This document shows, piece after piece, positions 1-64,000 of a stretch of DNA of 64,000 nucleotides; within the stretch, counting starts at the first letter, position 1; each line of letters starts with the position of its first letter. Position numbers and translations under genes: made by a program. The notes beneath the pieces are model-generated. The model saw only the letters and a program-made list of their open reading frames with translations. It had not been told where the DNA came from and did no database searches. The stretch is from an uncultured Oscillibacter sp. (GTDB lineage: Bacteria > Bacillota > Clostridia > Oscillospirales > Oscillospiraceae), in assembly GCA_905200545.1 (NCBI GenBank), contig CAJKKQ010000002.1, positions 1-64,000 on the forward strand, written 5' to 3'.

Positions 1-1357
1 TCTTGTTGATGTTGATGCCGTCATAGCGGATCTTGCCGTCGGCAATGTCGTAGAAGCGATTGATGAGGTTGGTGATGGTGGTCTTGCCGGCGCCGGTGGC
101 GCCTACGAAGGCGATCTTCTGGCCGGGCTTTGCCCAGAGGCTGATGTCGTGGAGCACCAGCTTATTCTCGTCATAGCCGAAGTCCACACCATCCAGGGTG
201 ACGCTGCCCTCCAGCTTGGTGTAGGCAGCGGTGCCGTCGTCCTTGGGCTGCTTCCAGGCCCAGACATTGGTGCGCTGGGCAGACTCCTCCATCTGGCCGT
301 CGGCCTTCTCCCGGGCGTTCACCAGTTCCACATAGCCCTCGTCTGTCTCCGGCTGCTGGTCCATCAGGTCGAAGACCCGCTGGGCACCGGCAGCGGCGTT
401 GACCACAAAGTTCACCTGCATGCTCACCTGGGTGATGGGCTGGGTGAAGCTCTTGTTGAGGCTCAGGAAGGTTATGACGGTACCCAACGTCACGCCGGCC
501 ATATCATTGATGCCCAGGATGGCGCCTACGATGGCCACCAGGGCGTAGCTGAGCCAGCCGATGTTGGCGTTGACGGGCATCAGGAGGTTGGCGTAGCGGT
601 TGGCCATATCGGCGCTTTGCCGCAAGTCCTCGTTGACCTTGTTGAAGTCCGCCATGGCGGCCTGCTCATGGCAGAAGACCTTCACCACTTTTTGACCGTC
701 CAGCATCTCCTCGATGAAGCCGTCCACAATGCCCAGGTTCCGCTGCTGCTGAACATAGTATTTGGCAGAAAGCCTGGAGAAATTTTTGGTTACCAGCAGC
801 ATGACACAGGCGGTGAGGATGGAGATCACGGTAAGTGCCGGGTTGAGCAGCAGCATGGTTACCAGGGTGGCGGCCATGGTGATGGCGGAATTGATGATCT
901 GGGGAATGCTCTGGCCCAGGAGCTGGCGCAGGGTGTCCACGTCGTTGGTGTAGACGGACATGATGTCGCCGTGAGCGTGGGTGTCGAAATACTTGATGGG
1001 CAGGGATTCCATCCGCCGGAACAGGTCGTTTCGCAGGTTGCGCATGGTGCCCTGTCCCACGGAGACCATGATGCGGTTATAGGCATAGGACGCCGCAACA
1101 CCCAGCACCAACACAGCAACCAGCTGCAAAATGGCCCGGCCCAGGCCGCCAAAATCGGTGGAGCCGGAGTTGATCATGGGCACGATGTAGTCATCCACTA
1201 GGGTCTGGGGGAAGGTGGCGCCCATGACGTTGGCGATGGCGGAGATCAGGATGCACGCCACCACCAGAATGAATGGGAACTTATAATCGTGCAGCATATA
1301 GCCCAGGACCCGCTTAAGCACCGCGGTGGGGCTTGCTTTTTGTTCTTGGGGTTTCAT
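1..1357 (-). CDS. ABC exporter half-transporter, permease-ATPase fusion (3' part missing)
   Basis: Open reading frame running off the left edge; only the N-terminal membrane domain and the start of the ATPase are present. It begins MKPQEQKAS, has hydrophobic segments starting near residue 27 and ends in the window shortly after the Walker A motif GATGAGKTT. The start ATG follows AGGAGG and lies 17 bases after the stop of the upstream exporter half, so the two are co-transcribed and probably pair as a heterodimer. This half is likely the catalytically competent partner because the other has a degenerate Walker B (inference). Role: drug or lipid/peptide export at the cytoplasmic membrane; substrate not readable. 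Confidence 0.88.
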   Translation of the reverse strand, partial: MKPQEQKASPTAVLKRVLGYMLHDYKFPFILVVACILISAIANVMGATFPQTLVDDYIVPMINSGSTDFGGLGRAILQLVAVLVLGVAASYAYNRIMVSVGQGTMRNLRNDLFRRMESLPIKYFDTHAHGDIMSVYTNDVDTLRQLLGQSIPQIINSAITMAATLVTMLLLNPALTVISILTACVMLLVTKNFSRLSAKYYVQQQRNLGIVDGFIEEMLDGQKVVKVFCHEQAAMADFNKVNEDLRQSADMANRYANLLMPVNANIGWLSYALVAIVGAILGINDMAGVTLGTVITFLSLNKSFTQPITQVSMQVNFVVNAAAGAQRVFDLMDQQPETDEGYVELVNAREKADGQMEESAQRTNVWAWKQPKDDGTAAYTKLEGSVTLDGVDFGYDENKLVLHDISLWAKPGQKIAFVGATGAGKTTITNLINRFYDIADGKIRYDGININK

Positions 1358-1374
1358 GGTGTCACATCCTCCTC

Positions 1375-3114
1375 TCACGCGGGCTGGTCGAAGTCGCCGC
1401 CGCCCTGGATCTGGGAATCATAGATCTCCCGATAGATGGCGTTGGTCTCCAGCAGGTGTTCCGGCGTATCGAAGCCATCCACACGGCCGTCATCCAGAAC
1501 CAGAACCCGGTCGGCCTGCTCCACGCTGGAAATCCGCTGGGCAATGATGATCTTGGTGGTGCCGGGGATACGCTTGGCAAAGGCCGCGCGGATCTTGGCG
1601 TCGGTGGCGGTATCCACGGCGGAGGTGGAGTCGTCCAGGATCAGCACCTTGGGCTTTTTCAGCAGGGCCCGGGCGATGCAAAGGCGCTGCTTCTGGCCGC
1701 CGGAGACGTTGGCGCCGCCCCGCTCAATGTAGGTGTGGTAGCCGTCAGGCAGGCGGTCGATGAACTCGTCGGCACAGGCCGCCTGACAGGCGGCGACGCA
1801 CTCTTCCTCTGTGGCGTCGGGATTTCCCCAGCGCAGGTTATCCAGAATGGTACCGGAGAACAGCGTGTTCTTCTGGAGCACCACGGAGACCTGGTTGCGC
1901 AATGCCTCCATGTCATACGCCCGCACGTCCAGGCCGCCCACCTTCACGGAGCCGGAGTCCACGTCATAGAGCCGGCAGATGAGGTTCACCAGACTGCTCT
2001 TGCCGGAGCCGGTGCCGCCGATGATGCCGATGGTCTCGCCGGAGCGGATGTGCAGGTCGATGTCGGAGAGGACGCTTTTGCCGCTGCCGTGCTGGTAGGA
2101 GAAGGTCACATGGTCGAAGTCGATGGAGCCGTCGGCCACTTCCATAACGGGCTTTTCCGGGTCGTGGAGGTCGGGGGTCTCATTGAGCACCTCGCTGATC
2201 CGGCGGATGCTGGCCATGGACATAGAGATCATGACGATGACCATGGAGAGCATCATCAGACTCATCAAAAGGCCCATGATATAGCTGAAGAGGCTGGTGA
2301 GATCGCCGGTGGACATGGTGCCCCCCACAATGTAATGGGCGCCCAGCCAGGAGATCATGATGATGCAGAAGTACACAGCGGTCATCATGGCGGGGTTGTT
2401 GAAGGCCAGCAGGCCCTCGGCCTTGACAAACAGGCGGTAGAGGTTGGCAGAGGCCTTGGCGAACTTGCTGTTCTCATAGTCCTCCCGGACGAAAGCCTTC
2501 ACCACCCGGATGGCGGAGATGTTTTCCTGGACGCTGGCGTTGAGGTCATCATACTTGCGGAAGACCTCGTTGAAGATCTTCAGGGTCACCACCATGATGG
2601 ACCCCAATACCACGATCAAAAACACCACGGCAATGAGGAACGTCAGGCTCAGCTTGGGGCTGATGATCAGGCACATGGCATAGCTGAAGATCAGCGTCAG
2701 GGGCGAACGTACCGCCACACGGATCACCATCATGAAGGCATTCTGCACATTGGTGATATCGGTGGTCATCCGGGTCACCAGGCCCGGCACGCTGAACTTA
2801 TCAATGTTGGAGAAGGAGAAGGTCTGGATATTGGCGTAGATGGCCTTGCGGAGATTGGCTGCCAGGCCGGACGAGGCGCTGGCGGCGAAGCGTCCGGCGC
2901 CGGCGGCGAAAAACAATCCCAAAAACGCAATGACCACCATGACCGCACCGTAGCGGTACACCACGGAGAGGTCTCCGGTTTCCAGACCGTCATCGATGAT
3001 GATGGCGGTAATAAAGGGCAGCAGAATGTCCATCAGCACTTCCATGGTGGTCATGCCGATGCACAAAAGCGCGTCCCGCTTGAAGCGGCCCAGCTGCCGC
3101 AGCACAGTTTTCAT
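1375..3114 (-). CDS. ABC exporter half-transporter, permease-ATPase fusion (degenerate half)
   Basis: 579 residues: a six-helix ABC exporter membrane domain (about 1-320) followed by a nucleotide-binding domain with Walker A GGTGSGKSS, signature VSGGQKQR and Walker B LILDDSTSAVD. The residue after the Walker B aspartate is Asp, not the catalytic Glu, which is the hallmark of the non-canonical half of heterodimeric exporters such as LmrCD/TM287-288 (family knowledge). The start ATG overlaps the stop of the MarR gene (ATGA), so regulator and exporter are translationally coupled. Likely a multidrug-type exporter controlled by that regulator; substrate unknown. Confidence 0.9.
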   Translation of the reverse strand: MKTVLRQLGRFKRDALLCIGMTTMEVLMDILLPFITAIIIDDGLETGDLSVVYRYGAVMVVIAFLGLFFAAGAGRFAASASSGLAANLRKAIYANIQTFSFSNIDKFSVPGLVTRMTTDITNVQNAFMMVIRVAVRSPLTLIFSYAMCLIISPKLSLTFLIAVVFLIVVLGSIMVVTLKIFNEVFRKYDDLNASVQENISAIRVVKAFVREDYENSKFAKASANLYRLFVKAEGLLAFNNPAMMTAVYFCIIMISWLGAHYIVGGTMSTGDLTSLFSYIMGLLMSLMMLSMVIVMISMSMASIRRISEVLNETPDLHDPEKPVMEVADGSIDFDHVTFSYQHGSGKSVLSDIDLHIRSGETIGIIGGTGSGKSSLVNLICRLYDVDSGSVKVGGLDVRAYDMEALRNQVSVVLQKNTLFSGTILDNLRWGNPDATEEECVAACQAACADEFIDRLPDGYHTYIERGGANVSGGQKQRLCIARALLKKPKVLILDDSTSAVDTATDAKIRAAFAKRIPGTTKIIIAQRISSVEQADRVLVLDDGRVDGFDTPEHLLETNAIYREIYDSQIQGGGDFDQPA

Positions 3115-3581
3115 GGGTTCGATACCTCCTTGGATTTTGTTTGGGTAAGTTGGGAAAGATTGTCCAGCAGCTTGTTCTGCAGGCGGTTGAGCAGATCCAG
3201 CTCCTGGAGGGAAAGGCAGCCATAGAGCTGCTGCTGGATCTTGCGGGTGGTCTCATCCAGGAAGGGCTGGATCTGCCGGCCCTTTTCCGTGGGAAACAGC
3301 AGCTTGCACCGGTCGTCCCGGGCACAGCACTCCACCCGGATATAGCCCTTTTCCCGCAGGCGCTTGACCATGCCCGACAGAGCAGCCATGGAACAGCCGA
3401 AGTCCCGGTGGATCTCCGTCAGGGACGTCCCACGGTCACAGTGGCGGAAGACATACTGCAGGATGTGGGCCTGTACAACCGTGAGCTCCGCCTCCGCCAT
3501 AAAGCTGTTTGCCAGCAGCTCCATCTGAATACAGATCTGCCGGTTGTTCCGGACCATCCGCCCCCGGTCGATCTTCTCCAT
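3111..3581 (-). CDS. MarR-family transcriptional regulator
   Basis: 156 residues from the chosen start MEKIDRGRM, which has a GAGGCG ribosome site; an in-frame ATG 18 bases upstream (MKRGEI) has none. A winged helix-turn-helix lies mid-protein (SLTEIHRDFGCSMAALSGMV then a basic wing with RVECCARDDR), the layout of MarR proteins. It is the first gene of an operon with two ABC exporter halves, so it is probably a ligand-relieved repressor of the exporter and itself. The AT-rich interval upstream separates it from a divergent LysR gene. Confidence 0.88.
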   Translation of the reverse strand: MEKIDRGRMVRNNRQICIQMELLANSFMAEAELTVVQAHILQYVFRHCDRGTSLTEIHRDFGCSMAALSGMVKRLREKGYIRVECCARDDRCKLLFPTEKGRQIQPFLDETTRKIQQQLYGCLSLQELDLLNRLQNKLLDNLSQLTQTKSKEVSNP

Positions 3582-3745
3582 GATTTCGCCTCTTTTCATT
3601 GGTTAAGGGGTAAATAATTTCATCCCTACGTTTTTATAGCACAAAGCCCGTTGCGTGTGAAATTCAAATATGCTATATTCTATAAATAACTTTTATTGAT
3701 TGTTCGCATAATACGCCGGTGCTTCCGGCATGGAGGTGCATCCTT

Positions 3746-4636
3746 TTGAATACCACACAGCTGGAATGCTTTATGGAAGTGGCCAACTTTCTGAACTTTT
3801 CCCGGGCAGCGGAGCATCTGCGCATCACCCAGCCTGCCGTCAGCCACCAGATCAACACCCTGGAGGACGAGCTGGGGGTGAAGCTGTTTCTGCGCTCCAG
3901 CAAAAACGTGCGTTTGACACCGGAGGGCAGCCAGTTCATGCACTACGCCGGGGAAATCCTGAAGCTGACCCAGCTGTCCAAGTCCCGGATGAAGGAGGCG
4001 CAGCAGTCCCTGCCCCGGCGGCTGGTGATCGGCTGCCGCAACACGCTGGAACTCCGGTTTCTGGCTCCTGCCCTGCGGCTGCTGCGGGCGCGGTGTCCGG
4101 AGGTGCTGCCGGTGCTGCGCCTGATCCCCTTCGACTCCCTGGAAAACCTGCTGGTGGAGGGGGATGTGCACGTCATGTTCTCCTTTCAGGAGATCTCCAT
4201 CCCCAAGATCCGCTGCCGGGAGGTGCTCACCTGCGGCGCCGTATGCGTGTGCAGCCGGGATCATCCCCTGGCCGGCAGCAGCTCCCTCACCGCTGCCCAG
4301 CTGCAGAAGATCGGCCCCATAGCCGTCTGCCGCCCCCGGATCTGCCCGGCTCCCCTGCTGCAGATCCAAAGCTCCATCGTAGGCGGCCGGGAGACCAGCG
4401 GCATCTACTTTTGCGATAATCTGGAGATCATATTGCCTCTGCTCCAGTCCGGATACGCCTATGCGGTACTGGCGGATCTGCCTCACACCCGGCTGCCGGA
4501 CCTGTGCTATATCCCCCTGCCGGAGTTTGCCCCGCTCTCTTTCCGGGCCGTATACCGCACCGGGGGGGCCATTCCGGTTTTGAACGAATTTCTTGGCATC
4601 CTGCAGGAGAGCGCCTCCCTTCCCGACCAGCCGTGA
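3746..4636 (+). CDS. LysR-family transcriptional regulator
   Basis: 296 residues from a TTG start (LNTTQLECFMEVANF) placed 9 bases after GGAGG; an upstream GTG at 3719 would add ten residues without a ribosome site. The N-terminal helix-turn-helix is classic LysR: FSRAAEHLRITQPAVSHQI, followed by LEDELGVKLFLR and the linker helix; residues about 90-290 form the effector-binding domain. It lies upstream of and parallel to pyruvate carboxylase with a 309-bp gap, so it may regulate it (inference), or the divergent MarR-exporter operon. Effector not deducible. Confidence 0.9.
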   Translation: MNTTQLECFMEVANFLNFSRAAEHLRITQPAVSHQINTLEDELGVKLFLRSSKNVRLTPEGSQFMHYAGEILKLTQLSKSRMKEAQQSLPRRLVIGCRNTLELRFLAPALRLLRARCPEVLPVLRLIPFDSLENLLVEGDVHVMFSFQEISIPKIRCREVLTCGAVCVCSRDHPLAGSSSLTAAQLQKIGPIAVCRPRICPAPLLQIQSSIVGGRETSGIYFCDNLEIILPLLQSGYAYAVLADLPHTRLPDLCYIPLPEFAPLSFRAVYRTGGAIPVLNEFLGILQESASLPDQP

Positions 4637-4742
4637 CCTCCGGCAGTTTCTCAGATCCGCCGGGAAAACGGAACCGATCCCCTGTGCAAAAAGCCCAACT
4701 GTCTTTTCACTCCCGGACATTTGACCGCTCCAAAAAGACATT

Positions 4743-4763
4743 TTTGTGGATGAAATCCACAAA
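4743..4763. repeat. Perfect inverted repeat in the LysR-pyc gap
   Basis: Arms TTTGTGGAT and ATCCACAAA are exact reverse complements around a GAA centre. No T-run follows, so it is not an obvious terminator. It sits about 70 bases upstream of the predicted pyc promoter, a plausible operator or LysR target. The rest of the 4637-4945 gap holds only the promoter listed separately. Confidence 0.5.
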
Positions 4764-4831
4764 GGCCGAAGTAAATTTACGTAAGGAAACTGGAGGCTTC
4801 TCCGAATTTATGCAGCCGGCGCGGGATTTCG

Positions 4832-4861
4832 TTGCATGCGCCTGCGGAAAAGGAGTATACT
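4832..4861 (+). promoter_or_regulatory. Predicted sigma-A promoter of pyruvate carboxylase
   Basis: TTGCAT, 18-bp spacer, TATACT; transcription would start about 78 bases before the GTG start codon of the carboxylase. Confidence 0.6.
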
Positions 4862-4945
4862 CAATCATAATTAAAGGGAAAAAAGGAACCGTGCGGCACT
4901 CCTGTCCGTCCGGATATCCGTCATCAAAAGAAGGAGGAACCACCT

Positions 4946-7900
4946 GTGAGCCAAACATTCAAAAAGGTCCTGGTTGCCAACCGCGGTGAGATCGCCATGC
5001 GCATCTTCCGGGCCTGCCATGACCTGGGACTGCAGACCATTGCCATCTACTCCAACGAAGATACCTACAGTCTCTTCCGCACTGCGGCCGATGAGTCCTA
5101 CCTGATCGGCAAGAACATCAGCCCCCTGGGTGCCTATCTGGACATCCCCCGGATCATCGCCCTGGCCAAAAAGCATGGGGCGGATGCCATTCATCCCGGC
5201 TATGGCTTCCTCAGCGAGAACGGGGACTTTGCCCGGGCCTGTGAGGAAGCGGGCATCAAGTTCATCGGTCCCTCCTCCAAGATTCTGGATCTGATGGGTG
5301 ACAAGCTCTCCGCCAAGCAGATGGCGGTGGCCTGCGGCGTCCCCACCACCCCCGGCACCACGGAACCCCTCCAGAGCCGGGAGGCCGCCCAGAAGCTGGC
5401 TATGGAATTCGGCTTCCCTGTGATTTTGAAGGCTGCCGCCGGCGGCGGCGGCCGGGGCATGCGCCGCTGCGACACCGTGGAGGAAGTGGGCGTCAACTTC
5501 GACCTGGTGAAGGCCGAGGCCAAGAAGGCCTTCGGCAACGACGACATCTTCATGGAGAAGTTCCTGGTGGAGCCCAAGCACATTGAAGTCCAGGTGCTGG
5601 GCGACGAGTACGGCAACGTGGTGCACCTCTTCGAGCGGGACTGCTCTCTCCAGCGGCGCTATCAGAAGGTGGTGGAGTTCACCCCCGCCTTCTCCGTTCC
5701 CCAGGAGGTGCGGGAAGCCCTGTATGCCGATGCCGTGAAGATCGCCAAGTACGTGGGCTATGTCAACGCCGGTACCCTGGAATTCCTGGTGGACAAGGAA
5801 GGCCATCACTACTTCATTGAGATGAACCCCCGCATCCAGGTGGAGCACACCGTCACCGAGATGGTCACCGGCATCGACCTGGTGCGCTCCCAGATCCTCA
5901 TCGCCCAAGGCCGTCCCCTCAGCGATCCCGACATCGGCATCCCCAATCAGGAGTCCCTGCACCTGAACGGATACGCCATCCAGTGCCGCGTCACCACCGA
6001 GGATCCCGCCAACAACTTCGCCCCCGACACCGGCAAGATCACCGCTTACCGCTCCGCCGGCGGCTTCGGCATCCGGCTGGACGGCGGCAACGCCTACACC
6101 GGCGCCGTCATCTCCCCCTACTATGACTCCCTGCTGGTGAAGATCACCACCTGGGACAACACCTTCCCCGGCGTTTGCCGCAAGGCCGCCCGTGCCATCA
6201 ACGAGGTCCACGTCCGCGGCGTCAAGACCAACATCTCCTTCATTACCAACATCCTCAAGCACCCGGCCTTCATCGCCGGCAAGTGCCACACCAAGTTCAT
6301 CGACGAGACCCCGGAGCTGTTCCAGCTGGACGAGAGCCAGGACCGGGCCACCAAGATGCTCAAGTATATCGGCAACATCGTGGTCAAGGAGCAGGGGGAG
6401 CACAAGCTCTATGACGAGTGCCGCTTCCCGCCCTTCTCCGGCAACCGGCCCGACGGCCTCAAACAGATGCTGGACGCCAAGGGCCCCAAGGCCGTGGCGG
6501 ACTGGGTGAAGGAGCAGAAAAAGCTTCTCATCTGTGACACCACCTGCCGGGACGCCCACCAGTCCCTGCTTGCCACCCGCGTCCGCACCCGTGACATCGT
6601 CAAGGGCATGGAGGGCACCAGCGAGATCCTCGCCGACGCCTTCTCTCTGGAGTGCTGGGGCGGCGCCACCTTCGACGTGGCCTACCGCTTCCTCCACGAG
6701 TCCCCCTGGGAGCGGCTGGACATGATCCGGGAAAAGGCCCCCAACCTCCTGCTGCAGATGCTCCTCCGGGGCGCCAACGCCGTGGGCTACACCAACTATC
6801 CCGACAATGTCATCCGGGAGTTTATCAAGGAGGCCGCCCGCAGCGGCATCGACGTGTTCCGCGTCTTCGACTCCCTCAACTGGATCCCCGGCATGGAAGT
6901 GGCCATGGACGAAGTCCTCAAGCAGAACAAGATCTGCCAGGCCACCATCTGCTACACCGGCGACATCCTGGATCCCAAGCGGGACAAGTATCCCCTTGAA
7001 TATTATGTAAATCTTGCCAAGGAGCTGGAGAAGCGGGGCGCCCACATGCTGGCCATCAAGGACATGTCCGGCATCCTGAAGCCTTACGCCGCCAAGAAGC
7101 TGGTCTCCACCCTCAAGCAGGAGATCGGCATTCCCATCCAGCTCCACACCCACGATACCTCCGGCAACCAGGTGGCGGCGCTGCTGCTGGCGGCGGAGGC
7201 CGGCGTGGACGTGGTGGACTGCGCCATTTCCTCCATGGCGGGCATGACCAGCCAGCCCTCCCTCAATGCCGTGGTGGCGGCCCTCCAGGGCACCGAGCGG
7301 GATACCGGCATGGATCTGGAGCGCCTGCAGCTGCTCACCGACTACTGGGAGGACGTGCGCAAGCGCTACGACTCCTTTGAGGGCGGCCTCACCTGCAACA
7401 ACGCGGATATCTACCGCTATGAGATCCCCGGCGGCCAGTACACCAACCTGCGTCCCCAGGTGGAATCCCTGGGCCTGGGCAGCCGGTTCATGGAAGTCAA
7501 GGAAAACTACCGCAAGGTCAACGAAATGCTGGGTGATATCGTGAAGGTGACCCCCTCCTCCAAGATGGTGGGCGACCTGGCCATCTTCATGACCCAGAAC
7601 AACCTGACCCCCGAGACCATCGTGGAAAAGGGCGAGGGTCTGGCCTTCCCGGACAGCGCCGTCAGCTACTTCTCCGGCATGATGGGCCAGCCTGCCGGCG
7701 GCTTCCCCAAGGATCTCCAGCGGGTAGTCCTCAAGGGCAAGGAGCCCATTACCTGCCGTCCCGGCGAGCTGCTGCCGGCAGTGGACTTTGAGGAAAAGAA
7801 ACGGGAGATGCACTCCTTCGATCCCGATCCCACCTGGCGGGCGGTGCTCTCCTACTGCCTGTATCCCAAGGTGGTGGAGAACTTCGTCAAAAACCGCAAG

Positions 7901-8362
7901 GAGTACGGCTATATCACCCGTCTGGGCAGCCACGTCTTCTTCCACGGCCTGGCAATCGGTGAGACCAACAAGGTCAACATTGCCGACGGCAAGACCCTGG
8001 TCATCAAGTACCTGGGCTTGGGCGAGGTGGACAAGGACGGCATGCGCACCGTCAGCTTTGAGCTCAACGGCATCCGCCGTGACGTCCAGGTGCCCGACGA
8101 GGAGGCCCAGAAGAATGTGGTCCAGGTTCCCATGGCGGATCCCGAGGACAAGAGCCAGGTGGGTGCCTCCATCCCCGGCGCTGTCAGCAAGATCAGCGTA
8201 AAAGTGGGCGACACTGTGGAGAAGAACCAGACCATTGTCACCATCGAGGCCATGAAGATGGAGACCGCCATCACCGCCCGGATGTCCGGCACGGTGGAAA
8301 GCGTCCTGGTAAGCGAGGGCGATACCGTTAAGGGCGGCCAGCTCCTTCTGACCATCAAGTAA
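4946..8362 (+). CDS. pyc: Pyruvate carboxylase, single chain
   Basis: 1138 residues, the usual length of single-polypeptide pyruvate carboxylase, which makes oxaloacetate from pyruvate, bicarbonate and ATP. GTG start after GGAGG. Domain order: biotin carboxylase (about 1-450; glycine-rich loop AAAGGGGRGMRR, active-site stretch FIEMNPRIQVEHTVTEM), carboxyltransferase with its metal-binding barrel (about 530-800; LICDTTCRDAHQSLLATR, LHTHDTSGN), the PYC/OADA-conserved domain, and a C-terminal biotinyl domain whose lysine lies in EAMKMET near residue 1105. Anaplerotic supply of oxaloacetate for aspartate or the reductive succinate/propionate branch. Monocistronic: own promoter and a strong downstream terminator. 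Confidence 0.97.
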   Translation: MSQTFKKVLVANRGEIAMRIFRACHDLGLQTIAIYSNEDTYSLFRTAADESYLIGKNISPLGAYLDIPRIIALAKKHGADAIHPGYGFLSENGDFARACEEAGIKFIGPSSKILDLMGDKLSAKQMAVACGVPTTPGTTEPLQSREAAQKLAMEFGFPVILKAAAGGGGRGMRRCDTVEEVGVNFDLVKAEAKKAFGNDDIFMEKFLVEPKHIEVQVLGDEYGNVVHLFERDCSLQRRYQKVVEFTPAFSVPQEVREALYADAVKIAKYVGYVNAGTLEFLVDKEGHHYFIEMNPRIQVEHTVTEMVTGIDLVRSQILIAQGRPLSDPDIGIPNQESLHLNGYAIQCRVTTEDPANNFAPDTGKITAYRSAGGFGIRLDGGNAYTGAVISPYYDSLLVKITTWDNTFPGVCRKAARAINEVHVRGVKTNISFITNILKHPAFIAGKCHTKFIDETPELFQLDESQDRATKMLKYIGNIVVKEQGEHKLYDECRFPPFSGNRPDGLKQMLDAKGPKAVADWVKEQKKLLICDTTCRDAHQSLLATRVRTRDIVKGMEGTSEILADAFSLECWGGATFDVAYRFLHESPWERLDMIREKAPNLLLQMLLRGANAVGYTNYPDNVIREFIKEAARSGIDVFRVFDSLNWIPGMEVAMDEVLKQNKICQATICYTGDILDPKRDKYPLEYYVNLAKELEKRGAHMLAIKDMSGILKPYAAKKLVSTLKQEIGIPIQLHTHDTSGNQVAALLLAAEAGVDVVDCAISSMAGMTSQPSLNAVVAALQGTERDTGMDLERLQLLTDYWEDVRKRYDSFEGGLTCNNADIYRYEIPGGQYTNLRPQVESLGLGSRFMEVKENYRKVNEMLGDIVKVTPSSKMVGDLAIFMTQNNLTPETIVEKGEGLAFPDSAVSYFSGMMGQPAGGFPKDLQRVVLKGKEPITCRPGELLPAVDFEEKKREMHSFDPDPTWRAVLSYCLYPKVVENFVKNRKEYGYITRLGSHVFFHGLAIGETNKVNIADGKTLVIKYLGLGEVDKDGMRTVSFELNGIRRDVQVPDEEAQKNVVQVPMADPEDKSQVGASIPGAVSKISVKVGDTVEKNQTIVTIEAMKMETAITARMSGTVESVLVSEGDTVKGGQLLLTIK

Positions 8363-8378
8363 AACCGCATCAAATCAT

Positions 8379-8416
8379 AAAGGAGCCCACGGCAAATTGC
8401 CGTGGGCTCCTTTTCC
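8379..8416. terminator. Bidirectional terminator between pyc and the ABC ATPase gene
   Basis: A 17-bp perfect inverted repeat (AAAGGAGCCCACGGCAA and its complement) ends in TTTT on the plus strand and in a T-run on the minus strand. It serves the convergent genes on both sides. Confidence 0.9.
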
Positions 8417-8431
8417 TATTGGTATCCTGAT

Positions 8432-9550
8432 TTACGCCAAGACCCGCACACAGCGGTCGATGAGGGTCATGTGGACCTCATCGCCCTCGGCGAAGCGCTC
8501 CGTCAGCTGGGGATTGTAGACCTCCACAATAATGGGCTGGTCTCCCAGCATCACCTCATACTCCACCTTGGCGCCGTAGTAGGTGGCCCGGGACACCCGG
8601 CCGGGCAGCTGGCCCTCCTGGGCGGAGAGGAGGATGGACTCCGGCCGTACTGCCAGGCAGCACGGGCCGTCCTTCTGCACCCCCGCCATCCTGCCGGGAG
8701 CCGGGATGGAGATGGTCTTTCCCCCCACCTCCACCAGGGCCGCCTGGCCGTCCAGCCCGCGGAATGTGCCGTCAATGAAATTGGCTTTGCCGATGAAGTT
8801 GGCCACGAAGCGGCTGTTAGGCTGCTCGTAGATCTCCGCAGGAGACCCCTCCTGGCAGATGACGCCGTCCTTCATGATGACCACCCGATCGGAAATGGCC
8901 ATGGCCTCCGACTGGTCATGGGTGACATACAGCGAGGTGATGCCCAGGCGCTTTTGCAGGGCCCGCAGCTCATCCCGCATGCTCTCCCGGAGCTTGGCAT
9001 CCAGGTTGGAGAGGGGCTCGTCAAAGAGCAGCACGCTGGGCTCGATGACCACGGCCCGGGCCAGGGCCACCCGCTGCTGCTGACCGCCGGAGAGCTGGTT
9101 GGGGAAGCGGCGCTCAAAGCCTGTCAGCTGCATCATCTCCACCACCGCGTCGGTGCGGCGGATCACTTCCTCCTGGGAGCACTTGGCCACTTTCAGGCCG
9201 TAGGCGATATTTTCCCAGATATTCAGGTGGGGGAACAATGCGTAGCTCTGGAACACCATGGAGATGCCCCGCTTGTTGGGGGGGACTTTCGCCACATCCC
9301 GCTCCCCGATGAACACGTTTCCGCTGGTGGGATACTCAAAGCCGGAGATCATCCGCAGCGTGGTGGTCTTGCCGCAGCCGGAGGGGCCCAGCAGCGTCAC
9401 CATCTCGCCGTCGTGGATGTTGAGATTGATGTGGTCCACCGCCACAAAATCCTTGCCGGTGTCCGGCTGCTGAAAGATCTTGGTGACATCCTTTAAAACA
9501 ACGCCGGAGCTTTTCTTGCTGAAGCCCAGCTTTTCCTGTTGATTGCTCAT
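8432..9550 (-). CDS. ABC transporter ATP-binding protein, FbpC/AfuC/PotA type
   Basis: 372 residues. Walker A GPSGCGKTT, Q-loop VFQSYALFPHL, signature LSGGQQQRVALARA, Walker B LLFDEPLSNLDAKLR, and a C-terminal TOBE domain (about 290-370), the arrangement of MOI-family importer ATPases. The ATG overlaps the permease stop (4 bp). With the fused two-domain permease and the FbpA-like binder upstream it completes an importer. Family substrates are ferric iron, polyamines, or hexose phosphates (AfuABC), so the substrate stays open. The neighbouring two-component system and phosphodiesterase-like gene slightly favour a phosphorylated organic substrate (inference). Confidence 0.9.
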   Translation of the reverse strand: MSNQQEKLGFSKKSSGVVLKDVTKIFQQPDTGKDFVAVDHINLNIHDGEMVTLLGPSGCGKTTTLRMISGFEYPTSGNVFIGERDVAKVPPNKRGISMVFQSYALFPHLNIWENIAYGLKVAKCSQEEVIRRTDAVVEMMQLTGFERRFPNQLSGGQQQRVALARAVVIEPSVLLFDEPLSNLDAKLRESMRDELRALQKRLGITSLYVTHDQSEAMAISDRVVIMKDGVICQEGSPAEIYEQPNSRFVANFIGKANFIDGTFRGLDGQAALVEVGGKTISIPAPGRMAGVQKDGPCCLAVRPESILLSAQEGQLPGRVSRATYYGAKVEYEVMLGDQPIIVEVYNPQLTERFAEGDEVHMTLIDRCVRVLA

Positions 9551-11298
9551 TTCGTTTCCTCCGCTTTCTTGAAAGTCGCTGCCTTGCTGCCCTTGGGCAC
9601 TTTGGAGCGGGGGGCCAGCAGCAGGTTGATGAGGCCGTTAAAGATGCCGATGAACACCAGCAGGATCACCACCATCATGGTGACGAAGGCCGCCGCCTGG
9701 GAGTATTTGGCCTGGTCAAAGAGCGTGTAGATCTTGCTGGTGACCAGGTTCCATCTGGGCGAAACCAGGAAGATCACGGCGCTGACGGCGGTAATGGCCT
9801 TCACGAAGGAGTACACGATGCCGGAGAAGAAGGCATTGCGCAGCATAGGCAGGGTGATGCGGCGGAAGGAATATCCGCTGCCGGCGCCCAGAATGGTGGA
9901 GGCCTCCTCAATGGAGTTGTCGATCTGCAGCAGCGTGGTGGTGCCGGACTCAATGGCCACCGGCATGTTGCGGAACACGAACACGATCACCAGGATGGTG
10001 GCCGTACCGGTGAGCACCAGCGGCTTGGTGTTGAAGGCCAGGATGTAGGCGATACCCAGCACGGTGCCGGGAACGGCGAACATCAGTACGGAGGACACTT
10101 CAATGAACCGCTTGCCGTAGTAATTGCGCTTGGCGGTGATATAGGCAATGACCATACCCAAAAGGCCGCCCAGCAGTGCGGCAATGAGGCCCAGGACCAT
10201 GGAGTTCTGCAGGCTGTCCCAGCCCTGCTCCAGGGCCTTGGCATACTGGCTGAGGGTCAGGGTGTAGTTATAGCCCCAGGTCTGGACAAAGGAGCCGAAG
10301 ACCACCGTGCCGTAGAAGAGGATGATCACGGCGGCCACCAGCATGCAGAAAATGAACAGCGGCCACTTGATGTGGGGCTCATCCATCATCTTGCGGGCCT
10401 GGGTGGGCTTGCCGGTGACGGTGACGAAGCTCTTTTTGTTGACCCAGTATTTATTGAGCAAAAAGGCCACCATGGCGGGCACCAGCATCAAAAGTGCCAG
10501 CACGGAGCCCTTGCGCATGTCGTATGTACCGTTGATGATCTGGTAGACCTCCACCGAGAGGGTGGTAAAATCGCCGCCGATGGTGGCGGGATTGGAGAAG
10601 TCCTCCAGAGACTGGATGAACACCAGCAGGCACCCGGAGATGATGCCCGGCAGAGACAGCGGGAAGGTCACCGTCCAGAAGGTGTGCCAGCGGCTGGCGC
10701 CCATGTTGCAGGCGGCATCCTCCACCGAGGCGTCAATGGAGGAGAGGATGCCGGAGAGGGTCATGTAGGCAATGGGGAAAAAGCTGATGACCTGCACCAC
10801 GATCAGGCTGCCCATGCCGTAGACATTGTTGTCGGTGATCCCCAGCAGGCTCTTGGTGATGAGGCCCTGCTTGCCGAAGAGGAAGATAATGGACAGCGAC
10901 AAAATGAAGGGCGGGGACAAAATGGGCAGCGTGGCGATGGTCTTGAGAAAGCCCTTGCAGGGCACATTGGTACGGGTGATGGTAAAGGCGAACACATAGC
11001 CGATGAAGGTGGCGATCACCGCCACCACCACGCCCAGTGCCATGGTTCTGCCAAAGGTCTTGAGATACCGGGACGAGGCAAACAGTTCCTGCATGGGGGC
11101 CAGGGAGAAGTTCCCCGCCTCATCCGTCAGGCTGAAAAGCAGGACTTTGCCCAGCGGGTAGATGACAAACAGCACCAGCAGCACAATGGTAGCCACCACA
11201 GCCAGCAGCAAAACAGGCTGGCGCAGGATCATCTTCGTCTCATTCCGCTTTTTCAAACGGACGGCGCTTTTACCGCCCGAACCGGAAGATTTTGCCAT
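9547..11298 (-). CDS. ABC transporter permease, fused two-domain (FbpB/AfuB type)
   Basis: 583 residues with two consecutive importer permease units, about 12 transmembrane helices. Each unit has an EAA-like loop touching the ATPase: ASVEDAACNMGASRWHTFW in the first and NSIEEASTILGAGSGYSFR in the second. The basic N-terminus (RLKKRNE) is cytoplasmic. ATG follows AGGAGG; the 3' end overlaps the ATPase start. Fusion of both permeases in one chain is usual for iron(III)/sugar-phosphate FbpB relatives. It forms the membrane channel of the importer encoded by this leftward operon. Confidence 0.9.
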   Translation of the reverse strand: MAKSSGSGGKSAVRLKKRNETKMILRQPVLLLAVVATIVLLVLFVIYPLGKVLLFSLTDEAGNFSLAPMQELFASSRYLKTFGRTMALGVVVAVIATFIGYVFAFTITRTNVPCKGFLKTIATLPILSPPFILSLSIIFLFGKQGLITKSLLGITDNNVYGMGSLIVVQVISFFPIAYMTLSGILSSIDASVEDAACNMGASRWHTFWTVTFPLSLPGIISGCLLVFIQSLEDFSNPATIGGDFTTLSVEVYQIINGTYDMRKGSVLALLMLVPAMVAFLLNKYWVNKKSFVTVTGKPTQARKMMDEPHIKWPLFIFCMLVAAVIILFYGTVVFGSFVQTWGYNYTLTLSQYAKALEQGWDSLQNSMVLGLIAALLGGLLGMVIAYITAKRNYYGKRFIEVSSVLMFAVPGTVLGIAYILAFNTKPLVLTGTATILVIVFVFRNMPVAIESGTTTLLQIDNSIEEASTILGAGSGYSFRRITLPMLRNAFFSGIVYSFVKAITAVSAVIFLVSPRWNLVTSKIYTLFDQAKYSQAAAFVTMMVVILLVFIGIFNGLINLLLAPRSKVPKGSKAATFKKAEETK

Positions 11299-11338
11299 TT
11301 GCGTTCCTCCTGGGTGTCATGGATTTCACTTGGAAAGG

Positions 11339-11366
11339 GGCCTTCCCCCCGTATGGGGGGAAGGCC
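11339..11366 (-). terminator. Stem-loop between binding protein and permease genes
   Basis: A 12-bp perfect stem (GGCCTTCCCCCC) around GTAT lies in the 89-bp gap after the binding-protein stop. No T-run follows, so it more likely stabilises the binder mRNA or partly attenuates, giving more binder than permease, as in many importers (inference). Confidence 0.6.
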
Positions 11367-11387
11367 GTCAAATGTTTGTGGACAGGC

Positions 11388-12470
11388 TTACTCCGCAGGC
11401 GCGCCGGCGATATTGGCCTCGAACTGCTCGGTGAAGGTGGTCTTGTTCTCCGCAGCCCAAACGGCGTCATAGTCGATAACGGCCACGGAATCCAGGGTCA
11501 CCAGGCCCTCGGCCACGGTGGACTTGGTATTGGTGGGGACGCGGAAGGAGTTGTTCTCCGCGTACAGGTTCTGACCGTCCGTGGAGCACATGAAGTCGAT
11601 GAACTTCTTGGCGTTCTCCTGCTGGTCGGCGGGGCCGCCCTTGATGAGGGCCATGGCGCCCACCTCGTAGCCGGTGCCGTCAGAGGGGAAGCTCAGCTCA
11701 ATGGGATAGCCCTCGGTGGTGGGCTGGAGGCCGTCGTGAGAGAAGGTCAGCGCAATGGCAGCCTCGCCCAGGGCCACGGCGTTGGGGGCAGCGGCACCGG
11801 ACTTGGTGTACTGGGACATGTTCTTATCCAGTTCCTTGAGGTAATCCCACACAGCGTCCTCGCCCTTGAGCTGGATCAGCGTGGCCAGCACGGTATAGGC
11901 AGTGCCGGAGGTGGCGGGGTGGGCCATGATGATCTGGCCCTCATACTTGGGATCCAGCAGGTCGTCCCAGCTGGTGGGATAGTCGTAGCCCTTGTCGGCG
12001 AACCACTCCTTGTTGCAGGCAAAGGCAATGGCGCCCACATAGATGGGGTTCCAGGTACCGGTGGGGTCGATGTAGGTCTCGGGGGTATTGCTCAGTTCCG
12101 GGGACTGGTAGGGCTCCAGCAGTCCCTGGTCCACGGCGGCGATGTAGTTATCCGTAGAACCGCCGAACATCAGCGCCGCCTGGGGATTCTCCTTCTCAGC
12201 GGCCACACGGGTCAGCATCTCGCCGGCAGAGAGGCGCAGAGCGTTGACCTTGATGCCGGTAGCCTCTTCAAAGGCATTGAAGTAGTAGGCCACCTCGGAT
12301 TCGGGGAAAGCGGTGTATACCGTCAGTTCACCGCTGCCGGAGGTCTCTTCGCCGCCGGATCCTTCGGATCCGGATCCGCCGGTGTCGGATCCGCCGCAGG
12401 CGGTGAGCAGCCCCAGCATCATCACGCCGGAGAGCAGCGCGCAGAGGAAACGCTTGGTGTTCTTTTTCAT
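11388..12470 (-). CDS. Lipoprotein substrate-binding protein, FbpA/AfuA family
   Basis: 360 residues from MKKNTKRFL, preceded by AAGAGG. Signal peptide with lipobox LTAC|GG (Cys near residue 22), then a Gly/Ser-rich tether, then a class II periplasmic-binding fold beginning LTVYTAFPESEVAYYFNAFE, typical of FbpA/FutA/AfuA and 2-aminoethylphosphonate binders. The stretch ALMFGGSTDNYIAA and the hinge-like IVDYDAVWA end match this cluster. Anchored on the outer face of the membrane, it feeds the permease-ATPase pair downstream. Ligand not identifiable from sequence alone; the adjacent sensor system may respond to the same ligand. Confidence 0.9.
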   Translation of the reverse strand: MKKNTKRFLCALLSGVMMLGLLTACGGSDTGGSGSEGSGGEETSGSGELTVYTAFPESEVAYYFNAFEEATGIKVNALRLSAGEMLTRVAAEKENPQAALMFGGSTDNYIAAVDQGLLEPYQSPELSNTPETYIDPTGTWNPIYVGAIAFACNKEWFADKGYDYPTSWDDLLDPKYEGQIIMAHPATSGTAYTVLATLIQLKGEDAVWDYLKELDKNMSQYTKSGAAAPNAVALGEAAIALTFSHDGLQPTTEGYPIELSFPSDGTGYEVGAMALIKGGPADQQENAKKFIDFMCSTDGQNLYAENNSFRVPTNTKSTVAEGLVTLDSVAVIDYDAVWAAENKTTFTEQFEANIAGAPAE

Positions 12471-12534
12471 GTCTTTACCTCTTTTCTTCCTTGAATTTAT
12501 CATTTTCCATGCAAGCATGGATCAGGATACCGTC

Positions 12535-13572
12535 TTATTTTTCCAGGCTGCACAGGGCCCAGATGGCGTTGTGGTCGGAAAGCTCGGCGCCTTCAAACCG
12601 CGCCAGGGCCCCGCCGGGCCGGGCAAAGGTGAAATCCTCCCGTGCCGTGGAAACCATATAGCTCTTCTCCGCCCGGACGCCCTTGAGCAAAATCCAGTCC
12701 AGCCGCAGCGGGAGGAAGTCTCCCCCCGGCAGGGGTTTGCGCCGGGTCATGCGGGGCTCCCGGGGCACGATGTGGTAGCCGTCCGCCGCCGCCATGGGCA
12801 GCAGGGGTTCGTAATCAAACACACCCTCCAGACAGCGTCGGCGCAGATCGGGGCTGGAGGCAATGGCGCCGATATCCTCCTTGTCCCGTCCGTCGAAGGT
12901 GTTGGTATTCAGATCCCCGCCCAGGATCAGGGGCATATCCGGCAGCTCCCGGCGCACCGCCTCCAGAATGGTCCGCATCTGGGCCTGGCGGCCCAGGCCG
13001 TCTGTGCGGTTTTCCAGGTGGATGGACACCGCGCCCAGCGGCGCGCCCCCCACCTCCAGCTGGGCAAAAACCGCCAGACGTCCGCCGATGCGCTTTTGCC
13101 GGTCAAAGTACCAGTTGTACTGCTCCGGCAGCCGGATGACCCCTGCCCGACGGATGGGCCAGCGGGAAAACACAGCGTTGCCGTGGAAGCCTTTGGCGTT
13201 TTCATCATTCACCAGTTCGATGAATTCCAGCCCCCAGGCATAGTTGAGCCCCAGGGCCTCCGCCAGCTCCCGGGCGGTATTGCGGTTGTCGGAACGGGCA
13301 CACCCGTCGTCCAGCTCATTGGCTAGGATCAGGTCGAAGGGCCGGATGGCCGGGCAGTCCTGCAAAAACTCCCGGATCTCCTCCAGATGGACGCCCCGCT
13401 CCATGTTGAACATCAGGACCCCCAAATGCGGCGGCACCCGCTCCGGCGGGGAGAGGAAATTGTCTGTCTCCGCCCTCCAAAACTGCGGGATCTTCTCCAT
13501 GACCTCCGCCTGGGTATGGGTATCCAGCAAAGCGCCCAGGCGCTTGCGCTCCTCCAGGATGATCCCCTCCAT
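12535..13572 (-). CDS. Endonuclease/exonuclease/phosphatase (EEP) family protein
   Basis: 345 residues from MEGIILEERKR (AAAGGAG 12 bases upstream; an ATG 66 bases further upstream lacks a site). EEP landmarks: Asn in LMFNMERG, metal-binding Glu in LANELDDG, catalytic His in IHLENRTDG, Asp-Asn pair in GGDLNTNTF and the terminal SDHNA. No signal peptide, so cytoplasmic. EEP enzymes cleave phosphodiesters in nucleic acids, inositol phosphates or sphingomyelin; which applies here is unknown. As first gene of the importer operon it may process a phosphorylated imported compound (inference). Confidence 0.8.
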   Translation of the reverse strand: MEGIILEERKRLGALLDTHTQAEVMEKIPQFWRAETDNFLSPPERVPPHLGVLMFNMERGVHLEEIREFLQDCPAIRPFDLILANELDDGCARSDNRNTARELAEALGLNYAWGLEFIELVNDENAKGFHGNAVFSRWPIRRAGVIRLPEQYNWYFDRQKRIGGRLAVFAQLEVGGAPLGAVSIHLENRTDGLGRQAQMRTILEAVRRELPDMPLILGGDLNTNTFDGRDKEDIGAIASSPDLRRRCLEGVFDYEPLLPMAAADGYHIVPREPRMTRRKPLPGGDFLPLRLDWILLKGVRAEKSYMVSTAREDFTFARPGGALARFEGAELSDHNAIWALCSLEK

Positions 13573-13791
13573 GTTTCCCCGCCACTCCTTTCGCTGCTTC
13601 GCCGTCAAGGCAGATTGCCGGGAACGGAATTCCTGCATTTTGCCTGCTGCTTTGAAAGCATTTCACAGGGGGAAATCCATTTCCTGTTCCCTTTTCCTCG
13701 TTTTTTCCATCCAGTTTCTGGATTCTTTAAACAGTTTTTAGTCAAACAGTCTAAAAAAATTGAAAAATATCTTTCTTTTCTGTTAAAATTG

Positions 13792-13819
13792 ATTATACCA
13801 GAAAAGGCGTGAAATGCAA
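13792..13819 (-). promoter_or_regulatory. Predicted promoter of the leftward importer operon
   Basis: On the minus strand TTGCAT, 16-bp spacer, TATAAT; about 220 bases upstream of the EEP gene. The AT-rich stretch 13,720-13,800 between the two divergent promoters is a likely regulator-binding zone. Confidence 0.65.
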
Positions 13820-13899
13820 GCAAAAATGCAAATGTCTGCGCTTTCATTCTGCGGGCGGCCTTTTTCCCCTGCTTTGGATTCTTTCCGCCCCACTGGGCA

Positions 13900-13928
13900 T
13901 TGAGGATTTGGACCGGCTATGTTAAACT
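13900..13928 (+). promoter_or_regulatory. Predicted promoter of the two-component operon
   Basis: TTGAGG, 17-bp spacer, TAAACT, ending about 55 bases before the TTG start of the sensor kinase. Confidence 0.45.
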
Positions 13929-13983
13929 TTAGATAAAGCAGTTTACCGCCGATCCGGCGGCAGGAGGATGCGGGGGGATCTTT

Positions 13984-15441
13984 TTGAACAGTCTGCTGAA
14001 CAAGTGGCACAATCTGTCCATCCGGGCCAAAAGCTTCTTTTTGGTGGGAGTCATGCTGGCCGTCATGTGGATTCTGGTGGCGCTGGTGCTGATTCAGTTT
14101 CAGTCTTTCAGCCGCAAATCCCATGTCATTATGAACGATTACAGCGATGTCACCGGCTTCCTGGATGCCTATTCCGAGGAAAACGTATGGCTGGAAGCCT
14201 ATATCCGTCCCTCCCTGGACGCAGGCGAGCACTACCGCAGGTGCATCAGCCAGACAGACCAGCACCTGGCCATGCTGGGCCCCCAGTGGAGCAGTCAGGC
14301 CAGCCAGGCCGAAAACGCCCTGCGGCACGCCATCGGCAACGCCATGGAGACCTACCGCACAGCCCAAGCCCGTTTTCTGACCCTGGATAAACAGACGCCG
14401 GAGTTCATCCAAGCGTATCTCTCCTTAAAAACACAGTCTGCCTACATAGACGGATACGCCCGGGAGCTGCTCTACACCCGGATGGCCCAGGGCAGCGCCC
14501 AATATCAGCAGGCAGAGGATGCCAATCTGCACAGCATGCGGATCTTTGTGCTGTACATGTTCTGCGCATCCCTGCTGCTGTTTTTGGTGCTGACGGTCTT
14601 TGCCCGCAGCATCCTGCGTCCCTTGATGGAACTCAGCCGGGCCGCCGCGGAGATCGGTGCGGGGCGCTATGACGCCCCTCCCCTGCCTGTCTGCGGCCAG
14701 GATGAGCTGGGCACCACCGCCCAGAGCTTTAATCTCATGCAATCCCAGATCCGCACCACCATCCAGGCCCTGGAACACCAGTCGGAAATGGAAAAGCATC
14801 TGCGGGAGACGGAGCAGCAGGCCGCCCAGATGCAGCGGGCCCTGCAGGAGGGGCGCTTTGCCCAGCTGCAAAGCCAGATCAACCCCCACTTCCTCTTCAA
14901 CACCCTCAGCACCATTGCCGCTCTGGCCCGGGAGGAGGGAGCTCCCCTCTCCGAAGATCTCATTCTCCGCCTTTCCAGCTTTTTCCGCTACTCCCTGGAA
15001 AGCGACGAGCGGACGGTGACGCTGGGCCGGGAAATCCAGCTGCTGAGGGACTATATGGAGCTGCAGGAGACCCGCTATGCCGGCCGTATCAAGATGGAGA
15101 TCCTCTCTCCGGATCCGTCTCTGGAAACCTGCACAGTCCCCAAATTCATTCTCCAGCCCCTGGTGGAAAACGCCATTCTCCACGGGCTTAAGCAGCGCAC
15201 CCAGGGCGGACACATCCGCGTCCGGGTTCGCCGGGGACGGCGGGGCGGGATCTGCGTCACCGTCACGGACAACGGCTGCGGATTTGACCCCAAACACCGT
15301 CCCCGGCAGAAGGAGCACCGATCCGTGGGCCTGCAGAATATTGCCGAGCGCATGGAGCTCTCCGGCGGAAGGCTGGACGTATTCAGCATTCCCGGATTGG
15401 GCACCACTGCCCGCATCACAGTAAAGGAGCACACAGCATGA
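13984..15441 (+). CDS. Sensor histidine kinase, YesM/LytS-like (His_kinase family)
   Basis: 485 residues, TTG start 7 bases after GGGGGG. Transmembrane helix about 17-38, extracellular sensor region about 40-180, second helix about 182-202, HAMP-like linker (RPLMELSRAAAEIGAGRY), a coiled coil, then the His_kinase motif LQSQINPHFLFNTLS carrying the phospho-accepting His, and an HATPase domain (LVENAILHGL, VTDNGCGFDP). This family pairs with AraC-type response regulators, and the stop overlaps the start of exactly such a gene (ATGA). It probably senses the ligand held by the DctP-like lipoprotein downstream or by the divergent importer binder. Confidence 0.9.
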   Translation: MNSLLNKWHNLSIRAKSFFLVGVMLAVMWILVALVLIQFQSFSRKSHVIMNDYSDVTGFLDAYSEENVWLEAYIRPSLDAGEHYRRCISQTDQHLAMLGPQWSSQASQAENALRHAIGNAMETYRTAQARFLTLDKQTPEFIQAYLSLKTQSAYIDGYARELLYTRMAQGSAQYQQAEDANLHSMRIFVLYMFCASLLLFLVLTVFARSILRPLMELSRAAAEIGAGRYDAPPLPVCGQDELGTTAQSFNLMQSQIRTTIQALEHQSEMEKHLRETEQQAAQMQRALQEGRFAQLQSQINPHFLFNTLSTIAALAREEGAPLSEDLILRLSSFFRYSLESDERTVTLGREIQLLRDYMELQETRYAGRIKMEILSPDPSLETCTVPKFILQPLVENAILHGLKQRTQGGHIRVRVRRGRRGGICVTVTDNGCGFDPKHRPRQKEHRSVGLQNIAERMELSGGRLDVFSIPGLGTTARITVKEHTA

Positions 15442-16154
15442 TCAAGATCCTGATTGCGGAAGATGAGGTCCGCAGCCGGACAGCCCTGGCTTCCCGCCTG
15501 CGGGAGATCCTGGGAGAGCAGTCCCTGATCGAGACCGCCTGTGACGGCAATGAGGCGATCCTCAAGGCCCGGCAGGTGGAGCCCCAGCTGATCCTCATGG
15601 ACATTGAAATGCCCCACAAAAACGGTCTGGAGGCCGCCGCCGTCATCAAGCAGCAGCTGCCCCAGACCCACATCGTATTTCTCACCGCCTATGACCGCTT
15701 TGACTATGCCGTGGGGGCCATGCGCTCCGGAGGGGAGGACTACCTGCTCAAGCCTCCGGCAGACGCGGAGCTGCGGGAGCTGGTGCAGAAATTTTTCAAG
15801 GTCTCCCCGGAGGCTTCCCGGGGCGCATCCTCCTTTGAAGCGGCTCTGTCCGTGTGGATCCGCAGCCATTACACTCAGGACGTGACCCTGGAGGAAGCCG
15901 CGGAGAGCATGGGAATGAGCCCGTTTTATTTTTCCAGGCAGGTGAAATCCGCCACCGGGAAAACCTTTCTGGAGTTCTTTACCCTCTACCGCATCGAGAT
16001 GGCCAAAAAGTGCCTGCTCTCCACGGAGATGCCTGTCAGTGAGGTGGGCCGCTCCGTGGGGTACGGAGACTCCAACTACTTTACCAAGGTCTTCAAGCGG
16101 GCTGTGGGCTGCACCCCCTCCGTATACCGCAGCCGGCAGCAGCCGGACAGTTGA
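15438..16154 (+). CDS. Response regulator with AraC-type DNA-binding domain (YesN-like)
   Basis: 238 residues. Receiver domain 1-120 with acidic pocket EDE near residue 8, phospho-acceptor Asp in LILMDIEMPHKNG, Thr/Ser in LTAYD and the Lys in LLKPP. Two helix-turn-helix units of an AraC/XylS domain follow (LEEAAESMGMSPFYFSRQVK and VSEVGRSVGYGDSNYFTKVFKRAVG). Translationally coupled to the kinase. Likely target: the divergent importer operon promoter region at 13.7-13.9 kb (inference). Confidence 0.93.
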   Translation: MIKILIAEDEVRSRTALASRLREILGEQSLIETACDGNEAILKARQVEPQLILMDIEMPHKNGLEAAAVIKQQLPQTHIVFLTAYDRFDYAVGAMRSGGEDYLLKPPADAELRELVQKFFKVSPEASRGASSFEAALSVWIRSHYTQDVTLEEAAESMGMSPFYFSRQVKSATGKTFLEFFTLYRIEMAKKCLLSTEMPVSEVGRSVGYGDSNYFTKVFKRAVGCTPSVYRSRQQPDS

Positions 16155-16200
16155 TCTGCTGCTTCCCAGCTTTTTTCCACGATTGATTTGAGGTGTCAAG

Positions 16201-17229
16201 ATGAAGAAAGTCATAGCCCTCCTCTCCGCTGCGCTGGTACCGCTGATCCTGGCCGCCTGTGCACTGGCTCCCGGCCAGGAGTCCTCCGCGGGGACCGGGG
16301 CCCAGACCGATACGGACCATGTGGTACTGCGACTGGCCAACAGCCACAATGCCCAGCATATCACCAGCCAGGCCTGCCAGATGTTTGCCGATCTGGTGGC
16401 GGAGCGGACCGACGGCCGTATCACCATCGAGTGTCATTTTGACGGCGAGTTGGGCGATGAGCGCTCCACCATCGAGCAGTGCCAGTTCGGAGGGGTGGAC
16501 TTCACCCGCGTGTCCTCCGGTGTCTCCGCCGAATTTGCGCCGCTGATGAACGCGCTGCAGATGCCCTATGAATATACCGATGTGGACCATCTTTTCCGGG
16601 TTCTGGACGGGGAGATCGGCCAGGAGGTCTTCGATACGTTCCGGGACAACGGCCTGGTAGGTATCACCTATCTGCACCCCGGTTTCCGCTGCTTCTTCAA
16701 CGCCAGGAAAGAGATCCGCACCCCCGCAGACATTTCCGGTATGAGGATCCGGGTCTCCGAGTCCGATCTGATGCTCAACATGATGGAATGCCTGGGAGCT
16801 ACCGGTGTGGGCCTGCCCTTCAACAGCACCTATTCCGCCATCCAGACCGGCATGGTGGACGGTGCCGAGAACAACATGACCTCCTATATCGAGATGTCCT
16901 TCTGGGAGGTGGCTCCCTACTGGACTTATGACAACCACTCCTTCATGCCCGACATGATCCTGGCCTCCAAGCAGACCATGGACAAGCTCTCCCCCCAGGA
17001 CCAGCAGATCATCTTTGACTGCGCCGGAGAGGCGGAGGTCTGGCACCGTGACGCCTGGGAGGAATCCGAGGCCAAAAATGCCGAGATCGCCCGGGAAAAA
17101 GGCTGCATCCTTACCACCCTCACCGACGACGAACTCCAGCAGTTCAAGGACGCCGTGGCCCCCATGTACGACTCTTTTTTAAATGAAGAGCAGGCGGCCA
17201 TTGTGGCGCGCGTCCAGGCTCTTGGCTGA
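16201..17229 (+). CDS. Orphan TRAP-type (DctP-family) solute-binding lipoprotein
   Basis: 342 residues: signal peptide with lipobox LAAC|AL, then a DctP/TAXI-like TRAP receptor fold (LRLANSHNAQH, GMRIRVSESDLMLNMMECLGA, STYSAIQTGMVDGAENN, the hinge region with the conserved carboxylate-binding Arg in MRIRV). TRAP transporters need DctQ and DctM membrane subunits, and neither is encoded within reach. It closes an operon with a sensor kinase and regulator. The likely role is therefore an extracytoplasmic accessory sensor that presents an organic acid to the kinase (inference), similar in logic to DctP-DctB-type sensing. Confidence 0.85.
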   Translation: MKKVIALLSAALVPLILAACALAPGQESSAGTGAQTDTDHVVLRLANSHNAQHITSQACQMFADLVAERTDGRITIECHFDGELGDERSTIEQCQFGGVDFTRVSSGVSAEFAPLMNALQMPYEYTDVDHLFRVLDGEIGQEVFDTFRDNGLVGITYLHPGFRCFFNARKEIRTPADISGMRIRVSESDLMLNMMECLGATGVGLPFNSTYSAIQTGMVDGAENNMTSYIEMSFWEVAPYWTYDNHSFMPDMILASKQTMDKLSPQDQQIIFDCAGEAEVWHRDAWEESEAKNAEIAREKGCILTTLTDDELQQFKDAVAPMYDSFLNEEQAAIVARVQALG

Positions 17230-17248
17230 ATCTTCATGGTTTTCATCT

Positions 17249-17287
17249 GCGTCCGGCTGCCTGAAAAACAGGCAGCCGGACGCTTTT
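17249..17287 (+). terminator. Rho-independent terminator after the DctP-like gene
   Basis: 15-bp perfect stem GCGTCCGGCTGCCTG with an AAAAA loop followed by TTTT. Confidence 0.92.
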
Positions 17288-17326
17288 GCCTTCTCCCCCT
17301 TAACGGACCATTGACAAGCCTCTTTC

Positions 17327-17355
17327 TTGACTTTACTCCCGTGTTTCTGTATGAT
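17327..17355 (+). promoter_or_regulatory. Predicted sigma-A promoter of the nucleoside-type ABC operon
   Basis: TTGACT, 17-bp spacer, TATGAT; about 72 bases before the ATPase ATG. No purine-riboswitch core was recognised in the short leader. Confidence 0.75.
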
Positions 17356-17426
17356 AGAGATGTAAAATTTTGTGCACTCCCAATGGTTTGCGCATTACGG
17401 AACCTGAAAGGAAAGGAGCCGGCCTG

Positions 17427-18935
17427 ATGGAAGAAATTCTGCGCATGGAACACATCACCAAGCGTTTTGGGGATGTCTACGCCAACCGGAACATCAATCT
17501 GGATGTACGCAAGGGCGAGGTACATACCCTGCTGGGCGAAAACGGCGCCGGAAAAAGCACGCTGATGAATGTGCTCTTCGGCCTCTACCAGCCCACGGAA
17601 GGCAACATCTATCTCCACGGCAAAAAAGTCCGCATTGACTCCCCCGCCCAGGCGGTAAAGCTGGGCATCGGCATGGTGCACCAGCACTTCATGCTGGTGG
17701 AGGCCATGACGGTCTTTGAGAACATCATTCTGGGCGACCGCAACGCCAAGGGCATCTTCATCAACAAGGAGGCCCGGAAAAAGGAGATTCTGGAGCTCTC
17801 GGAGCGCTACGGCCTGGACGTGGAGCTGGACAAGCCCATCACCGACATTGCCGTGGGTGCCCAGCAGCGGGTGGAGATCCTCAAGGCCCTCTACCGGGGC
17901 GCGGAGCTGCTGGTACTGGACGAGCCCTCCGCCGCCCTGACGGACATCGAGGTGGAAGGCCTCTTCGACATCATGCACAAGCTCACCAGCGAGGGCAAAA
18001 GCATCATCTTCATCAGCCATAAAATGCGGGAGGTGCTGCGCATCTCCGACCGCATCACCATTCTGCGCTCCGGTGAAACGGTATGTACCCTGGACCGGGA
18101 CGCCACCAACGGCGAAGAGCTGGCCAACCTGATGATCGGCCGGGAGCTGGCTCCCTCCCATTATGAAAAGGTGGAGCACCCCGGCGAGCCCGTGGTGGCC
18201 CTCACCAACGTGGACTACCACAAGGAGTCCAAGCACTCCGGCCTCAACGGCGTCTCCCTGACCGTGGGCCGGGGCGAGATCGTGGGCATCGCCGGCGTGG
18301 ACGGCAACGGCCAGAGCCAGCTGGCGCAGGTGGTCACCGGCGTGCTGACCCCGGACGCCGGCGAGGTGGATCTCAAGGGCTCCCAGGTGGCCCAGTTCAC
18401 CCCCAACGGCTTCATTCTGGAAAGCGTCTCCCACATTCCTGAGGACCGCAACAAGATGGGCCTCATCGGCAACATGTCCGTCAAGGACAACATCGTCCTC
18501 AAGTCCACGGACACGCCCCAGTTCTCCCACGCCAAGGGCTTCTTCCTCAAAAAGAAGGCCATTCGGGACTACGCCCTGAAAATGCAGGAGAAGTACGACA
18601 TCCGCTGTGCCTCCATCGAGCAGGAGGCCCGCAACCTCTCCGGCGGAAACCAGCAAAAGGTCATCCTGGCCCGGGAGCTGGAGGGCGATCCCGACCTGCT
18701 GGTGGCGGTTCACCCCACCCGGGGCCTGGATATCGGCGCCACCCGCTTCGTCCACGACACCATGATCCAGGCCCGGGAAAAGGGCTGCGGCGTACTGCTG
18801 ATCTCCGCGGACTTTGACGAAATCCTGGAGGTCTCCGACCGCATCGTGGTGATGTTTGAAGGCCAGGTCATGGGTGTGTTCCCCGGCAAGAACCCGCCCA
18901 TTTCTGAGATCAGCCTGGCTATGGCCGGCAAGTAA
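17427..18935 (+). CDS. Nucleoside-type ABC transporter, double ATPase subunit (NupA/YufO-like)
   Basis: 502 residues from MEEILRMEHIT, chosen because GAAAGGAG lies 8 bases upstream (an ATG 57 bases earlier has none). Two ATPase modules: the first with Walker A LGENGAGKST and Walker B LLVLDEPSAAL; the second with divergent Walker A GVDGNGQSQ, signature LSGGNQQK and HPTRGLDIGA. This degenerate second site is normal for CUT2/BMP importers (RbsA, YufO). First gene of a four-gene importer (ATPase, two permeases, BMP binder). Family substrates are purine/pyrimidine nucleosides. Confidence 0.93.
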   Translation: MEEILRMEHITKRFGDVYANRNINLDVRKGEVHTLLGENGAGKSTLMNVLFGLYQPTEGNIYLHGKKVRIDSPAQAVKLGIGMVHQHFMLVEAMTVFENIILGDRNAKGIFINKEARKKEILELSERYGLDVELDKPITDIAVGAQQRVEILKALYRGAELLVLDEPSAALTDIEVEGLFDIMHKLTSEGKSIIFISHKMREVLRISDRITILRSGETVCTLDRDATNGEELANLMIGRELAPSHYEKVEHPGEPVVALTNVDYHKESKHSGLNGVSLTVGRGEIVGIAGVDGNGQSQLAQVVTGVLTPDAGEVDLKGSQVAQFTPNGFILESVSHIPEDRNKMGLIGNMSVKDNIVLKSTDTPQFSHAKGFFLKKKAIRDYALKMQEKYDIRCASIEQEARNLSGGNQQKVILARELEGDPDLLVAVHPTRGLDIGATRFVHDTMIQAREKGCGVLLISADFDEILEVSDRIVVMFEGQVMGVFPGKNPPISEISLAMAGK

Positions 18936-18950
18936 GGAGGGAGACGGAAC

Positions 18951-20006
18951 ATGAAAAACAGCAACCGCATCATCGCTCTTCTGGTACCCCTCATCTCTGT
19001 GCTGCTGGCCTTCATCATCGGCTGCATCATCATGGCGGTGCTGGGAGCCAATCCCCTGACGGCGCTCCAGTCCCTGTGGATCGGCGCTTTCGGCAACCTG
19101 CGCAACGTGGGCACCACCCTCTCCCGGGCAACGCCCCTGATCTTCACCAGCCTGTGCGCCTGCTTTGCCTACCGCTGCGGCGTCTTCAACCTGGGCGGCG
19201 AGGGGCAGTTCATCATCGGCTCCGTGGCCTGCTGCTACGTGGCCACCCTCAGCGGCGTGGGCGGCGTCCCCGGCGTGATCTTGTGCCTGCTGGCCGGCGT
19301 CCTGGCCGGCGGCATCTGGGCTTTGATCCCCGGCCTTCTGAAGGTCTACCGGGGCCAGAACGAGATGATTATCTCCATCATGCTCAACTACGTGGCCACC
19401 CTTTTCATGGGCGTGGTGTACACCAACTGGCTGCGGGACGGCAGCGTCCCCCAGACCATTTCCGTTCCGGACTCCGTGAAGCTCAGCCGAATCTTCGGCC
19501 TGCGGGCCACCACCGCCTTCGTCATCGCCATCGTGGTGGGCCTTCTCATCTACTACTTCCTCTTCTACACCTCCAAGGGCTTCCAGCTGCGGGCGGTGGG
19601 CCTCAATATGACGGCGGCGGAGTTCAACGGCTTTGCCGTCAAGCGCTACATTCTCTTCAGCTTCGTCATCTCCGGCGTCATCGCGGGCCTGGGCGGCAGC
19701 GCCGAGCTGCTGGGTACCCAGTACCGCCTCATCAATGGCTTTGCCAGCGGCTACGGCTTTGACGGCGTGGCCATGGCCCTCATCGCACAGCTCCACCCCC
19801 TGGCCACCATTCTGGTCGCCATCTTCTTTGCGGCGCTGCGGGTGGGCTCCACCACCATGCAGGCGGCCACCGGCGTCCCCACCAGCGTCTCCGATATCAT
19901 CCAGGCCCTGGTCATCGTGTTCACTGTGGCGGGTCTTGCCATGGTGAAGCTGCCTGGGTTTAAAGCCGCCATGGGCCGCATGTTTGCGAAAAAGGAGGTT
20001 GCGTGA
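18951..20006 (+). CDS. Nucleoside-type ABC permease 1 (NupB/YufP-like)
   Basis: 351 residues, about 8-9 membrane helices, BPD_transp_2 (ribose/BMP) family. Recognisable stretches: YRCGVFNLGGEGQFIIG and GFQLRAVGLNMTAAEFNG, the latter being the cytoplasmic coupling loop. Starts 15 bases after the ATPase stop with GGAGGGAG. The paralogous permease follows with a 4-bp overlap, together forming the heterodimeric channel. Confidence 0.92.
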   Translation: MKNSNRIIALLVPLISVLLAFIIGCIIMAVLGANPLTALQSLWIGAFGNLRNVGTTLSRATPLIFTSLCACFAYRCGVFNLGGEGQFIIGSVACCYVATLSGVGGVPGVILCLLAGVLAGGIWALIPGLLKVYRGQNEMIISIMLNYVATLFMGVVYTNWLRDGSVPQTISVPDSVKLSRIFGLRATTAFVIAIVVGLLIYYFLFYTSKGFQLRAVGLNMTAAEFNGFAVKRYILFSFVISGVIAGLGGSAELLGTQYRLINGFASGYGFDGVAMALIAQLHPLATILVAIFFAALRVGSTTMQAATGVPTSVSDIIQALVIVFTVAGLAMVKLPGFKAAMGRMFAKKEVA

Positions 20007-20941
20007 ATATGGATTGGGCATTTATCTCGAATCTGATCCTGGCCAGCATCCGCATGGCAACACCTCTGATCTTCCTGTCCCTGGCAGAGCTTTACTCCCA
20101 GCGGGCGGGCCTGGTTCACATCGGCCTGGAGGGCCTGGCTTCCATCGGCTCCCTGGTGGGCTTCCTGGTGAGCCTCATTACCGGCAGCCCCATGCTGGGC
20201 GTGGCCGCCGGTGCCCTGGTGGGTATCCTGGTGAACATGATCTTCGCCTACGCTACCGTCACCCTGTGCGCCGAGCAGATCGTCTACGGCATGGCCATCA
20301 ACATCTTCGCCCCGGCCCTGGCAGCGTTCATCTACCGGGTCTACTTCGGCGCCGGCAGCGAGCTGGTGCAGGTGGAGCTGATGAGCACGCTCTCCAACAG
20401 CCTGGGCATTACCTCCGACAATTTCCTGGTGCAGCTGCTGCTGGATCAGACCCCCATGGTGTATCTGGCCTACGGCCTGGTGATTTTCACCGCCATTTAC
20501 TTCAACAAGACCAGATCCGGCCTGAACTTCAAGGCCGTGGGTGAGTATCCCAAGGCTGCCGCCACCCTGGGCATCAATGTCATCGGCGTCAAGTATGTGG
20601 CCTGTGTCATCTGCGGCGCCCTGGCGGGCATCGGCGGTGCCTACCTCACCACCTGCTACGCCAACACCTATGTGGACGGCAATGTGGCCGGCCGCGGCTT
20701 CATTGCCCTGGCGGCAGTGATCTTCGGCCGCTGGAGCGGCGGCGGTGTGCTGCTGGCATGCCTGTTCTTCGGCTTCTGTGACGCGCTGCAGATCCGCCTG
20801 CAGGTCAGCAGCTTCGGTGTCCCCTACCAGTTCTTCCAGATGATCCCCTACATCGCCACCGTGGTGGTGCTGGCTCTCATCGGCATGAAGAAAGCCGGTC
20901 CCAAGAGCTCCGGCAAGCCCTACCTCAAAGAGGAGCGTTAA
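20003..20941 (+). CDS. Nucleoside-type ABC permease 2 (NupC/YufQ-like)
   Basis: 312 residues; the GTG start overlaps the stop of permease 1 (GTGA) and has AAAGGAGG seven bases upstream (an ATG two codons later is also possible). About 8 membrane helices; coupling loop GLNFKAVGEYPKAAATLGI and GLVHIGLEGLASIGSLVG are typical of YufQ/NupC. Paired with permease 1. Confidence 0.92.
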   Translation: MNMDWAFISNLILASIRMATPLIFLSLAELYSQRAGLVHIGLEGLASIGSLVGFLVSLITGSPMLGVAAGALVGILVNMIFAYATVTLCAEQIVYGMAINIFAPALAAFIYRVYFGAGSELVQVELMSTLSNSLGITSDNFLVQLLLDQTPMVYLAYGLVIFTAIYFNKTRSGLNFKAVGEYPKAAATLGINVIGVKYVACVICGALAGIGGAYLTTCYANTYVDGNVAGRGFIALAAVIFGRWSGGGVLLACLFFGFCDALQIRLQVSSFGVPYQFFQMIPYIATVVVLALIGMKKAGPKSSGKPYLKEER

Positions 20942-21014
20942 CGGGCATCCGCCGCCACTCCGGCGGCTGTCAAATAGAAGCGTAAACACTTATATGGACT
21001 TTGGAGGAAAGAAC

Positions 21015-22064
21015 ATGAAAAAGATCTTTGCATTGCTTCTGTCCCTTGCGATGGTCCTGTCCCTGGCTGCCTGCGGCGGGACGGAGACCACCACCACTAC
21101 GGAAGACGGCGGTGATGACACCGGCGCCGACTCCGGCAAGACCTACAAGGTGGCTATGATCTGCGATTCCAGCATCTCCGACGGCGGATGGGGCATGTCC
21201 TGCTACAACGCCATGATCGATGCCGCAGAGGCCAACGGCTGGGAGACCGCCTATTCCGACAGCATCGCCCAGTCCGCTTACTATGACACCATCGTCTCCT
21301 ACTGCGACCTGGGCTATGACCTGATCTACGCCCCCGGCAACCAGTACACCGACGCTGTGCTCCAGGCGGCTGAGGAGTATCCCGACATCGCCTTTGCTCT
21401 GCTCAACGGCGGCGAGGATACCCCCGCTCAGGCCACCAACGGCAATGTCACCTCTCTGCTGCCCGACGCCCAGCAGGTCGGCTGGATCGCTGGTGCTCTG
21501 GCCGGCCTTATGACCCAGACCGGCAAGATCGCCTTCATCGGCGGCATGGAGCTGGACACCACCCTGGGCAAGTACGAGGGCTTCAAGGAAGCCGCTGCCT
21601 ATGTGGGCGAGCAGGCCGGCAAGACCGTGGAGGCTCTGGACATCGTGTACTCCGGTGACTTCTCCGCCACCGACAAGGGCATCGAGTTTGCCAAGGCCAT
21701 GATGGATCAGGGTGCCGACGTGTTCTTCGGCGACGCTTCCGCCGTGGACTCCGGTGCCCGTCAGGCCATCGACGAGGCTAACGCCGCCAGCGGCTCCGTG
21801 AAGGTGTACGACATCGCCCAGCCCTCCGACCTGCTGGGCCAGAACGAGTGCATCATCGGCAGCCAGGTCACCGACAACGCCTCTCTGGTGGGCCTGTGCA
21901 TGACGGCTGTCCAGGACGGCTCCTTCGGCGGCGAGGTCATCTACGGCACGCTGCAGAACGGCGCCCTGTCCACCGGCGGCCTCAGCGATCTGGTGCCCGC
22001 TGACGTGCAGGATCAGTACCTGGCCTACATCGATCAGATGGTGGAAGGCACCTTCATGCAGTAA
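21015..22064 (+). CDS. BMP-family substrate-binding lipoprotein
   Basis: 349 residues from MKKIFALLL (GGAGG upstream). Signal peptide and lipobox LAAC|GG, a Thr/Asp-rich linker, then a BMP/PnrA fold: KVAMICDSSISDGGWGMSCYNA, then GKIAFIGGMELDTTLGKYEGF and GDASAVDSGARQAIDEA. PnrA-type proteins bind purine nucleosides. Last gene of the importer operon, with a 73-bp gap after the permease. It is the last chromosomal gene before mobile element 1; a weak 7-bp GC hairpin at about 22,091-22,110 may be the original terminator. Confidence 0.92.
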   Translation: MKKIFALLLSLAMVLSLAACGGTETTTTTEDGGDDTGADSGKTYKVAMICDSSISDGGWGMSCYNAMIDAAEANGWETAYSDSIAQSAYYDTIVSYCDLGYDLIYAPGNQYTDAVLQAAEEYPDIAFALLNGGEDTPAQATNGNVTSLLPDAQQVGWIAGALAGLMTQTGKIAFIGGMELDTTLGKYEGFKEAAAYVGEQAGKTVEALDIVYSGDFSATDKGIEFAKAMMDQGADVFFGDASAVDSGARQAIDEANAASGSVKVYDIAQPSDLLGQNECIIGSQVTDNASLVGLCMTAVQDGSFGGEVIYGTLQNGALSTGGLSDLVPADVQDQYLAYIDQMVEGTFMQ

Positions 22065-22114
22065 GGCAGTTCCCCACACTGACACAAAAGGCGCGCCGCA
22101 AAAGGCGCGCTCCT

Positions 22115-22126
22115 ATAAGGAAGTAA
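22115..22126 (+). repeat. Proposed left end repeat of element 1
   Basis: ATAAGGAAGTAA; exact reverse complement occurs at 29,466-29,477. Outer flanks differ, inner flanks differ after the 12 bases. Confidence 0.5.
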
Positions 22127-22158
22127 TTGAATTGTCGCAGGGCGGCATGGCTCAAAGG

Positions 22159-23808
22159 TCATGCCGTCCTGCCTTTTCTCTGCCACTCCACGGTCTGATC
22201 GTCGCTCGGCAGGTTGACTTCTCCAATGAAATTCCAGACCAGTTCAATCTTCTGCCTGCGGTGGCCGCTGGACTTGTCCGGCGCATAGACGATGATCTTC
22301 TTTACAAACTCATTGACGATGGTGGGCGTCAGTTCCCGGATGCCCACATATTTTCGCACAATGGCTGCAAAGCTGGCAAAATCGGCTTGATCCTGTTCAA
22401 AGGTTTCTACTGCGTCCCGCCATGCCTTGACCTGCTCCGTCAGTCCTTTTTGTTCTGCCTCATAGTCGGCGGAGAGTTTCAAGAAGCGTTCATGACTGAT
22501 TGCCCCACTGATGTCGTCCTCATAGATGCGCTTGAAAATGCGGTCAAGCTCGCCAATGCGCTTTTCTGCTTGAGCAATTTCACGCTTGCGCTTCTTGGCC
22601 TCTTTTTCGGCTTCTTGAAAGCGCTGCTTTCTCGCGGCTTCCTCAAATGCCATAGCATCATCAAAGAACAGCGCCGTCACATCGAAAATCCGCTGCAACA
22701 CAAACAGTTTCAGCGTTTCTTCCCGGATAAAGTGGGCGGAACAAGTTCCCGTATTGCTCTTATAGTTGGAGCATACATAGTGGTCTTGCTTGGGCGAAAA
22801 GCTGTTTGTCGTACAGAAATACAGCTTGTCCCCGCAATCCGCACAATAGAGCAGGCCAGAGAATAATCCTTGCTTCCCCGTCTTACAGGGGCGGCGCTTG
22901 TTCTCCCGCAACTCCTGTACCCGCGCAAAGACTTGTTCTTCGATAATGGCGGGCTGGGTATTGGGAAAAATCCGCTGGTTCTCTGGGGCATTATGCAGCC
23001 GCTTTTTCAGCTTGTGGGACTTGGAATAGGTCTTGAAGTTCACCGTGCAGCCGGTGTACTCTGGCCGCTCCAAAATTCCCGCAACAGACTTGGGGCTCCA
23101 CTTGTAAGGCTTCTCCGGCAGCGGCTTTCCGTCCCGCTGGGCGTAGTGAGCCTTGGCGGTCAGGACACGTTCGGCAGTCAACAGTTTGGCAATCTGCATG
23201 GGGCCTTTCCCCGCAATGCACAGGTTGAAAATCCGTTTGACGATCTCGGCGGCTTCCTCGTCCACAATCCACTTCTTTTTGTCCGCCGGGTCTTTCTGAT
23301 ACCCATAGGGCGGATTGGTGCAGAGGTGTTCCCCTGCGTTTCCTTTGGCACGCATGACGGCCCGAATTTTCTTGCTGGTATCGCGGGCGTAGAAGTCATT
23401 GAACAGATTACGGAAAGGGGTAAAATCGTTGTCCCCCTTGTCGCTGTCCACGCCGTCATTGATGGCGATATACCGAATATCTCGCTCGGCAAAAAAGCTC
23501 TCGGTATAGTAGCCCACTTTCAGATAGTCCCGACCCATGCGGGACATATCCTTGACAATGACGGTTCTAACCTTTCCTGCTTCGGCCAGCCGGATCATCT
23601 CATTCCAGCTCGGACGGTCAAATGTTACCCCGGACACACCATCGTCAATGAAGAACTTTGGATTAGGGAAACCGTTGTCGGTTGCGTACTTCAAAAGGAT
23701 TTTCTTTTGATTGGCTATGCTGTTGCTCTCGCCGTCCAGCGTGTCCTCTTGGGACAGGCGGGCGTATAAAGCGGTGATGTTGTCGGGATAATTGGTGTTT
23801 GCTGTCAT
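22159..23808 (-). CDS. Large serine recombinase (TnpX/TndX-like), element 1
   Basis: 549 residues. Resolvase domain at the N-terminus with the catalytic Ser in YARLSQEDTLDGESNSIANQ, then a recombinase domain, a zinc-ribbon (LLYCADCGDKLYFC ... YVCSNYKSNTGTCSAH), a coiled coil, and a C-terminal DUF4368-like domain (VNEFVKKIIVYAPD). It catalyses excision and insertion of the element. ATG follows GAGGAAT. Its gene lies at the left end with the 3' end facing the boundary; the last codons form a hairpin (22,138-22,174) that could also terminate transcription. TnpW is immediately upstream. Confidence 0.95.
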   Translation of the reverse strand: MTANTNYPDNITALYARLSQEDTLDGESNSIANQKKILLKYATDNGFPNPKFFIDDGVSGVTFDRPSWNEMIRLAEAGKVRTVIVKDMSRMGRDYLKVGYYTESFFAERDIRYIAINDGVDSDKGDNDFTPFRNLFNDFYARDTSKKIRAVMRAKGNAGEHLCTNPPYGYQKDPADKKKWIVDEEAAEIVKRIFNLCIAGKGPMQIAKLLTAERVLTAKAHYAQRDGKPLPEKPYKWSPKSVAGILERPEYTGCTVNFKTYSKSHKLKKRLHNAPENQRIFPNTQPAIIEEQVFARVQELRENKRRPCKTGKQGLFSGLLYCADCGDKLYFCTTNSFSPKQDHYVCSNYKSNTGTCSAHFIREETLKLFVLQRIFDVTALFFDDAMAFEEAARKQRFQEAEKEAKKRKREIAQAEKRIGELDRIFKRIYEDDISGAISHERFLKLSADYEAEQKGLTEQVKAWRDAVETFEQDQADFASFAAIVRKYVGIRELTPTIVNEFVKKIIVYAPDKSSGHRRQKIELVWNFIGEVNLPSDDQTVEWQRKGRTA

Positions 23809-23811
23809 GGT

Positions 23812-24069
23812 TCATTCCTCCTGTAATGAACGCCCGACAAACAGGTTGCTGTCCTTATTATACTGCGGTTTGTCTTCTTTGTCAGCAGATGCGGCAATGG
23901 CTTCCGAGCGAATGAGTCGCACCATTTTGTCATAAAGCAGTTCCGTCCCACCGCAGGAAGTATGTACTTCATATACCGTCCCGCCGAGCCTGTAACAGAC
24001 GGTTTCTTGTAGCGGATTTCCCCGCTTTGGCAAATAATCGTTCTCTTTCTGGGTTCGTTTCTTTTCCAT
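23812..24069 (-). CDS. tnpW: Transposon-encoded TnpW-like protein
   Basis: 85 residues from MEKKRTQKEND (AAAGGA upstream). The core YRLGGTVYEVHTSCGGTELLYDK, followed by MVRLIRSEA, fits the TnpW pattern of a short beta-strand pair and a helix ending in RLIxxE. It stops 3 bases before the recombinase ATG. TnpW proteins accompany TnpX-like recombinases in Tn4451-type elements; their biochemical role is unclear. A longer reading frame upstream is possible but lacks a ribosome site. Confidence 0.75.
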   Translation of the reverse strand: MEKKRTQKENDYLPKRGNPLQETVCYRLGGTVYEVHTSCGGTELLYDKMVRLIRSEAIAASADKEDKPQYNKDSNLFVGRSLQEE

Positions 24070-24113
24070 TCCGTTCCCGTCCTTTCCGGGGAAGTCACAA
24101 CAGAGCAAGCATA

Positions 24114-24133
24114 GGAAGTGTGGCCACACTTCC
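24114..24133. promoter_or_regulatory. 20-bp perfect palindrome upstream of tnpW/recombinase
   Basis: GGAAGTGTGG directly joined to its reverse complement. Located 45 bases upstream of the tnpW start. Likely binding site of a dimeric regulator that controls recombinase expression (inference). Confidence 0.5.
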
Positions 24134-24178
24134 GCAAAATCTCCGTTTCCGGCCTGTTGCCGGAGCGGAGATTTTTGC
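24134..24178. terminator. GC-rich hairpin between the tnpW and MerR transcription units
   Basis: GCAAAATCTCCG...CCGGC/GCCGG...CGGAGATTTTT; ends with T-runs on both strands, so it can stop transcripts from either side. No gene is visible between 24,070 and 24,350 apart from this, the palindrome and the MerR promoter. Confidence 0.65.
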
Positions 24179-24300
24179 TTATTGGGACCTTCCCAACCCC
24201 TTGTTTTTTGCTTCGCCAATATTACGCTTGAAAGGACGGAAACTGCCCGCTAAATGAAATTGGCACAGTAAAATTTGAAAAAAATATTCTACCAAAACGC

Positions 24301-24331
24301 TTGCTCATTACGTAACGTAATGAGATATACT
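24301..24331 (+). promoter_or_regulatory. MerR-type promoter with operator in a 19-bp spacer
   Basis: -35 TTGCTC and -10 TATACT are 19 bp apart, the over-long spacing that MerR-family activators correct by DNA distortion. A perfect 21-bp palindrome with arms CTCATTACGT/ACGTAATGAG (24,304-24,324) fills the spacer. It drives the MerR/ABC cassette starting at 24,351. Confidence 0.88.
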
Positions 24332-24350
24332 ATAAGCGAGAGGTGGTAAT

Positions 24351-25148
24351 ATGGAAAAACATAAGGCTATCCCGCATGGGTATATGACTGTTGGCGAAGT
24401 TGCAAAGAAGATGGACGTGACTGTGCGAACATTACAACATTACGATAGAGAGGGGCTGCTTTCCCCATCTGCGATAAGTGAGGGAGGGCGGCGACTATAT
24501 ACAGATAAAGATATTGTAAAGCTCCATCAGATTCTATCGCTCAAGCATTTGGGGTTTTCGCTGGACGATATAAAAAATCGGCTTATTCCCCTTGATACAC
24601 CGAATGAAATTGCTGCGGTTTTGGAACAACAAGCGACAGCCGTACAGAAAAAAATAAATAGTCTGTCTGAATCGTTAAGAGAGCTCGAAGCATTGCGGGC
24701 AGAAGTCTTGCAAATGCAATCTGTTGATTTCAAAAAATATGCCGATATTATTGTGAATTTGCAGATGAAAAATGATTACTATTGGCTAATCAAACACTTT
24801 GACGACCAAACGCTTGACCATATTCGCAGTCACTTTGACAAAGATAGCGGGAAAGCGTTTATGGATACTTTCGTACAACTTCAAGACGAGGCAATGCGGC
24901 TACAAAATGCAGGCATTCCAGCCGATAGCGACGAGGCCCAAAGGTTTGCAAAAGCATATTGGGATATGATAACAGAGTTTACCGGTGGCGATATGAGTAT
25001 GCTTCCCAAACTAATGGAATTGGGACAATTTGAGGGGACTGATCCTAAGTGGCAAGAAAAACAATCACTTGCCAATGTTTATGTTGGACAGGTATTGGAA
25101 GTGTATTTTTCTCGCATGGGTGTTGATCCTTTTGAGGAGGGCAAATAA
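24351..25148 (+). CDS. MerR-family regulator with TipAS-like ligand domain
   Basis: 265 residues. Winged helix at the N-terminus (MTVGEVAKKMDVTVRTLQHYDREGLLSPS), dimerisation coiled coil about 85-125, then an all-helical TipAS-like antibiotic-recognition domain (FDKDSGKAFMDTFVQLQDEA; EAQRFAKAYWDMITEFTGGD). TipAL relatives bind thiopeptides and other peptide antibiotics. The gene sits behind its own operator-containing promoter and its TAA overlaps the ATG of an ABC ATPase, so it probably auto-activates an antibiotic export or sensing cassette. Ligand unknown. Confidence 0.92.
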   Translation: MEKHKAIPHGYMTVGEVAKKMDVTVRTLQHYDREGLLSPSAISEGGRRLYTDKDIVKLHQILSLKHLGFSLDDIKNRLIPLDTPNEIAAVLEQQATAVQKKINSLSESLRELEALRAEVLQMQSVDFKKYADIIVNLQMKNDYYWLIKHFDDQTLDHIRSHFDKDSGKAFMDTFVQLQDEAMRLQNAGIPADSDEAQRFAKAYWDMITEFTGGDMSMLPKLMELGQFEGTDPKWQEKQSLANVYVGQVLEVYFSRMGVDPFEEGK

Positions 25149-25957
25149 TGGGCCATGCAATACAAATCAGCAATTTACAGAAAAGCTACGGAAGCCATGT
25201 TGTTCTGAATGGATTGAGCTTTTGTGTCCAGCAAGGCGAAATCTTTGCACTACTCGGCGTCAACGGCGCAGGCAAAACGACTACTCTTGAATGTATTGAG
25301 GGGTTAAGAAGATATGACGGCGGAAATATCGTTATAAATGGGCAAATAGGTATTCAGTTACAGTCAGCTTCTTTGCCGGAACATATCAAGCCATTGGAAG
25401 CGGTAAAACTGTTTGCCAAGTGGAATAAGACTTCTCTTGATAAAGCAACGCTAGATGTCCTCGGCATCTATGGATTTGCAAAAAAGCAGTATTTCCAATT
25501 ATCAACCGGTCAAAAAAGACGGCTTCACTTGGCACTTTCCCTGACACGAAATCCAGATATTCTTTTCTTGGATGAACCAACGGCTGGACTTGATGTTGAA
25601 GGTCGGATTGCTCTGCATGAACAAATTCGACAGTTAAAAGCAAGCGGTAAAACCATCATTTTAGCAAGCCATGATATGGCCGAAGTAGAAAACTTATGTG
25701 ATCGGCTTGCCATTTTATCCGGGGGCAAGATCACTTTTATTGGTACTGTCGAACAGCTCAATGAAACGGTGGGAAAACATTATAACATCACAATTCAGAC
25801 TGAAAAAAGAACCGAAAATTATGAATCTGATAATATCGGAGAAACACTGCTTATGCTGCTTATGCAGTATAAAGAAAACGGGGAAACCATTTTGGACATA
25901 CAGGTAAATCGTGGCTCTTTGGAACAGCACTTTATAAAAATTGCAAAGGGGGCGTAA
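25148..25957 (+). CDS. ABC-2 exporter ATP-binding protein
   Basis: 269 residues; Walker A GVNGAGKTT, signature LSTGQKRRLHLALSL (Thr in place of the usual second Gly), Walker B ILFLDEPTAGLD and switch His in LASHDMAE. C-terminal extension of about 60 residues as in antibiotic-export ATPases. One-base overlap with the MerR gene and two bases before the permease: a tight three-gene unit. Low GC and A-rich codon use mark it as imported. Confidence 0.93.
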   Translation: MGHAIQISNLQKSYGSHVVLNGLSFCVQQGEIFALLGVNGAGKTTTLECIEGLRRYDGGNIVINGQIGIQLQSASLPEHIKPLEAVKLFAKWNKTSLDKATLDVLGIYGFAKKQYFQLSTGQKRRLHLALSLTRNPDILFLDEPTAGLDVEGRIALHEQIRQLKASGKTIILASHDMAEVENLCDRLAILSGGKITFIGTVEQLNETVGKHYNITIQTEKRTENYESDNIGETLLMLLMQYKENGETILDIQVNRGSLEQHFIKIAKGA

Positions 25958-25959
25958 AA

Positions 25960-26673
25960 ATGGATGCATTTCTATACGGAGTTTCCTTGCAATGGAAGTT
26001 GGATATACGCAGTAAAACATTACTCATAACCTGCTACATTGTTCCCCTTTTGTTTTTTGCAATTATGGGTGGAATTTTTACTTCGGTCATGCCAGAAGCA
26101 AGGCACACACTTATTCAATCCATGACAGTTTTTGGTGTAACAATGGGTGCGCTGATTGGTTTGCCACCCTCACTGGTTGAAATTTACAGAAGTGATATAA
26201 AAAAAGTTTATAAAGCAAATGGAGTGCCGCTATATCTTGGCCTTGTTTTAACAAACATTTCCGCATACATCCATTTGTTTATTATGAGCATAATTCTATA
26301 TTTTGCTGCGCCGCTTGCTTTCAATGCCAAAATACCTGACAATCCGGGACGGTACTTTATCACCCTTGCTATTTTTATTGCGATATCACTTAGTATCGCC
26401 AGCATAATTGGATTGGCCGTAAAAGATCAGGCGAAAACATCCATGGTTTCGATTATCATCTTTCTCCCCTCTATCATGCTCTCTGGAATTATGTTCCCGA
26501 TTGAACTGCTGCCAAAGGCATTTGAAACAGTAGGAAAGATCTTTCCGGCCTTATGGGGATATAAACTGATGACAGACAGTGCATTTCGATTTGAAAATCT
26601 GTTGCCGTTGATGGCAATTCTTGCGTTAGCTATTTTCGTGTGCATCATATTGCTTCGTAAGATTGACAAATGA
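25960..26673 (+). CDS. ABC-2 type permease
   Basis: 237 residues with six predicted membrane helices (first near 25-45, last near 210-232), ABC-2 exporter family; the motif IMLSGIMFPIELLPKAFETVGKI is the usual re-entrant segment before the last helix. Partner of the preceding ATPase in the MerR-controlled cassette; probable efflux of, or immunity to, an antimicrobial. Confidence 0.88.
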   Translation: MDAFLYGVSLQWKLDIRSKTLLITCYIVPLLFFAIMGGIFTSVMPEARHTLIQSMTVFGVTMGALIGLPPSLVEIYRSDIKKVYKANGVPLYLGLVLTNISAYIHLFIMSIILYFAAPLAFNAKIPDNPGRYFITLAIFIAISLSIASIIGLAVKDQAKTSMVSIIIFLPSIMLSGIMFPIELLPKAFETVGKIFPALWGYKLMTDSAFRFENLLPLMAILALAIFVCIILLRKIDK

Positions 26674-26756
26674 AATGCAGCATTTTTATAATAGTGATTT
26701 TGTCCCGTGTACTTGAAGTATTAAACTTTGCATTGTAATAAAGTATGTGTCTGCCG

Positions 26757-27046
26757 GACGACGGCAAAGAAAAAAAGCCGTCGTACAGCAGCCCTTTTGA
26801 CACGCCCATACGACCTGCGGCGGCTTTGAGTACTCAAGGCCGCCGCTTTCATTTGTCCGTGCAGAATCGGCGCCCCAAGGAAGGAGCCGCCATGCTGATA
26901 CGACCTGCTTTTCAAAGGAATAAATTCTTAAAAAAAGCCTGTGCCCAGCAGGGGACAGCTCCGGTCAAGAATATGTACTATACCATGCAAGAAAACTGCA
27001 TTGTACCTTTATTTTCGCCCGGTGGGGCTACGACCTGCCGGGCGAA
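26757..27046 (+). other. Structured non-coding block with three TACGACCTGC repeats
   Basis: Three copies of TACGACCTGC (26,809; 26,899; 27,029) occur with three inverted repeats: ACGACGGC/GCCGTCGT at 26,757-26,784; a 30-nt near-perfect palindrome at 26,817-26,846 built from GCGGCGGC/GCCGCCGC around TTGAGTACTCAA; and TTCGCCCGG/CCGGGCGAA at 27,014-27,046 holding the third repeat in its loop. Open frames through it are low-complexity. Likely a leader or regulatory RNA upstream of the sigma-like gene, or a transfer/replication-related site. Confidence 0.55.
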
Positions 27047-27129
27047 TTTTGTCGGTTCCTGCGGCCTTGCGGTGCGGGCCGGAGCTGCCGCAGCAACGTA
27101 GACACAGGGGGCAACGCAACTAGCCCCGG

Positions 27130-27162
27130 CTTCTCACTCTCCCGCAGATCGGGGGTGAGAAG
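27130..27162 (+). promoter_or_regulatory. Hairpin that buries the ribosome site of the sigma-like gene
   Basis: CTTCTCAC (27,130-27,137) is the complement of GTGAGAAG (27,155-27,162), which lies immediately before the ATG and contains the ribosome site. An inner TCCC/GGGG pairing can extend the stem. Expected effect: translational repression until opened. Confidence 0.6.
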
Positions 27163-27591
27163 ATGAAGTACATCTCTGATAGTTATGGAGAACGCTGCCG
27201 GTTTGACACTTTTTGCAAAACTGTTCTCCGCAACGAGGCCAGAACCCACCTGCGGGATTTGGCCCGCCAGCGGAACCGGGAAACCGAGTTCAACGCCTTG
27301 CCGCAGCATGAAATGGACAAGCTCTGCACGTTGGACGAATATCCAAGCGACAGCGTTGTGTTTACGGCATTTGGCTGCGACCTGCATATCCGGGACGAGC
27401 TGATGGCCGATGCCTTTGCAAGCGTGCCAGAACAGGAACAGAGCATTTTGATCCTGTATTGTGTGTTGGAGCTGCCAGACGGTGAGATCGGCGGTCTTGT
27501 GGGAATGTCCCGCAGCGCCGTCCAGCGGCACAGAACAAAGACACTAAATGAACTGCGAAGAAACTTGAGATCCAAAGGAATGAAAAAATGA
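27163..27591 (+). CDS. Sigma-70-like protein (region 4), element 1
   Basis: 142 residues. Helical N-terminus, then a sigma region-4-like helix-turn-helix: ELPDGEIGGLVGMSRSAVQRHRTKTLNEL. Region 2 is not convincing, so it is probably a control protein rather than a full sigma factor. Paired with the small HTH protein just downstream, an arrangement well known in Tn916-like and other Firmicutes conjugative elements, where the pair controls excision or transfer genes. Translation is likely gated by the hairpin over its ribosome site. Confidence 0.82.
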   Translation: MKYISDSYGERCRFDTFCKTVLRNEARTHLRDLARQRNRETEFNALPQHEMDKLCTLDEYPSDSVVFTAFGCDLHIRDELMADAFASVPEQEQSILILYCVLELPDGEIGGLVGMSRSAVQRHRTKTLNELRRNLRSKGMKK

Positions 27592-27592
27592 T

Positions 27593-27829
27593 ATGAAACA
27601 GCCAACTTTTAACGGCAGAGTGCTTTTGCCCATGGACGTGATTGAAGCCGCCCGTGCTGGTGATCCGTTAGCATTGGAGCGTATCTTACGGTACTACGAC
27701 CGCTACATCAACAAGATTTGTACGCGAACGCTTTATGACAAAGATGGTTTTCCACACATCGGCATTGATGAGTACATGAAGCACCGCTTGCAGGCAAAAC
27801 TGACGGAAGCCATCGTGGTAAAGGAATAG
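27593..27829 (+). CDS. Small helix-turn-helix control protein (Tn916 Orf8-like)
   Basis: 78 residues, beginning MKQPTFNGRVLLPMDV; the segment IEAARAGDPLALERILRYYDRYINKI matches the N-terminal domain of conjugative-element HTH proteins that follow a sigma-like gene. One base separates it from the upstream stop; AAAGGA lies 13 bases upstream. Role: probably regulates element excision with its partner (inference). Confidence 0.75.
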   Translation: MKQPTFNGRVLLPMDVIEAARAGDPLALERILRYYDRYINKICTRTLYDKDGFPHIGIDEYMKHRLQAKLTEAIVVKE

Positions 27830-27839
27830 CAAAGCCAAA

Positions 27840-27888
27840 GGAAGCCATCAAGGGTCAAGATGAACACTTCGCGCCCTTGACGGCTTCC
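27840..27888 (+). terminator. Hairpin after the HTH gene
   Basis: GGAAGCCATCAAGGG pairs with CCCTTGACGGCTTCC with one mismatch and a 19-nt loop, 10 bases past the stop. A second weaker inverted repeat (AGCGGGC/GCCCGCT) follows near 27,913. Nothing else is seen up to 28,101. Confidence 0.6.
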
Positions 27889-28101
27889 TCCGTCTTTGCT
27901 GTGTGGTAACCAAGCGGGCATAAGCAGAAATCCGCTTGCGCCCGCTGCTATTATGGTGTTTTTGTCTACGCATTTAAAGGATAGAATAGTCCGATGTTAT
28001 CGGGGCTTTCTGGCGTGGTTAGGTTGCCGGAAGTATCTTACCATTCACCCCCTTGTAAACACTGTTTGAAATGCGTAGAAAATTGTATAATAGATTTACT
28101 A

Positions 28102-29349
28102 TTAGCGATACAAATCGCGTACATCCCATGGCATCAACATCCAATTTCCATTATTTCGCCAAGGTACCCCAACACGATCACTATTGCTTTCATATACGCA
28201 ACCAAAAACTAAGGTAGCTTCTTTCGGTTCTATATCTGTTGTAAAAGAAACTCTAACTACAACTTTTGATAAAGCACAGGCTCGTTCTTCAACTTCGATA
28301 ATTTCAAAACAATTAAGAATTTTATTCTCAAATATTTTGCGACATTCACCTGCTCGTTTTCCTGCTGATAGACTTGAAGGAAACATCCTTTGCAAATATA
28401 TTGATAGTTTCCCGTAATTTCTGCTCTTCCATGCATCGAGCATTTCCACAATCTTAACAATATAAGGATACTCGGTATAGTCTTCCGCTTTACCTGAAGC
28501 AGGAATATCTTCCCCCACAGTAACAGACCTTTTTCTCCATGATGAAATTTCTTCTCTTATCTTTTTGTTTTCTGCTAAACGTAATAGAGATTCTCTTATA
28601 GGTGGAGGATTGAGTGATTTTTCGTATTTCTCTTTTCTTGTCTGCTCGCTATTTTTCATTTTCATCCAATCAGCAATAGCAAACATAAGAGCTACACATT
28701 TACATGACACATATTCATTGGCATAATTGAGGTCGCGCCCATGCAAAATGCCGTTACGATAAGGCAGTGTAATCCTTTCCGTGTTCGTCTTTGTACGATT
28801 CTGATTAAATATCCCCTTTAGCTTAGATAATCCGTCACTACACCCAACTAAGCAATCCCACGCGTCAACAGATGTTCCTTCTGCAAAGAAACCCTTGCTT
28901 TTTGTGAAGTCGTTAACTGCTCCATCCACTATAATCAGAGCAAGAGGAACACTTGCGTAATATCGTCCTGCAAAATGGTCTTCAAAAAAGCGCTCAATCA
29001 AATTGTTCCTTACAAAAAATGCATCCGAGCTATTCTTTATCCAATGAACAATTTTACTAACATCGTCTGTATAATAGTTAATTAAGACTTGTTCGGCGGC
29101 TTCAATTCCACTTTTGTCAAAAGCGTCATTTGCGCTTTCTATAAGGGCAAAACTCATACTGTCATAAGCGCACCAACCGTACGAAGAAAATCTTTCGTTG
29201 AAAGTGGCAGTTTGAGTAAGCATATTATCAAGTTGCTTTTCTAAATTCCGCAGTTGTTCCCTTTGATCTGGTTTTAGAAATAGAGCCAATAATTTCATTG
29301 TTTTTATATCGCTTCGCAATTTGTTTAAGGAAAGCAGATTATCCTCCAT
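28102..29349 (-). CDS. HEPN-like protein with an Rx4H motif (possible defence RNase)
   Basis: 415 residues, family not recognised. Residues 198-203 read RNGILH, an Rx4H motif within LPYRNGILHGRDLNYANEY, followed by an amphipathic helix (CKCVALMFAIADWMKM), as in HEPN domains that act as RNases in abortive infection and toxin systems. The N-terminal 180 residues are helical. Residues about 300-415 look like a beta-rich NTF2-like domain (CFEIIEVEERA, VVVRVSF, NGNWMLMPWDV). AT-rich, alone on its strand inside element 1, with no antitoxin beside it. Nuclease and defence role are inferences. Confidence 0.6.
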   Translation of the reverse strand: MEDNLLSLNKLRSDIKTMKLLALFLKPDQREQLRNLEKQLDNMLTQTATFNERFSSYGWCAYDSMSFALIESANDAFDKSGIEAAEQVLINYYTDDVSKIVHWIKNSSDAFFVRNNLIERFFEDHFAGRYYASVPLALIIVDGAVNDFTKSKGFFAEGTSVDAWDCLVGCSDGLSKLKGIFNQNRTKTNTERITLPYRNGILHGRDLNYANEYVSCKCVALMFAIADWMKMKNSEQTRKEKYEKSLNPPPIRESLLRLAENKKIREEISSWRKRSVTVGEDIPASGKAEDYTEYPYIVKIVEMLDAWKSRNYGKLSIYLQRMFPSSLSAGKRAGECRKIFENKILNCFEIIEVEERACALSKVVVRVSFTTDIEPKEATLVFGCVYESNSDRVGVPWRNNGNWMLMPWDVRDLYR

Positions 29350-29384
29350 GCTTCTTCACCGCCTTTCATAATATATTCTATCAC

Positions 29385-29423
29385 AAAACACCTCCGAACG
29401 CATTACGCATTCGGAGGTGTTTT
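29385..29423. terminator. 14-bp stem-loop upstream of the HEPN-like gene
   Basis: AAAACACCTCCGAA and its exact complement around an 11-nt loop, with T-runs at both ends. It insulates the gene from outside transcripts; a weak minus-strand promoter (TTCGGA-17-TATATT) overlaps it. Confidence 0.7.
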
Positions 29424-29465
29424 GGTTTCAACCTATTTGTCAGTGGCTAAAGTAATCAGTTATGC

Positions 29466-29477
29466 TTACTTCCTTAT
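29466..29477 (-). repeat. Proposed right end repeat of element 1
   Basis: TTACTTCCTTAT, exact complement of the left repeat at 22,115-22,126. The interval from here to the YitT terminator holds no recognisable gene. Confidence 0.5.
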
Positions 29478-29627
29478 TGGTGTTCACCTAATGCGGTGCG
29501 CCTTCTTTTTTCATGTAATGCCGATACGGCGGACTGCCTCATCCACAGCCGTATATGCACGCTATCCGCCTTTTCTCCATATCCGGGGCCGCAGAGCGCC
29601 GCCGGATGGCGGGGATCACTGTAAAAT

Positions 29628-29663
29628 CCGGCGCACCTGGGAAATACCTCCCGGGTGCGCCGG
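29628..29663 (-). terminator. Terminator of the YitT gene
   Basis: CCGGCGCACC/GGTGCGCCGG stem with ATTTTA after it on the minus strand, 16 bases past the YitT stop. Confidence 0.8.
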
Positions 29664-29678
29664 TCTGTCTGTAAACCC

Positions 29679-30566
29679 TCAGTCTCCCACCTTGCGGGTG
29701 AAATTGCCGTAGATCCGGGTGCCCTCCTGGGCCGTCACAAACGCATGGGGATCCATGGTGTGCACAGCGTGGAGCAGCTCTTCGATCTCGAACTTGGAAA
29801 GGCACACGCACAGCACATGTACGCCCTCTCCGGTATAGGCGCCCACACCATTCCAGTAGGTCACGGAGCGGCCCAGCTTCTCGATGATGAACCGGGCCAG
29901 GGCGTCCTGATCCTCCCGGGTGAAAATCAGCGCCTGGACGCTGACATTCTGCTGATGGACCCGATCCAGCACCATGGCGGTGAAGAAGTTATAGATCACC
30001 GAGTAGATGGCCACTGCGGGGCTGAAGAGGATCAGGCAGGCGGCGTAGAGGAATGCGTTGAAGGAAAGGGAGAATTTCCCCACCGTAAACGCACTGCCCC
30101 GCTTGCTCAGGCATAGTCCCACAATATCCAACCCGCCGCCGCTGCCGCCGCAGGTGAGGACGATGCCGCTGCCCACACCCGCCAGGATGCCGCCCAGCAG
30201 GCAGGCTGTCAGGTAATCCTCCACGATGGGTGTGGCGGGAATGGGGATGAGGCTGTAGAAGAGGGAATAGGACGCGGTACAAATCAGCGTTTTGAGGACA
30301 AAGCTCCTGCCCAGCGTCTTATAGGCGAAGAGCAAAATGGGGATATTGATGATGAAGTAGAAAATGCCGGCTACATCGTAGGCGCCAAAGCTGATGTGCA
30401 GGTATTCCTGCATCAGGGTGCGGATGATCTGGCACAGGCCCAGCAGTCCGCCGTTATATAGGTTCAGCGGCACAATGAACAGATTCAGCGCGGCGGCGGA
30501 AATCAACTCTCCCACCACAGCGGCGATCAGCCGCAGCCAGCGGTGGTGCAGGGTGTTGTACAGCAT
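29679..30566 (-). CDS. YitT family membrane protein
   Basis: 295 residues, ATG after GGAGGAGG. Five to six helices in the first 200 residues with the YitT signature GLDIVGLCLSKRG, preceded by a glycine-rich loop (TCGGSGGGLD), then a soluble DUF2179 domain (about 215-290; SVTYWNGVGAYTGEG). Homologues in Bacillus are membrane proteins of unclear transport function. Single gene with its own promoter and terminator, first chromosomal gene right of element 1. Confidence 0.92.
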   Translation of the reverse strand: MLYNTLHHRWLRLIAAVVGELISAAALNLFIVPLNLYNGGLLGLCQIIRTLMQEYLHISFGAYDVAGIFYFIINIPILLFAYKTLGRSFVLKTLICTASYSLFYSLIPIPATPIVEDYLTACLLGGILAGVGSGIVLTCGGSGGGLDIVGLCLSKRGSAFTVGKFSLSFNAFLYAACLILFSPAVAIYSVIYNFFTAMVLDRVHQQNVSVQALIFTREDQDALARFIIEKLGRSVTYWNGVGAYTGEGVHVLCVCLSKFEIEELLHAVHTMDPHAFVTAQEGTRIYGNFTRKVGD

Positions 30567-30624
30567 GATACGCTCCTCCTCCAGGCAATGGCCCTTCGCT
30601 CCTTAGGATATCCCGTTCACTTCG

Positions 30625-30653
30625 ATTATACGGGCTTTATGCCAAAACCACAA
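30625..30653 (-). promoter_or_regulatory. Predicted promoter of the YitT gene
   Basis: Minus strand TTGTGG, 17-bp spacer, TATAAT, about 60 bases before the ATG. Confidence 0.7.
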
Positions 30654-30671
30654 GAGGAACTTTCCGCCCGT

Positions 30672-30974
30672 CTAAAAGCTGTACCGCAGGCACCGGTACA
30701 GCCGCTCCCGGGCCCGGCGCAGTGTCCGGGACACTGTGGAGCAGCTCACATGCAGCTCCCGGGCGATCTGGGGCATGGTCTTCCCCTCCTCAAAATACAG
30801 CCGCAGCAGCAGCTGCTGGCGCTGCGTCAGCTCTGCCGACCGGGCGTAGCGCAGCTTGGTACGCAGACGATCCAGCTGTTCCCCGTTGTCCGAGGCGTTC
30901 TGCCGCAGCCAAACCGTCAGATCCCCCATCCACTCGCTGCTGCGGGAATCAAAGCTTGTAGCACTCATAGGCAT
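30672..30974 (-). CDS. Small sigma-70 region-4-like protein
   Basis: 100 residues from MPMSATSF (AGGAG five bases upstream). The C-terminal half is a region-4 helix-turn-helix: ELTQRQQLLLRLYFEEGKTMPQIARELHVSCSTVSRTLRRA. No region 2 is present, so it is more likely a stand-alone DNA-binding protein than a complete sigma factor. Last of three overlapping small genes; it overlaps the upstream gene by 26 bases. Confidence 0.75.
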   Translation of the reverse strand: MPMSATSFDSRSSEWMGDLTVWLRQNASDNGEQLDRLRTKLRYARSAELTQRQQLLLRLYFEEGKTMPQIARELHVSCSTVSRTLRRARERLYRCLRYSF

Positions 30975-31182
30975 GATAACTCCTGTCATAGTACCGGGCG
31001 GTGACCACCGCCAGCTCCCGGGCCTCCCGCAAAATGGGCACCAGCGCCCGGATCCGCAGTTCCAGGGCCTGGGCCGCCTCCGGGTCCGCAGTATTATGCA
31101 CCTCGCCCCGCAGGCGCGCGATGCGTTCACAGATGGCCTCCGCGCTGGCAGCGTAGGAGGCAGACATCTCCAGCAAGGTCAA
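30949..31182 (-). CDS. Small helical protein of unknown function
   Basis: 77 residues, largely alpha-helical and coiled-coil-like (ERIARLRGEVHNTADPEAAQALELRIR). It overlaps the upstream zinc-ribbon gene by 4 bases and the downstream sigma-like gene by 26, so it belongs to the same operon. No family recognised; it may bind the sigma-like protein (speculative). Confidence 0.65.
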   Translation of the reverse strand: MTLLEMSASYAASAEAICERIARLRGEVHNTADPEAAQALELRIRALVPILREARELAVVTARYYDRSYHAYECYKL

Positions 31183-31367
31183 ATTGCTTCCTCCCTTCCC
31201 CGCGTCTGCCGGTAGGGTGCCAGCTCCAGCCGGGCAAACTCCGGCAGGCAGTCCTCACACACGCTCTCCCCGTTGAGATACCAGTAGGGCGCGCCCCGGG
31301 GGATCTCCCCGCCGCAGAGGCTGCAGAGCAGGCGCCCGCCTTTCCGGCAGCGCCGAATTTCACGCAA
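31179..31367 (-). CDS. Small zinc-ribbon protein
   Basis: 62 residues from a TTG start with GGAGGG seven bases upstream. Two CxxC knuckles, LCSLCGGEIPRG and CEDCLPEF, form a zinc ribbon. First gene of the three-gene leftward operon that ends with the sigma-like protein; the tRNA promoter region lies upstream on the other strand. Function unknown. Confidence 0.7.
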   Translation of the reverse strand: MREIRRCRKGGRLLCSLCGGEIPRGAPYWYLNGESVCEDCLPEFARLELAPYRQTRGREEAI

Positions 31368-31422
31368 ACAAGTCCCTCCTTTGCCTTCCCGAAAAAAAAT
31401 CAGGAAAACGATAAAATATTTG

Positions 31423-31451
31423 TTGACAAAGCCTGTTTCTTCTGGTAAGAT
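31423..31451 (+). promoter_or_regulatory. Strong promoter of the tRNA pair
   Basis: TTGACA, 17-bp spacer, TAAGAT, 19 bases before tRNA-Thr. Confidence 0.9.
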
Positions 31452-31470
31452 AGGTTCTGCTGTTGGATCT

Positions 31471-31546
31471 GCTGGTGTAGCTCAGCTGGTAGAGCAGCTG
31501 ATTTGTAATCAGCAGGTCGGGGGTTCGAATCCGTCCACCAGCTCCA
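31471..31546 (+). tRNA. tRNA-Thr (TGT anticodon)
   Basis: 76 nt. Acceptor GCTGGTG/CACCAGC, D-arm with AGCTCAGCTGGTAGAGC, anticodon stem CTGAT/ATCAG around TGT in the loop, T-arm GGTTCGAATCC, encoded CCA. Confidence 0.98.
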
Positions 31547-31556
31547 AATTTCATAT

Positions 31557-31641
31557 GGGGGAATTCCAGAGCGGTCAAATGGGGCAGACTGTAAATCTGT
31601 TGTCACTGACTTCGGTGGTTCGAATCCACCTTCCCCCACCA
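31557..31641 (+). tRNA. tRNA-Tyr (GTA anticodon)
   Basis: 85 nt with the long variable arm of class II tRNAs. Acceptor GGGGGAA/TTCCCCC, anticodon GTA between GCAGACT and AATCTGT, T-arm GGTTCGAATCC, encoded CCA. Ten bases after tRNA-Thr on the same transcript. Confidence 0.98.
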
Positions 31642-31642
31642 C

Positions 31643-31681
31643 ATCGGAGTAAGCACATGCGTGCTTACTCCGATTTTTTTT
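31643..31681 (+). terminator. Terminator of the tRNA transcript
   Basis: 14-bp stem ATCGGAGTAAGCAC with ATGC loop followed by seven T. Confidence 0.93.
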
Positions 31682-31748
31682 ATCTCCGTGCCTGCCGCTC
31701 CCACTCCGGAAGCACTTGCAGGGACGTCCCATTTTGGGGCGGAAGGTC

Positions 31749-31822
31749 ACAAGCTTCTTGTCACGTTGATAGGGTATCACAAGTATCTTGTTTTGTCAAC
31801 CCAGATTTTACAAGTTTCTTGT
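31749..31822. promoter_or_regulatory. Three tandem operators of the S24 repressor
   Basis: The inverted repeat ACAAGNNNCTTGT occurs three times, at 31,749-31,761, 31,779-31,791 and 31,810-31,822. The start-to-start distances are 30 and 31 bp, about three helical turns, so dimers would sit on one face of the DNA. They lie just upstream of the repressor promoter. Confidence 0.85.
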
Positions 31823-31830
31823 ATATTCGG

Positions 31831-31859
31831 TTGACAAATCTCCAAGAATTCGATAGGAT
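31831..31859 (+). promoter_or_regulatory. Promoter of the S24 repressor gene
   Basis: TTGACA, 17-bp spacer, TAGGAT, 30 bases before the ATG and 9 bases after the third operator. Confidence 0.85.
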
Positions 31860-31889
31860 AAAGAAAACGCAGGCAAAGGAGGACGCGCC

Positions 31890-32642
31890 ATGGGCTTTGG
31901 AGAGCGGATGCAGCAGCGCCGGGAGGAACTGGGGTTGTCCCGAACGGATCTGGCCAAGCGGCTGGGTGTCTCCCTTTCGGCGGTGAGCAACTATGAGCTG
32001 GGCGTCAGTTTTCCGAAGGCAGAGGTGCTGCTGCGGCTGTTCGACTGTCTGGAAACGGAGCCCAATGTCCTCTTTCAGGATAGCTTTCAGGGCGGCAGCC
32101 AGGTCCTAAACCACTGGGAGCGCCGCCTTTTGGATCAGGTGCGGGGTCTCTCCCCCCAGGGGCGTGAGGCGGTGGGCTCCGTGGTGGGGACGCTTTGCGC
32201 CTACCGGGACGAACTGGATGCTGCCCCCCAGACACCGGAGCCCCGTGTGATCCCCCTGTACCGCTCCCCCGCCGCCGCCGGCTATGCTGCCCCGGTATTC
32301 GGGGAGGATTTCGACTATATTCAGGTCACCGGCGACGTACCGGCCGCCGCAGAATTTGCCGTGCGCATCCAGGGCGATTCCATGTCCCCCTGGATCCCCG
32401 ACGGTTCTCGGGCTTATGTAAACCGTGATCCCCTGAAGCCCGGAGACGTGGGCATCTTTTGTGTGGACGGCGAGATCGTATGCAAGCAGTACTACAAGGA
32501 TCCGGCGGGAACGGTCTATCTCTTCTCCCTGAACCGGGAGCGCGCGGATGCCGACGTGGTGCTCTTTCCCACCTCCGGCCGGACACTGGTGTGCTTCGGC
32601 CGGGTAATCCTCCACGCGCCGCCTCCCCCGGGGCTGGACTGA
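31890..32642 (+). CDS. XRE-family repressor with S24 (LexA-like) peptidase domain
   Basis: 250 residues. XRE helix-turn-helix at 5-60 (RTDLAKRLGVSLSAVSNYELG). Residues about 125-245 form an S24 self-cleaving peptidase domain with an Ala-Gly cleavage site in AAAGYAAPV, nucleophile Ser in QGDSMSP and general-base Lys in EIVCKQYY. Such proteins are LexA/CI-like repressors inactivated by RecA-stimulated self-cleavage. Three regular operator copies upstream of its own promoter imply autoregulation. No phage genes are adjacent, so it is more likely a chromosomal stress regulator than a prophage repressor. Confidence 0.92.
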   Translation: MGFGERMQQRREELGLSRTDLAKRLGVSLSAVSNYELGVSFPKAEVLLRLFDCLETEPNVLFQDSFQGGSQVLNHWERRLLDQVRGLSPQGREAVGSVVGTLCAYRDELDAAPQTPEPRVIPLYRSPAAAGYAAPVFGEDFDYIQVTGDVPAAAEFAVRIQGDSMSPWIPDGSRAYVNRDPLKPGDVGIFCVDGEIVCKQYYKDPAGTVYLFSLNRERADADVVLFPTSGRTLVCFGRVILHAPPPPGLD

Positions 32643-32696
32643 GGGCTCCGGTTCAAAACCCACACATCTTCTGAACAGCCTTCCCAGGTGTCCCTC

Positions 32697-32725
32697 TTGC
32701 AATTTATCGGAAGCTGTGGTATCCT
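32697..32725 (+). promoter_or_regulatory. Predicted promoter of the CNNM transporter transcript
   Basis: TTGCAA, 17-bp spacer, TATCCT. It lies 188 bases before the start codon, leaving a long structured leader. Confidence 0.55.
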
Positions 32726-32731
32726 GAATCA

Positions 32732-32862
32732 AGTAGTGATCTGGCCCATCGGCCAAGGAAGGAATCGTGAAAACACTGTGGACCAACCTCCGTTGCCCAC
32801 GCATACATACATGCTGATCCAAGGACAGTCTGACCCCATGGAGGGGTGAGGCTGCCCTTTTT
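32732..32862 (+). promoter_or_regulatory. Structured leader ending in a terminator (possible metal-responsive riboswitch)
   Basis: Successive hairpins: TGGCC/GGCCA with CATC loop; GTGG...CAAC/GTTG...CCAC; GCAT/ATGC; and finally a 15-pair stem at 32,823-32,857 (two mismatches) followed by TTTTT. A terminator inside the leader of a metal transporter gene suggests conditional termination. I could not match it to a known riboswitch class by eye; it is not an M-box or a yybP-ykoY core. Confidence 0.5.
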
Positions 32863-32912
32863 CGCGCCTTTCCGGGATTTTGTTGATATTTTTAAGGAGT
32901 GATTTTGCCCAT

Positions 32913-34187
32913 ATGGACAGTTCCAGTACCCCGATCATGACGGTTGCCATCATTCTTCTGGTGTGCATGTCCGCATACTTCTCCGCCACGGAGACCGCCT
33001 TCTCCAGCCTCAACCGCATCCGCCTGAAAAGCTGGGCGGAGGATGGGAACCAGCGTGCTGCCCTGGCCCTGCAGCTCTCGGAGGACTATGACCGCCTGCT
33101 CTCCACCATTCTCATCGGAAACAACATCGTCAACATCACCGCCACGGCGGTGGGCACCGTGCTTTTTACCAATCTGGTGGGCACCGCATACGGCCCTACC
33201 GTCGCCACGGTGGTTTTGACGGTGGTAGTGCTGATTTTCGGCGAGGTCTCCCCCAAGTCCATTGCCAAGGAGAGCCCTGAGCGCTTTGCCATGGCCTCCG
33301 CGCCGGTGCTGCGGGTGTTTCTGGCTATCCTGCGGCCGCTGAACTTCCTCTTTGCCCTGTGGAAGCGGCTGCTGAGCCGCTTCCTGCACACCGCAGATGA
33401 TGCCGGCATCACGGAGGAGGAGCTCATCACCATGGTCTCCGAGGCAGAGAGCGAGGGCGGCCTGGACCAGCACGAGAGCCAGCTGATCCGCTCCGCCATT
33501 GAGTTCGGCGACCTGGAGGCCGGGGACATCCTCACCCCCCGGGTGGATATTGTGGCGGTGGAGGATTCCGCCACCATGGACGAGATCGCCGCCACCTTTG
33601 CTGAGAGCGGCTACTCCCGCCTGCCGGTGTATCACAAGGACGTGGACGATATCGTGGGCGTCATCCACGAGAAGGATTTCCACGCCGCCCGCTACCGGGG
33701 CCAGACGGACATTGCCGGGTGCATCACCCCCGTCCATTACACCACTGCCAACGCCGAGCTGGGATTGCTGCTGCGGACGCTGCAGAAGAAAAAGACCCAC
33801 ATGGCCATCGTGGTGGACGAATACGGCGGCACGGCAGGCCTGGTGACCCTGGAGGATATTTTGGAGGAACTGGTGGGCGAGATCTGGGACGAACATGACG
33901 AGGTCATCGAGTCCTTCCGCAAGCAGGAGGACGGCAGCTATCTCATTTCCGCCAGCGCCGATCTCACGGATCTCTACGATCTCTTCTCCATCAGCGGTGA
34001 GTGCGATGCCAGCACCGTTTCCGGCTGGGTCATCGATGAGCTGGGCCGTCTGCCCCAGGTGGGAGACCACTTCCAGGCGGAGGGTCTGGACGTCACCGTC
34101 ACCCAGGTGGATCACCGCCGGGTCCTGGAGATCCGGGTGGCGGTGCTGCCGGAGGACGAAGCCAAAACCACCGAGGAAACCCGCTGA
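32913..34187 (+). CDS. CNNM/HlyC-CorC family metal ion transporter
   Basis: 424 residues from MDSSSTPIM (AAGGAG 13 bases upstream). DUF21/CNNM membrane domain with four helices (about 8-175; [18 protein letters not shown]), a CBS pair (about 205-325; [20 protein letters not shown]), the loop [23 protein letters not shown], and a C-terminal CorC_HlyC domain. Relatives export Mg2+/Co2+ (MpfA, CorC, CNNM proteins). The upstream conditional leader suggests metal-dependent control. Terminator follows directly. Confidence 0.93.
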
Positions 34188-34194
34188 CCATGCA

Positions 34195-34232
34195 AGGGCC
34201 GTCCGGGACCGGACGGCCCTCTCGTGTTTTTT
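34195..34232 (+). terminator. Terminator of the CNNM gene
   Basis: 12-bp stem AGGGCCGTCCGG/CCGGACGGCCCT (34,195-34,220) followed by CTCGTG and seven T. Confidence 0.9.
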
Positions 34233-34247
34233 TGAAAAGGAGCATTC

Positions 34248-35282
34248 ATGCATTTCTATACTACGGGCCAATGGGTCCTTCTCTTCTTTTTTTACTGCTT
34301 TTGCGGCTGGGTGTGGGAATCCTGCTACGTCTCCGCCTGCAAGCGGCAATGGGTGAACCGGGGCTTTCTCCATGGCCCTCTGCTTCCCATCTACGGCTCC
34401 GGCGCCATCATCATCCTCTTTGTGACGCTGCCGGTGGAGCAGGATCTGCGACTGGTCTTTCTGCTGGGCATGATTGCCGCCACAGTGCTGGAATACGTCA
34501 CCGGTGCCGTGATGGAGCGGCTGTTTAAAGTCCGTTACTGGGACTACTCCCACCACCGCTTCAACCTCAACGGCCACATCTGTCTCACCAGCTCCCTGGC
34601 CTGGGGCTTCTTCTCCATTTTGCTGGTGCGCTTCATCCATCCCCCCATCGCCGCCCTGCTGGGGGATGTGCCCAGCTGGCTGGTGGATCCGCTGGCCCTG
34701 GTGATCACCGTGGCCTTTACGGTAGACGTGGTCCGCTCCGTTCAGGAGGCTCTGGATCTCAGGGAAGTCCTCACCCGTCTTACGGAGGAAAACGAGGATC
34801 TTCGCCGTCTTGCCAAGCGGGCGGAGGTGGCTGCCGCCTTTGCCGAGGATGACCTGCGCCGATTCCGGGAGCGGGTGGATCTGAGCCGGATGGAGCTGCA
34901 GGAGCGGATGGAGGCCGGCCTCCAGCAGCACCAGGAGGCCAAGCTCCGGCGCTCTGCCCGCCGCAGGGAAGAACTGGAAGAAGCGCTGCGCAGCCGCACT
35001 TCCGCCAAGCTGGAGACCCTGCGGGCTATCCAGGAGACCCTGGAACGTGCCCGGGACAACCTGGAGGACGCGGTGGATATGACCCAGGAAGCCCTTGCCG
35101 CCCGCCGGGCGGAGCTGGACGATGCCATCGAGCATCTGAAGAACCGGGAAGCTTCCATCCGCTCCCGCACGGTGCGCACCTATCGTGCCTCTTTGCGGAT
35201 CCTGCGGGCCAACCCCTCGGCCAAGGCCCGGGACTTTTCCGAGGTTCTGGAAACCCTGCGCAAGTTGGGCGACCGCCGCTGA
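34248..35282 (+). CDS. PF06541-type membrane protein (putative ABC permease) with long coiled coil
   Basis: 344 residues. Four to five helices in residues 8-170, with the family signatures CGWVWESCYVSACKRQWVNRG and VLEYVTGAVMERLFKVRYWDYS of the CmpB-like putative ABC permease family. Residues 170-310 form an Arg/Glu-rich coiled coil (LREVLTRLTEENEDLRRLAKR) projecting into the cytoplasm. Homologues occur widely in Clostridia without proven transport function. Single gene between two terminators. Confidence 0.85.
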   Translation: MHFYTTGQWVLLFFFYCFCGWVWESCYVSACKRQWVNRGFLHGPLLPIYGSGAIIILFVTLPVEQDLRLVFLLGMIAATVLEYVTGAVMERLFKVRYWDYSHHRFNLNGHICLTSSLAWGFFSILLVRFIHPPIAALLGDVPSWLVDPLALVITVAFTVDVVRSVQEALDLREVLTRLTEENEDLRRLAKRAEVAAAFAEDDLRRFRERVDLSRMELQERMEAGLQQHQEAKLRRSARRREELEEALRSRTSAKLETLRAIQETLERARDNLEDAVDMTQEALAARRAELDDAIEHLKNREASIRSRTVRTYRASLRILRANPSAKARDFSEVLETLRKLGDRR

Positions 35283-35295
35283 TACAAAACAAAAA

Positions 35296-35336
35296 CGAGG
35301 ACGTCTGGATGTTCAGACGTCCTCGCTGTGTTTTTC
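35296..35336. terminator. Bidirectional terminator between converging genes
   Basis: 12-bp stem CGAGGACGTCTG/CAGACGTCCTCG (35,296-35,325) with TTTTT on the plus side; serves the coiled-coil protein gene and the facing MATE gene. Confidence 0.85.
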
Positions 35337-35351
35337 GGGCATTCTGTTTCC

Positions 35352-36773
35352 TCAAGTTCCCGCTTCCTGACGGTGCAGCTGCCGGTCTGTCCGCAGGATG
35401 ATATACACCGCCGCCAGGAAGGTCAGCAGCGCCGCACAGGGCATGGAGGCCAGCAGGCCATAGATGCCGTTCACCTCTCCCCAGATCCCGGCAGCCGCCC
35501 AGGGCAGGAGGATCGCCAGGGGGATGGACAGCACCACCTCCCGCAAAAGGGAAAGCAGCGTGGACTCCACAGGCTTGCCCAGGGATTGCAGGAAAATAAA
35601 GGCCGCCTTGTTGACACAGTCCAGGATCATCATGCAAAGATACATCCGGAAAGCCAGCTTGGCAAAGTCGAAGTACAGCGGGCTGTTGTCGGTGCCGAAG
35701 ATACTGATAAGCTGTACCGGGAACACCTGAAAAAGTACCAGGGCCACGGCCCCCACCGCCGCCTCCGCCCACAGCAGCAGCCGCATCATCTTCCGGCAGC
35801 GGCCATAGCACATGGCGCCGTAGTTGAAGCCTACTACGGGAATGCAGCCTGCCGCCATGCCCACCACCACGGAGATGACGATCTGGTAGAACTTCATCAC
35901 GATGCCCAGCACCGCCATGGGAATGGTGGCGGTGCTGTCCGTCGTAAAGGCAGATACTGCCCCGTACCGGGCCACCATGTTGTTCATAGTCATCATGGAC
36001 AGCATCAGGGAGAACTGGCTCAAAAAGCTGGTAAAGCCCAGGGGAATGAATTGGGCCACCAGCTTCCACCGCACCAGAAAACTCTCCCGGGTGAGATGGA
36101 TGAGCTTCATCCGGAAGAGATATCCCAGGGAAATGACGGCGGTGATGACCTGTCCCGCCACCGTGGCCACGGCAGCCCCCGCCACTCCCCAGTGGAAGCA
36201 GAAGATGGCAATGGGATCCAGCACCACATTGGCGGCGGCCCCGGCCACCGTGGCCGCCATAGCCAGACGGGGAGAGCCGTCAGAGCGGATAATGGGGTTC
36301 ATAGCCTGGCCGAACATATACACCGGAATGCCCGCGCTGATCCAGAAGAAATACTCCCCGGCATACTGCCGGGTGGCGCTGTCCAGGTTGTCATTGGCCC
36401 CAAAGAGCCACAGGATCTGGTTGTCCCAGAGGAAATACACCGCCGTCAGCACCAGTCCCGCCGCCACCGCCAGCACCACCGCATTGCCCACGGCACGGCT
36501 GGCACTTTGGTGGTCTCCGCAGCCCATGCGGATGCTGACGAAGGAACAGGCGGCATCCCCGATCATAGTGGCAACGGCCAGGGCCAGCACCGTCAGGGGA
36601 AAGACAATGTTGGTGGCGCTGTTGCCGGCGGCTCCCACGCCCCAGCCAATGAAGATCTGATCGACGACATTGTAAAGCGCCGCCGTCAGCAGCGAGATGA
36701 TGCAGGGAACGGCATATCCGCGCATCAACTTTCCCAGGGGCGCCTCCAACAAGAAGGTATTTTGTTGTTCCAT
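35352..36773 (-). CDS. MATE family multidrug exporter 1
   Basis: 473 residues from MEQQNTFLLEAP (AGGTG site; a GTG three codons upstream is possible). Twelve helices in two MatE repeats; conserved cores include VVDQIFIGWGVGAAGNSATN and PVVGFNYGAMCYGRC. Cation-coupled export of drugs or metabolites. Followed upstream by a second, different MATE gene with a terminator between them, so the two are separate transcripts. Confidence 0.93.
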   Translation of the reverse strand: MEQQNTFLLEAPLGKLMRGYAVPCIISLLTAALYNVVDQIFIGWGVGAAGNSATNIVFPLTVLALAVATMIGDAACSFVSIRMGCGDHQSASRAVGNAVVLAVAAGLVLTAVYFLWDNQILWLFGANDNLDSATRQYAGEYFFWISAGIPVYMFGQAMNPIIRSDGSPRLAMAATVAGAAANVVLDPIAIFCFHWGVAGAAVATVAGQVITAVISLGYLFRMKLIHLTRESFLVRWKLVAQFIPLGFTSFLSQFSLMLSMMTMNNMVARYGAVSAFTTDSTATIPMAVLGIVMKFYQIVISVVVGMAAGCIPVVGFNYGAMCYGRCRKMMRLLLWAEAAVGAVALVLFQVFPVQLISIFGTDNSPLYFDFAKLAFRMYLCMMILDCVNKAAFIFLQSLGKPVESTLLSLLREVVLSIPLAILLPWAAAGIWGEVNGIYGLLASMPCAALLTFLAAVYIILRTDRQLHRQEAGT

Positions 36774-36803
36774 GGTGTTCACCTCACAAAAAATTGAAAA
36801 AAG

Positions 36804-36838
36804 AAAACGCGCAAGTCCGGTTTGGACTTACGCGTTTT
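36804..36838 (-). terminator. Terminator of MATE gene 2
   Basis: AAAACGCG-c-AAGTCC stem with GGTT loop; on the minus strand it ends in TTTTC and a T-rich tract. Confidence 0.85.
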
Positions 36839-36881
36839 CGCTACACAACGGTAGTATTTTACCGCCTTCTCCCCGGAAAAG

Positions 36882-38267
36882 TCAAGGGAGAACGGGCCCG
36901 TTTTCCGTACGCTCCGGCTGTGAAAAGTGCAGCACCCGACGGATAAACAAAGCGTACACCGCTATGCTGACGATGGGGCCCAGGATATCGGAGACAGGCT
37001 CGGCATAGAAGGCGGCCCGGGCGCCGTACATACCGGGGAGCAGGAACAGCGCCGCAAAATACACCGCCTTGCGGAAGGTGGAAAGGGGCAGCGACAGCTG
37101 CACCTGGCCCATGCCCGTAAAGCCGTCCACCAGGGCGTACTGAACGCCCAGGGGAATGATGGCCAGGGTGCATACCCGGATGGCGTCCAGAGCCTCCGCC
37201 GCCAGGGAGGGTTCGGTGGTAAAGAGCCGCACAAAGAGGCTTCCGGCCACCCGGGCCAGGATGAAGAGCAGCGTCACATAGGCCACGCAAAGCAGGGTGA
37301 TAAACTTCTGGGCCGAGAGGATCCGCTCCTTGTGCCGGGCGCCGTAGTTGAAAGCCAGAATGGTCTGGGTACCGCCGGAGATGCCCCCCAGGGGCATGGT
37401 CACCACCAGCATAAAGCTCTGGGCGATGGTGGCGCAGGTGATGAGCCGGTCCCCCAGCTCCGCCCCGCCATAGCGCTGCAGCACGGCGTTCATGGCAATG
37501 ATCATCACATTGTCCACGGCGATGATGAGAAAGGGCGTAAGGCCCGTCAGGAGGATCCTGCCCATGAGCCGGGGCCGGTAACCGCCGAAGCTGATGGGAA
37601 TGGGCACCTTTTTCCCGAAGAGGAAGGTCAGTACATAGATACAGCTGGCCAGCTGGGAGAGGACGGTGGCCAGGGCGGCCCCCACCACGCCCATGTCCAG
37701 GGCGAAAATGAACACCGGGTCCAGCACGATGTTCAGCACCGCCCCGATGATCACCGAGAGCATTCCCTTCTTGGCAAAGCCCTGGCAGATGATGAACTGG
37801 TTCATCCCCAGGGAGAGAAGGTTGAACACCGTTCCGCACAGATACACGGTAAAATAGGACTCGGCATAAGGGTAGGTAACGCCGCTGGCGCCGAAGAGCA
37901 GCAGCATGGGCCGCCGCAGGGGAAATACCGCCGCCGTCAGCGCCACCGCGCTGACACACAGCATCAAAAAGCTGTTGGAGAGGATGCGCCGGGCCTCCTC
38001 TGTCTTCCCCGCCCCCATGCGGATGCTCATCAGGGGCGCGCCGCCCACGCCGATGAGGGAGGCAAAGGCGCCGATCATGGTGACCACCGGGCCGCACACG
38101 CCCACGCCCGCCAGGGCGATCTCACCAATCTCGGGAATATTGCTGATATAGATGCGGTCCACGATGCTGTATAGCACGCTGACGAACTGCGCCAGCATGC
38201 TGGGAATGGCGATGCGCAGCACCAGGGACCGGATGGGGTCCGTCCCCAGGTTGTTCTCCAGCTTCAT
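36882..38267 (-). CDS. MATE family multidrug exporter 2
   Basis: 461 residues beginning MKLENNLGTDP with an AGAGGA site. Twelve helices, two MatE domains; IVDRIYISNIPEIGEIALAGVG and ILAFNYGARHKERI are the equivalents of the conserved MATE segments. Only distantly similar to exporter 1, so not a recent duplicate. Substrate unknown. Confidence 0.93.
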   Translation of the reverse strand: MKLENNLGTDPIRSLVLRIAIPSMLAQFVSVLYSIVDRIYISNIPEIGEIALAGVGVCGPVVTMIGAFASLIGVGGAPLMSIRMGAGKTEEARRILSNSFLMLCVSAVALTAAVFPLRRPMLLLFGASGVTYPYAESYFTVYLCGTVFNLLSLGMNQFIICQGFAKKGMLSVIIGAVLNIVLDPVFIFALDMGVVGAALATVLSQLASCIYVLTFLFGKKVPIPISFGGYRPRLMGRILLTGLTPFLIIAVDNVMIIAMNAVLQRYGGAELGDRLITCATIAQSFMLVVTMPLGGISGGTQTILAFNYGARHKERILSAQKFITLLCVAYVTLLFILARVAGSLFVRLFTTEPSLAAEALDAIRVCTLAIIPLGVQYALVDGFTGMGQVQLSLPLSTFRKAVYFAALFLLPGMYGARAAFYAEPVSDILGPIVSIAVYALFIRRVLHFSQPERTENGPVLP

Positions 38268-38295
38268 AACAGGATCCTCTCAAAACACACATGAA

Positions 38296-38324
38296 AATGG
38301 GGCCGTCCGCCGGACAGCCCCATT
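38296..38324 (-). terminator. Terminator of the radical SAM/thymidine kinase operon
   Basis: AATGGGGC...GTCC/GGAC...GCCCCATT stem, 50 bases past the radical SAM stop. Confidence 0.65.
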
Positions 38325-38373
38325 ATTATAATACAGCTTCTGTGGTTTTCAACCCCAATTTTCTTTTCACCCG

Positions 38374-39246
38374 TCACACGCCGGAGCCGTCGAAATCGGG
38401 GGTATACTCCTCCCGGGCGGAAGTGCGCTCCTGGGTGTAGCCGTCGGTGATGCCGCAGTTTTCCATGTAGGCCACCGCCGCCCGGTACTCCGCTTTCGTA
38501 ACGTGGCGGCGAAGGTTCCCCTCCGCCCCCGGCTGGGGGGTGTACTGGCTCATCAGGGAGAACAGCACATCGCCGGGTCGGAAGTGCTCTGCCACCCAGT
38601 CGAGACAGCGCCGGGTGTTCTCCAGCTCCCCGGGCAGCAGCAAATGGCGGATCAGGACGCCCCGTTTGAGCTGACCGTCCTCCATCACATAGGGCCCCGT
38701 CTGACGGAACATCTCCAAAATGGCGGGAGCGGCCCAGTCAAAGTAATCCGCCGCGCCGGAGTACTTCGCCGCCGGGCCCGGCAGGGCGTATTTGAGATCC
38801 GGCAGGTACACCTGCACCTTCCCCTCCAGCAGCCGCAGCGTCTCCGCCTTTTCGTACCCGCCGCAGTTCCACACCACCGGAACCGGCCAGGGCTCCTCCC
38901 CCAGGGCCTCCAGAATGGCGGGGACAAAGTGGGTGGGGGTCACCAGGTCCAGGCAGGCTGCCCCCTGGTCAATGAGCTCGTGGAAAATGGCCCGCAGCCG
39001 CTCCACGGAGACGGCCTTGCCGAACCCTCCGTGTGAGATAGGCCCGTTCTGGCAGAAGCAGCACCGGAGGCTGCACCCGGAGAAAAACACCGTGCCCGCT
39101 CCGTGCGCTCCCACCAGGCACGGCTCCTCCCACTGGTGGAGCATGGCCTTGGCCACCACCGGCGTCTCGATCTGGCCGCATACGCCGCCAGCTCTCTCTG
39201 CCGTGCGCTCCGCCCCGCAGTTCCGGGGGCACAGGCGGCAGATCAT
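38374..39246 (-). CDS. Radical SAM protein, PflX/pyruvate formate-lyase activase-like
   Basis: 290 residues. The 4Fe-4S/SAM motif is CSLRCCFC (CX3CX2C) near residue 58, preceded by an extra Cys cluster at the N-terminus (CRLCPRNCG ... CGQ). Homologous to the COG1313 PflX branch of glycyl-radical-enzyme activases; substrate not established for this branch. It overlaps thymidine kinase by 4 bases and ends a leftward run that starts at MutY. Confidence 0.88.
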   Translation of the reverse strand: MICRLCPRNCGAERTAERAGGVCGQIETPVVAKAMLHQWEEPCLVGAHGAGTVFFSGCSLRCCFCQNGPISHGGFGKAVSVERLRAIFHELIDQGAACLDLVTPTHFVPAILEALGEEPWPVPVVWNCGGYEKAETLRLLEGKVQVYLPDLKYALPGPAAKYSGAADYFDWAAPAILEMFRQTGPYVMEDGQLKRGVLIRHLLLPGELENTRRCLDWVAEHFRPGDVLFSLMSQYTPQPGAEGNLRRHVTKAEYRAAVAYMENCGITDGYTQERTSAREEYTPDFDGSGV

Positions 39247-39830
39247 GTCCGCTCCCTCCCGAAATCCGGCCCCAAGTCTCCCGCCATCCAGTGACGGCGG
39301 CAGAGGCTGGTGTAGCGCTCGTTGGCCCCCAGCTCCACCTGCTCGCCGGTCTTGAGGACCGTTCCGTCGGCGTCAAACCGGGCATTGAAGGCGGCCTTGC
39401 GGCCGCACCAGCAGACAGCCTTCAACTCCTCCAACTTATCCGCGTAGGCCAGGAGGGCGGCGCTGCCGGGGAACAGATCCCCCTTGAAGTCCGCCCGCAG
39501 GCCGTAGCAGATAACGGGAATGTCCAGCTCGTCCACCAGGCTCACCAGGTAGAGGACCTCCTCCCGGGTGAGGAACTGGGCCTCGTCCACGATGACGCAG
39601 GCATTTTGCTGCAGCTCCATGACGGAGAGCTGCTGCATCTCATCAAAATAGATACAGGGGTGGGTCAGGCCGATGCGGGAGACCACCTGGTGGTCCCCGT
39701 CCCGGGTATCCAGCCGGGGCTTCACCAGCAGGGTCTTCTGCCCCCGCTCCTCATAGTTGAACCGGGTCATCAGGGCATTGGCGGTCTTGCTGGATCCCAT
39801 AGCCCCGTATTTGAAATAAAGCTGTGCCAT
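39243..39830 (-). CDS. tdk: Thymidine kinase
   Basis: 195 residues. P-loop GAMGSSKT at 10-17, Walker B-like VIVDEAQFL, lasso region with a zinc-binding CWCGRKA ... SLCRRH, the bacterial type II thymidine kinase plan. Phosphorylates thymidine for dTTP salvage, fitting with the nucleoside importer elsewhere in the window. Starts three bases after the upstream zinc-ribbon gene; overlaps the radical SAM gene. Confidence 0.95.
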   Translation of the reverse strand: MAQLYFKYGAMGSSKTANALMTRFNYEERGQKTLLVKPRLDTRDGDHQVVSRIGLTHPCIYFDEMQQLSVMELQQNACVIVDEAQFLTREEVLYLVSLVDELDIPVICYGLRADFKGDLFPGSAALLAYADKLEELKAVCWCGRKAAFNARFDADGTVLKTGEQVELGANERYTSLCRRHWMAGDLGPDFGRERT

Positions 39831-39833
39831 GAA

Positions 39834-40295
39834 TCAGTTTTCTCCCTCGTGTTGGTTTGCCTGCTGCGCATAGTCGCGCAGCTCCTCTGCATAACTTGTC
39901 TCTTCCGGCTCCGGCAGATCCAGAACCAGTTTGCGGCACTTTGGACAAGTCCAGGCAATCTTGTAGTCGCACCAGAAGGTGCCGTCTCCCCGGATGTACA
40001 GGGCATCTTCAAAGATCCGCAGCGCGCCCGGACGCTCTCTCACCAGGCGTACCGCGTCCCGGCCGCCGATGAGGTACCCTACTTCCATCTCCCCGCCGCA
40101 CCAGGGGCAGGGAATGGGCTCCGGAGGAACCTCCCGCCGGGCCTTTTTCTCCTTGCGCTCTTCGTTCCAGGCCCGCAGATCATCCAACAGGCTCCCGGCA
40201 TCCGGATCCTTTTCCCCTTCTTCCTCCCGGACGGCAGGGCGGCGCTTGCTGGGATCCATGTCCCAGGGGTCCTCGCTCTTGTTCCAAAAAGCCAT
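39834..40295 (-). CDS. MAFW zinc-ribbon protein, copy 3
   Basis: 153 residues. Starts MAFWNKSEDPWDMDPSKRR, then a charged linker and a zinc ribbon split over two knuckles: CPWCGGEMEVGYL and CPKCRKLVLDL. Resembles DUF6487-type small zinc ribbons that occur with membrane proteins in Clostridia. One base separates it from copy 2. Third of three paralogues in tandem; copy-number growth by local duplication is evident. Confidence 0.8.
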   Translation of the reverse strand: MAFWNKSEDPWDMDPSKRRPAVREEEGEKDPDAGSLLDDLRAWNEERKEKKARREVPPEPIPCPWCGGEMEVGYLIGGRDAVRLVRERPGALRIFEDALYIRGDGTFWCDYKIAWTCPKCRKLVLDLPEPEETSYAEELRDYAQQANQHEGEN

Positions 40296-40296
40296 G

Positions 40297-40758
40297 TCAC
40301 TTCCGTCCTTTCGCCTGCTCCGCGTACCGCCGGAACTCGTCCCAGCACTCCTGAGACGAAGGGCGTGCTTCGTTCGACAACTGGACCACCAGTCTCCCGC
40401 AGGTGCTGCAATGCCAGCACTTCTTATACTGCGCGATCACGCCTTCGTCGCTGACATAGATCTCCCTCCCGGCAGAAAGCACTCCCAGGAAAGCCCCCGG
40501 CTCCTGGTCCACCCACAAGATGCACTCTTTGGAGTACAAATACCCCAGCTCCATCTCCCGGCCGCACCAGGGGCAACGCATGGGGGCAGCAGGCGCCTCC
40601 CGGTTTTCCTCCGCCTGAGACCCTTCTGCCCCGGCCTGCGGCGCATCCGCAGGGCACACCGCATCCGGATTGTTCTCCGCACTCTCCTCCCGAACGGTGG
40701 GGCGGCGCTTGTCGGGGTCCACGTCCCAGGGGTCCTCGCTCTTCTTCCAAAAGGCCAT
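40297..40758 (-). CDS. MAFW zinc-ribbon protein, copy 2
   Basis: 153 residues from MAFWKKSEDPWDV, start chosen because GGAGG lies seven bases upstream. Same plan as copy 3: N-terminal EDPWD(V/M)DP(D/S)KRRP block, linker, CPWCGREMELGYLY and a second knuckle CSTCGRLVV. Start codon lies two bases after the stop of copy 1. Function unknown. Confidence 0.8.
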   Translation of the reverse strand: MAFWKKSEDPWDVDPDKRRPTVREESAENNPDAVCPADAPQAGAEGSQAEENREAPAAPMRCPWCGREMELGYLYSKECILWVDQEPGAFLGVLSAGREIYVSDEGVIAQYKKCWHCSTCGRLVVQLSNEARPSSQECWDEFRRYAEQAKGRK

Positions 40759-40760
40759 GC

Positions 40761-41081
40761 TCATTCCTCCCCATTCTCCGGCGGAGTGGTCAGGTCCGGC
40801 CACTGGCCGATTTTATCAAGGCCCGCGGTGTCCACCACCAGTTTCCGGCACACCGGGCAGTGCCAGGCGGTTTTATAGGTGTGCACGGGGCCGCCTTCAT
40901 GGTCCAGCCGGAGCCAGCCTGCTCCCCGGATCAGGTATTCCACCATACCGGGCTTCTTCTCTGAAAAGTAGACGGCGTCCCGGCCGCTGCTGAGATATCC
41001 GCGCACCATCTCTCCGCCGCACCAGGGACAGTGCATGGGGGCGTTGGGCTCCTCCTGAGCGTTTTTGTTCCAAAAGGCCAT
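40761..41081 (-). CDS. MAFW zinc-ribbon protein, copy 1 (short)
   Basis: 106 residues; MAFWNKNAQEEP then directly CPWCGGEMVRGYLSSGRD and CPVCRKLVVD. It lacks the EDPWD linker present in copies 2 and 3, so it may be the ancestral short form, or a deletion. Ribosome site GAGGAATGA overlaps the upstream stop. Confidence 0.8.
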   Translation of the reverse strand: MAFWNKNAQEEPNAPMHCPWCGGEMVRGYLSSGRDAVYFSEKKPGMVEYLIRGAGWLRLDHEGGPVHTYKTAWHCPVCRKLVVDTAGLDKIGQWPDLTTPPENGEE

Positions 41082-41084
41082 GGC

Positions 41085-41276
41085 TCATTCCTCCTTGCCG
41101 CGTCCGGTCTGATCCACGTGCTCGTCAAAGGTCCTGCCGCTGCGCCGGGGCAGGAAGGAAATGGGCTCCGGGGTCTGCCGCCCGTGGTGATAACACCACA
41201 GCCACCGGAAGCACCAGATGAGCTTGCGCACAAGCAGCAGCAAGATGGCCGCCAGCAGCACATTAAGAAGCTCCAT
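41085..41276 (-). CDS. Small single-helix membrane protein
   Basis: 63 residues from MELLNVLLAAILL (AGGAGG four bases upstream). One transmembrane helix then a basic cytoplasmic tail. Overlaps the preceding small membrane gene by 14 bases and precedes the zinc-ribbon genes by three bases; co-expressed. Unknown function. Confidence 0.7.
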   Translation of the reverse strand: MELLNVLLAAILLLLVRKLIWCFRWLWCYHHGRQTPEPISFLPRRSGRTFDEHVDQTGRGKEE

Positions 41277-41505
41277 GATCCTCCTCCTGCTCATCCTCTA
41301 CATCCTCATAGTCTACGGTGTACACGGGCCCGTGAAACTCCGGGCCGTCAGAGGGCGTATCTTCGCCCCGGCGGGACTTCCGCCGCCGCAGGAGCCAGAT
41401 CACCAGGACGATCACCAGGATGGGCACCACCAGCCGCACCAGCAGCATCACCGCCCACACCAGCATCCGAAAAAGCCCCAGGGGCAGTCCGATCAGCCAT
41501 CCCAT
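41263..41505 (-). CDS. Small membrane protein with acidic tail
   Basis: 80 residues from MGWLIGLPLG (AAAGGAGG upstream). Long hydrophobic stretch 5-45, basic stop RRRKSRRG, then an acidic tail (DYEDVEDEQEED). Overlaps the 3' end of mutY by 13 bases. Together with the next gene it may form a membrane anchor for the zinc-ribbon proteins (speculative). Confidence 0.7.
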   Translation of the reverse strand: MGWLIGLPLGLFRMLVWAVMLLVRLVVPILVIVLVIWLLRRRKSRRGEDTPSDGPEFHGPVYTVDYEDVEDEQEEDHGAS

Positions 41506-42587
41506 ACTGTCGCCTCCTTTGTGTATTCCAGCGCCTGGGCATAGTACCGGGCAAAGGCAGAGGGCACCGCGTGCGCCGCCAGGCCCGTTGCGTCCACCCA
41601 CAAAAAGTCCTCCGGCCCGTCTCCCGTGACCTCCAGGCCGTAGCCGGTCATCTGCCATTCCACATGGGTAAAGATATGCTTAGCCGTCAGGCGGCTGCGC
41701 CAGGCCCGGGGCGTCAGGCCCCAGGCGGAGACCGCTTCTCCGGCCTCCTGCTCAGCCAGGGAGCCTTCCACATTGGGGAACTCCCAAAGGCCCGCCAGCA
41801 GTCCCGTATCCGGGCGGCGCCGCAGGGCCACCTGCCCCCGGCGGAAGAGCAAAAAGACGGTCTTCTCCTCCACCCGGCGTGCTTTCTTTCCGGTTTTCAC
41901 CGGCAGCGACTCTGCCGTGCCCCGGAGGCGGCCCAGGCAAAATTCCGCCGCCGGACACTGCTCACATTTGGGGGCGCCATTGGGCACGCACACCGTGGCC
42001 CCCAGCTCCATGGTGGACTGGTTGAACACCCGGATGGCCACCTCTTCGGTGGGCATCACCGCCTCCAGGGCCGCCTTCACCGCCCGTTTCGTTTTGGGCA
42101 GGGCAATATCCTCCCGGCAGTCCGTCACCCGGGACACCACCCGCAGCACGTTCCCGTCCACGGCAGCGGTCCGCAGTCCGAACGCCGCCGAGGCGATGGC
42201 CCCGGCGGTATACTCCCCGATGCCCGGCAGAGCCAGGAGGCCCTCATAGCTCTCCGGAAAGCCTCCCTGCTGCGCCACCAGACCGGCGGCCTTCTGCAGA
42301 TTCCGGGCCCGGCTGTAATAGCCCAGCCCCTCCCAGAGCTTCATCAGCTGCTCCTCCGGCGCCGCCGCCAGAGCTTCCACCGTGGGGAAGGCTGTGAGAA
42401 ACCGGGCATAATATCCCAGCACCGCCGCCACCCGGGTCTGCTGGAGCATAATCTCCGACACCCAGATGCGGTAAGGGTCCTGAGTACGGCGCCAGGGCAG
42501 ATCCCGGGCATTGGCCTGGTACCAGGCGGGCAGCACTGCCGCCAGCCGTGCAAGACGCGTTTGTTTTTCCTGTTTCATGGTTTCCAT
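41493..42587 (-). CDS. mutY: A/G-specific adenine glycosylase
   Basis: 364 residues from METMKQEK (no clear ribosome site; a second ATG three codons later is an alternative). Helix-hairpin-helix LPGIGEYTAGAIASAAFG with catalytic Asp in AVDGNVLRV, 4Fe-4S ligands spaced CX7CX2CX5C (CVPNGAPKCEQCPAAEFC), and a C-terminal NUDIX-like domain recognising 8-oxoG. Removes adenine opposite 8-oxoguanine. Heads the leftward run of small genes. Confidence 0.95.
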   Translation of the reverse strand: METMKQEKQTRLARLAAVLPAWYQANARDLPWRRTQDPYRIWVSEIMLQQTRVAAVLGYYARFLTAFPTVEALAAAPEEQLMKLWEGLGYYSRARNLQKAAGLVAQQGGFPESYEGLLALPGIGEYTAGAIASAAFGLRTAAVDGNVLRVVSRVTDCREDIALPKTKRAVKAALEAVMPTEEVAIRVFNQSTMELGATVCVPNGAPKCEQCPAAEFCLGRLRGTAESLPVKTGKKARRVEEKTVFLLFRRGQVALRRRPDTGLLAGLWEFPNVEGSLAEQEAGEAVSAWGLTPRAWRSRLTAKHIFTHVEWQMTGYGLEVTGDGPEDFLWVDATGLAAHAVPSAFARYYAQALEYTKEATVWDG

Positions 42588-42652
42588 GGGGCTTATTGTA
42601 CCACAAAGGGACTGCCCTTCCCACCCCCCGACAGGATTTTTTTCAAAACCCC

Positions 42653-42681
42653 TTGACCTTCCACCGGATAGAAGGTATATC
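42653..42681 (+). promoter_or_regulatory. Promoter of the MerR/membrane-protein operon
   Basis: TTGACC, 17-bp spacer, TATATC. The predicted start of transcription is only a few bases before the GTG at 42,694, leaving almost no leader for that start. Confidence 0.75.
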
Positions 42682-42693
42682 ATCGTACCAGAG

Positions 42694-43356
42694 GTGAGAA
42701 CAACGAAGATCAACGAAGTGGAAGCCCTGGTGGGCATCACCAAAAAGAATATCCGCTTTTATGAAGCGGAGGGCCTCCTCTCCCCCCGGCGCAACAGCCA
42801 GAACGGCTACCGGGACTACGGGGACGCGGAGGTGGACGCCTTGCGGCGCATCAAGCTGATGCGCAAGCTGGGCGTTCCTCTGGAGGAGATCCGGCAGATG
42901 CTCTCCGGGGCCCACACCGTGGCCGACGGCATGCGCCGCCATCTGGTGACGCTGGAGCGGGAGCGCAAGAACCTGGAGGAGTCCATGGCGTTGTGCCGCC
43001 GGCTCAAGGAGCGGGAGGAGCCTCTCTCCGCCCTGGATGCCCAGGCGCTGCTGGAGGAGATGTCCTCCATGGAGCACCAGGGTGCCACCTTCCCCAACCG
43101 CCAGGCGGGGGATGCCCGCCGGGTGCGGTATATTGCCCCCTGGGCCGTCACCGTCATCATGGTGGCCTTCATGGGCGGCCTCATTGCCCTGATGCTCTGG
43201 GGCTTTTCCGTGGATGCCGACCAGGCGCCGCCTCTGCCTTTGATCATCGTCCTGGTGGCCATTCCGGCGGTGGTGATCCTGGGTGTGGTTCTGGCTCTGG
43301 TGCAGCGGCTGCGGGAGATCGAGAAGGGAGAGATCGACGATGCCAAACAATACTAA
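42694..43356 (+). CDS. MerR-family regulator fused to a two-helix membrane domain
   Basis: 220 residues if GTG at 42,694 is used. MerR winged helix INEVEALVGITKKNIRFYEAEGLLSP, coiled coil about 80-120, then two membrane helices (about 148-172 and 180-202) and the tail RLREIEKGEIDDAKQY. The best ribosome site (GAGGTGA) instead fits an ACG codon at 42,703, where related proteins begin with Met-Lys-Ile-Asn-Glu-Val. Membrane-tethered MerR regulators are uncommon; this one overlaps the next gene by 17 bases and shares its tail motif with the next two proteins. Confidence 0.8.
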   Translation: MRTTKINEVEALVGITKKNIRFYEAEGLLSPRRNSQNGYRDYGDAEVDALRRIKLMRKLGVPLEEIRQMLSGAHTVADGMRRHLVTLERERKNLEESMALCRRLKEREEPLSALDAQALLEEMSSMEHQGATFPNRQAGDARRVRYIAPWAVTVIMVAFMGGLIALMLWGFSVDADQAPPLPLIIVLVAIPAVVILGVVLALVQRLREIEKGEIDDAKQY

Positions 43357-43597
43357 GGGCCGCTCCGGCATCCGGGGCGCGGTGCTGGCGGCTGTGGGAA
43401 CTGCCCTGGTGGTGCTGGTATTTGTGGGATCGCTGCTGTGGACCATGGTGGAGGAGGATCCTCTCCCTGCCGCCCTGGGCATCATGGCGGTATATGCCCT
43501 TTTCGGTGCAGCCGTGGTCATCGGGGTGGTGTATGCCCTGGTACAGCGGCTGCAGGAGATCAAAGGAGGCGAAGCGGATGAAGCCCGCAAGTATTGA
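43340..43597 (+). CDS. Two-helix membrane protein with the EIxxGExDxAxxY tail
   Basis: 85 residues from MPNNTKGRSG. Two hydrophobic helices (about 15-37 and 48-68) and the tail LVQRLQEIKGGEADEARKY, nearly the same as the end of the preceding MerR protein. Its start lies inside the 3' end of the MerR gene, so translation is coupled. Function unknown; probably partners with the MerR membrane part. Confidence 0.75.
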   Translation: MPNNTKGRSGIRGAVLAAVGTALVVLVFVGSLLWTMVEEDPLPAALGIMAVYALFGAAVVIGVVYALVQRLQEIKGGEADEARKY

Positions 43598-43844
43598 CTC
43601 CCGCAAGGCCCGCAGGAAGCGGGAGGCCGTGCAGGGCGTGGTGTTCTTTGCCCTGCTCCAGATCGCCTGCGTTGTAGGCTTTGCGTCTTTGTGCTGGATC
43701 CCAAATCTGCCCAGGTGGGCGTTTTACCTGTTCGCGGCGCTGGCCGTGGCGTGTTTGCTTCCCCTGCCGGTAGCCGTAAAGGTGCTGCGGCAGAGGTTCA
43801 AAGAAATTGAAGGAGGAGAATTGGATGCTGCTGGTCAATATTGA
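43578..43844 (+). CDS. Two-helix membrane protein with the same tail motif
   Basis: 88 residues from MKPASIDSRKARRK; AAAGGAGG upstream lies inside the codons for the preceding protein's tail. Two helices (about 18-40 and 45-68), then RQRFKEIEGGELDAAGQY. Third consecutive protein with this ending. Overlaps the preceding gene by 20 bases. Confidence 0.75.
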   Translation: MKPASIDSRKARRKREAVQGVVFFALLQIACVVGFASLCWIPNLPRWAFYLFAALAVACLLPLPVAVKVLRQRFKEIEGGELDAAGQY

Positions 43845-43920
43845 TTACATTCCCGGAAAAGGATTGGAGGTACTGGGCCTGGTAAAAGGCACCGCGGTCC
43901 TTTCCGCCTTGGCCGCCTAG
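43825..43920 (+). pseudogene. Truncated YbjQ-like gene copy
   Basis: 31 codons starting MLLVNIDYIPGKGLEVLGL, then VKGTAV and a premature end LSALAA-stop. The first 25 codons match the intact YbjQ gene 500 bases downstream at both protein and DNA level, after which similarity stops. It is a fragment left by duplication or deletion. Confidence 0.8.
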
Positions 43921-43954
43921 TAACCGACGGGATTTTCAGAGAGGAGGCAATCCC

Positions 43955-44248
43955 ATGTTTTCCAACATGTTTTCCAACCTTTCGCTCATTCTCGATATCT
44001 CTTCCCAAACCCCGGCGGTGCCGGTGATCGTAGTCCTGCTTCTAGCGGCGGAGTTCGTGATGATCCACAAAAACAGACTGCCGTGGCTGCTGCCGCTTCT
44101 CAGTGTAGCGGTGTTTGCAATCTCTTCCCTGGTGTATCTCGCCCGGGGGATTTACCCGGGATACGAGGTGTGGATCTATTCCAGCGGTGTCCTCATGCTG
44201 GGAAACCTCATGATCTGGAGCCTGGTGGGATTCTTTCACCGGAAATAG
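43955..44248 (+). CDS. Small three-helix membrane protein
   Basis: 97 residues, MFSNMFSNLSLIL, with GAGAGGAGG upstream. Three hydrophobic stretches (about 22-36, 44-64, 72-92). It lies between the truncated and intact YbjQ copies, so it may have arrived with the rearrangement. No family recognised. Confidence 0.65.
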   Translation: MFSNMFSNLSLILDISSQTPAVPVIVVLLLAAEFVMIHKNRLPWLLPLLSVAVFAISSLVYLARGIYPGYEVWIYSSGVLMLGNLMIWSLVGFFHRK

Positions 44249-44325
44249 CGACCGGCCATACAACCAATCGGCGGTCCCGGCAGATGCCGGGTCCGCACAT
44301 TCAAAAATCTGAAGGAGGAATCAGA

Positions 44326-44637
44326 ATGCTTCTTGTGAATATTGATTACATTCCCGGAAAAGAATTTGAGGTGCTGGGCATGGTGAAAGGCACCGTGGTA
44401 CAGTCCAAAAACTTCGGTAAGGATTTCATGGCGGGCATGAAGACCCTGGTAGGCGGCGAGATCACCGGCTACACGGAGATGCTCAATGAGGCCCGCCAGA
44501 TCGCCGTCAAGCGCATGGTGGATGAGGCGGAGCGCCTGGGCGCGGATGCCGTCATCAACATCCGCTACGGCTCCTCTTCCGTGATGCAGGGCGCCGCCGA
44601 GGTCATCGCCTACGGCACGGCGGTGAAGTACCGGTGA
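44326..44637 (+). CDS. YbjQ/UPF0145 family protein
   Basis: 103 residues, start after GAAGGAGG. Typical YbjQ features: NIDYIPGKEFEVLGMVKG, SKNFGKDFMAGMKTLVGGEITGYTEML, and GADAVINIRYGSSSV. These proteins form pentamers and are annotated as putative heavy-metal binders; role in the cell is unclear. Its TGA overlaps the start of the MBL-fold gene. Confidence 0.93.
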   Translation: MLLVNIDYIPGKEFEVLGMVKGTVVQSKNFGKDFMAGMKTLVGGEITGYTEMLNEARQIAVKRMVDEAERLGADAVINIRYGSSSVMQGAAEVIAYGTAVKYR

Positions 44638-45350
44638 TGCGGGTGACGTTCCTGGCCCACAGCGGCTTTGCGGTGGAACTGGAGCATGTGTGCCTGCTCT
44701 TTGACTGGTGGAAAGGGGAGCTTCCTCCCCTGCCGGCGGATAAGCCCCTGCTTATTTTTGCCAGCCACCGCCACGAGGATCATTTCAATCCCGCCGTCTT
44801 CTCCCTGGATGACGGCAGCCGCACCGTCCGCTTCCTGCTGGGCCACGATATCCGCCTGACGGAGCGGAACCTCGCCCGCTGGCGCGTTCCGGCGGAGACG
44901 GCGGAAAAATGCCTGTCTCTGGGCGGCAACGACCGGGCGGAGCCCCTGTCCGGCATTGCTGTTGAGACGCTTCCCTCCACCGACGAGGGGGTGGCCTTTG
45001 TGGTGACGGCGGAGGGCCGCACCATCTACCACGCCGGTGACCTCCACTGGTGGCACTGGGAGGGGGAGGACAAGGCCTGGAACCGCAACATGGAAGTGAA
45101 TTTCAAGCGGTATCTGGCCCCTCTGGAGGGCCGGACGCTGGATCTGGCCATGGTCCCTCTGGATCCCCGGCTGGAGGGCGCCGCCGACTGGGGCCTTACC
45201 TATTTTCTGGCGCATACGGATCCCCGCCGGGTACTGCCCATGCACCAGTGGGGGGATTTTGCCTTGACAGGGCGGTTCCTGGCCCGGCATCCCCAGTGGG
45301 CGGACCGGGTGGTCCCCATTACGGCGGAGGGCCAGCAATTTACATTCTGA
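44634..45350 (+). CDS. MBL-fold metal-dependent hydrolase
   Basis: 238 residues; GTG or the adjoining ATG (44,637) may start it. Metallo-beta-lactamase fold of the UlaG/YtnP-like type: metal ligands in SHRHEDHF, IYHAGDLHWWHW (the Asp/His pair) and VLPMHQWGD. Substrate unknown. Coupled to YbjQ by start-stop overlap and followed by a Cys-rich gene 13 bases on. Confidence 0.88.
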   Translation: MMRVTFLAHSGFAVELEHVCLLFDWWKGELPPLPADKPLLIFASHRHEDHFNPAVFSLDDGSRTVRFLLGHDIRLTERNLARWRVPAETAEKCLSLGGNDRAEPLSGIAVETLPSTDEGVAFVVTAEGRTIYHAGDLHWWHWEGEDKAWNRNMEVNFKRYLAPLEGRTLDLAMVPLDPRLEGAADWGLTYFLAHTDPRRVLPMHQWGDFALTGRFLARHPQWADRVVPITAEGQQFTF

Positions 45351-45363
45351 CGGGAGGAAGCCT

Positions 45364-45678
45364 ATGAAAATCGACGGCAACGAATTGGCCATCCGGCAGG
45401 ACCAGCTGGAGAAAGAGGGCCGCCATCAGGAATCCTGGGCGGTGAAGCAGGAGTTTTTGCGCCAGGTCCGGGAGGCGGGGGATCACTGCCCCTGCCAGGA
45501 AGCCTGTCCCCATCACGGCAACTGCTTTGAGTGCGTGACCCTCCACCGAGGCCACCGGGATCATCTGCCCATGTGCATGTGGGACATGGTCAACGAGCGG
45601 CTCCACCAGCTCTCCCGCCTGACGGAGGGCACCCTGCAAAGCTATGAGGAGGCCCTCAAAGGACCAAATGGCAGATAA
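45364..45678 (+). CDS. Cys-rich small protein, 3' end altered by element 2
   Basis: 104 residues with GGGAGGAAG before the ATG. Cysteine cluster CPCQEACPHHGNCFECVTLHRGHRDH ending LPMCM, a pattern seen in small Clostridia proteins with a zinc-binding CxC...C...CxxC block. The final bases of its stop codon (TAA at 45,676-45,678) belong to the left terminal repeat of element 2, so the original C-terminus may have been longer. Function unknown. Confidence 0.75.
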   Translation: MKIDGNELAIRQDQLEKEGRHQESWAVKQEFLRQVREAGDHCPCQEACPHHGNCFECVTLHRGHRDHLPMCMWDMVNERLHQLSRLTEGTLQSYEEALKGPNGR

Positions 45679-45691
45679 AAAACAGGACGCC
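45677..45691 (+). repeat. Left terminal inverted repeat of element 2
   Basis: AAAAAACAGGACGCC, exact complement of 62,125-62,139. Confidence 0.85.
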
Positions 45692-45736
45692 GGTTCCGCT
45701 ACTCCTGATAGGGGTATCTTGAGGCGTGTCCTCGGA

Positions 45737-47481
<1,745 letters not shown>

Positions 47482-47504
47482 GTTTGTCTATGGGAACACA
47501 CTTT

Positions 47505-47771
47505 TCAGGCGGAAATATTTTTTGCGTCTTCCTCCAGATCAATGACTTGCTTCAGAAGTTCGACCGTAGATTGCGTTCCTCCGAAACCGAATTCCGCAAG
47601 CACAATGTATTCTCTGCCGCATACACTTTGCCGGCGGCTTTTCATGAGTTTACCGTTCCGTTCTTCCACTGCGGTATCCCGCACCGCCTTGGCGGATGGA
47701 ATGTCCTCATCTCCATGCAGTTCCTCATGAGCGAAGCGGGGACGCTCATTGTATTTGAATTGATACTCCAT
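47505..47771 (-). CDS. TnpW-like small protein, element 2
   Basis: 88 residues from MEYQFKYNERPRF (GGGGAAAGGAAC upstream). The C-terminal half REYIVLAEFGFGGTQSTVELLKQVIDLEE has the strand-strand-helix look of TnpW proteins, and it sits directly upstream of the recombinase as TnpW does. N-terminal half is charged and unmatched. Assignment is by context and pattern. Confidence 0.55.
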   Translation of the reverse strand: MEYQFKYNERPRFAHEELHGDEDIPSAKAVRDTAVEERNGKLMKSRRQSVCGREYIVLAEFGFGGTQSTVELLKQVIDLEEDAKNISA

Positions 47772-47820
47772 ATTGTTCCTTTCCCCTGACCTGCGGTCAG
47801 GCAACAAAAATAGCAGACCG

Positions 47821-49131
47821 TCACATGGTCTGCTGCCAAGTTGGTTCTTCTTCGTGATCGTCCTCCTTGTGACCGAGGGCGATTTTTATTTGCCGTTCCC
47901 GACGGAGCGCTTTCCGGTCCGTGTGCTGGTGCATGGTGGTGGCATCCCTTATGGGATCAGCAGCTTGATCACGCTCCAGAGAGCGGCCAAGCCGGACCAG
48001 ATCACCTGCAAGACCACCATACCCACCATGGTCCCCAGCAAAATCAGAGCCAGCCATATCATCACTGACATTGCAGTACCCAGACTGGGCGGAGAAACAG
48101 AAATCTCTTTCTTCTTCCCAGCCTGTTGCAGCAGCCGCTGTACTTCCGCCACATCCCGCGTCAGTGCCTCCATCTGCGCCTGGGTGGGGCACGGCTCCCT
48201 CCGGCTGGAAGCCTCCCGCAGAAGGGCTGTGTGGGCCGCTGTGTGCCGCTCCAGCTCGTCCAGCCGATGGAGCAGCTCCTGCCACTCCTCCTTGCTGGGA
48301 CAGTTCTGCGGTATCATACTCTGCGGAGCATTCCTCCGCTTCAATTCCTCCATGGGCAAGCGCTGCCCGGATTCTGAACTCATGTTCCATGACCTCCTTT
48401 GTGTACTTCTCCTCGTGGAGCCGGTCGTCCCGGCACTTCATTCCCGTGGGTGTGGTGTAGGTGATGTTCTTCCGGCTGTCCGTCCAGCGCACCTGATACC
48501 CCTCACTCTCCATCAGAGAGATGAATTCCTCCTTGCTGGCAGCGTACCGCATGCACTGGTCGATGGTGTTCATGAGCCGGAACTTCCAGCTCTCGCCCTT
48601 TGCGGCGGAGCGGTACTCCCTGGTGCTCATCCGCTTTTGCTTGACCTGCTTCTGCGGCGGCGGAAGGATCTCCAATCCATGGGCAGCACATATTTCATCG
48701 TTGGCCATCCGGTGGGCCTGCAGGTCGGCGGCACTCTGGTGGAGTTTGCGTCCATCTTGAAAGCTCACACTGTTCACCACAAGGTGGCTGTGCAGGTGGT
48801 CGGTGTCAATATGGGTAGCCACCAGTACCTCGAAGTTTGGGAACTCACGCTGAACCAATTCCAGCGCAATGGCGTGGGCCTCCTGGGGCGTCAGATCATC
48901 CCTCTCCGCAAAGGACTGCACGAAGTGATAGTACTGTCTGCCGTCTGTCTTATGGAATCGCTCCTTGGTGAGCTGCATTTCGGAGCAGACGCTTTGGGCG
49001 GTGCAGTTCCAGCCGGAGACCAGCCGACGATCTTCCCATGTGGTTTTCTCTTCCTGCTGGACATAGCGCAGCACACCGCCCAGAGCACCTCTGCCACCGC
49101 CACGATTTTTGATTGCGGTGAAGGTTGCCAT
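47821..49131 (-). CDS. Relaxase (MobA/VirD2-like)
   Basis: 436 residues. N-terminal relaxase domain with the HIDTDHLHSHLVVNSVSF metal-binding HxDxxHxHxH motif near residue 107 and catalytic Tyr candidates in RYVQQE and REYRSA. It nicks the transfer origin and pilots DNA for mobilization. From about residue 250 to 400 the frame is Gly/Ala/Ser-rich and low-complexity because another gene is read there in a different frame; the last residues (RRERQIKIALGHKEDDHEE) again look like a genuine mobilization-gene ending. ATG overlaps the MobC stop. Confidence 0.85.
   Translation of the reverse strand: MATFTAIKNRGGGRGALGGVLRYVQQEEKTTWEDRRLVSGWNCTAQSVCSEMQLTKERFHKTDGRQYYHFVQSFAERDDLTPQEAHAIALELVQREFPNFEVLVATHIDTDHLHSHLVVNSVSFQDGRKLHQSAADLQAHRMANDEICAAHGLEILPPPQKQVKQKRMSTREYRSAAKGESWKFRLMNTIDQCMRYAASKEEFISLMESEGYQVRWTDSRKNITYTTPTGMKCRDDRLHEEKYTKEVMEHEFRIRAALAHGGIEAEECSAEYDTAELSQQGGVAGAAPSAGRAGAAHSGPHSPSAGGFQPEGAVPHPGADGGTDAGCGGSTAAAATGWEEERDFCFSAQSGYCNVSDDMAGSDFAGDHGGYGGLAGDLVRLGRSLERDQAADPIRDATTMHQHTDRKALRRERQIKIALGHKEDDHEEEPTWQQTM
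47949..48383 (-). CDS. Nested membrane protein inside the relaxase gene
   Basis: 144 residues in another frame, wholly inside the relaxase gene. Well-formed protein: amphipathic coiled coil (PSKEEWQELLHRLDELERHTAAHTALL; ALTRDVAEVQRLLQQAG) followed by two hydrophobic segments (VMIWLALILLGTMVGMVVLQ and the C-terminal SGLAALWSVIKLLIP). The relaxase frame over the same bases is low-complexity, which indicates that the nested frame is the one under selection. Probably a transfer accessory protein at the membrane (inference). Confidence 0.7.
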   Translation of the reverse strand: MSSESGQRLPMEELKRRNAPQSMIPQNCPSKEEWQELLHRLDELERHTAAHTALLREASSRREPCPTQAQMEALTRDVAEVQRLLQQAGKKKEISVSPPSLGTAMSVMIWLALILLGTMVGMVVLQVIWSGLAALWSVIKLLIP

Positions 49132-49448
49132 CAGGTCACCTCCCGCAGCAGCTCCCGGAGCTGTTCATAAATTTTTCCGTAGTTTTCTGCCAGTGCGTCA
49201 CCCTTCAGAACTGTTACCCTCCCCATGTTGGCCAGGGTAGTGAGTTGATTTAGATTTCGCCCCTGGGCTTTCAGTTCAGACAGCACCTGTTCTAACCCTT
49301 CCACCCGCATGATCTCTTTTCCCAGTCCACTGTAGCACAGGTAATCAGTGACTGTCAGGCCAGCAGCCTTGGCTCGTTCCCGGATAGCTTCTTTCACACG
49401 GGGCGTCACCCGCAGGGTGATGATCTCACTCTTTTTTACTCTCTGCAT
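49131..49448 (-). CDS. MobC-like relaxosome protein
   Basis: 105 residues. N-terminal ribbon-helix-helix (SEIITLRVTPRVKEAIRERAKAAGLTVTDYL), then the MobC signature GRNLNQLTTLANMGRV. It opens the transfer origin for the relaxase. TGATG overlap with the relaxase start; candidate oriT hairpins lie just upstream at 49.54-49.60 kb. Confidence 0.9.
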   Translation of the reverse strand: MQRVKKSEIITLRVTPRVKEAIRERAKAAGLTVTDYLCYSGLGKEIMRVEGLEQVLSELKAQGRNLNQLTTLANMGRVTVLKGDALAENYGKIYEQLRELLREVT

Positions 49449-49512
49449 TACTCCTCCTTCTCCTCGTCGTCACAAGCTCCACATCTCTCGCTACTGCCGC
49501 TTGCGGCAGAGC

Positions 49513-50730
49513 TCATCCGTTTCGCTGTTCCTCCTCTCCCCACGGAATTTCGATTCCGTGGGGGCCCCGTATTTGGGCCGGGTACGGGGCAGCGCCCCGA
49601 AACTGTGCGCGGCGTATAGCCGGGCGCGATGCTTGCCCTCCCCGAAGGGAGGAATCCGTCTCCACGGCCCCCGCCGCACCCTCTCCAGACGGTTGGTCAA
49701 CGGCAGCAGGGTCGATAGGGACGATTTTTCCGGCACCCTCCAAATCGACACTATCGGCACGATTCAGCTCGATCACACGCTTGCCGTTGCTTCGGCGGAC
49801 CACTGCAGCAATCCCGTTTTTCCTTAGAGCCTCAACGCTTTGCAGGATCAGCCTTGAAATCTTTTTGGGCGTTACTCCTTCGGCCTTATCAGGGTCGATC
49901 TTTTCGGAGAGTTCCGTGGGAGTGCCGATAAATATTGTTCTGGTGCTCATAAATGCAGAGAGGAGAACAACGATCCGATCCTTACGCAGCACGGGTTCTT
50001 CTCTGCTGTCCGAAACCAACTCCCACACATTTTCCTCGCTGCGTCGAAGCTCCAACTCCCGGTATTCGATGTCCCGGCCCACGCAGGTCAGTCTGGCTCT
50101 GCCGCTGCCCCGCTTTTCTTCCACCAGTGTGAAGCTGGAATCCACTGCGCCGCTGATGGCAGTGGTGCCGGAGATCCGGTGGAACACATCTTCCGCCTTT
50201 TCTTTCCGCAGATGGTGGATGAGCAGGATGGCAATGCCGTGCTTGTCCGCCAGCCGCTTGAGCACAGACAGATCCCGGTAGTCATTGGCGTAGGTGGCGT
50301 CGTGGACCGGACGGACCATCTGCAGGGTATCGATGATGACCAGCACGGTGTCCGGATGAGCGGTGAAGAATGTTTCCACCTGTTCCTCCAGTCCCTGACC
50401 GATGAGGGCGCACTCGGTACAGAAGTGAACGCTGTCCGGTGCGTCCTCCGTGATCTCAAACAGCCGGTTCTGGATACGGAGGACGGAATCCTCCAGACAG
50501 AGATAGAGGCTGGTACCCTGCCTGGTGGTCATGTTCCACACCGGTTCTCCCTTGGCCACTGTCACGGCCAGCCACAGAGCCAGCCAGGACTTGCCCACCT
50601 TTGGTGACCCTGCCAGGATGTGCAGGCCCTGCGCAAGCAGGGTGTCCACCACAAAATTGGGCAAGTGAAGTGGTTGGCTCATCAAGGTTGCTCCATCCAC
50701 TGTGCAAAGCGGTGCGTTGTTTTTTCTCAT
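49513..50730 (-). CDS. RepA-like AAA ATPase (RecA-fold)
   Basis: 405 residues from MRKNNAPLC (AAGGAGG upstream). RecA-fold helicase-type ATPase: Walker A AGSPKVGKSWLALWLA, Walker B VLVIIDTLQMVRP, HHLRKEKAEDVFHRISGTTAISGAVDSSF. This is the RepA/hexameric-helicase type found in mobilizable plasmids and elements, followed by a winged-helix-like C-terminal part. The last 40 codons coincide with GC-rich inverted repeats that look like a transfer origin, which may dictate the odd C-terminal sequence. Supports an excised, possibly replicating circular form. Confidence 0.85.
   Translation of the reverse strand: MRKNNAPLCTVDGATLMSQPLHLPNFVVDTLLAQGLHILAGSPKVGKSWLALWLAVTVAKGEPVWNMTTRQGTSLYLCLEDSVLRIQNRLFEITEDAPDSVHFCTECALIGQGLEEQVETFFTAHPDTVLVIIDTLQMVRPVHDATYANDYRDLSVLKRLADKHGIAILLIHHLRKEKAEDVFHRISGTTAISGAVDSSFTLVEEKRGSGRARLTCVGRDIEYRELELRRSEENVWELVSDSREEPVLRKDRIVVLLSAFMSTRTIFIGTPTELSEKIDPDKAEGVTPKKISRLILQSVEALRKNGIAAVVRRSNGKRVIELNRADSVDLEGAGKIVPIDPAAVDQPSGEGAAGAVETDSSLRGGQASRPAIRRAQFRGAAPYPAQIRGPHGIEIPWGEEEQRNG
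49538..49599. other. Candidate transfer origin (oriT)
   Basis: Three adjoining inverted repeats: CCCCACGGAAT with a TTCG loop (49,538-49,563), GCCCCGTA/TACGGGGC (49,564-49,590) and CGGGGC/GCCCCG (49,585-49,599). They sit about 90 bases upstream of mobC, the usual place for oriT in MobC/relaxase modules. The nick site is not determined. Confidence 0.55.
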
Positions 50731-50808
50731 AGTCCATTCCTCCTTATTTTGAATATGAAAAGCGCCCACCTCAGTGAGCGCTTCCGGGAAAGGGATTTTT
50801 CCTTTCAC

Positions 50809-50836
50809 TTGATTATTCTGGGAGTTTTGATAAAAT
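50809..50836 (+). promoter_or_regulatory. Promoter of the DUF6076/sigma-like pair
   Basis: TTGATT, 16-bp spacer, TAAAAT, 51 bases before the ATG. Confidence 0.7.
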
Positions 50837-50887
50837 GAGAATATCACAAGACAGGGCCAAAATGGATATAGGACAGGAGGGGGACAC

Positions 50888-52012
50888 ATGCCGCTGGGGA
50901 TCAAGCAGAACAACAACCTGCTGTACCTCACACTGGACGTGTGGCAGGATTTAGTTTTTCTGAACGAGCAAGCCTATCCCGCCGGATATTTTGCGGCCAA
51001 TATCATGAATCAGGATCAGGCAACCCTTCAGGCCCTGATCCATTACGGCGGTGCCATCAGCAAAGAGGCGGAAGCACTCCTGAACGCAGATCGGGACACC
51101 TTTGCCCGTCTGCTCCCACAGGTGCGCTCAGATGTGTCCGCCCTGCTGGATGTGCTGTGGACATACCCGCCCTTCTGCTTCCTGGACAAGTCTGGAGAAC
51201 TGGAGGTGCTGGATCAATATTGCCGCGAGAACATGGTGGATGCCCTGATGTCGACCGAGGCCCCGTATCGGGATTTTTTCTTGCACTACCTGGCCGCCGC
51301 CTTTGCGATCCCCCTGGGGATCTACCATTTTGTTGTAGCGGCGGACTACTTTGAGCGGGGATATCTCTACCGGCTCAAGGAGCGGAACGAGACTTTCTTT
51401 GCCATTGCTGCCCACGACTGTTTCACCAGCGACGACTTCTGGCATGTGATGGACGCTCTTCCCTTGCCGGATATTGAAAAATTTACGGTGTCCCCAGTCA
51501 TGGAGTCCACATACATCTTTGCCAGGAACCCTACCCAGAAAGAAAAGATGGTGTTCGTCCAGCGCGTCCGCTTCCACAGGATCATGTCGTTCTACTGCTT
51601 CGACTTGATGAACGGCCTGCACCACGGCCACGCCCCCTGCGTCTGCCAGAATTGCGAGCGGTATTTTCTTACCCGCAGCGGGCACAAGCCCAAATACTGC
51701 AGCGGCATAGCTCCCCAGGACAGCCGTCTGACCTGCCGCCAGTACGGAGCCATGATGCACCAGAAGGAGCAGAACAAGCAGCACCCTGTCTACCGTCTGT
51801 TCAGTACCCGCACCAACACCATCCGCAAGCATCACCAGAGAGGAAAAATTTCCGACGAGCTGCGGCGGGAAGCACTGTATCTCGCGGAGGCCTATCGGGA
51901 CCGGGCGCTTATGGACAACGACTATGCTGCCGGAGACTATGCCCACGACATGGAACAGGAGACGCTTTATGCTCAGGCGAAAGCACGCCTTGCTCAGGAG
52001 GACAAACCATGA
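50888..52012 (+). CDS. DUF6076-like protein with C-terminal zinc finger
   Basis: 374 residues, ATG after AGGAGGGGG. Helical body; near residues 250-290 a zinc-finger-like block CVCQNCERYFLTRSGHKPKYCSG then DSRLTCRQYGA, characteristic of DUF6076/CGNR-like proteins common in Clostridia mobile elements. Probably a nucleic-acid-binding regulator. Its stop overlaps the start of the sigma-like gene (ATGA). Confidence 0.75.
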   Translation: MPLGIKQNNNLLYLTLDVWQDLVFLNEQAYPAGYFAANIMNQDQATLQALIHYGGAISKEAEALLNADRDTFARLLPQVRSDVSALLDVLWTYPPFCFLDKSGELEVLDQYCRENMVDALMSTEAPYRDFFLHYLAAAFAIPLGIYHFVVAADYFERGYLYRLKERNETFFAIAAHDCFTSDDFWHVMDALPLPDIEKFTVSPVMESTYIFARNPTQKEKMVFVQRVRFHRIMSFYCFDLMNGLHHGHAPCVCQNCERYFLTRSGHKPKYCSGIAPQDSRLTCRQYGAMMHQKEQNKQHPVYRLFSTRTNTIRKHHQRGKISDELRREALYLAEAYRDRALMDNDYAAGDYAHDMEQETLYAQAKARLAQEDKP

Positions 52013-52974
52013 GCATGTATCTCTGTGATGCTCCCTGTCCCAGCAACGAGGAGCTTGCCCGGCGTATACAGGAAGGCGATCCAGAGGCCGCTTCGCTTCT
52101 GCTTTCCCAGAACGAGGGATTCCTGACCATGCTGGCCGCAAGCTACTGCGAACAATTTTCTCAGGATTTTCTGGCGGACGATCTTAAGCAGGAGGGTGCG
52201 CTGGCACTGCTGGACGCGGCACAGCGGTTCGATGTTTCCATGGGAACCAGGCTGCTGACCTACGCCACGCCCGCCATTGAAACGGCCATGAAGGACTGTG
52301 CCGCCCAAAGTTCTTTTTCTCTGTCACTCCCGCTGGACCGTTACTACCAGCTGCGTCAGGTGGCGTTCCTCTATGCCGCACACGAGCAGGACACCGAAGC
52401 AGATCTTCTGACCGCCATTCAAGAGAAGCTGGAAGTTTCCGTCAAAGTGGCCAAGCGTCTGCTGGAGGAATACCGCACCGTGTTCCAGATCGAGTCCCTG
52501 GGTGAGCGAGTCTTTGATATTAGTTTTGGTGGTGATCCCGCCAAGGCCTATGACCGTTTCATGCGCCGGACGCTGCTTCTCCAGCGCGTGGAGGAGGTAC
52601 TCAAGCCCAGAGAGCTGAACTTGGTGCGCTGTTACCTGGGGATCGGCCAGCCCAATGAGCAGGGCATGACCTTTCAGGAACTGGCCATCCGGCTGAACTA
52701 CAACGGCCCCAGCGGCGCGGAGAAGGCGTATAAGAGCGCCATCCGGAAGCTGAGAAAGCAGCGAAACGGCGGCGCTTACGGTCGGTGGCTCTCCATCCGG
52801 AAAGCGATTCAAACCGCACGCCGGGAGGCCAGCAGAGAGATAGGATACAGTTCACCCCAGTCCACATGGCTGGATGAACAGGAGCTGATTCGGGGATTTT
52901 TGTGTAAGACAGCGGTGTTGCGCCGTGTGTATCATATTCTGCACACGGCAAATGAGGAGAATCCAAACGGGTAG
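52009..52974 (+). CDS. Sigma-70-like protein, element 2
   Basis: 321 residues from MSMYLCDAPC. Region 2-like helices (ELARRIQEGDPEAASLLLSQN ... FLADDLKQEGALALLDAAQRFD ... GTRLLTYATPAIETAM) resemble sigma regions 1.2-2.4, and LKPRELNLVRCYLGI leading into TFQELAIRLNYNGPSGAEKAYKSAIRKLR is region 4. Coupled to the DUF6076 gene. Likely an element-specific transcription factor; target promoters are unknown. Confidence 0.82.
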   Translation: MSMYLCDAPCPSNEELARRIQEGDPEAASLLLSQNEGFLTMLAASYCEQFSQDFLADDLKQEGALALLDAAQRFDVSMGTRLLTYATPAIETAMKDCAAQSSFSLSLPLDRYYQLRQVAFLYAAHEQDTEADLLTAIQEKLEVSVKVAKRLLEEYRTVFQIESLGERVFDISFGGDPAKAYDRFMRRTLLLQRVEEVLKPRELNLVRCYLGIGQPNEQGMTFQELAIRLNYNGPSGAEKAYKSAIRKLRKQRNGGAYGRWLSIRKAIQTARREASREIGYSSPQSTWLDEQELIRGFLCKTAVLRRVYHILHTANEENPNG

Positions 52975-52987
52975 CCTAAAGCAAAAG

Positions 52988-53020
52988 GAGGGACCGGAAT
53001 TTCCGGCCCCCCCTGTTTTC
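52988..53020 (+). terminator. Terminator after the sigma-like gene
   Basis: GGGaCCGGA/TCCGGcCCC stem followed by TGTTTTC, about 15 bases past the stop. The facing surface operon ends nearby. Confidence 0.6.
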
Positions 53021-53054
53021 TGGGGTTTATTTTATTGTAGGATGCTTATGTCTA

Positions 53055-53165
53055 CTATTCCCGCCACAGGAAGGTCACGGCCTGAGCGCGGGACACCGCC
53101 GCATCGGGGCCATAGGCGGTGATACTGATGTCCTTGGTGATACCTCCTACTACCACCCAGGTCAT
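53055..53165 (-). CDS. 36-residue ORF encoding the end of an SLH domain
   Basis: Starts ATG overlapping the sortase stop (ATGA) and reads MTWVVVGG, ITKDISITAYGPDAAVSRAQ, AVTFLWRE, stop. The core (GI.....I..YGPD..VSRAQAVTFLWR) is the C-terminal half of an S-layer homology repeat. Either a remnant of an SLH wall protein or a small coupled peptide. Too short for a working SLH domain alone. Confidence 0.6.
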   Translation of the reverse strand: MTWVVVGGITKDISITAYGPDAAVSRAQAVTFLWRE

Positions 53166-53995
53166 CGCGTTGAGGTACTGGAACGCTTCTCCCGAGCCAC
53201 CACTACAAATCTGCCGTCCTCGGTATGATAGCTGCAGGTGGACAGGGTCAGCAGCCGGTCTCCATACTCTGCCGTGACACCCAAGTCGTATAGAGAAGCG
53301 GACATAACTTCCTCTATGTAATACTGAAACGCATCAGGGTCGGAAAGATCTGTGCCGTAATAGTATCGAAACACATTTTCCTCGTCCACCGAGTAAATGC
53401 GGCTGTAAAAAGCTGCCATGACTTCAAAGGTCAACCGCTCATAGCTGCCGTCCGGCTGAATCAGGTCGTAGATGATTTTCTGGTGTTCTCTGGCGTAGTC
53501 CTCATCTGCATAGGAATCCAGGCTTCCAAACATGGAGTCGTCCTTCATGTTGTGTCCATAGATGATGATATTGCTTCCATCCGGGAAACTGTTGGCTCCG
53601 ATGAACAGGCTGCCGCTCAGAGCATAGCTGCCGTCAAACGCCCTTCTCAGATAATACTCCGGCTCCTCCGGGGTATACAAAACCGGGTAGTCCACTTCGG
53701 TGTCCTCCATCATCAGCCAGGCCGCCAGGTGGCTGTTCTCCTGAATAAGAGGCTGGTAATTGCGTTCCTGCTCTGATGTCTGGGCGCTCGTAGAATTGCC
53801 GCTGCTTGTTTCAGAAGTACCTTCACCCAGGGAAACCCCCTGCTTCACTCGCTGGACCAGCGCCTCATTGGCTGCCTGTTCACGGGCAGAGCGAACAAAA
53901 TCATGGATCAGCATTCCACTGGAGAATATAAACAGCAGTACAAAGGCCACCGTCAGTCCTTTCCGTCGAGCAGAAACCTTCTTTCCTTGGCGCAT
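53162..53995 (-). CDS. srtB: Class B sortase
   Basis: 277 residues from MRQGKKVSARRKG (AGGAGG upstream). N-terminal signal-anchor helix about 15-35, Ser/Thr-rich linker, sortase barrel with catalytic His in IIIYGHNMKDDSMFG, Cys in LLTLSTCSYH and Arg in VVVAREKR, the class B layout. It cleaves a sorting signal and joins the protein to peptidoglycan. The large wall protein encoded just upstream ends with TPQTG, close to the (S/P)PXTG motif used by Clostridioides difficile SrtB, so they are a matched enzyme-substrate pair (inference). Confidence 0.93.
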   Translation of the reverse strand: MRQGKKVSARRKGLTVAFVLLFIFSSGMLIHDFVRSAREQAANEALVQRVKQGVSLGEGTSETSSGNSTSAQTSEQERNYQPLIQENSHLAAWLMMEDTEVDYPVLYTPEEPEYYLRRAFDGSYALSGSLFIGANSFPDGSNIIIYGHNMKDDSMFGSLDSYADEDYAREHQKIIYDLIQPDGSYERLTFEVMAAFYSRIYSVDEENVFRYYYGTDLSDPDAFQYYIEEVMSASLYDLGVTAEYGDRLLTLSTCSYHTEDGRFVVVAREKRSSTSTR

Positions 53996-54051
53996 TGATT
54001 TCCTCCTAAAAGCTGTGCCGGCGAGAAAACTCGCCGGCACAGTGGAAAATA

Positions 54052-57000
54052 CTATTTTTCCCGGATCCGCTTGCCCCGATAGAACATCTTGCTCTTTTGA
54101 ATAAAGACAATACCTCCCAAGGAGATCAGGCACAATATGGCCCACAGGCCGGTTCTGCTGGAGTCTCCCGTCTGAGGCGTATCCGAATCATTCGGGGTGT
54201 CGGGGGTGTCCGGCTGATCGGGACGATTAGGTTCGTCTGGAATATCGGGATCGGGGTCCGGGTCAGGATCGGGATCCGGGTCAGGATCGGGGTTCGGGTC
54301 AGGATCGGGGTCCGGGTCAGGATCGGGATCCGGGTCAGGATCGGGATCAGGGTCCGGGTTAGGGTCGGGATCAGGATCTGGGTCGGGTTCCGGATCTGGG
54401 TCGGGAGTTGGACCAGGATTGGGGGTGCCATTTTTTTCGTTGGTAAAGGCTGCGGTGGCAGTCTGCCCTATTTGGATCGTTCCTGTGCCGCCGGTGTAGG
54501 TGGTGGTGTAGCCGTCCCTATCGGCCCCCTCCTCGGTCACTGTATAGTTGAGTCCTGCGGGCAGGCCAGTGGCCGTCTTGCTCTCATTGTGTTTGAGCTT
54601 GAAGGTGGCCACGCCGTTGTTGAAGAACATCCCGCCGTAGGTGCCGCTGATCGTGGTGTCACTTAGGGTCACGGTGAAATTCCATTCCTTGTCTGTGTCC
54701 CCGGCGGTACCGGTCACTTTTTTCGAGACGGTCAAGCTGCCTCCATCCTTCACATTTGTCACCTGCACCGTGCAGGTACCGGAAAAGAGACTGGTAATAT
54801 CCTGAGTGTACAGATTTGTTTTCGGAGAATTCAGCTGCCCATGATGCTCCATGCACTGCTGGATGCTCAGCCGTCCCCAGCCTTCATCCACACGCAAGGC
54901 GACCGAGTCGCACGGATTACTGGGGCCGTATTCCAATATTTTGTCGTTCGCACTGTAACTCAAATGCAGGGCGGTGTTCCAGCTTTCTTCGTCCACCGTG
55001 CCCCATTCGATGCTGTTCCCCGTTTCCGTACCTGTCTGTAGCACGGCCTTGATGTCGTGGAGGGTTGCATCCACGTGGTCATCCACCGCAAACTGCACCA
55101 TACTCTTGAGGATGGACCCCACGCCTCGGAACACGGCCACACCGTCATCCTTGTCACCCGCGTCGGCGTAGACGCCGGTGTCGTCTACGATGATTTTAAC
55201 GATCTCATCACTCTTCACATATCCATCCGGAGCACTTGTCTCTACCAGATAGTAAGTACCGTTTACCAGATCCTTTTCCGCTCCAAAAATCGCGCCGCCC
55301 TCCATATCCGGTTTGCTAAGTTTACCGGTCGTCTGGGTATCATAGGCATTTCCAGTTATGGTACCGTCATCACTCACCGTGACTTCATTGGCGTCATATA
55401 GCGCAAATGTTGCCGGTGTTGTGATTGGGTTCCCAGTTTCATCCACCTTCTGCACCAGCAAATAGTTCTTGACATTGGGAATATAGAGATGGGTGGAGAA
55501 CTGCCGGTCAAAGTCGTCGGTGTACAGTCGGGTCAACTTACCAGTCGGATCTTCATAATAATAATTGACGGTATATTTGGTCTCTTCATCGGGTTCCTGA
55601 CTTTGCTGGAGGTACCAATAGTAGGTGGTGATGTCGCCGGGCAGGTTCTCCAGGGTCACCTGGAAGGCGCCGCCGGTGGTCAGTTCAAACTGGTTCTCTT
55701 CATCCTGTTTGTTTTTCTCAATAGCCGATTTGATACGTTCCGTAAGATCCACATCGGGATCATCCCACACTTTCCAGCCGTCCTCCGCATTGCCGGACAC
55801 CGGCGCCCAGTTGTTCTCGTCAGTGACTGGTTCTTTCATATCCAACCGCTTGAATACCACGGCGTAGATCGTGGGGAAAGTCGAGTCTCCTGCAGTGGTA
55901 CTGTCAAATATTTTATCTCCCTTTCCACTATCAGCCATCTTGTAAAGCTCTGTTGTGGCGGTGGTGGTGATCTTTGGCTGGGCGTAGGAGCCGGTGGACC
56001 AGTAATGATCCGAGAGGATCAGTCCGGTCGCTGGAATATATTCCAGATAGGTATCGGATACCTTTCGGTAACCGTCCGGCACCTCTTTTTCACGCAGGAT
56101 GAAATGGTTCGTGTCATAGATCTCGGCCAGTTCCTGAAAGACCAACGGCGAATTGGTGTCTTCATCCCAGATGACCAGGCTGCCGTCCTTTCCGGTGGTT
56201 CCGGTCCAAATGGGATCATTTTCATAGTCCTTTTTGATAGTGTAGCTTTTAGTTCCATCGGTCGCTTTTTCAGCCGGATACAGTTCAAAAGTGATGCCCT
56301 CCAGCTTATCGCCCAGCTGGTCCACCTTGGTGATCTCACTTTCGGGAATGGGGATCAGATTGAATTTCAGGCTCATGTTGGAGTCATAATTGCCCCGCTC
56401 CAAATAGAAAAATTTCAAGGTGTGGTAGGTGTCGTCGGCAAAGGTGGTGTTGTTCCAGTCGTCGGGATCCAAGCCGTCATCGCCCAGAGCGGCCGCAAAC
56501 TGCGCATAAAGTGTTGTGTCTTTCCATAGAGTATCACTGCCTTCATCATACAGATTGTCCCGATCTTTATCGGTATAGACCACGACCCTACCGGTCTGGA
56601 AATCAATCTGAACGCTGCACATGTCGTGAATGCCGCCCACGTCAGCCACCAGCACGCCGTCAATAAAAATCCACACATCGTTATCGCCGGAGAAGTTGTA
56701 GGTCACCGGCTGCTCTCCGTAAGTGTTTCCGCCGTTTTTCTGCACGAAGCGGGTGGACATGGTCAGGCCGAAGTAGTGATTCATAGCTTCATTTTCAGAA
56801 GTGACCCCCGTCTTCTGTGTCAGGTCGTTATCATTTTCCATAAACACCGTTTTCGGATTCACAAAGGGGAAAAACTGTCCATCCGGGCTGGTCCCCCTCC
56901 TTGGCACGCCCCAAGTATCATAGAGGACAAACTCTTCGGTTGTCTCATTGAACCAGGCGTAGTTCTCCTGACTGTTGTAGTAATAGTAACCGTCCTCATC

Positions 57001-58101
57001 AACCTGGAGTAGCCCGCCCACATTGGAGAAGGACTGCTTTCCTTCATTATCGGTTTTCGGATCAAACAGATAGGCAAGAGACTCATCATATTGATTGTTC
57101 AACTTATTCAGAGCCGGGTAGCCGTCCTCGCCCAGTGTCGTCTGCACAATGCCTGTCCATGGTTTGGCCGATCCAGTCCATTGGTTCCAACCACCCTGAC
57201 CATTTTTAAAGAAAAGCAGCGCATGATCCTTGTTGATCCCCTGCTCTCTTAAATTTTGTGGTTCATCATCATCCGCATCGTCCCTGTTTGTCAGCCAATA
57301 GTCAAACAGATTGATGACCGTGCCGGAGGGATAAGTTTCCTCGGGCTCTATCACATACTGGGAAAAGGGAGTTTCTCCGGTGCCTGTGGTATCCTCGTCT
57401 GTACCGTCGTCACCGCTCAAAGTGTCTTCGCTGCCCAGCTTGACAGTGATCTCCAGAGGGTCGGCACCATTTGCCAGCGCATACTTGTCCGATGGCTCCG
57501 CCGTATTGCCGCTTCGGGTGCTGACGTCTCCAGCGGTGTTGTCCTCTCCGGCGGTGCTGTCCCCCTCCTCACTGGTTTCTGCCTCGTCAGAAGCACTCGT
57601 GTCAGCGTCACCATCCTCATCCTGCTGGGGAATCATACCCAGAGAGGCTGTGAGTGTATAGTCTCCGCTGACTGCGCCTGCTTCCGGAATCTCAGTGAGA
57701 TCCCAAGCGAGATCCAGCGTTTCCGATGTCCCGTTGCCCATCGTAGCGTTAATCTGCATGGGCAGCAGTTTTTTCAGTGTGTCACTGGTCAACGGATTGT
57801 CCTGACTGACGCCGGGCATTTCCATCACCCAGACGCCATCGGATTCTTGGAGGGCATCCTGCTCATCCACCCATTTCCAGGCGGCTACGCAATAGGGACA
57901 GCCCACTGTGGCATACTTGCATGAGGAGTTATCTTCTCCGCACTCTTGTGTGTGTTGCGGATGGTGGACGCAACAGCCGTCAGGGTTTTCTTCCGCATGG
58001 GCAATAACACTGGGCAAGCACATGGAAAGCAATATCATCACAGCCAAAATCATGGCCTTTACCCTTTTCAGGTGTAACCATATATTCCTTTTATTTCTCA
58101 T
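54052..58101 (-). CDS. Large sortase-anchored surface protein (fibro-slime and Cna-B-like domains)
   Basis: 1349 residues from MRNKRNIWLHLKRVKAM (GAGG site; a start three codons upstream is less likely). Signal peptide to about residue 36, a Cys/His cluster (CCVHHPQHTQECGED ... CPYCVAAW), acidic linker, a fibro-slime/PA14-like domain around 360-620 (YNFSGDNDVWIFIDGVLVADVGGIHD), SpaA/Cna-B-like domains (LEGITFELYP; NGTYYLVETSAPDGY), a DUF7601-like domain (GGSLTVSKKVTGTAGDTDKEW), a long Pro-Asp repeat wall spacer, and a sorting signal TPQTGDS, membrane helix and basic tail. Adhesin-like protein anchored by the adjacent sortase. Confidence 0.92.
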   Translation of the reverse strand: MRNKRNIWLHLKRVKAMILAVMILLSMCLPSVIAHAEENPDGCCVHHPQHTQECGEDNSSCKYATVGCPYCVAAWKWVDEQDALQESDGVWVMEMPGVSQDNPLTSDTLKKLLPMQINATMGNGTSETLDLAWDLTEIPEAGAVSGDYTLTASLGMIPQQDEDGDADTSASDEAETSEEGDSTAGEDNTAGDVSTRSGNTAEPSDKYALANGADPLEITVKLGSEDTLSGDDGTDEDTTGTGETPFSQYVIEPEETYPSGTVINLFDYWLTNRDDADDDEPQNLREQGINKDHALLFFKNGQGGWNQWTGSAKPWTGIVQTTLGEDGYPALNKLNNQYDESLAYLFDPKTDNEGKQSFSNVGGLLQVDEDGYYYYNSQENYAWFNETTEEFVLYDTWGVPRRGTSPDGQFFPFVNPKTVFMENDNDLTQKTGVTSENEAMNHYFGLTMSTRFVQKNGGNTYGEQPVTYNFSGDNDVWIFIDGVLVADVGGIHDMCSVQIDFQTGRVVVYTDKDRDNLYDEGSDTLWKDTTLYAQFAAALGDDGLDPDDWNNTTFADDTYHTLKFFYLERGNYDSNMSLKFNLIPIPESEITKVDQLGDKLEGITFELYPAEKATDGTKSYTIKKDYENDPIWTGTTGKDGSLVIWDEDTNSPLVFQELAEIYDTNHFILREKEVPDGYRKVSDTYLEYIPATGLILSDHYWSTGSYAQPKITTTATTELYKMADSGKGDKIFDSTTAGDSTFPTIYAVVFKRLDMKEPVTDENNWAPVSGNAEDGWKVWDDPDVDLTERIKSAIEKNKQDEENQFELTTGGAFQVTLENLPGDITTYYWYLQQSQEPDEETKYTVNYYYEDPTGKLTRLYTDDFDRQFSTHLYIPNVKNYLLVQKVDETGNPITTPATFALYDANEVTVSDDGTITGNAYDTQTTGKLSKPDMEGGAIFGAEKDLVNGTYYLVETSAPDGYVKSDEIVKIIVDDTGVYADAGDKDDGVAVFRGVGSILKSMVQFAVDDHVDATLHDIKAVLQTGTETGNSIEWGTVDEESWNTALHLSYSANDKILEYGPSNPCDSVALRVDEGWGRLSIQQCMEHHGQLNSPKTNLYTQDITSLFSGTCTVQVTNVKDGGSLTVSKKVTGTAGDTDKEWNFTVTLSDTTISGTYGGMFFNNGVATFKLKHNESKTATGLPAGLNYTVTEEGADRDGYTTTYTGGTGTIQIGQTATAAFTNEKNGTPNPGPTPDPDPEPDPDPDPDPNPDPDPDPDPDPDPDPDPDPDPNPDPDPDPDPDPDPDPDIPDEPNRPDQPDTPDTPNDSDTPQTGDSSRTGLWAILCLISLGGIVFIQKSKMFYRGKRIREK
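54240..54429 (-). repeat. Pro-Asp codon repeat (wall-spanning spacer)
   Basis: Roughly 60 residues of alternating Pro-Asp with a few Pro-Asn and Pro-Glu, encoded by GGGTCAGGATC-type 6-mer repeats. Prone to length change by replication slippage. Confidence 0.9.
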
Positions 58102-58143
58102 ATACCTCATCCTTTATATTTTGCTGGTCCTGCCGGACACAGT

Positions 58144-58431
58144 TTACAGTACAATCCTCTCTTTCTGTGATGAACGATGGTGAATGTCCATACCATCCAA
58201 CAACTGCACCAACCGCGCTTTTGCGGCCTGGGCCGTGTTCTCCGGCGGCGCACCGGTCAGGTAGTTCAGCGCATCGTTCCAGTCCTGAATATCCTCCTCC
58301 CGGGGTGTCAGCCGGTCCAGCTTTTGCGCCAGATACCGGCGCTGCTCCCGTGACAAAAACCGCAGATCAGACAGGCACATGCAGCCCATTTGAATGGCCA
58401 GTAAGTCCAGCAGTGATTGCTTTACCATCAT
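58144..58431 (-). CDS. Small helical protein in the surface operon
   Basis: 95 residues from MMVKQSLLDLLAIQ (AGGAGG ten bases upstream). Predicted helical, with LTPREEDIQDWNDALNYLTGAPPEN and a Lys/Arg-rich end. Lies between the zinc-ribbon genes and the wall protein, 42 bases before the latter; overlaps the degraded zinc-ribbon gene by 65 bases. No family recognised. Confidence 0.65.
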   Translation of the reverse strand: MMVKQSLLDLLAIQMGCMCLSDLRFLSREQRRYLAQKLDRLTPREEDIQDWNDALNYLTGAPPENTAQAAKARLVQLLDGMDIHHRSSQKERIVL

Positions 58432-58768
58432 ACCTGCATGACCTCCTTTGTTTCCGCCAGCATTCACTCATAGTGGATTTTTTGCCATTGACGGTCCCCG
58501 CACAAACCGGACATCCTTTCTGGCGTTTTCTGACTTGGAAATACACACCTGCTTTCCGAGCATGGTCTTCTACACAGATCCACCAGGCCTTCTTATGGGC
58601 CCCCACCGTGACTATCTGCGTTGTCAGTTGACCATTGAGGCCAGGTGCCGCCGTGCCGCTATGCCGCTATTTTCGCAGGTGCCGGGGAAGATTGGCCTGA
58701 CCGTCCCATTGGGCAAGCAAATCCGGAAGGTTTTCCCGACGACAAAAGGCAGTTAAGCTTTTCCCCAT
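58367..58768 (-). pseudogene. Second zinc-ribbon paralogue, interrupted by an amber codon
   Basis: Frame from MGKSLTAFCRRENLPDLLAQWDG through LRK-TAG-RHSG to KKAWWICVEDHARK and GCPVCAGTVNGKKS. The start resembles MRESLQDFCIREGRQELLKEW of the gene upstream, and KAWWIC...GCPVCAG is one zinc-ribbon repeat. A TAG about 35 codons in breaks it, and the second Cys/His pair is altered (CVEDHA instead of CEKGHxW), so it is decaying. Confidence 0.7.
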
Positions 58769-58769
58769 T

Positions 58770-59929
58770 TCACAAATCCCCCGGATTGGTGGGCTGCATG
58801 GCAAAGGCGCTATGTATAAGCTCCATAAACCGATACTGTTTCAAACGTTTTTGGCTGACTCGCCCGGCACAGATGGGGCAGCCGCACTTTTTTGGCCCTG
58901 TGCGGGAATAAATTGCCGCCTGCCATACATGGCCCTGCTCACATTCCCACCATACCTTGCGGTGGGAACCCCCGGTTACCATCTGAGGCGTCAAAGTACC
59001 GTTCAGCACAGGGTGCCACTGCCGGGCCACATCTGGGGTCAGCGTAGCCAAATCATTGAACCCAGGCAGCACCTTTCGTCCGGCACAGTAGGGACAGCCG
59101 CTGCCGCTCATGGTACGGGCCCCCCTATTGCGGCCAGGTATTCGTGACCTTTCTCACAACGCCACCACACTTTGCGGTTGGAACTGGGCGTGACCTGCTG
59201 TGGAGTAAGATTGCCGTTTTTTTCGGAATGCCACTGTGCAGCAATGGCCGGAAACTGACTGGCCAGGTCATTTTCCCCGGCCACCACCTTTTTCCCGGCG
59301 CATACAGGGCAGCCGCTTCCACCAGAGGTGTGAGATGCCACGGAAGCCTGCCACTCGTGCCCCTTCTCACAGCGCCACCATACCTTCCGGGAGGTGCCCG
59401 GCGGAATCTGCGCTGGGGTAAGACTCCCGTTTTTCGTGGGATGCCACTGGCTGGCGATCTGGGGGTACTGGGCAGCAAGATCGTTTTCAGCGGGGTGTAT
59501 CTCCCGGTTAGCGCAAACCGGACAGCCGCAGCCGGATACCCGGGACTTGATCTGCGCCTGCCATTGGTGCCCTTTTTCACAAATCCACCACACCATCCGG
59601 TGGCTGCCGGGGAGCACCTGCTCAGGGGTAAGATCGCCATTGCGAGTGGGATGCCACTGGCGGGCCAGTTCCGGAAAGCGCGTGGCCAGATCGTTCTCAC
59701 CCGCCTGAGCCACCTTACCGGCGCAGACCGGGCAGCCGGTTCCGCTGCCGGTCCTGGTATCTACCGTCGCCTGCCAGCTGTGGCCCTTCTCGCAATGCCA
59801 CCAGACCTTGCGCTTGCTGCCGCGGGAGATAACAGCCGGAGTAAGGGGGAGATTTGTGTCCGCTGCCCATTCCTTCAGCAGCTCCTGCCGCCCTTCCCGT
59901 ATGCAGAAGTCCTGCAGACTTTCCCGCAT
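58770..59929 (-). CDS. Five-repeat zinc-ribbon protein with a frameshift
   Basis: Start MRESLQDFC with GGGGGG eight bases upstream. Repeats of about 70 residues with the pattern NDLAxxxPxxAxQWHPxxNGxLTP ... VWWxCEKGHxWQA ... GCPVCAG (DUF4379/treble-clef zinc-ribbon family). After the fourth VWWRCEKGH the frame stops at 59,108, but the fifth repeat continues at once in another frame (GCPYCAGRK ... QWHPVLNG ... VWWECEQGHVWQA). One added G in the G6 run at about 59,117-59,122 restores a single frame of about 386 residues. First gene of the surface operon. Function of the family unknown; probably nucleic-acid binding. Confidence 0.8.
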
Positions 59930-59950
59930 GGGCAATACCCCCCTTCTATG

Positions 59951-59966
59951 CAGAATCGACATTCTG
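59951..59966 (+). repeat. Left inversion site
   Basis: CAGAATCGACATTCTG: 6-bp arms around CGAC, extended to imperfect 11-bp arms (CTATGCAGAAT/ATTCTGAATAG). Confidence 0.9.
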
Positions 59967-59999
59967 AATAGAACTTTTTCTTCTTCCCGGGTAAATGAA

Positions 60000-60028
60000 A
60001 AAGACGGCATAAAAAATCGCCCGTCTTT
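60000..60028 (-). terminator. Leftward terminator inside the invertible segment
   Basis: AAAGACGG/CCGTCTTT stem; on the minus strand it continues TTTTTCATTT. It would block read-through into the surface operon in the OFF orientation and stop acting leftward after inversion. Confidence 0.65.
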
Positions 60029-60124
60029 CTGCCGGAAAGAGGGCGAAAGGGCGCAGGAAGCCAGGCCGCAAATGCAGAGTATGCTTGCGGCCTATGCTTT
60101 TGCGTCCAAAACCTGGAAAATGAC

Positions 60125-60153
60125 TTGTCTTTCGTGTCCACGCCTGCTATAAT
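60125..60153 (+). promoter_or_regulatory. Strong promoter inside the invertible segment
   Basis: TTGTCT, 17-bp spacer, perfect TATAAT. Points right, antisense to the recombinase gene. No comparable leftward promoter was found within the segment. Confidence 0.85.
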
Positions 60154-60190
60154 GATGATGTATTATTCCATTATGTAGTCGATATTGGGA

Positions 60191-60206
60191 CAGAATGTCG
60201 ATTCTG
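60191..60206 (-). repeat. Right inversion site
   Basis: CAGAATGTCGATTCTG, exact reverse complement of the left site. Confidence 0.9.
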
Positions 60207-60209
60207 TGA

Positions 60210-61055
60210 CTACGACACAAGTCCCAGCCGGTCAATTTCCCGCTGATGCTCTGTGCCGGAAGTAACCAGGTAGATGCGTGTAGTTTCGATGTTGCTGTGG
60301 CCCAACAGGTCAGCCAGTTTGGCAATGTCCCGGCAGGTACGGTAGAACACTGTGGCAAACAGGTGCCGCAAATTGTGAGGAAACACTTTCCCTGGCTCCA
60401 CGCCTGCGTACTTGCACAGCCCTTTCAGCTCCGCCCAAATCTGTCGGCGGCCAAGTTCTTTTCCGCTTTTGGTGCGAAAGATCGCGCCGGAAGCGGTTTT
60501 CTGTTTTTTGGCGTACTTCAGCAGCTTGCGGCAGAGCTTTCCAGGGAGCAGGATGGTGCGGATTTTGCCTTTGAGGGCGATCTCGGCTTTGCCCTGTTGA
60601 ACAGCTTCTACGGTGATATACGCTACTTCGCTGACCCGGATACCGGTGGCGCCAATGGTCTCCACCAGAAGTCCCAGCCGTTCCCGCCCCAATTTGTAGG
60701 CCGTGTTCAGAAGACGCTGGTAGTCATCCTTTGTCAACTCGCGGTCGGCATCCCGAAACAGGCGGCGCTGGATTTTCAGAAACTTCACCCGGCACTCCCG
60801 CAAGTCGAGAAACTCCAGCAGACTGTTCAGGGCGGAGAGCATGGCATTGACTGTGGTCGGGGCATAGTCCTGGGACACAAGATGGGCTTTCCACTCCGAG
60901 GTCAGCTCCTTGCTGATGTCACGACCATCAAGCCAGCAGATAAACGCCCGGATATCCCGCAGATATTTCTCCATGGTTGCGCCGCTCTTTTCCTCCATCT
61001 GAAGATGATGGGCGTATGCTCGGATTTGTTGTTGTGTCAATTGATGATTCTTCAT
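60210..61055 (-). CDS. Tyrosine recombinase (XerC/D-like), proposed invertase
   Basis: 281 residues. N-terminal SAM-like core-binding domain (about 5-95; EKYLRDIRAFICWLDGRD) and catalytic domain with Arg in GATGIRVSEV, Lys in ALKGKIRTILLP, HNLRH, His in LLGHSN and the nucleophile Tyr in TTRIYLVT. Gene ends 3 bp from the right inversion site and has no excisionase partner. The element already has its own serine recombinase for movement, so this enzyme most likely flips the adjacent promoter segment, as RecV does for cwpV in C. difficile (inference). Confidence 0.93.
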   Translation of the reverse strand: MKNHQLTQQQIRAYAHHLQMEEKSGATMEKYLRDIRAFICWLDGRDISKELTSEWKAHLVSQDYAPTTVNAMLSALNSLLEFLDLRECRVKFLKIQRRLFRDADRELTKDDYQRLLNTAYKLGRERLGLLVETIGATGIRVSEVAYITVEAVQQGKAEIALKGKIRTILLPGKLCRKLLKYAKKQKTASGAIFRTKSGKELGRRQIWAELKGLCKYAGVEPGKVFPHNLRHLFATVFYRTCRDIAKLADLLGHSNIETTRIYLVTSGTEHQREIDRLGLVS

Positions 61056-61108
61056 AGAGACCCTCCCATTGGAATGATATTGCTATTGTACAGGAAGTGT
61101 GGAGACAA

Positions 61109-61144
61109 CAAAGCCCACAGCGGCAGATACCGCTGTGGGCTTTG
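61109..61144. terminator. Strong terminator upstream of the tyrosine recombinase
   Basis: 15-bp perfect stem CAAAGCCCACAGCGG with a CAGATA loop. It ends the small zinc-ribbon transcript (minus strand) and isolates the recombinase gene. Confidence 0.85.
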
Positions 61145-61237
61145 TGTGCCGTATTGATAGGTTTGCCACTGGCACGGGAAAGATATACGCTGATTGGGTT
61201 CTTTTCTCATAGTATTCCATCCTCCTGAACTGTAAGG

Positions 61238-61441
61238 TTATCTTCTTGCCTGCGGGAACCGGTGAGGTTCTGCCACACACTGGTACAGCACTGCTCCGCA
61301 GCGGCGGCAGATCAGATACTTCAGTCGATTTCCCAGCAGTCCGTGATATTTGAAAGTAACCAGGGCTTCTCCGTGCTGCCAGCCCTCTCCGATGTCTTGT
61401 GAGCCGCAGTACTGGCATCTGGTAACGGGAACTTGTGTCAT
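61238..61441 (-). CDS. Small zinc-ribbon protein
   Basis: 67 residues from MTQVPVTRCQYCG (GAGGAG nine bases upstream). Two CxxC knuckles, CQYCGSQDIG and CRRCGAVLY, make a zinc ribbon like those of transcription-factor or DUF-type proteins. Alone between two terminators inside element 2. Unknown function. Confidence 0.75.
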   Translation of the reverse strand: MTQVPVTRCQYCGSQDIGEGWQHGEALVTFKYHGLLGNRLKYLICRRCGAVLYQCVAEPHRFPQARR

Positions 61442-61595
61442 AGCATTTTTCTCCTCTCTGTGTTGATGACTGCAAACACACAATACCGAGAGACGATTCA
61501 GAAGTCCAGAGAATGTTGCTGCTCCAAATGTAGAAGTTCAGAGATAATGAAATTGCAATATACCTAAAAACATTGTGCGCCTGACCGCATAAAAA

Positions 61596-61886
61596 TCAGG
61601 CATCTCTCTCCGCTTCTTCCGCTGGAAAGGGATGCCTGTCCGTTTCAAAGTGATTCAATTCGTATGCCAGTTCCCACGCCAATTTAAACCCGCAGTAGAA
61701 ACTGTCCATGGAGCGTTCTTCCGCAATCAGACTCTGGTTATCCATGATCCGCAGCACCAGTTTTCTCTCTGGCTTTTCCAATCGCTCGATGAGCTGCTTG
61801 TGACAATCTTCAATTTCCTGCTCAGCTTCCGCCATGGGCAGTGGCGTGTAAAATCTGTTGTAGAGCTGTTTCAGAGCGTCGTTCAT
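61596..61886 (-). CDS. DUF6809-like small protein
   Basis: 96 residues from MNDALKQLYNRFY (AAGGAGG upstream). Helical; the pattern KQLIERLEKPERKLVLRIMDNQS then FYCGFKLAWELAYE fits the DUF6809 group of short element-borne proteins. Last gene before the right end of element 2. Confidence 0.7.
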   Translation of the reverse strand: MNDALKQLYNRFYTPLPMAEAEQEIEDCHKQLIERLEKPERKLVLRIMDNQSLIAEERSMDSFYCGFKLAWELAYELNHFETDRHPFPAEEAERDA

Positions 61887-61994
61887 GTGTCCTACCTCCT
61901 TGCAGCAAGACACCATACCACAGGTCAGTTGAAAAAGCCACTAAAATATTTGAATGGTTCCTAATCGTTTGGACGCTTTGAAGTATAGGCATAA

Positions 61995-62033
61995 AAATAG
62001 CCGTAAGCCACGCAAAGTGGCTTGCGGCTATTT
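61995..62033. terminator. Terminator near the right end of element 2
   Basis: 17-bp stem AAATAGCCGTAAGCCAC (one mismatch) with a GCAAA loop. A shorter CTGGGG/CCCCAG hairpin follows at about 62,047-62,063. The gap 61,887-62,143 holds no gene. Confidence 0.8.
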
Positions 62034-62124
62034 CCCCATTTTTGTCTGGGGCGACACCCCAGGGCCTCTCTCAATCGGTCATTCTTGGGTTCATCGCAAG
62101 ATGTCCTTATGAGGAGTAGCCCTT

Positions 62125-62139
62125 GGCGTCCTGTTTTTT
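62125..62139 (-). repeat. Right terminal inverted repeat of element 2
   Basis: GGCGTCCTGTTTTTT, exact complement of 45,677-45,691. Chromosomal sequence resumes at once; the next stop codon is five bases on. Confidence 0.85.
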
Positions 62140-62143
62140 CTTT

Positions 62144-63175
62144 TTATGATGGTTCTGTCAGCAGATAGGGCTGGTCGCTCTCCGCCGGGATCGCCGTCAG
62201 CTCAGGGATCAAAGCCGTGTCCTCCCCGGCAGCCTCTACCGCCGCCTCCAGAGCGGGGATGGAGCCTTCTGTGGTCTCCGTATAGATCCGGTCCACCAGG
62301 GGCGCGATCTCCGAGAGAACCAGTCCGGCAGTCTCATCCTGCCCCAGGGTGATGACGCTCTCCGGCAGCTCCACGGACAGTTTCACATCGGGATACGCTG
62401 CCAGCGCCGTATCCATGGCCATGAGGAACGCCCGGATGCTCTCCTGCATCCCGGCCCCGGGATAGGCGATCTTGTTGAGCTTGCCCTCCGTGGGGAAGCT
62501 GACATCCGTCAGCAAGATCTCGTCAAAGCCCATGGAGGCGCACTCTTTCACCAGGCCGCCCAGATACTCCTGGGTACCGGACTTGGACGGATCCAGCCAG
62601 TTGAGGTTGTTGCCGTCGTAGAAAATATAGCCGCCGGTGTTCTTGAGGCCCATGCCCTCCACGTCGGCCCGGGCGGCCCGGGGATCCAGCAGGCAGCTGA
62701 TCCTGGCCACGGTGTAGCAGTCCTCGCTGCCGGTCAGGGTGGAGAGCGCCGCGGCAGTGTCCGTCTCCGTCTGAATGGAAGCACTCGCCTGGGGCATGGC
62801 GCTGTCATAGTAAATGTATCCCTCGCTGTCCTTGAGGGTCACCACCACGCCGTCCCCTCCGGCACTCAGGGCCCCCTGGGCGTCTGCCGCCGTCAGCGGT
62901 GTCTGGGCAAGCGCGTGGAGCTTCACGCCGGTAACGGCAGGGGTGTCAATGGTGAGCTCCACATCCTCCGTCTCATCCGGCCCCGTTTCCTCCTGCTGGG
63001 ACTGACTGCCGGGCAGCTGCAGATGGGGCGTGCCGCTGTCATCGTAGACCACAAACTGCTGGATGAAGATAAAGCCCGCGGAGGCCAGGATAATCAGCAC
63101 CAGCACCACCGCCAGCGCGATCTTCCCCTTGGGCGTCCGCCCCCGGTATGTGTGGTATCCTCTGGCTCCCGCCAT
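62144..63175 (-). CDS. Membrane-anchored putative glycoside hydrolase (DUF4015/GHL13-like)
   Basis: 343 residues, ATG after GAGGTG. Basic cytoplasmic N-terminus, one signal-anchor helix (about 19-42), a Pro/Glu-rich linker, then a TIM-barrel-like domain (GVVVTLKDSEGYIYYDS; GGYIFYDGNNLNWLDPS; CASMGFDEILLTDVSFP) resembling the DUF4015/GHL13 putative hydrolases. Probably acts on the cell wall or an extracellular glycan; substrate unknown. Its 3' end abuts element 2 but appears intact. Confidence 0.8.
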   Translation of the reverse strand: MAGARGYHTYRGRTPKGKIALAVVLVLIILASAGFIFIQQFVVYDDSGTPHLQLPGSQSQQEETGPDETEDVELTIDTPAVTGVKLHALAQTPLTAADAQGALSAGGDGVVVTLKDSEGYIYYDSAMPQASASIQTETDTAAALSTLTGSEDCYTVARISCLLDPRAARADVEGMGLKNTGGYIFYDGNNLNWLDPSKSGTQEYLGGLVKECASMGFDEILLTDVSFPTEGKLNKIAYPGAGMQESIRAFLMAMDTALAAYPDVKLSVELPESVITLGQDETAGLVLSEIAPLVDRIYTETTEGSIPALEAAVEAAGEDTALIPELTAIPAESDQPYLLTEPS

Positions 63176-63218
63176 GCTCTTTCACCTCACTGGAATACGC
63201 GTAAACACTGGAACTCTC

Positions 63219-63656
63219 TCAGCCCTCGATGGCCATAATCTTGTCCACACGGCGGGCGTGGCGGCCTCCCTCAAAGTCCGTGGAGAGGAAGACCTCCACC
63301 ATGCGCTCGGCCATGTTCTTGCCGGTAAAGCCGGCGCCGATGGCCATCATGTTGGCATCGTTGTGGCGGCGGGTCATCTCCGCCTGCAGGCAGTCGGCGC
63401 AGTGAGCGCAGCGGATGCCCTTGACCTTGTTGGCGGCGATGGAAATGCCGATACCGGTGGTGCAGATGACGATGCCCCGGTCACACTTGCCCTCCGCCAC
63501 GGCACGGGCAGCCGCCTCGCCGAAGTCGGGATAGTCGCAGCTCTCCTTGGAGTAGCAGCCGAAATCCTCGTAGGTATGGCCGAGTCTTTCCAGTACGGTC
63601 TTGACAAACTCCTTGAGCTCATAGCCGCCGTGATCACAGCCCAGTGCGATTTTCAT
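63219..63656 (-). CDS. rpiB: Ribose-5-phosphate isomerase B
   Basis: 145 residues from MKIALGCDHGGYELK (GGGGG nine bases upstream). RpiB/LacAB family: catalytic Cys in IVICTTGIGISIAANKVKGIRCAHC, substrate loop CDHGG and RRHNDANMMAIG. Interconverts ribose-5-phosphate and ribulose-5-phosphate in the pentose phosphate pathway. Own promoter upstream. Confidence 0.95.
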   Translation of the reverse strand: MKIALGCDHGGYELKEFVKTVLERLGHTYEDFGCYSKESCDYPDFGEAAARAVAEGKCDRGIVICTTGIGISIAANKVKGIRCAHCADCLQAEMTRRHNDANMMAIGAGFTGKNMAERMVEVFLSTDFEGGRHARRVDKIMAIEG

Positions 63657-63690
63657 GATGAACGTCCCCCTTGTTTGAAATTTCGGTTTT

Positions 63691-63719
63691 ATTGTACCCC
63701 CCGCAGGGGGAAAAATCAA
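63691..63719 (-). promoter_or_regulatory. Predicted promoter of rpiB
   Basis: Minus strand TTGATT, 17-bp spacer containing a CCCCC-TGC-GGGGG hairpin, TACAAT; the -35 box begins at the stop codon of the PHP gene. Confidence 0.6.
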
Positions 63720-64000
63720 TCACAGTTCATGCCATACCGGCTTCCTGGCCGTGAAGGTGCAAAAGCGCCGGAAGCCGCACGCACGCAGCAGCGCCTGCCC
63801 CTCCCGAATGGCGCAGCCGACGCCGGATACCTGATGGGCGTCGGAGCCCAGGGTGATGATCTCACCGCCCAGGGAGCGGTACATGCGCAGCCACTTCTCA
63901 TCCGGCAGCGGCGTATGGCCATGGTTGGTGTTGACCTCGATCCCCAGGCCCTGTTCCACCACCAGCCGCAAAATGCGCTCCATCTCTTCTTCAAAGCCGT
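63720..64000 (-). CDS. PHP-domain phosphatase, C-terminal part only
   Basis: The frame continues beyond the right edge. Visible: EMERILRLVVEQGLGIEVNT, then GHTPLPDEKWLRMYRSLGGEIITLGSDAHQVSGVG, with the metal-binding SDAH of PHP phosphoesterases. Resembles histidinol-phosphatase of the HisJ/HisK type, but without the N-terminal HxH motif the substrate cannot be fixed. Confidence 0.8.
   Translation of the reverse strand, partial: GFEEEMERILRLVVEQGLGIEVNTNHGHTPLPDEKWLRMYRSLGGEIITLGSDAHQVSGVGCAIREGQALLRACGFRRFCTFTARKPVWHEL

Follow-up and report, generated by a model that had tools for sequence, protein, structure and literature searches.

A predicted invertible promoter with an adjacent tyrosine recombinase before a sortase operon on a mobilizable element of an uncultured Oscillibacter

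Between a sortase operon and a tyrosine recombinase gene of an uncultured Oscillibacter sp., two short inverted repeats enclose a small piece of DNA, which raises the question whether this piece is a switch that the neighbouring recombinase turns around, so that the operon would be read in one orientation only. We addressed this question in the window, the whole stretch of 64,000 nucleotides that was analysed, and in relatives of the recombinase. The repeat CAGAATCGACATTCTG at 59951-59966 (+ strand) returns as its exact reverse complement at 60191-60206 (- strand), with 224 bp between the two. Across the 64 kb, no other 16-mers form a perfect inverted pair at a spacing of 50-1000 bp; in random sequence of the same composition about 0.006 such pairs (gap 100-400 bp) would be expected. 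Each repeat has a short arm on either side of a centre (CAGAA-TCGACA-TTCTG), and the left one sits in a longer imperfect palindrome (59944-59973). With the structure seen in relatives, we read both repeats as putative recombination sites with a 6-bp crossover (overlap) region, TCGACA, at 59956-59961 on the + strand and its partner at 60196-60201. The segment predicted to invert is 59967-60190 (unstranded), and the whole unit, repeats included, spans 256 bp.

Inside the segment lies a predicted promoter, TTGTCT-17-(TG)TATAAT, at 60125-60153 on the + strand, a motif match that also has the extended -10 TG and that recurs in position and motif in relatives. It reads away from the operon and toward the recombinase gene, the orientation called OFF. 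The unit therefore has the make-up of an inverton, a short segment between inverted repeats with a promoter inside, the promoter being a match of sequence. The earlier note on this DNA had described the two exact 16-bp repeats 224 bp apart, their negligible chance occurrence, this promoter pointing away from the operon, a tyrosine recombinase gene stopping 3 bp from the right repeat and an operon beginning 22 bp outside the left one. The repeat search, the one pair observed against 0.006 expected, the promoter coordinates, the recombinase stop at 60210 and the likely first ATG at 59929 bear all of this out. A T-run hairpin against leftward read-through had been claimed as well; a terminator facing the operon is indeed predicted, but the best one is the 30-nt hairpin 60046..60017 (- strand, -16.6 kcal/mol, tail TTTTTTAT at 60016-60009). 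It overlaps the hairpin apparently meant in that claim, and the two would exclude each other. The centre of the segment holds a further hairpin, GGCCGCA..TGCGGCC (60063-60093, unstranded), possibly a two-way insulator. This hairpin recurs in relatives, where its pairing support was modest (268 paired cells vs at most 264 in 500 shuffles), and RNAalifold over whole segments of relatives did not find a consensus structure.

The gene to the right of the segment (60210-61055, - strand) encodes a tyrosine recombinase of 281 aa, as identified by Pfam domains, catalytic alignment and structure-sequence matches. Phage_integrase (PF00589) and SAM-like domains were found, and the catalytic set is complete (R140, K164, H227, R230, H253, Y262); the same residues R, K, H, R, H, and Y were kept in all 67 aligned recombinases located upstream of such segments. 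Together with sites made of two arms around a short overlap, this catalytic domain with R-K-H-R-H-Y places the enzyme among the tyrosine recombinases. It scored below cut-off in all ten NCBIfam models that it matched, including those for XerA (149.7 vs 220), XerD (116.3 vs 329.6), and XerC (110.7 vs 335.2); among solved structures, XerC-like and XerD proteins matched its sequence best. It is likely the invertase of the segment. Upstream of the gene, at 61108-61145, two perfectly complementary 16-bp arms enclose a 6-nt loop, likely a terminator that would separate the recombinase gene from the next gene.

To the left, all operon genes lie on the - strand. The first gene (59108-59929; Pfam, ORF list) encodes a protein with tandem DUF4379 domains (treble-clef zinc finger), and a Shine-Dalgarno sequence, AAGGGGGG, stands between the left repeat and the ATG at 59929. 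The ORF list has a longer version that begins at an ATG at 60010; this ATG falls within the segment, and inversion would separate it from the gene. The MRESL/MRETL position is the start in relatives L042 and L009. A second DUF4379 ORF (58770-59111; ORF list, Pfam) is followed by a small protein with predicted helical structure (58144-58467), which matched no Pfam family, recurs in switched operons of relatives and is called LSDLR after its motif. The next gene (54052-58110) encodes a likely wall-anchored surface protein of 1352 aa with a hydrophobic N-terminus, SpaA and DUF7601 domains and a C-terminal TPQTG-type sorting signal read by eye; a stricter sorting-signal pattern gave no match in this protein. 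A sortase (53162-54145, Pfam Sortase above cut-off) completes the operon; its score with the class B model was 141 bits, below the cut-off of 154. The operon thus has the DUF4379 and LSDLR genes and is without the recombinase paralog found in some relatives.

Taken together, 59951-60206 is very probably an invertible promoter, flipped by the adjacent recombinase and OFF as assembled here, that would drive the operon when ON. The recombinase would recombine the two 16-bp sites and thereby flip the 224-bp segment. While OFF, the promoter would point away from the operon and transcribe the recombinase gene in antisense, and the terminator 60046..60017, facing the operon, would stop read-through from the recombinase gene. 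When ON, it would drive the DUF4379, small-protein, wall-protein, and sortase genes with a leader of about 67 nt. From the arrangement we infer that the recombinase cuts these sites, the locus can flip, its promoter works and the operon is expressed bistably.

To place the window among related loci, we collected recombinase copies from several sources. The recombinase query gave 15 loci in named genomes, all relatives there being Oscillospiraceae and other Clostridia, and matches at E <= 1e-75 were found in at least 94 of 400 genomes of one family, at least 37 of which had two to six matches each; the best six candidates per genome were scored, and genome and copy counts are therefore lower bounds. 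Plasmid records gave one match, whereas a scan of viral contigs gave no relative and phage records likewise none. In total, 100 distinct copies were assembled from the window, named genomes, family genomes, and one plasmid; the choice leaned to the top by E-value (79 of 150 listed places, plus five more). The 87 copies with at least 340 nt past the stop formed the set for the site search.

Paired sites after the recombinase stop were present in 71 of these 87 copies, window included, when searched by the arm consensus alone with the centre unused. The remaining 16 had no clear site pair by this consensus; a separate scan gave a repeat pair in eight and none in three of them, and the other five lay outside that scan. 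In all 71 loci the central 6 bp were equal between both sites (0 of 426 positions differed), while arm positions differed within loci at 55 of 710 positions (Fisher p 3e-12). Between loci, the centre varied within the form TNNNNA, the site as a whole following CARAA[TNNNNA]TTYYG, with 40 distinct 4-bp cores, and when partners were shuffled among loci, at most 12 of 71 centres matched in 20,000 trials. The 71 loci are mutually related, as are the 48 segment pairs considered below, and such counts overstate independent events; nevertheless, relatedness alone would not make two sites agree at the centre yet differ in the arms. For a tyrosine recombinase, the exchanged bases have to be identical in both sites, whatever their sequence. 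Given this requirement and the equal centres at all 71 loci, TNNNNA, here TCGACA, would be the strand-exchange region, and the site centres behave as the crossover region of a tyrosine recombinase. Different centres for all copies within one genome turned out to be only partly right: among 18 multi-copy genomes, 44 of 51 within-genome pairs differed in the 6-bp centre and seven were the same, so that separation of neighbouring switches would be common, not general. A third copy of the site near one segment end, downstream of the recombinase, was seen in L012/L049, L039/L053, and L041, and could allow more than two states.

We then asked in which orientation the segments stand. The usual place of a promoter motif, TTGNNN-17-(TG)TANAAT, is about 41-56 bp away from one segment end. 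Judged by the promoter, a first set of 69 loci comprised 48 OFF, 13 ON, and eight unclear cases; with a positional filter, 71 loci gave 46 OFF, 12 ON, and 13 unclear, the window being OFF. Independent of promoters, homologous segment pairs (blastn E <= 1e-6, best match per pair) stood in opposite orientation relative to the recombinase in 15 of 48 cases. The strongest opposite pair, L105/L118 (82% over 204 bp), consists of two copies in one genome, and the segments of L038 and L138 are likewise opposite (76% over 205 bp).

Assembly breaks gave a second kind of evidence, since a mixture of both orientations should make contigs stop at the site. Such stops, 18-26 nt beyond the end of the gene, were seen in six recombinase-side contigs of five genomes. 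Partner contigs were sought for one site per genome in these five genomes, the second G251 contig being left out. The end of another G296 contig coincided exactly with the same site, in G393 the neighbouring contig shared an overlap of exactly 55 bp that ended at the site, and in G251 another contig started with the site with one mismatch. In G228 the same site occurs in two recombinase copies, and this repeat explains the contig break equally well; for G249, no partner contig was found for the site within its genome. When the 150 listed places were counted, a contig ended within 30 nt on 5 of 77 scorable 3' sides vs 0 of 69 5' sides (Fisher p 0.04), and within 300 nt on seven 3' vs two 5' sides (p 0.11), a modest difference; five of the nine contig ends within 1 kb 3' fell at 18-26 nt. 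Contig L096 runs through recombinase, site, segment, and site and then into a reversed recombinase end of at least 68 bp, a path that needs an inverted junction unless it is an assembly artefact.

Terminators like that of the window are also predicted among the relatives. A folding scan of 58 oriented segments placed an OFF-state terminator toward the operon in 39. In the operon-proximal 45% of the segment this was the case for 24 segments vs three for the mirrored direction; structures reading the opposite way occurred in 27 of 58 segments in all. An ungapped terminator scan (19 of 58 segments with a terminator facing the operon, 13 with one in the opposite direction) had missed bulged stems, that of the window included, and was set aside in favour of the folding scan. 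Such a terminator was present in 36 of 46 OFF loci vs three of 12 ON loci (p 0.001), to which the cruder scan adds one ON locus, L156. That ON loci (examples are L087, L095, L123, and L155) are mostly without terminator is not predicted by a pure flip-flop, and some ON-called loci may be locked or derived.

These data allow the other readings of the locus to be weighed. A short non-coding sequence bounded by short inverted repeats, as the 256-bp unit is, might be an IS-like or MITE-like insertion that came by chance to lie next to an ordinary integrase or resolvase. In 71 of 87 copies, however, the unit keeps its place behind the recombinase stop and the two site centres co-vary, which led us to reject an origin as MITE or IS; homologous loci in opposite orientations also speak against it, and with one exact copy of the site in the G249 genome and two in that of G296, the site is not dispersed there. 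We consider this explanation hardly credible. It is unlikely, too, that the switch is locked OFF or decayed here, the machinery being ancestral and the operon read from elsewhere or silent. While the closest relatives of the window (L001, L042, L043, and L052) are OFF or cut off within the segment, as a locked state would have it, both repeats of the window are perfect, the six catalytic residues are present and the promoter and terminator matches are intact, so that there is no sign of decay.

Inversion might, on the other hand, act chiefly on the recombinase itself: in the OFF state an antisense RNA over the 3' end of its gene would give feedback on the switching rate, the operon being secondary. 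In the window, as in 45 other OFF loci, the promoter match does face the recombinase gene; beyond the other site, however, many relatives have the start of an ORF at a distance of no more than about 60 bp (29 such ORFs were collected), pointing to the operon, and a main role in feedback is quite unlikely. An invertible promoter for the sortase and wall-protein operon with its own recombinase, as the earlier note had put it, is thus well supported by the relatives; the label "RecV-type" attached to it did not hold, as discussed below.

What the switches of relatives would control was read from the genes downstream. Of 52 large downstream proteins collected, 42 were scanned with Pfam: 14 had S-layer homology domains, 14 InlB-type repeats, four DUF7601, and two SpaA, and glycosyl hydrolase, glycosyltransferase, transporter, and other domains occurred once each. 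Nine proteins from a separate scan comprised five large surface-type proteins, one protein with a GLUG motif, one sortase, one GGDEF-EAL protein, and one protein without a family. In L044, which is in ON orientation, the switched gene encodes a GGDEF-EAL protein, so that some cassettes would switch second-messenger signalling. In L051 (G014), a switch without DUF4379 precedes a related pair of wall protein and sortase; the recombinase match of this locus comes in two pieces, and a stop is reported within it.

Within 2.5 kb of the switch, and mostly directly after it, a DUF4379, LSDLR, or recombinase paralog gene was found in 35 of 66 loci (12, 13, and 15 loci, respectively, with overlap). The catalytic tyrosine was present in none of the 15 paralogs of switched operons. 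Mostly the tyrosine-less paralog is the first gene of the operon; the loci are L085, L090, L092, L093, L094, L099, L103, L104, L110, L111, L113, L114, L129, and L130, with L083, where a remnant is fused to the surface protein, as the fifteenth. It is a candidate for a state-dependent regulator of inversion, to which we would ascribe a feedback role. The LSDLR protein, with the motif 'SLLDLLA..LSDLRFLS..WNDALxYL' and no source name, had 162 relatives at E <= 0.001 and occurs in the window and in L037, L040, L042, L043, L051, L089, L097, L098, L101, L112, L119, and L125. The fold search with a model of this protein (mean pLDDT 71) brought no significant match (best E 2.3), and no function is therefore claimed. 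PADLOC, run on five proteins, found nothing. In the parts of the openly licensed literature that we consulted, we saw neither a dead paralog nor DUF4379 described for such switches.

The earlier note had also placed the switch on a mobilizable element, and this holds, with boundaries at about 45692-62124. The integrated element (16.4 kb, unstranded, mostly lower in G+C) sits in the loop of a terminator hairpin, whose halves flank it at 45677-45691 and 62125-62139 between convergent genes. In the relative G001 (locus L172) the element-flanking genes are neighbours with the whole terminator hairpin between them, an empty site. The inner ends of the element carry imperfect inverted repeats (CTACTCCT.ATA.GG..ATCTTG). 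On the - strand it encodes a large serine recombinase (45737-47461, profile matches), which is likely its integrase, a MobA/VirD2-like relaxase (47821-49131), and a NikA-like mobilization protein (49131-49448); the cargo consists of the sortase operon, the switch and its recombinase. Integrase, relaxase, defined ends, and an empty site in a relative are the features of an integrative mobilizable element, and the 16.4-kb element presumably moves. Its right part, 60124-61955, is 94% identical on another G001 contig (L001). Another cassette lies on a Pusillibacter faecalis plasmid typed as conjugative, with an S-layer protein downstream.

Beyond the window, we tentatively put forward a wider reading, which as a whole is rather doubtful: a large Clostridia family of portable bistable cassettes, each with its own recombinase, its own 6-bp code, and a feedback gene expressed only when ON. 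The 6-bp crossover code could keep neighbouring switches apart, and the ON-only gene (dead recombinase paralog, DUF4379, or LSDLR) might feed back on the recombinase and set or hold the state. If true, a mobilizable cassette would bring a new host a ready-made phase-variable surface programme. The window shows how an integrated mobile element can carry surface-protein genes along with the device that would make them bistable. The 6-bp rule, same within a locus and free between loci, lets recombinases be paired with their sites by reading sequence and makes the pairs testable for mutual independence, and the recurrent dead recombinase in switched operons of relatives makes it testable whether such switches sense their own state.

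How does this switch compare to known systems? In the fim switch, the promoter lies inside the invertible segment with the recombinase genes next door, and two recombinases (FimB and FimE) act together with accessory host factors. In place of FimB and FimE, the window has one recombinase beside the switch, to which some relatives add a dead paralog. As in the fim switch of E. coli, the target would be a surface structure; the fim switch is also mentioned in the consulted part of PMC2784873. The RecV switches of C. difficile, as far as the consulted parts of PMC2784873, PMC5386303, and PMC5903667 describe them, share with the window a tyrosine recombinase, a short segment between inverted repeats, control of a wall protein and, for cwpV, an OFF state modelled as a terminator. 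RecV, however, is unlinked and serves several switches with 21-bp imperfect repeats, in contrast to the adjacent dedicated recombinase and perfect 16-bp repeats of the window. According to the same partial text, recV is not near cwpV, the cwpV promoter is upstream of the inverted segment (PMC2784873), and the flagellar switch sits in a 5' untranslated region (PMC5386303), a place that puts its promoter outside the segment as well. In the window the recombinase is adjacent, relatives have their own adjacent copies and the promoter match is inside the segment; an unlinked master recombinase and a promoter outside the segment, which mark the RecV type, are not what was found here.

Mobile switches have been described before. 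Bacteroidales ICEs carry resistance genes with an invertase and an invertible promoter (PMC8748976, consulted in part); their cargo is antibiotic resistance, whereas the element of the window has relatives in Clostridia and a sortase and wall-protein cargo. In inverton group 145, of Bacteroidota and Firmicutes_A, a tyrosine-type recombinase, relaxase, and MobC are enriched nearby, and the authors take the mobilization genes as a sign of horizontal spread (PMC11892184, in the excerpts consulted). Invertons near mobilization genes are therefore already in print. In those excerpts group 145 overlaps restriction subunit S genes, while the window has an intergenic promoter before a surface operon.

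The closest published kind, by span, recombinase proximity and recombinase class, appears to be inverton group 139. The accessible part of its description (PMC11892184, 2025) lists 33 invertons, 32 of them from Clostridia, linked to invertase group 35 of the tyrosine type, and nearly all members have such a recombinase close by. Two examples, in Intestinimonas butyriciproducens and Clostridium sp. D5, span 255 and 257 bp; orientation shifted in reads over passages, in one case together with surface attachment. Like the window, the group, as described there, has a span of about 255 bp (window 256), a tyrosine-type recombinase within 5 kb (window 3 bp), and a mostly Clostridia distribution. The same part of the text has no within-locus crossover code, no sortase operon on an integrated mobilizable element, and no dead-recombinase, DUF4379, or LSDLR genes, all of which occur in the window or its relatives. 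Judged from its sequence, the locus would be a well-supported case of a type of switch already known, here in a version borne by a mobilizable element and with family-wide rules that we did not see stated in the literature consulted; its newer aspects appear to be the mobile sortase operon and, in relatives, the dead recombinase relative in the switched operon (15 of 66 loci).
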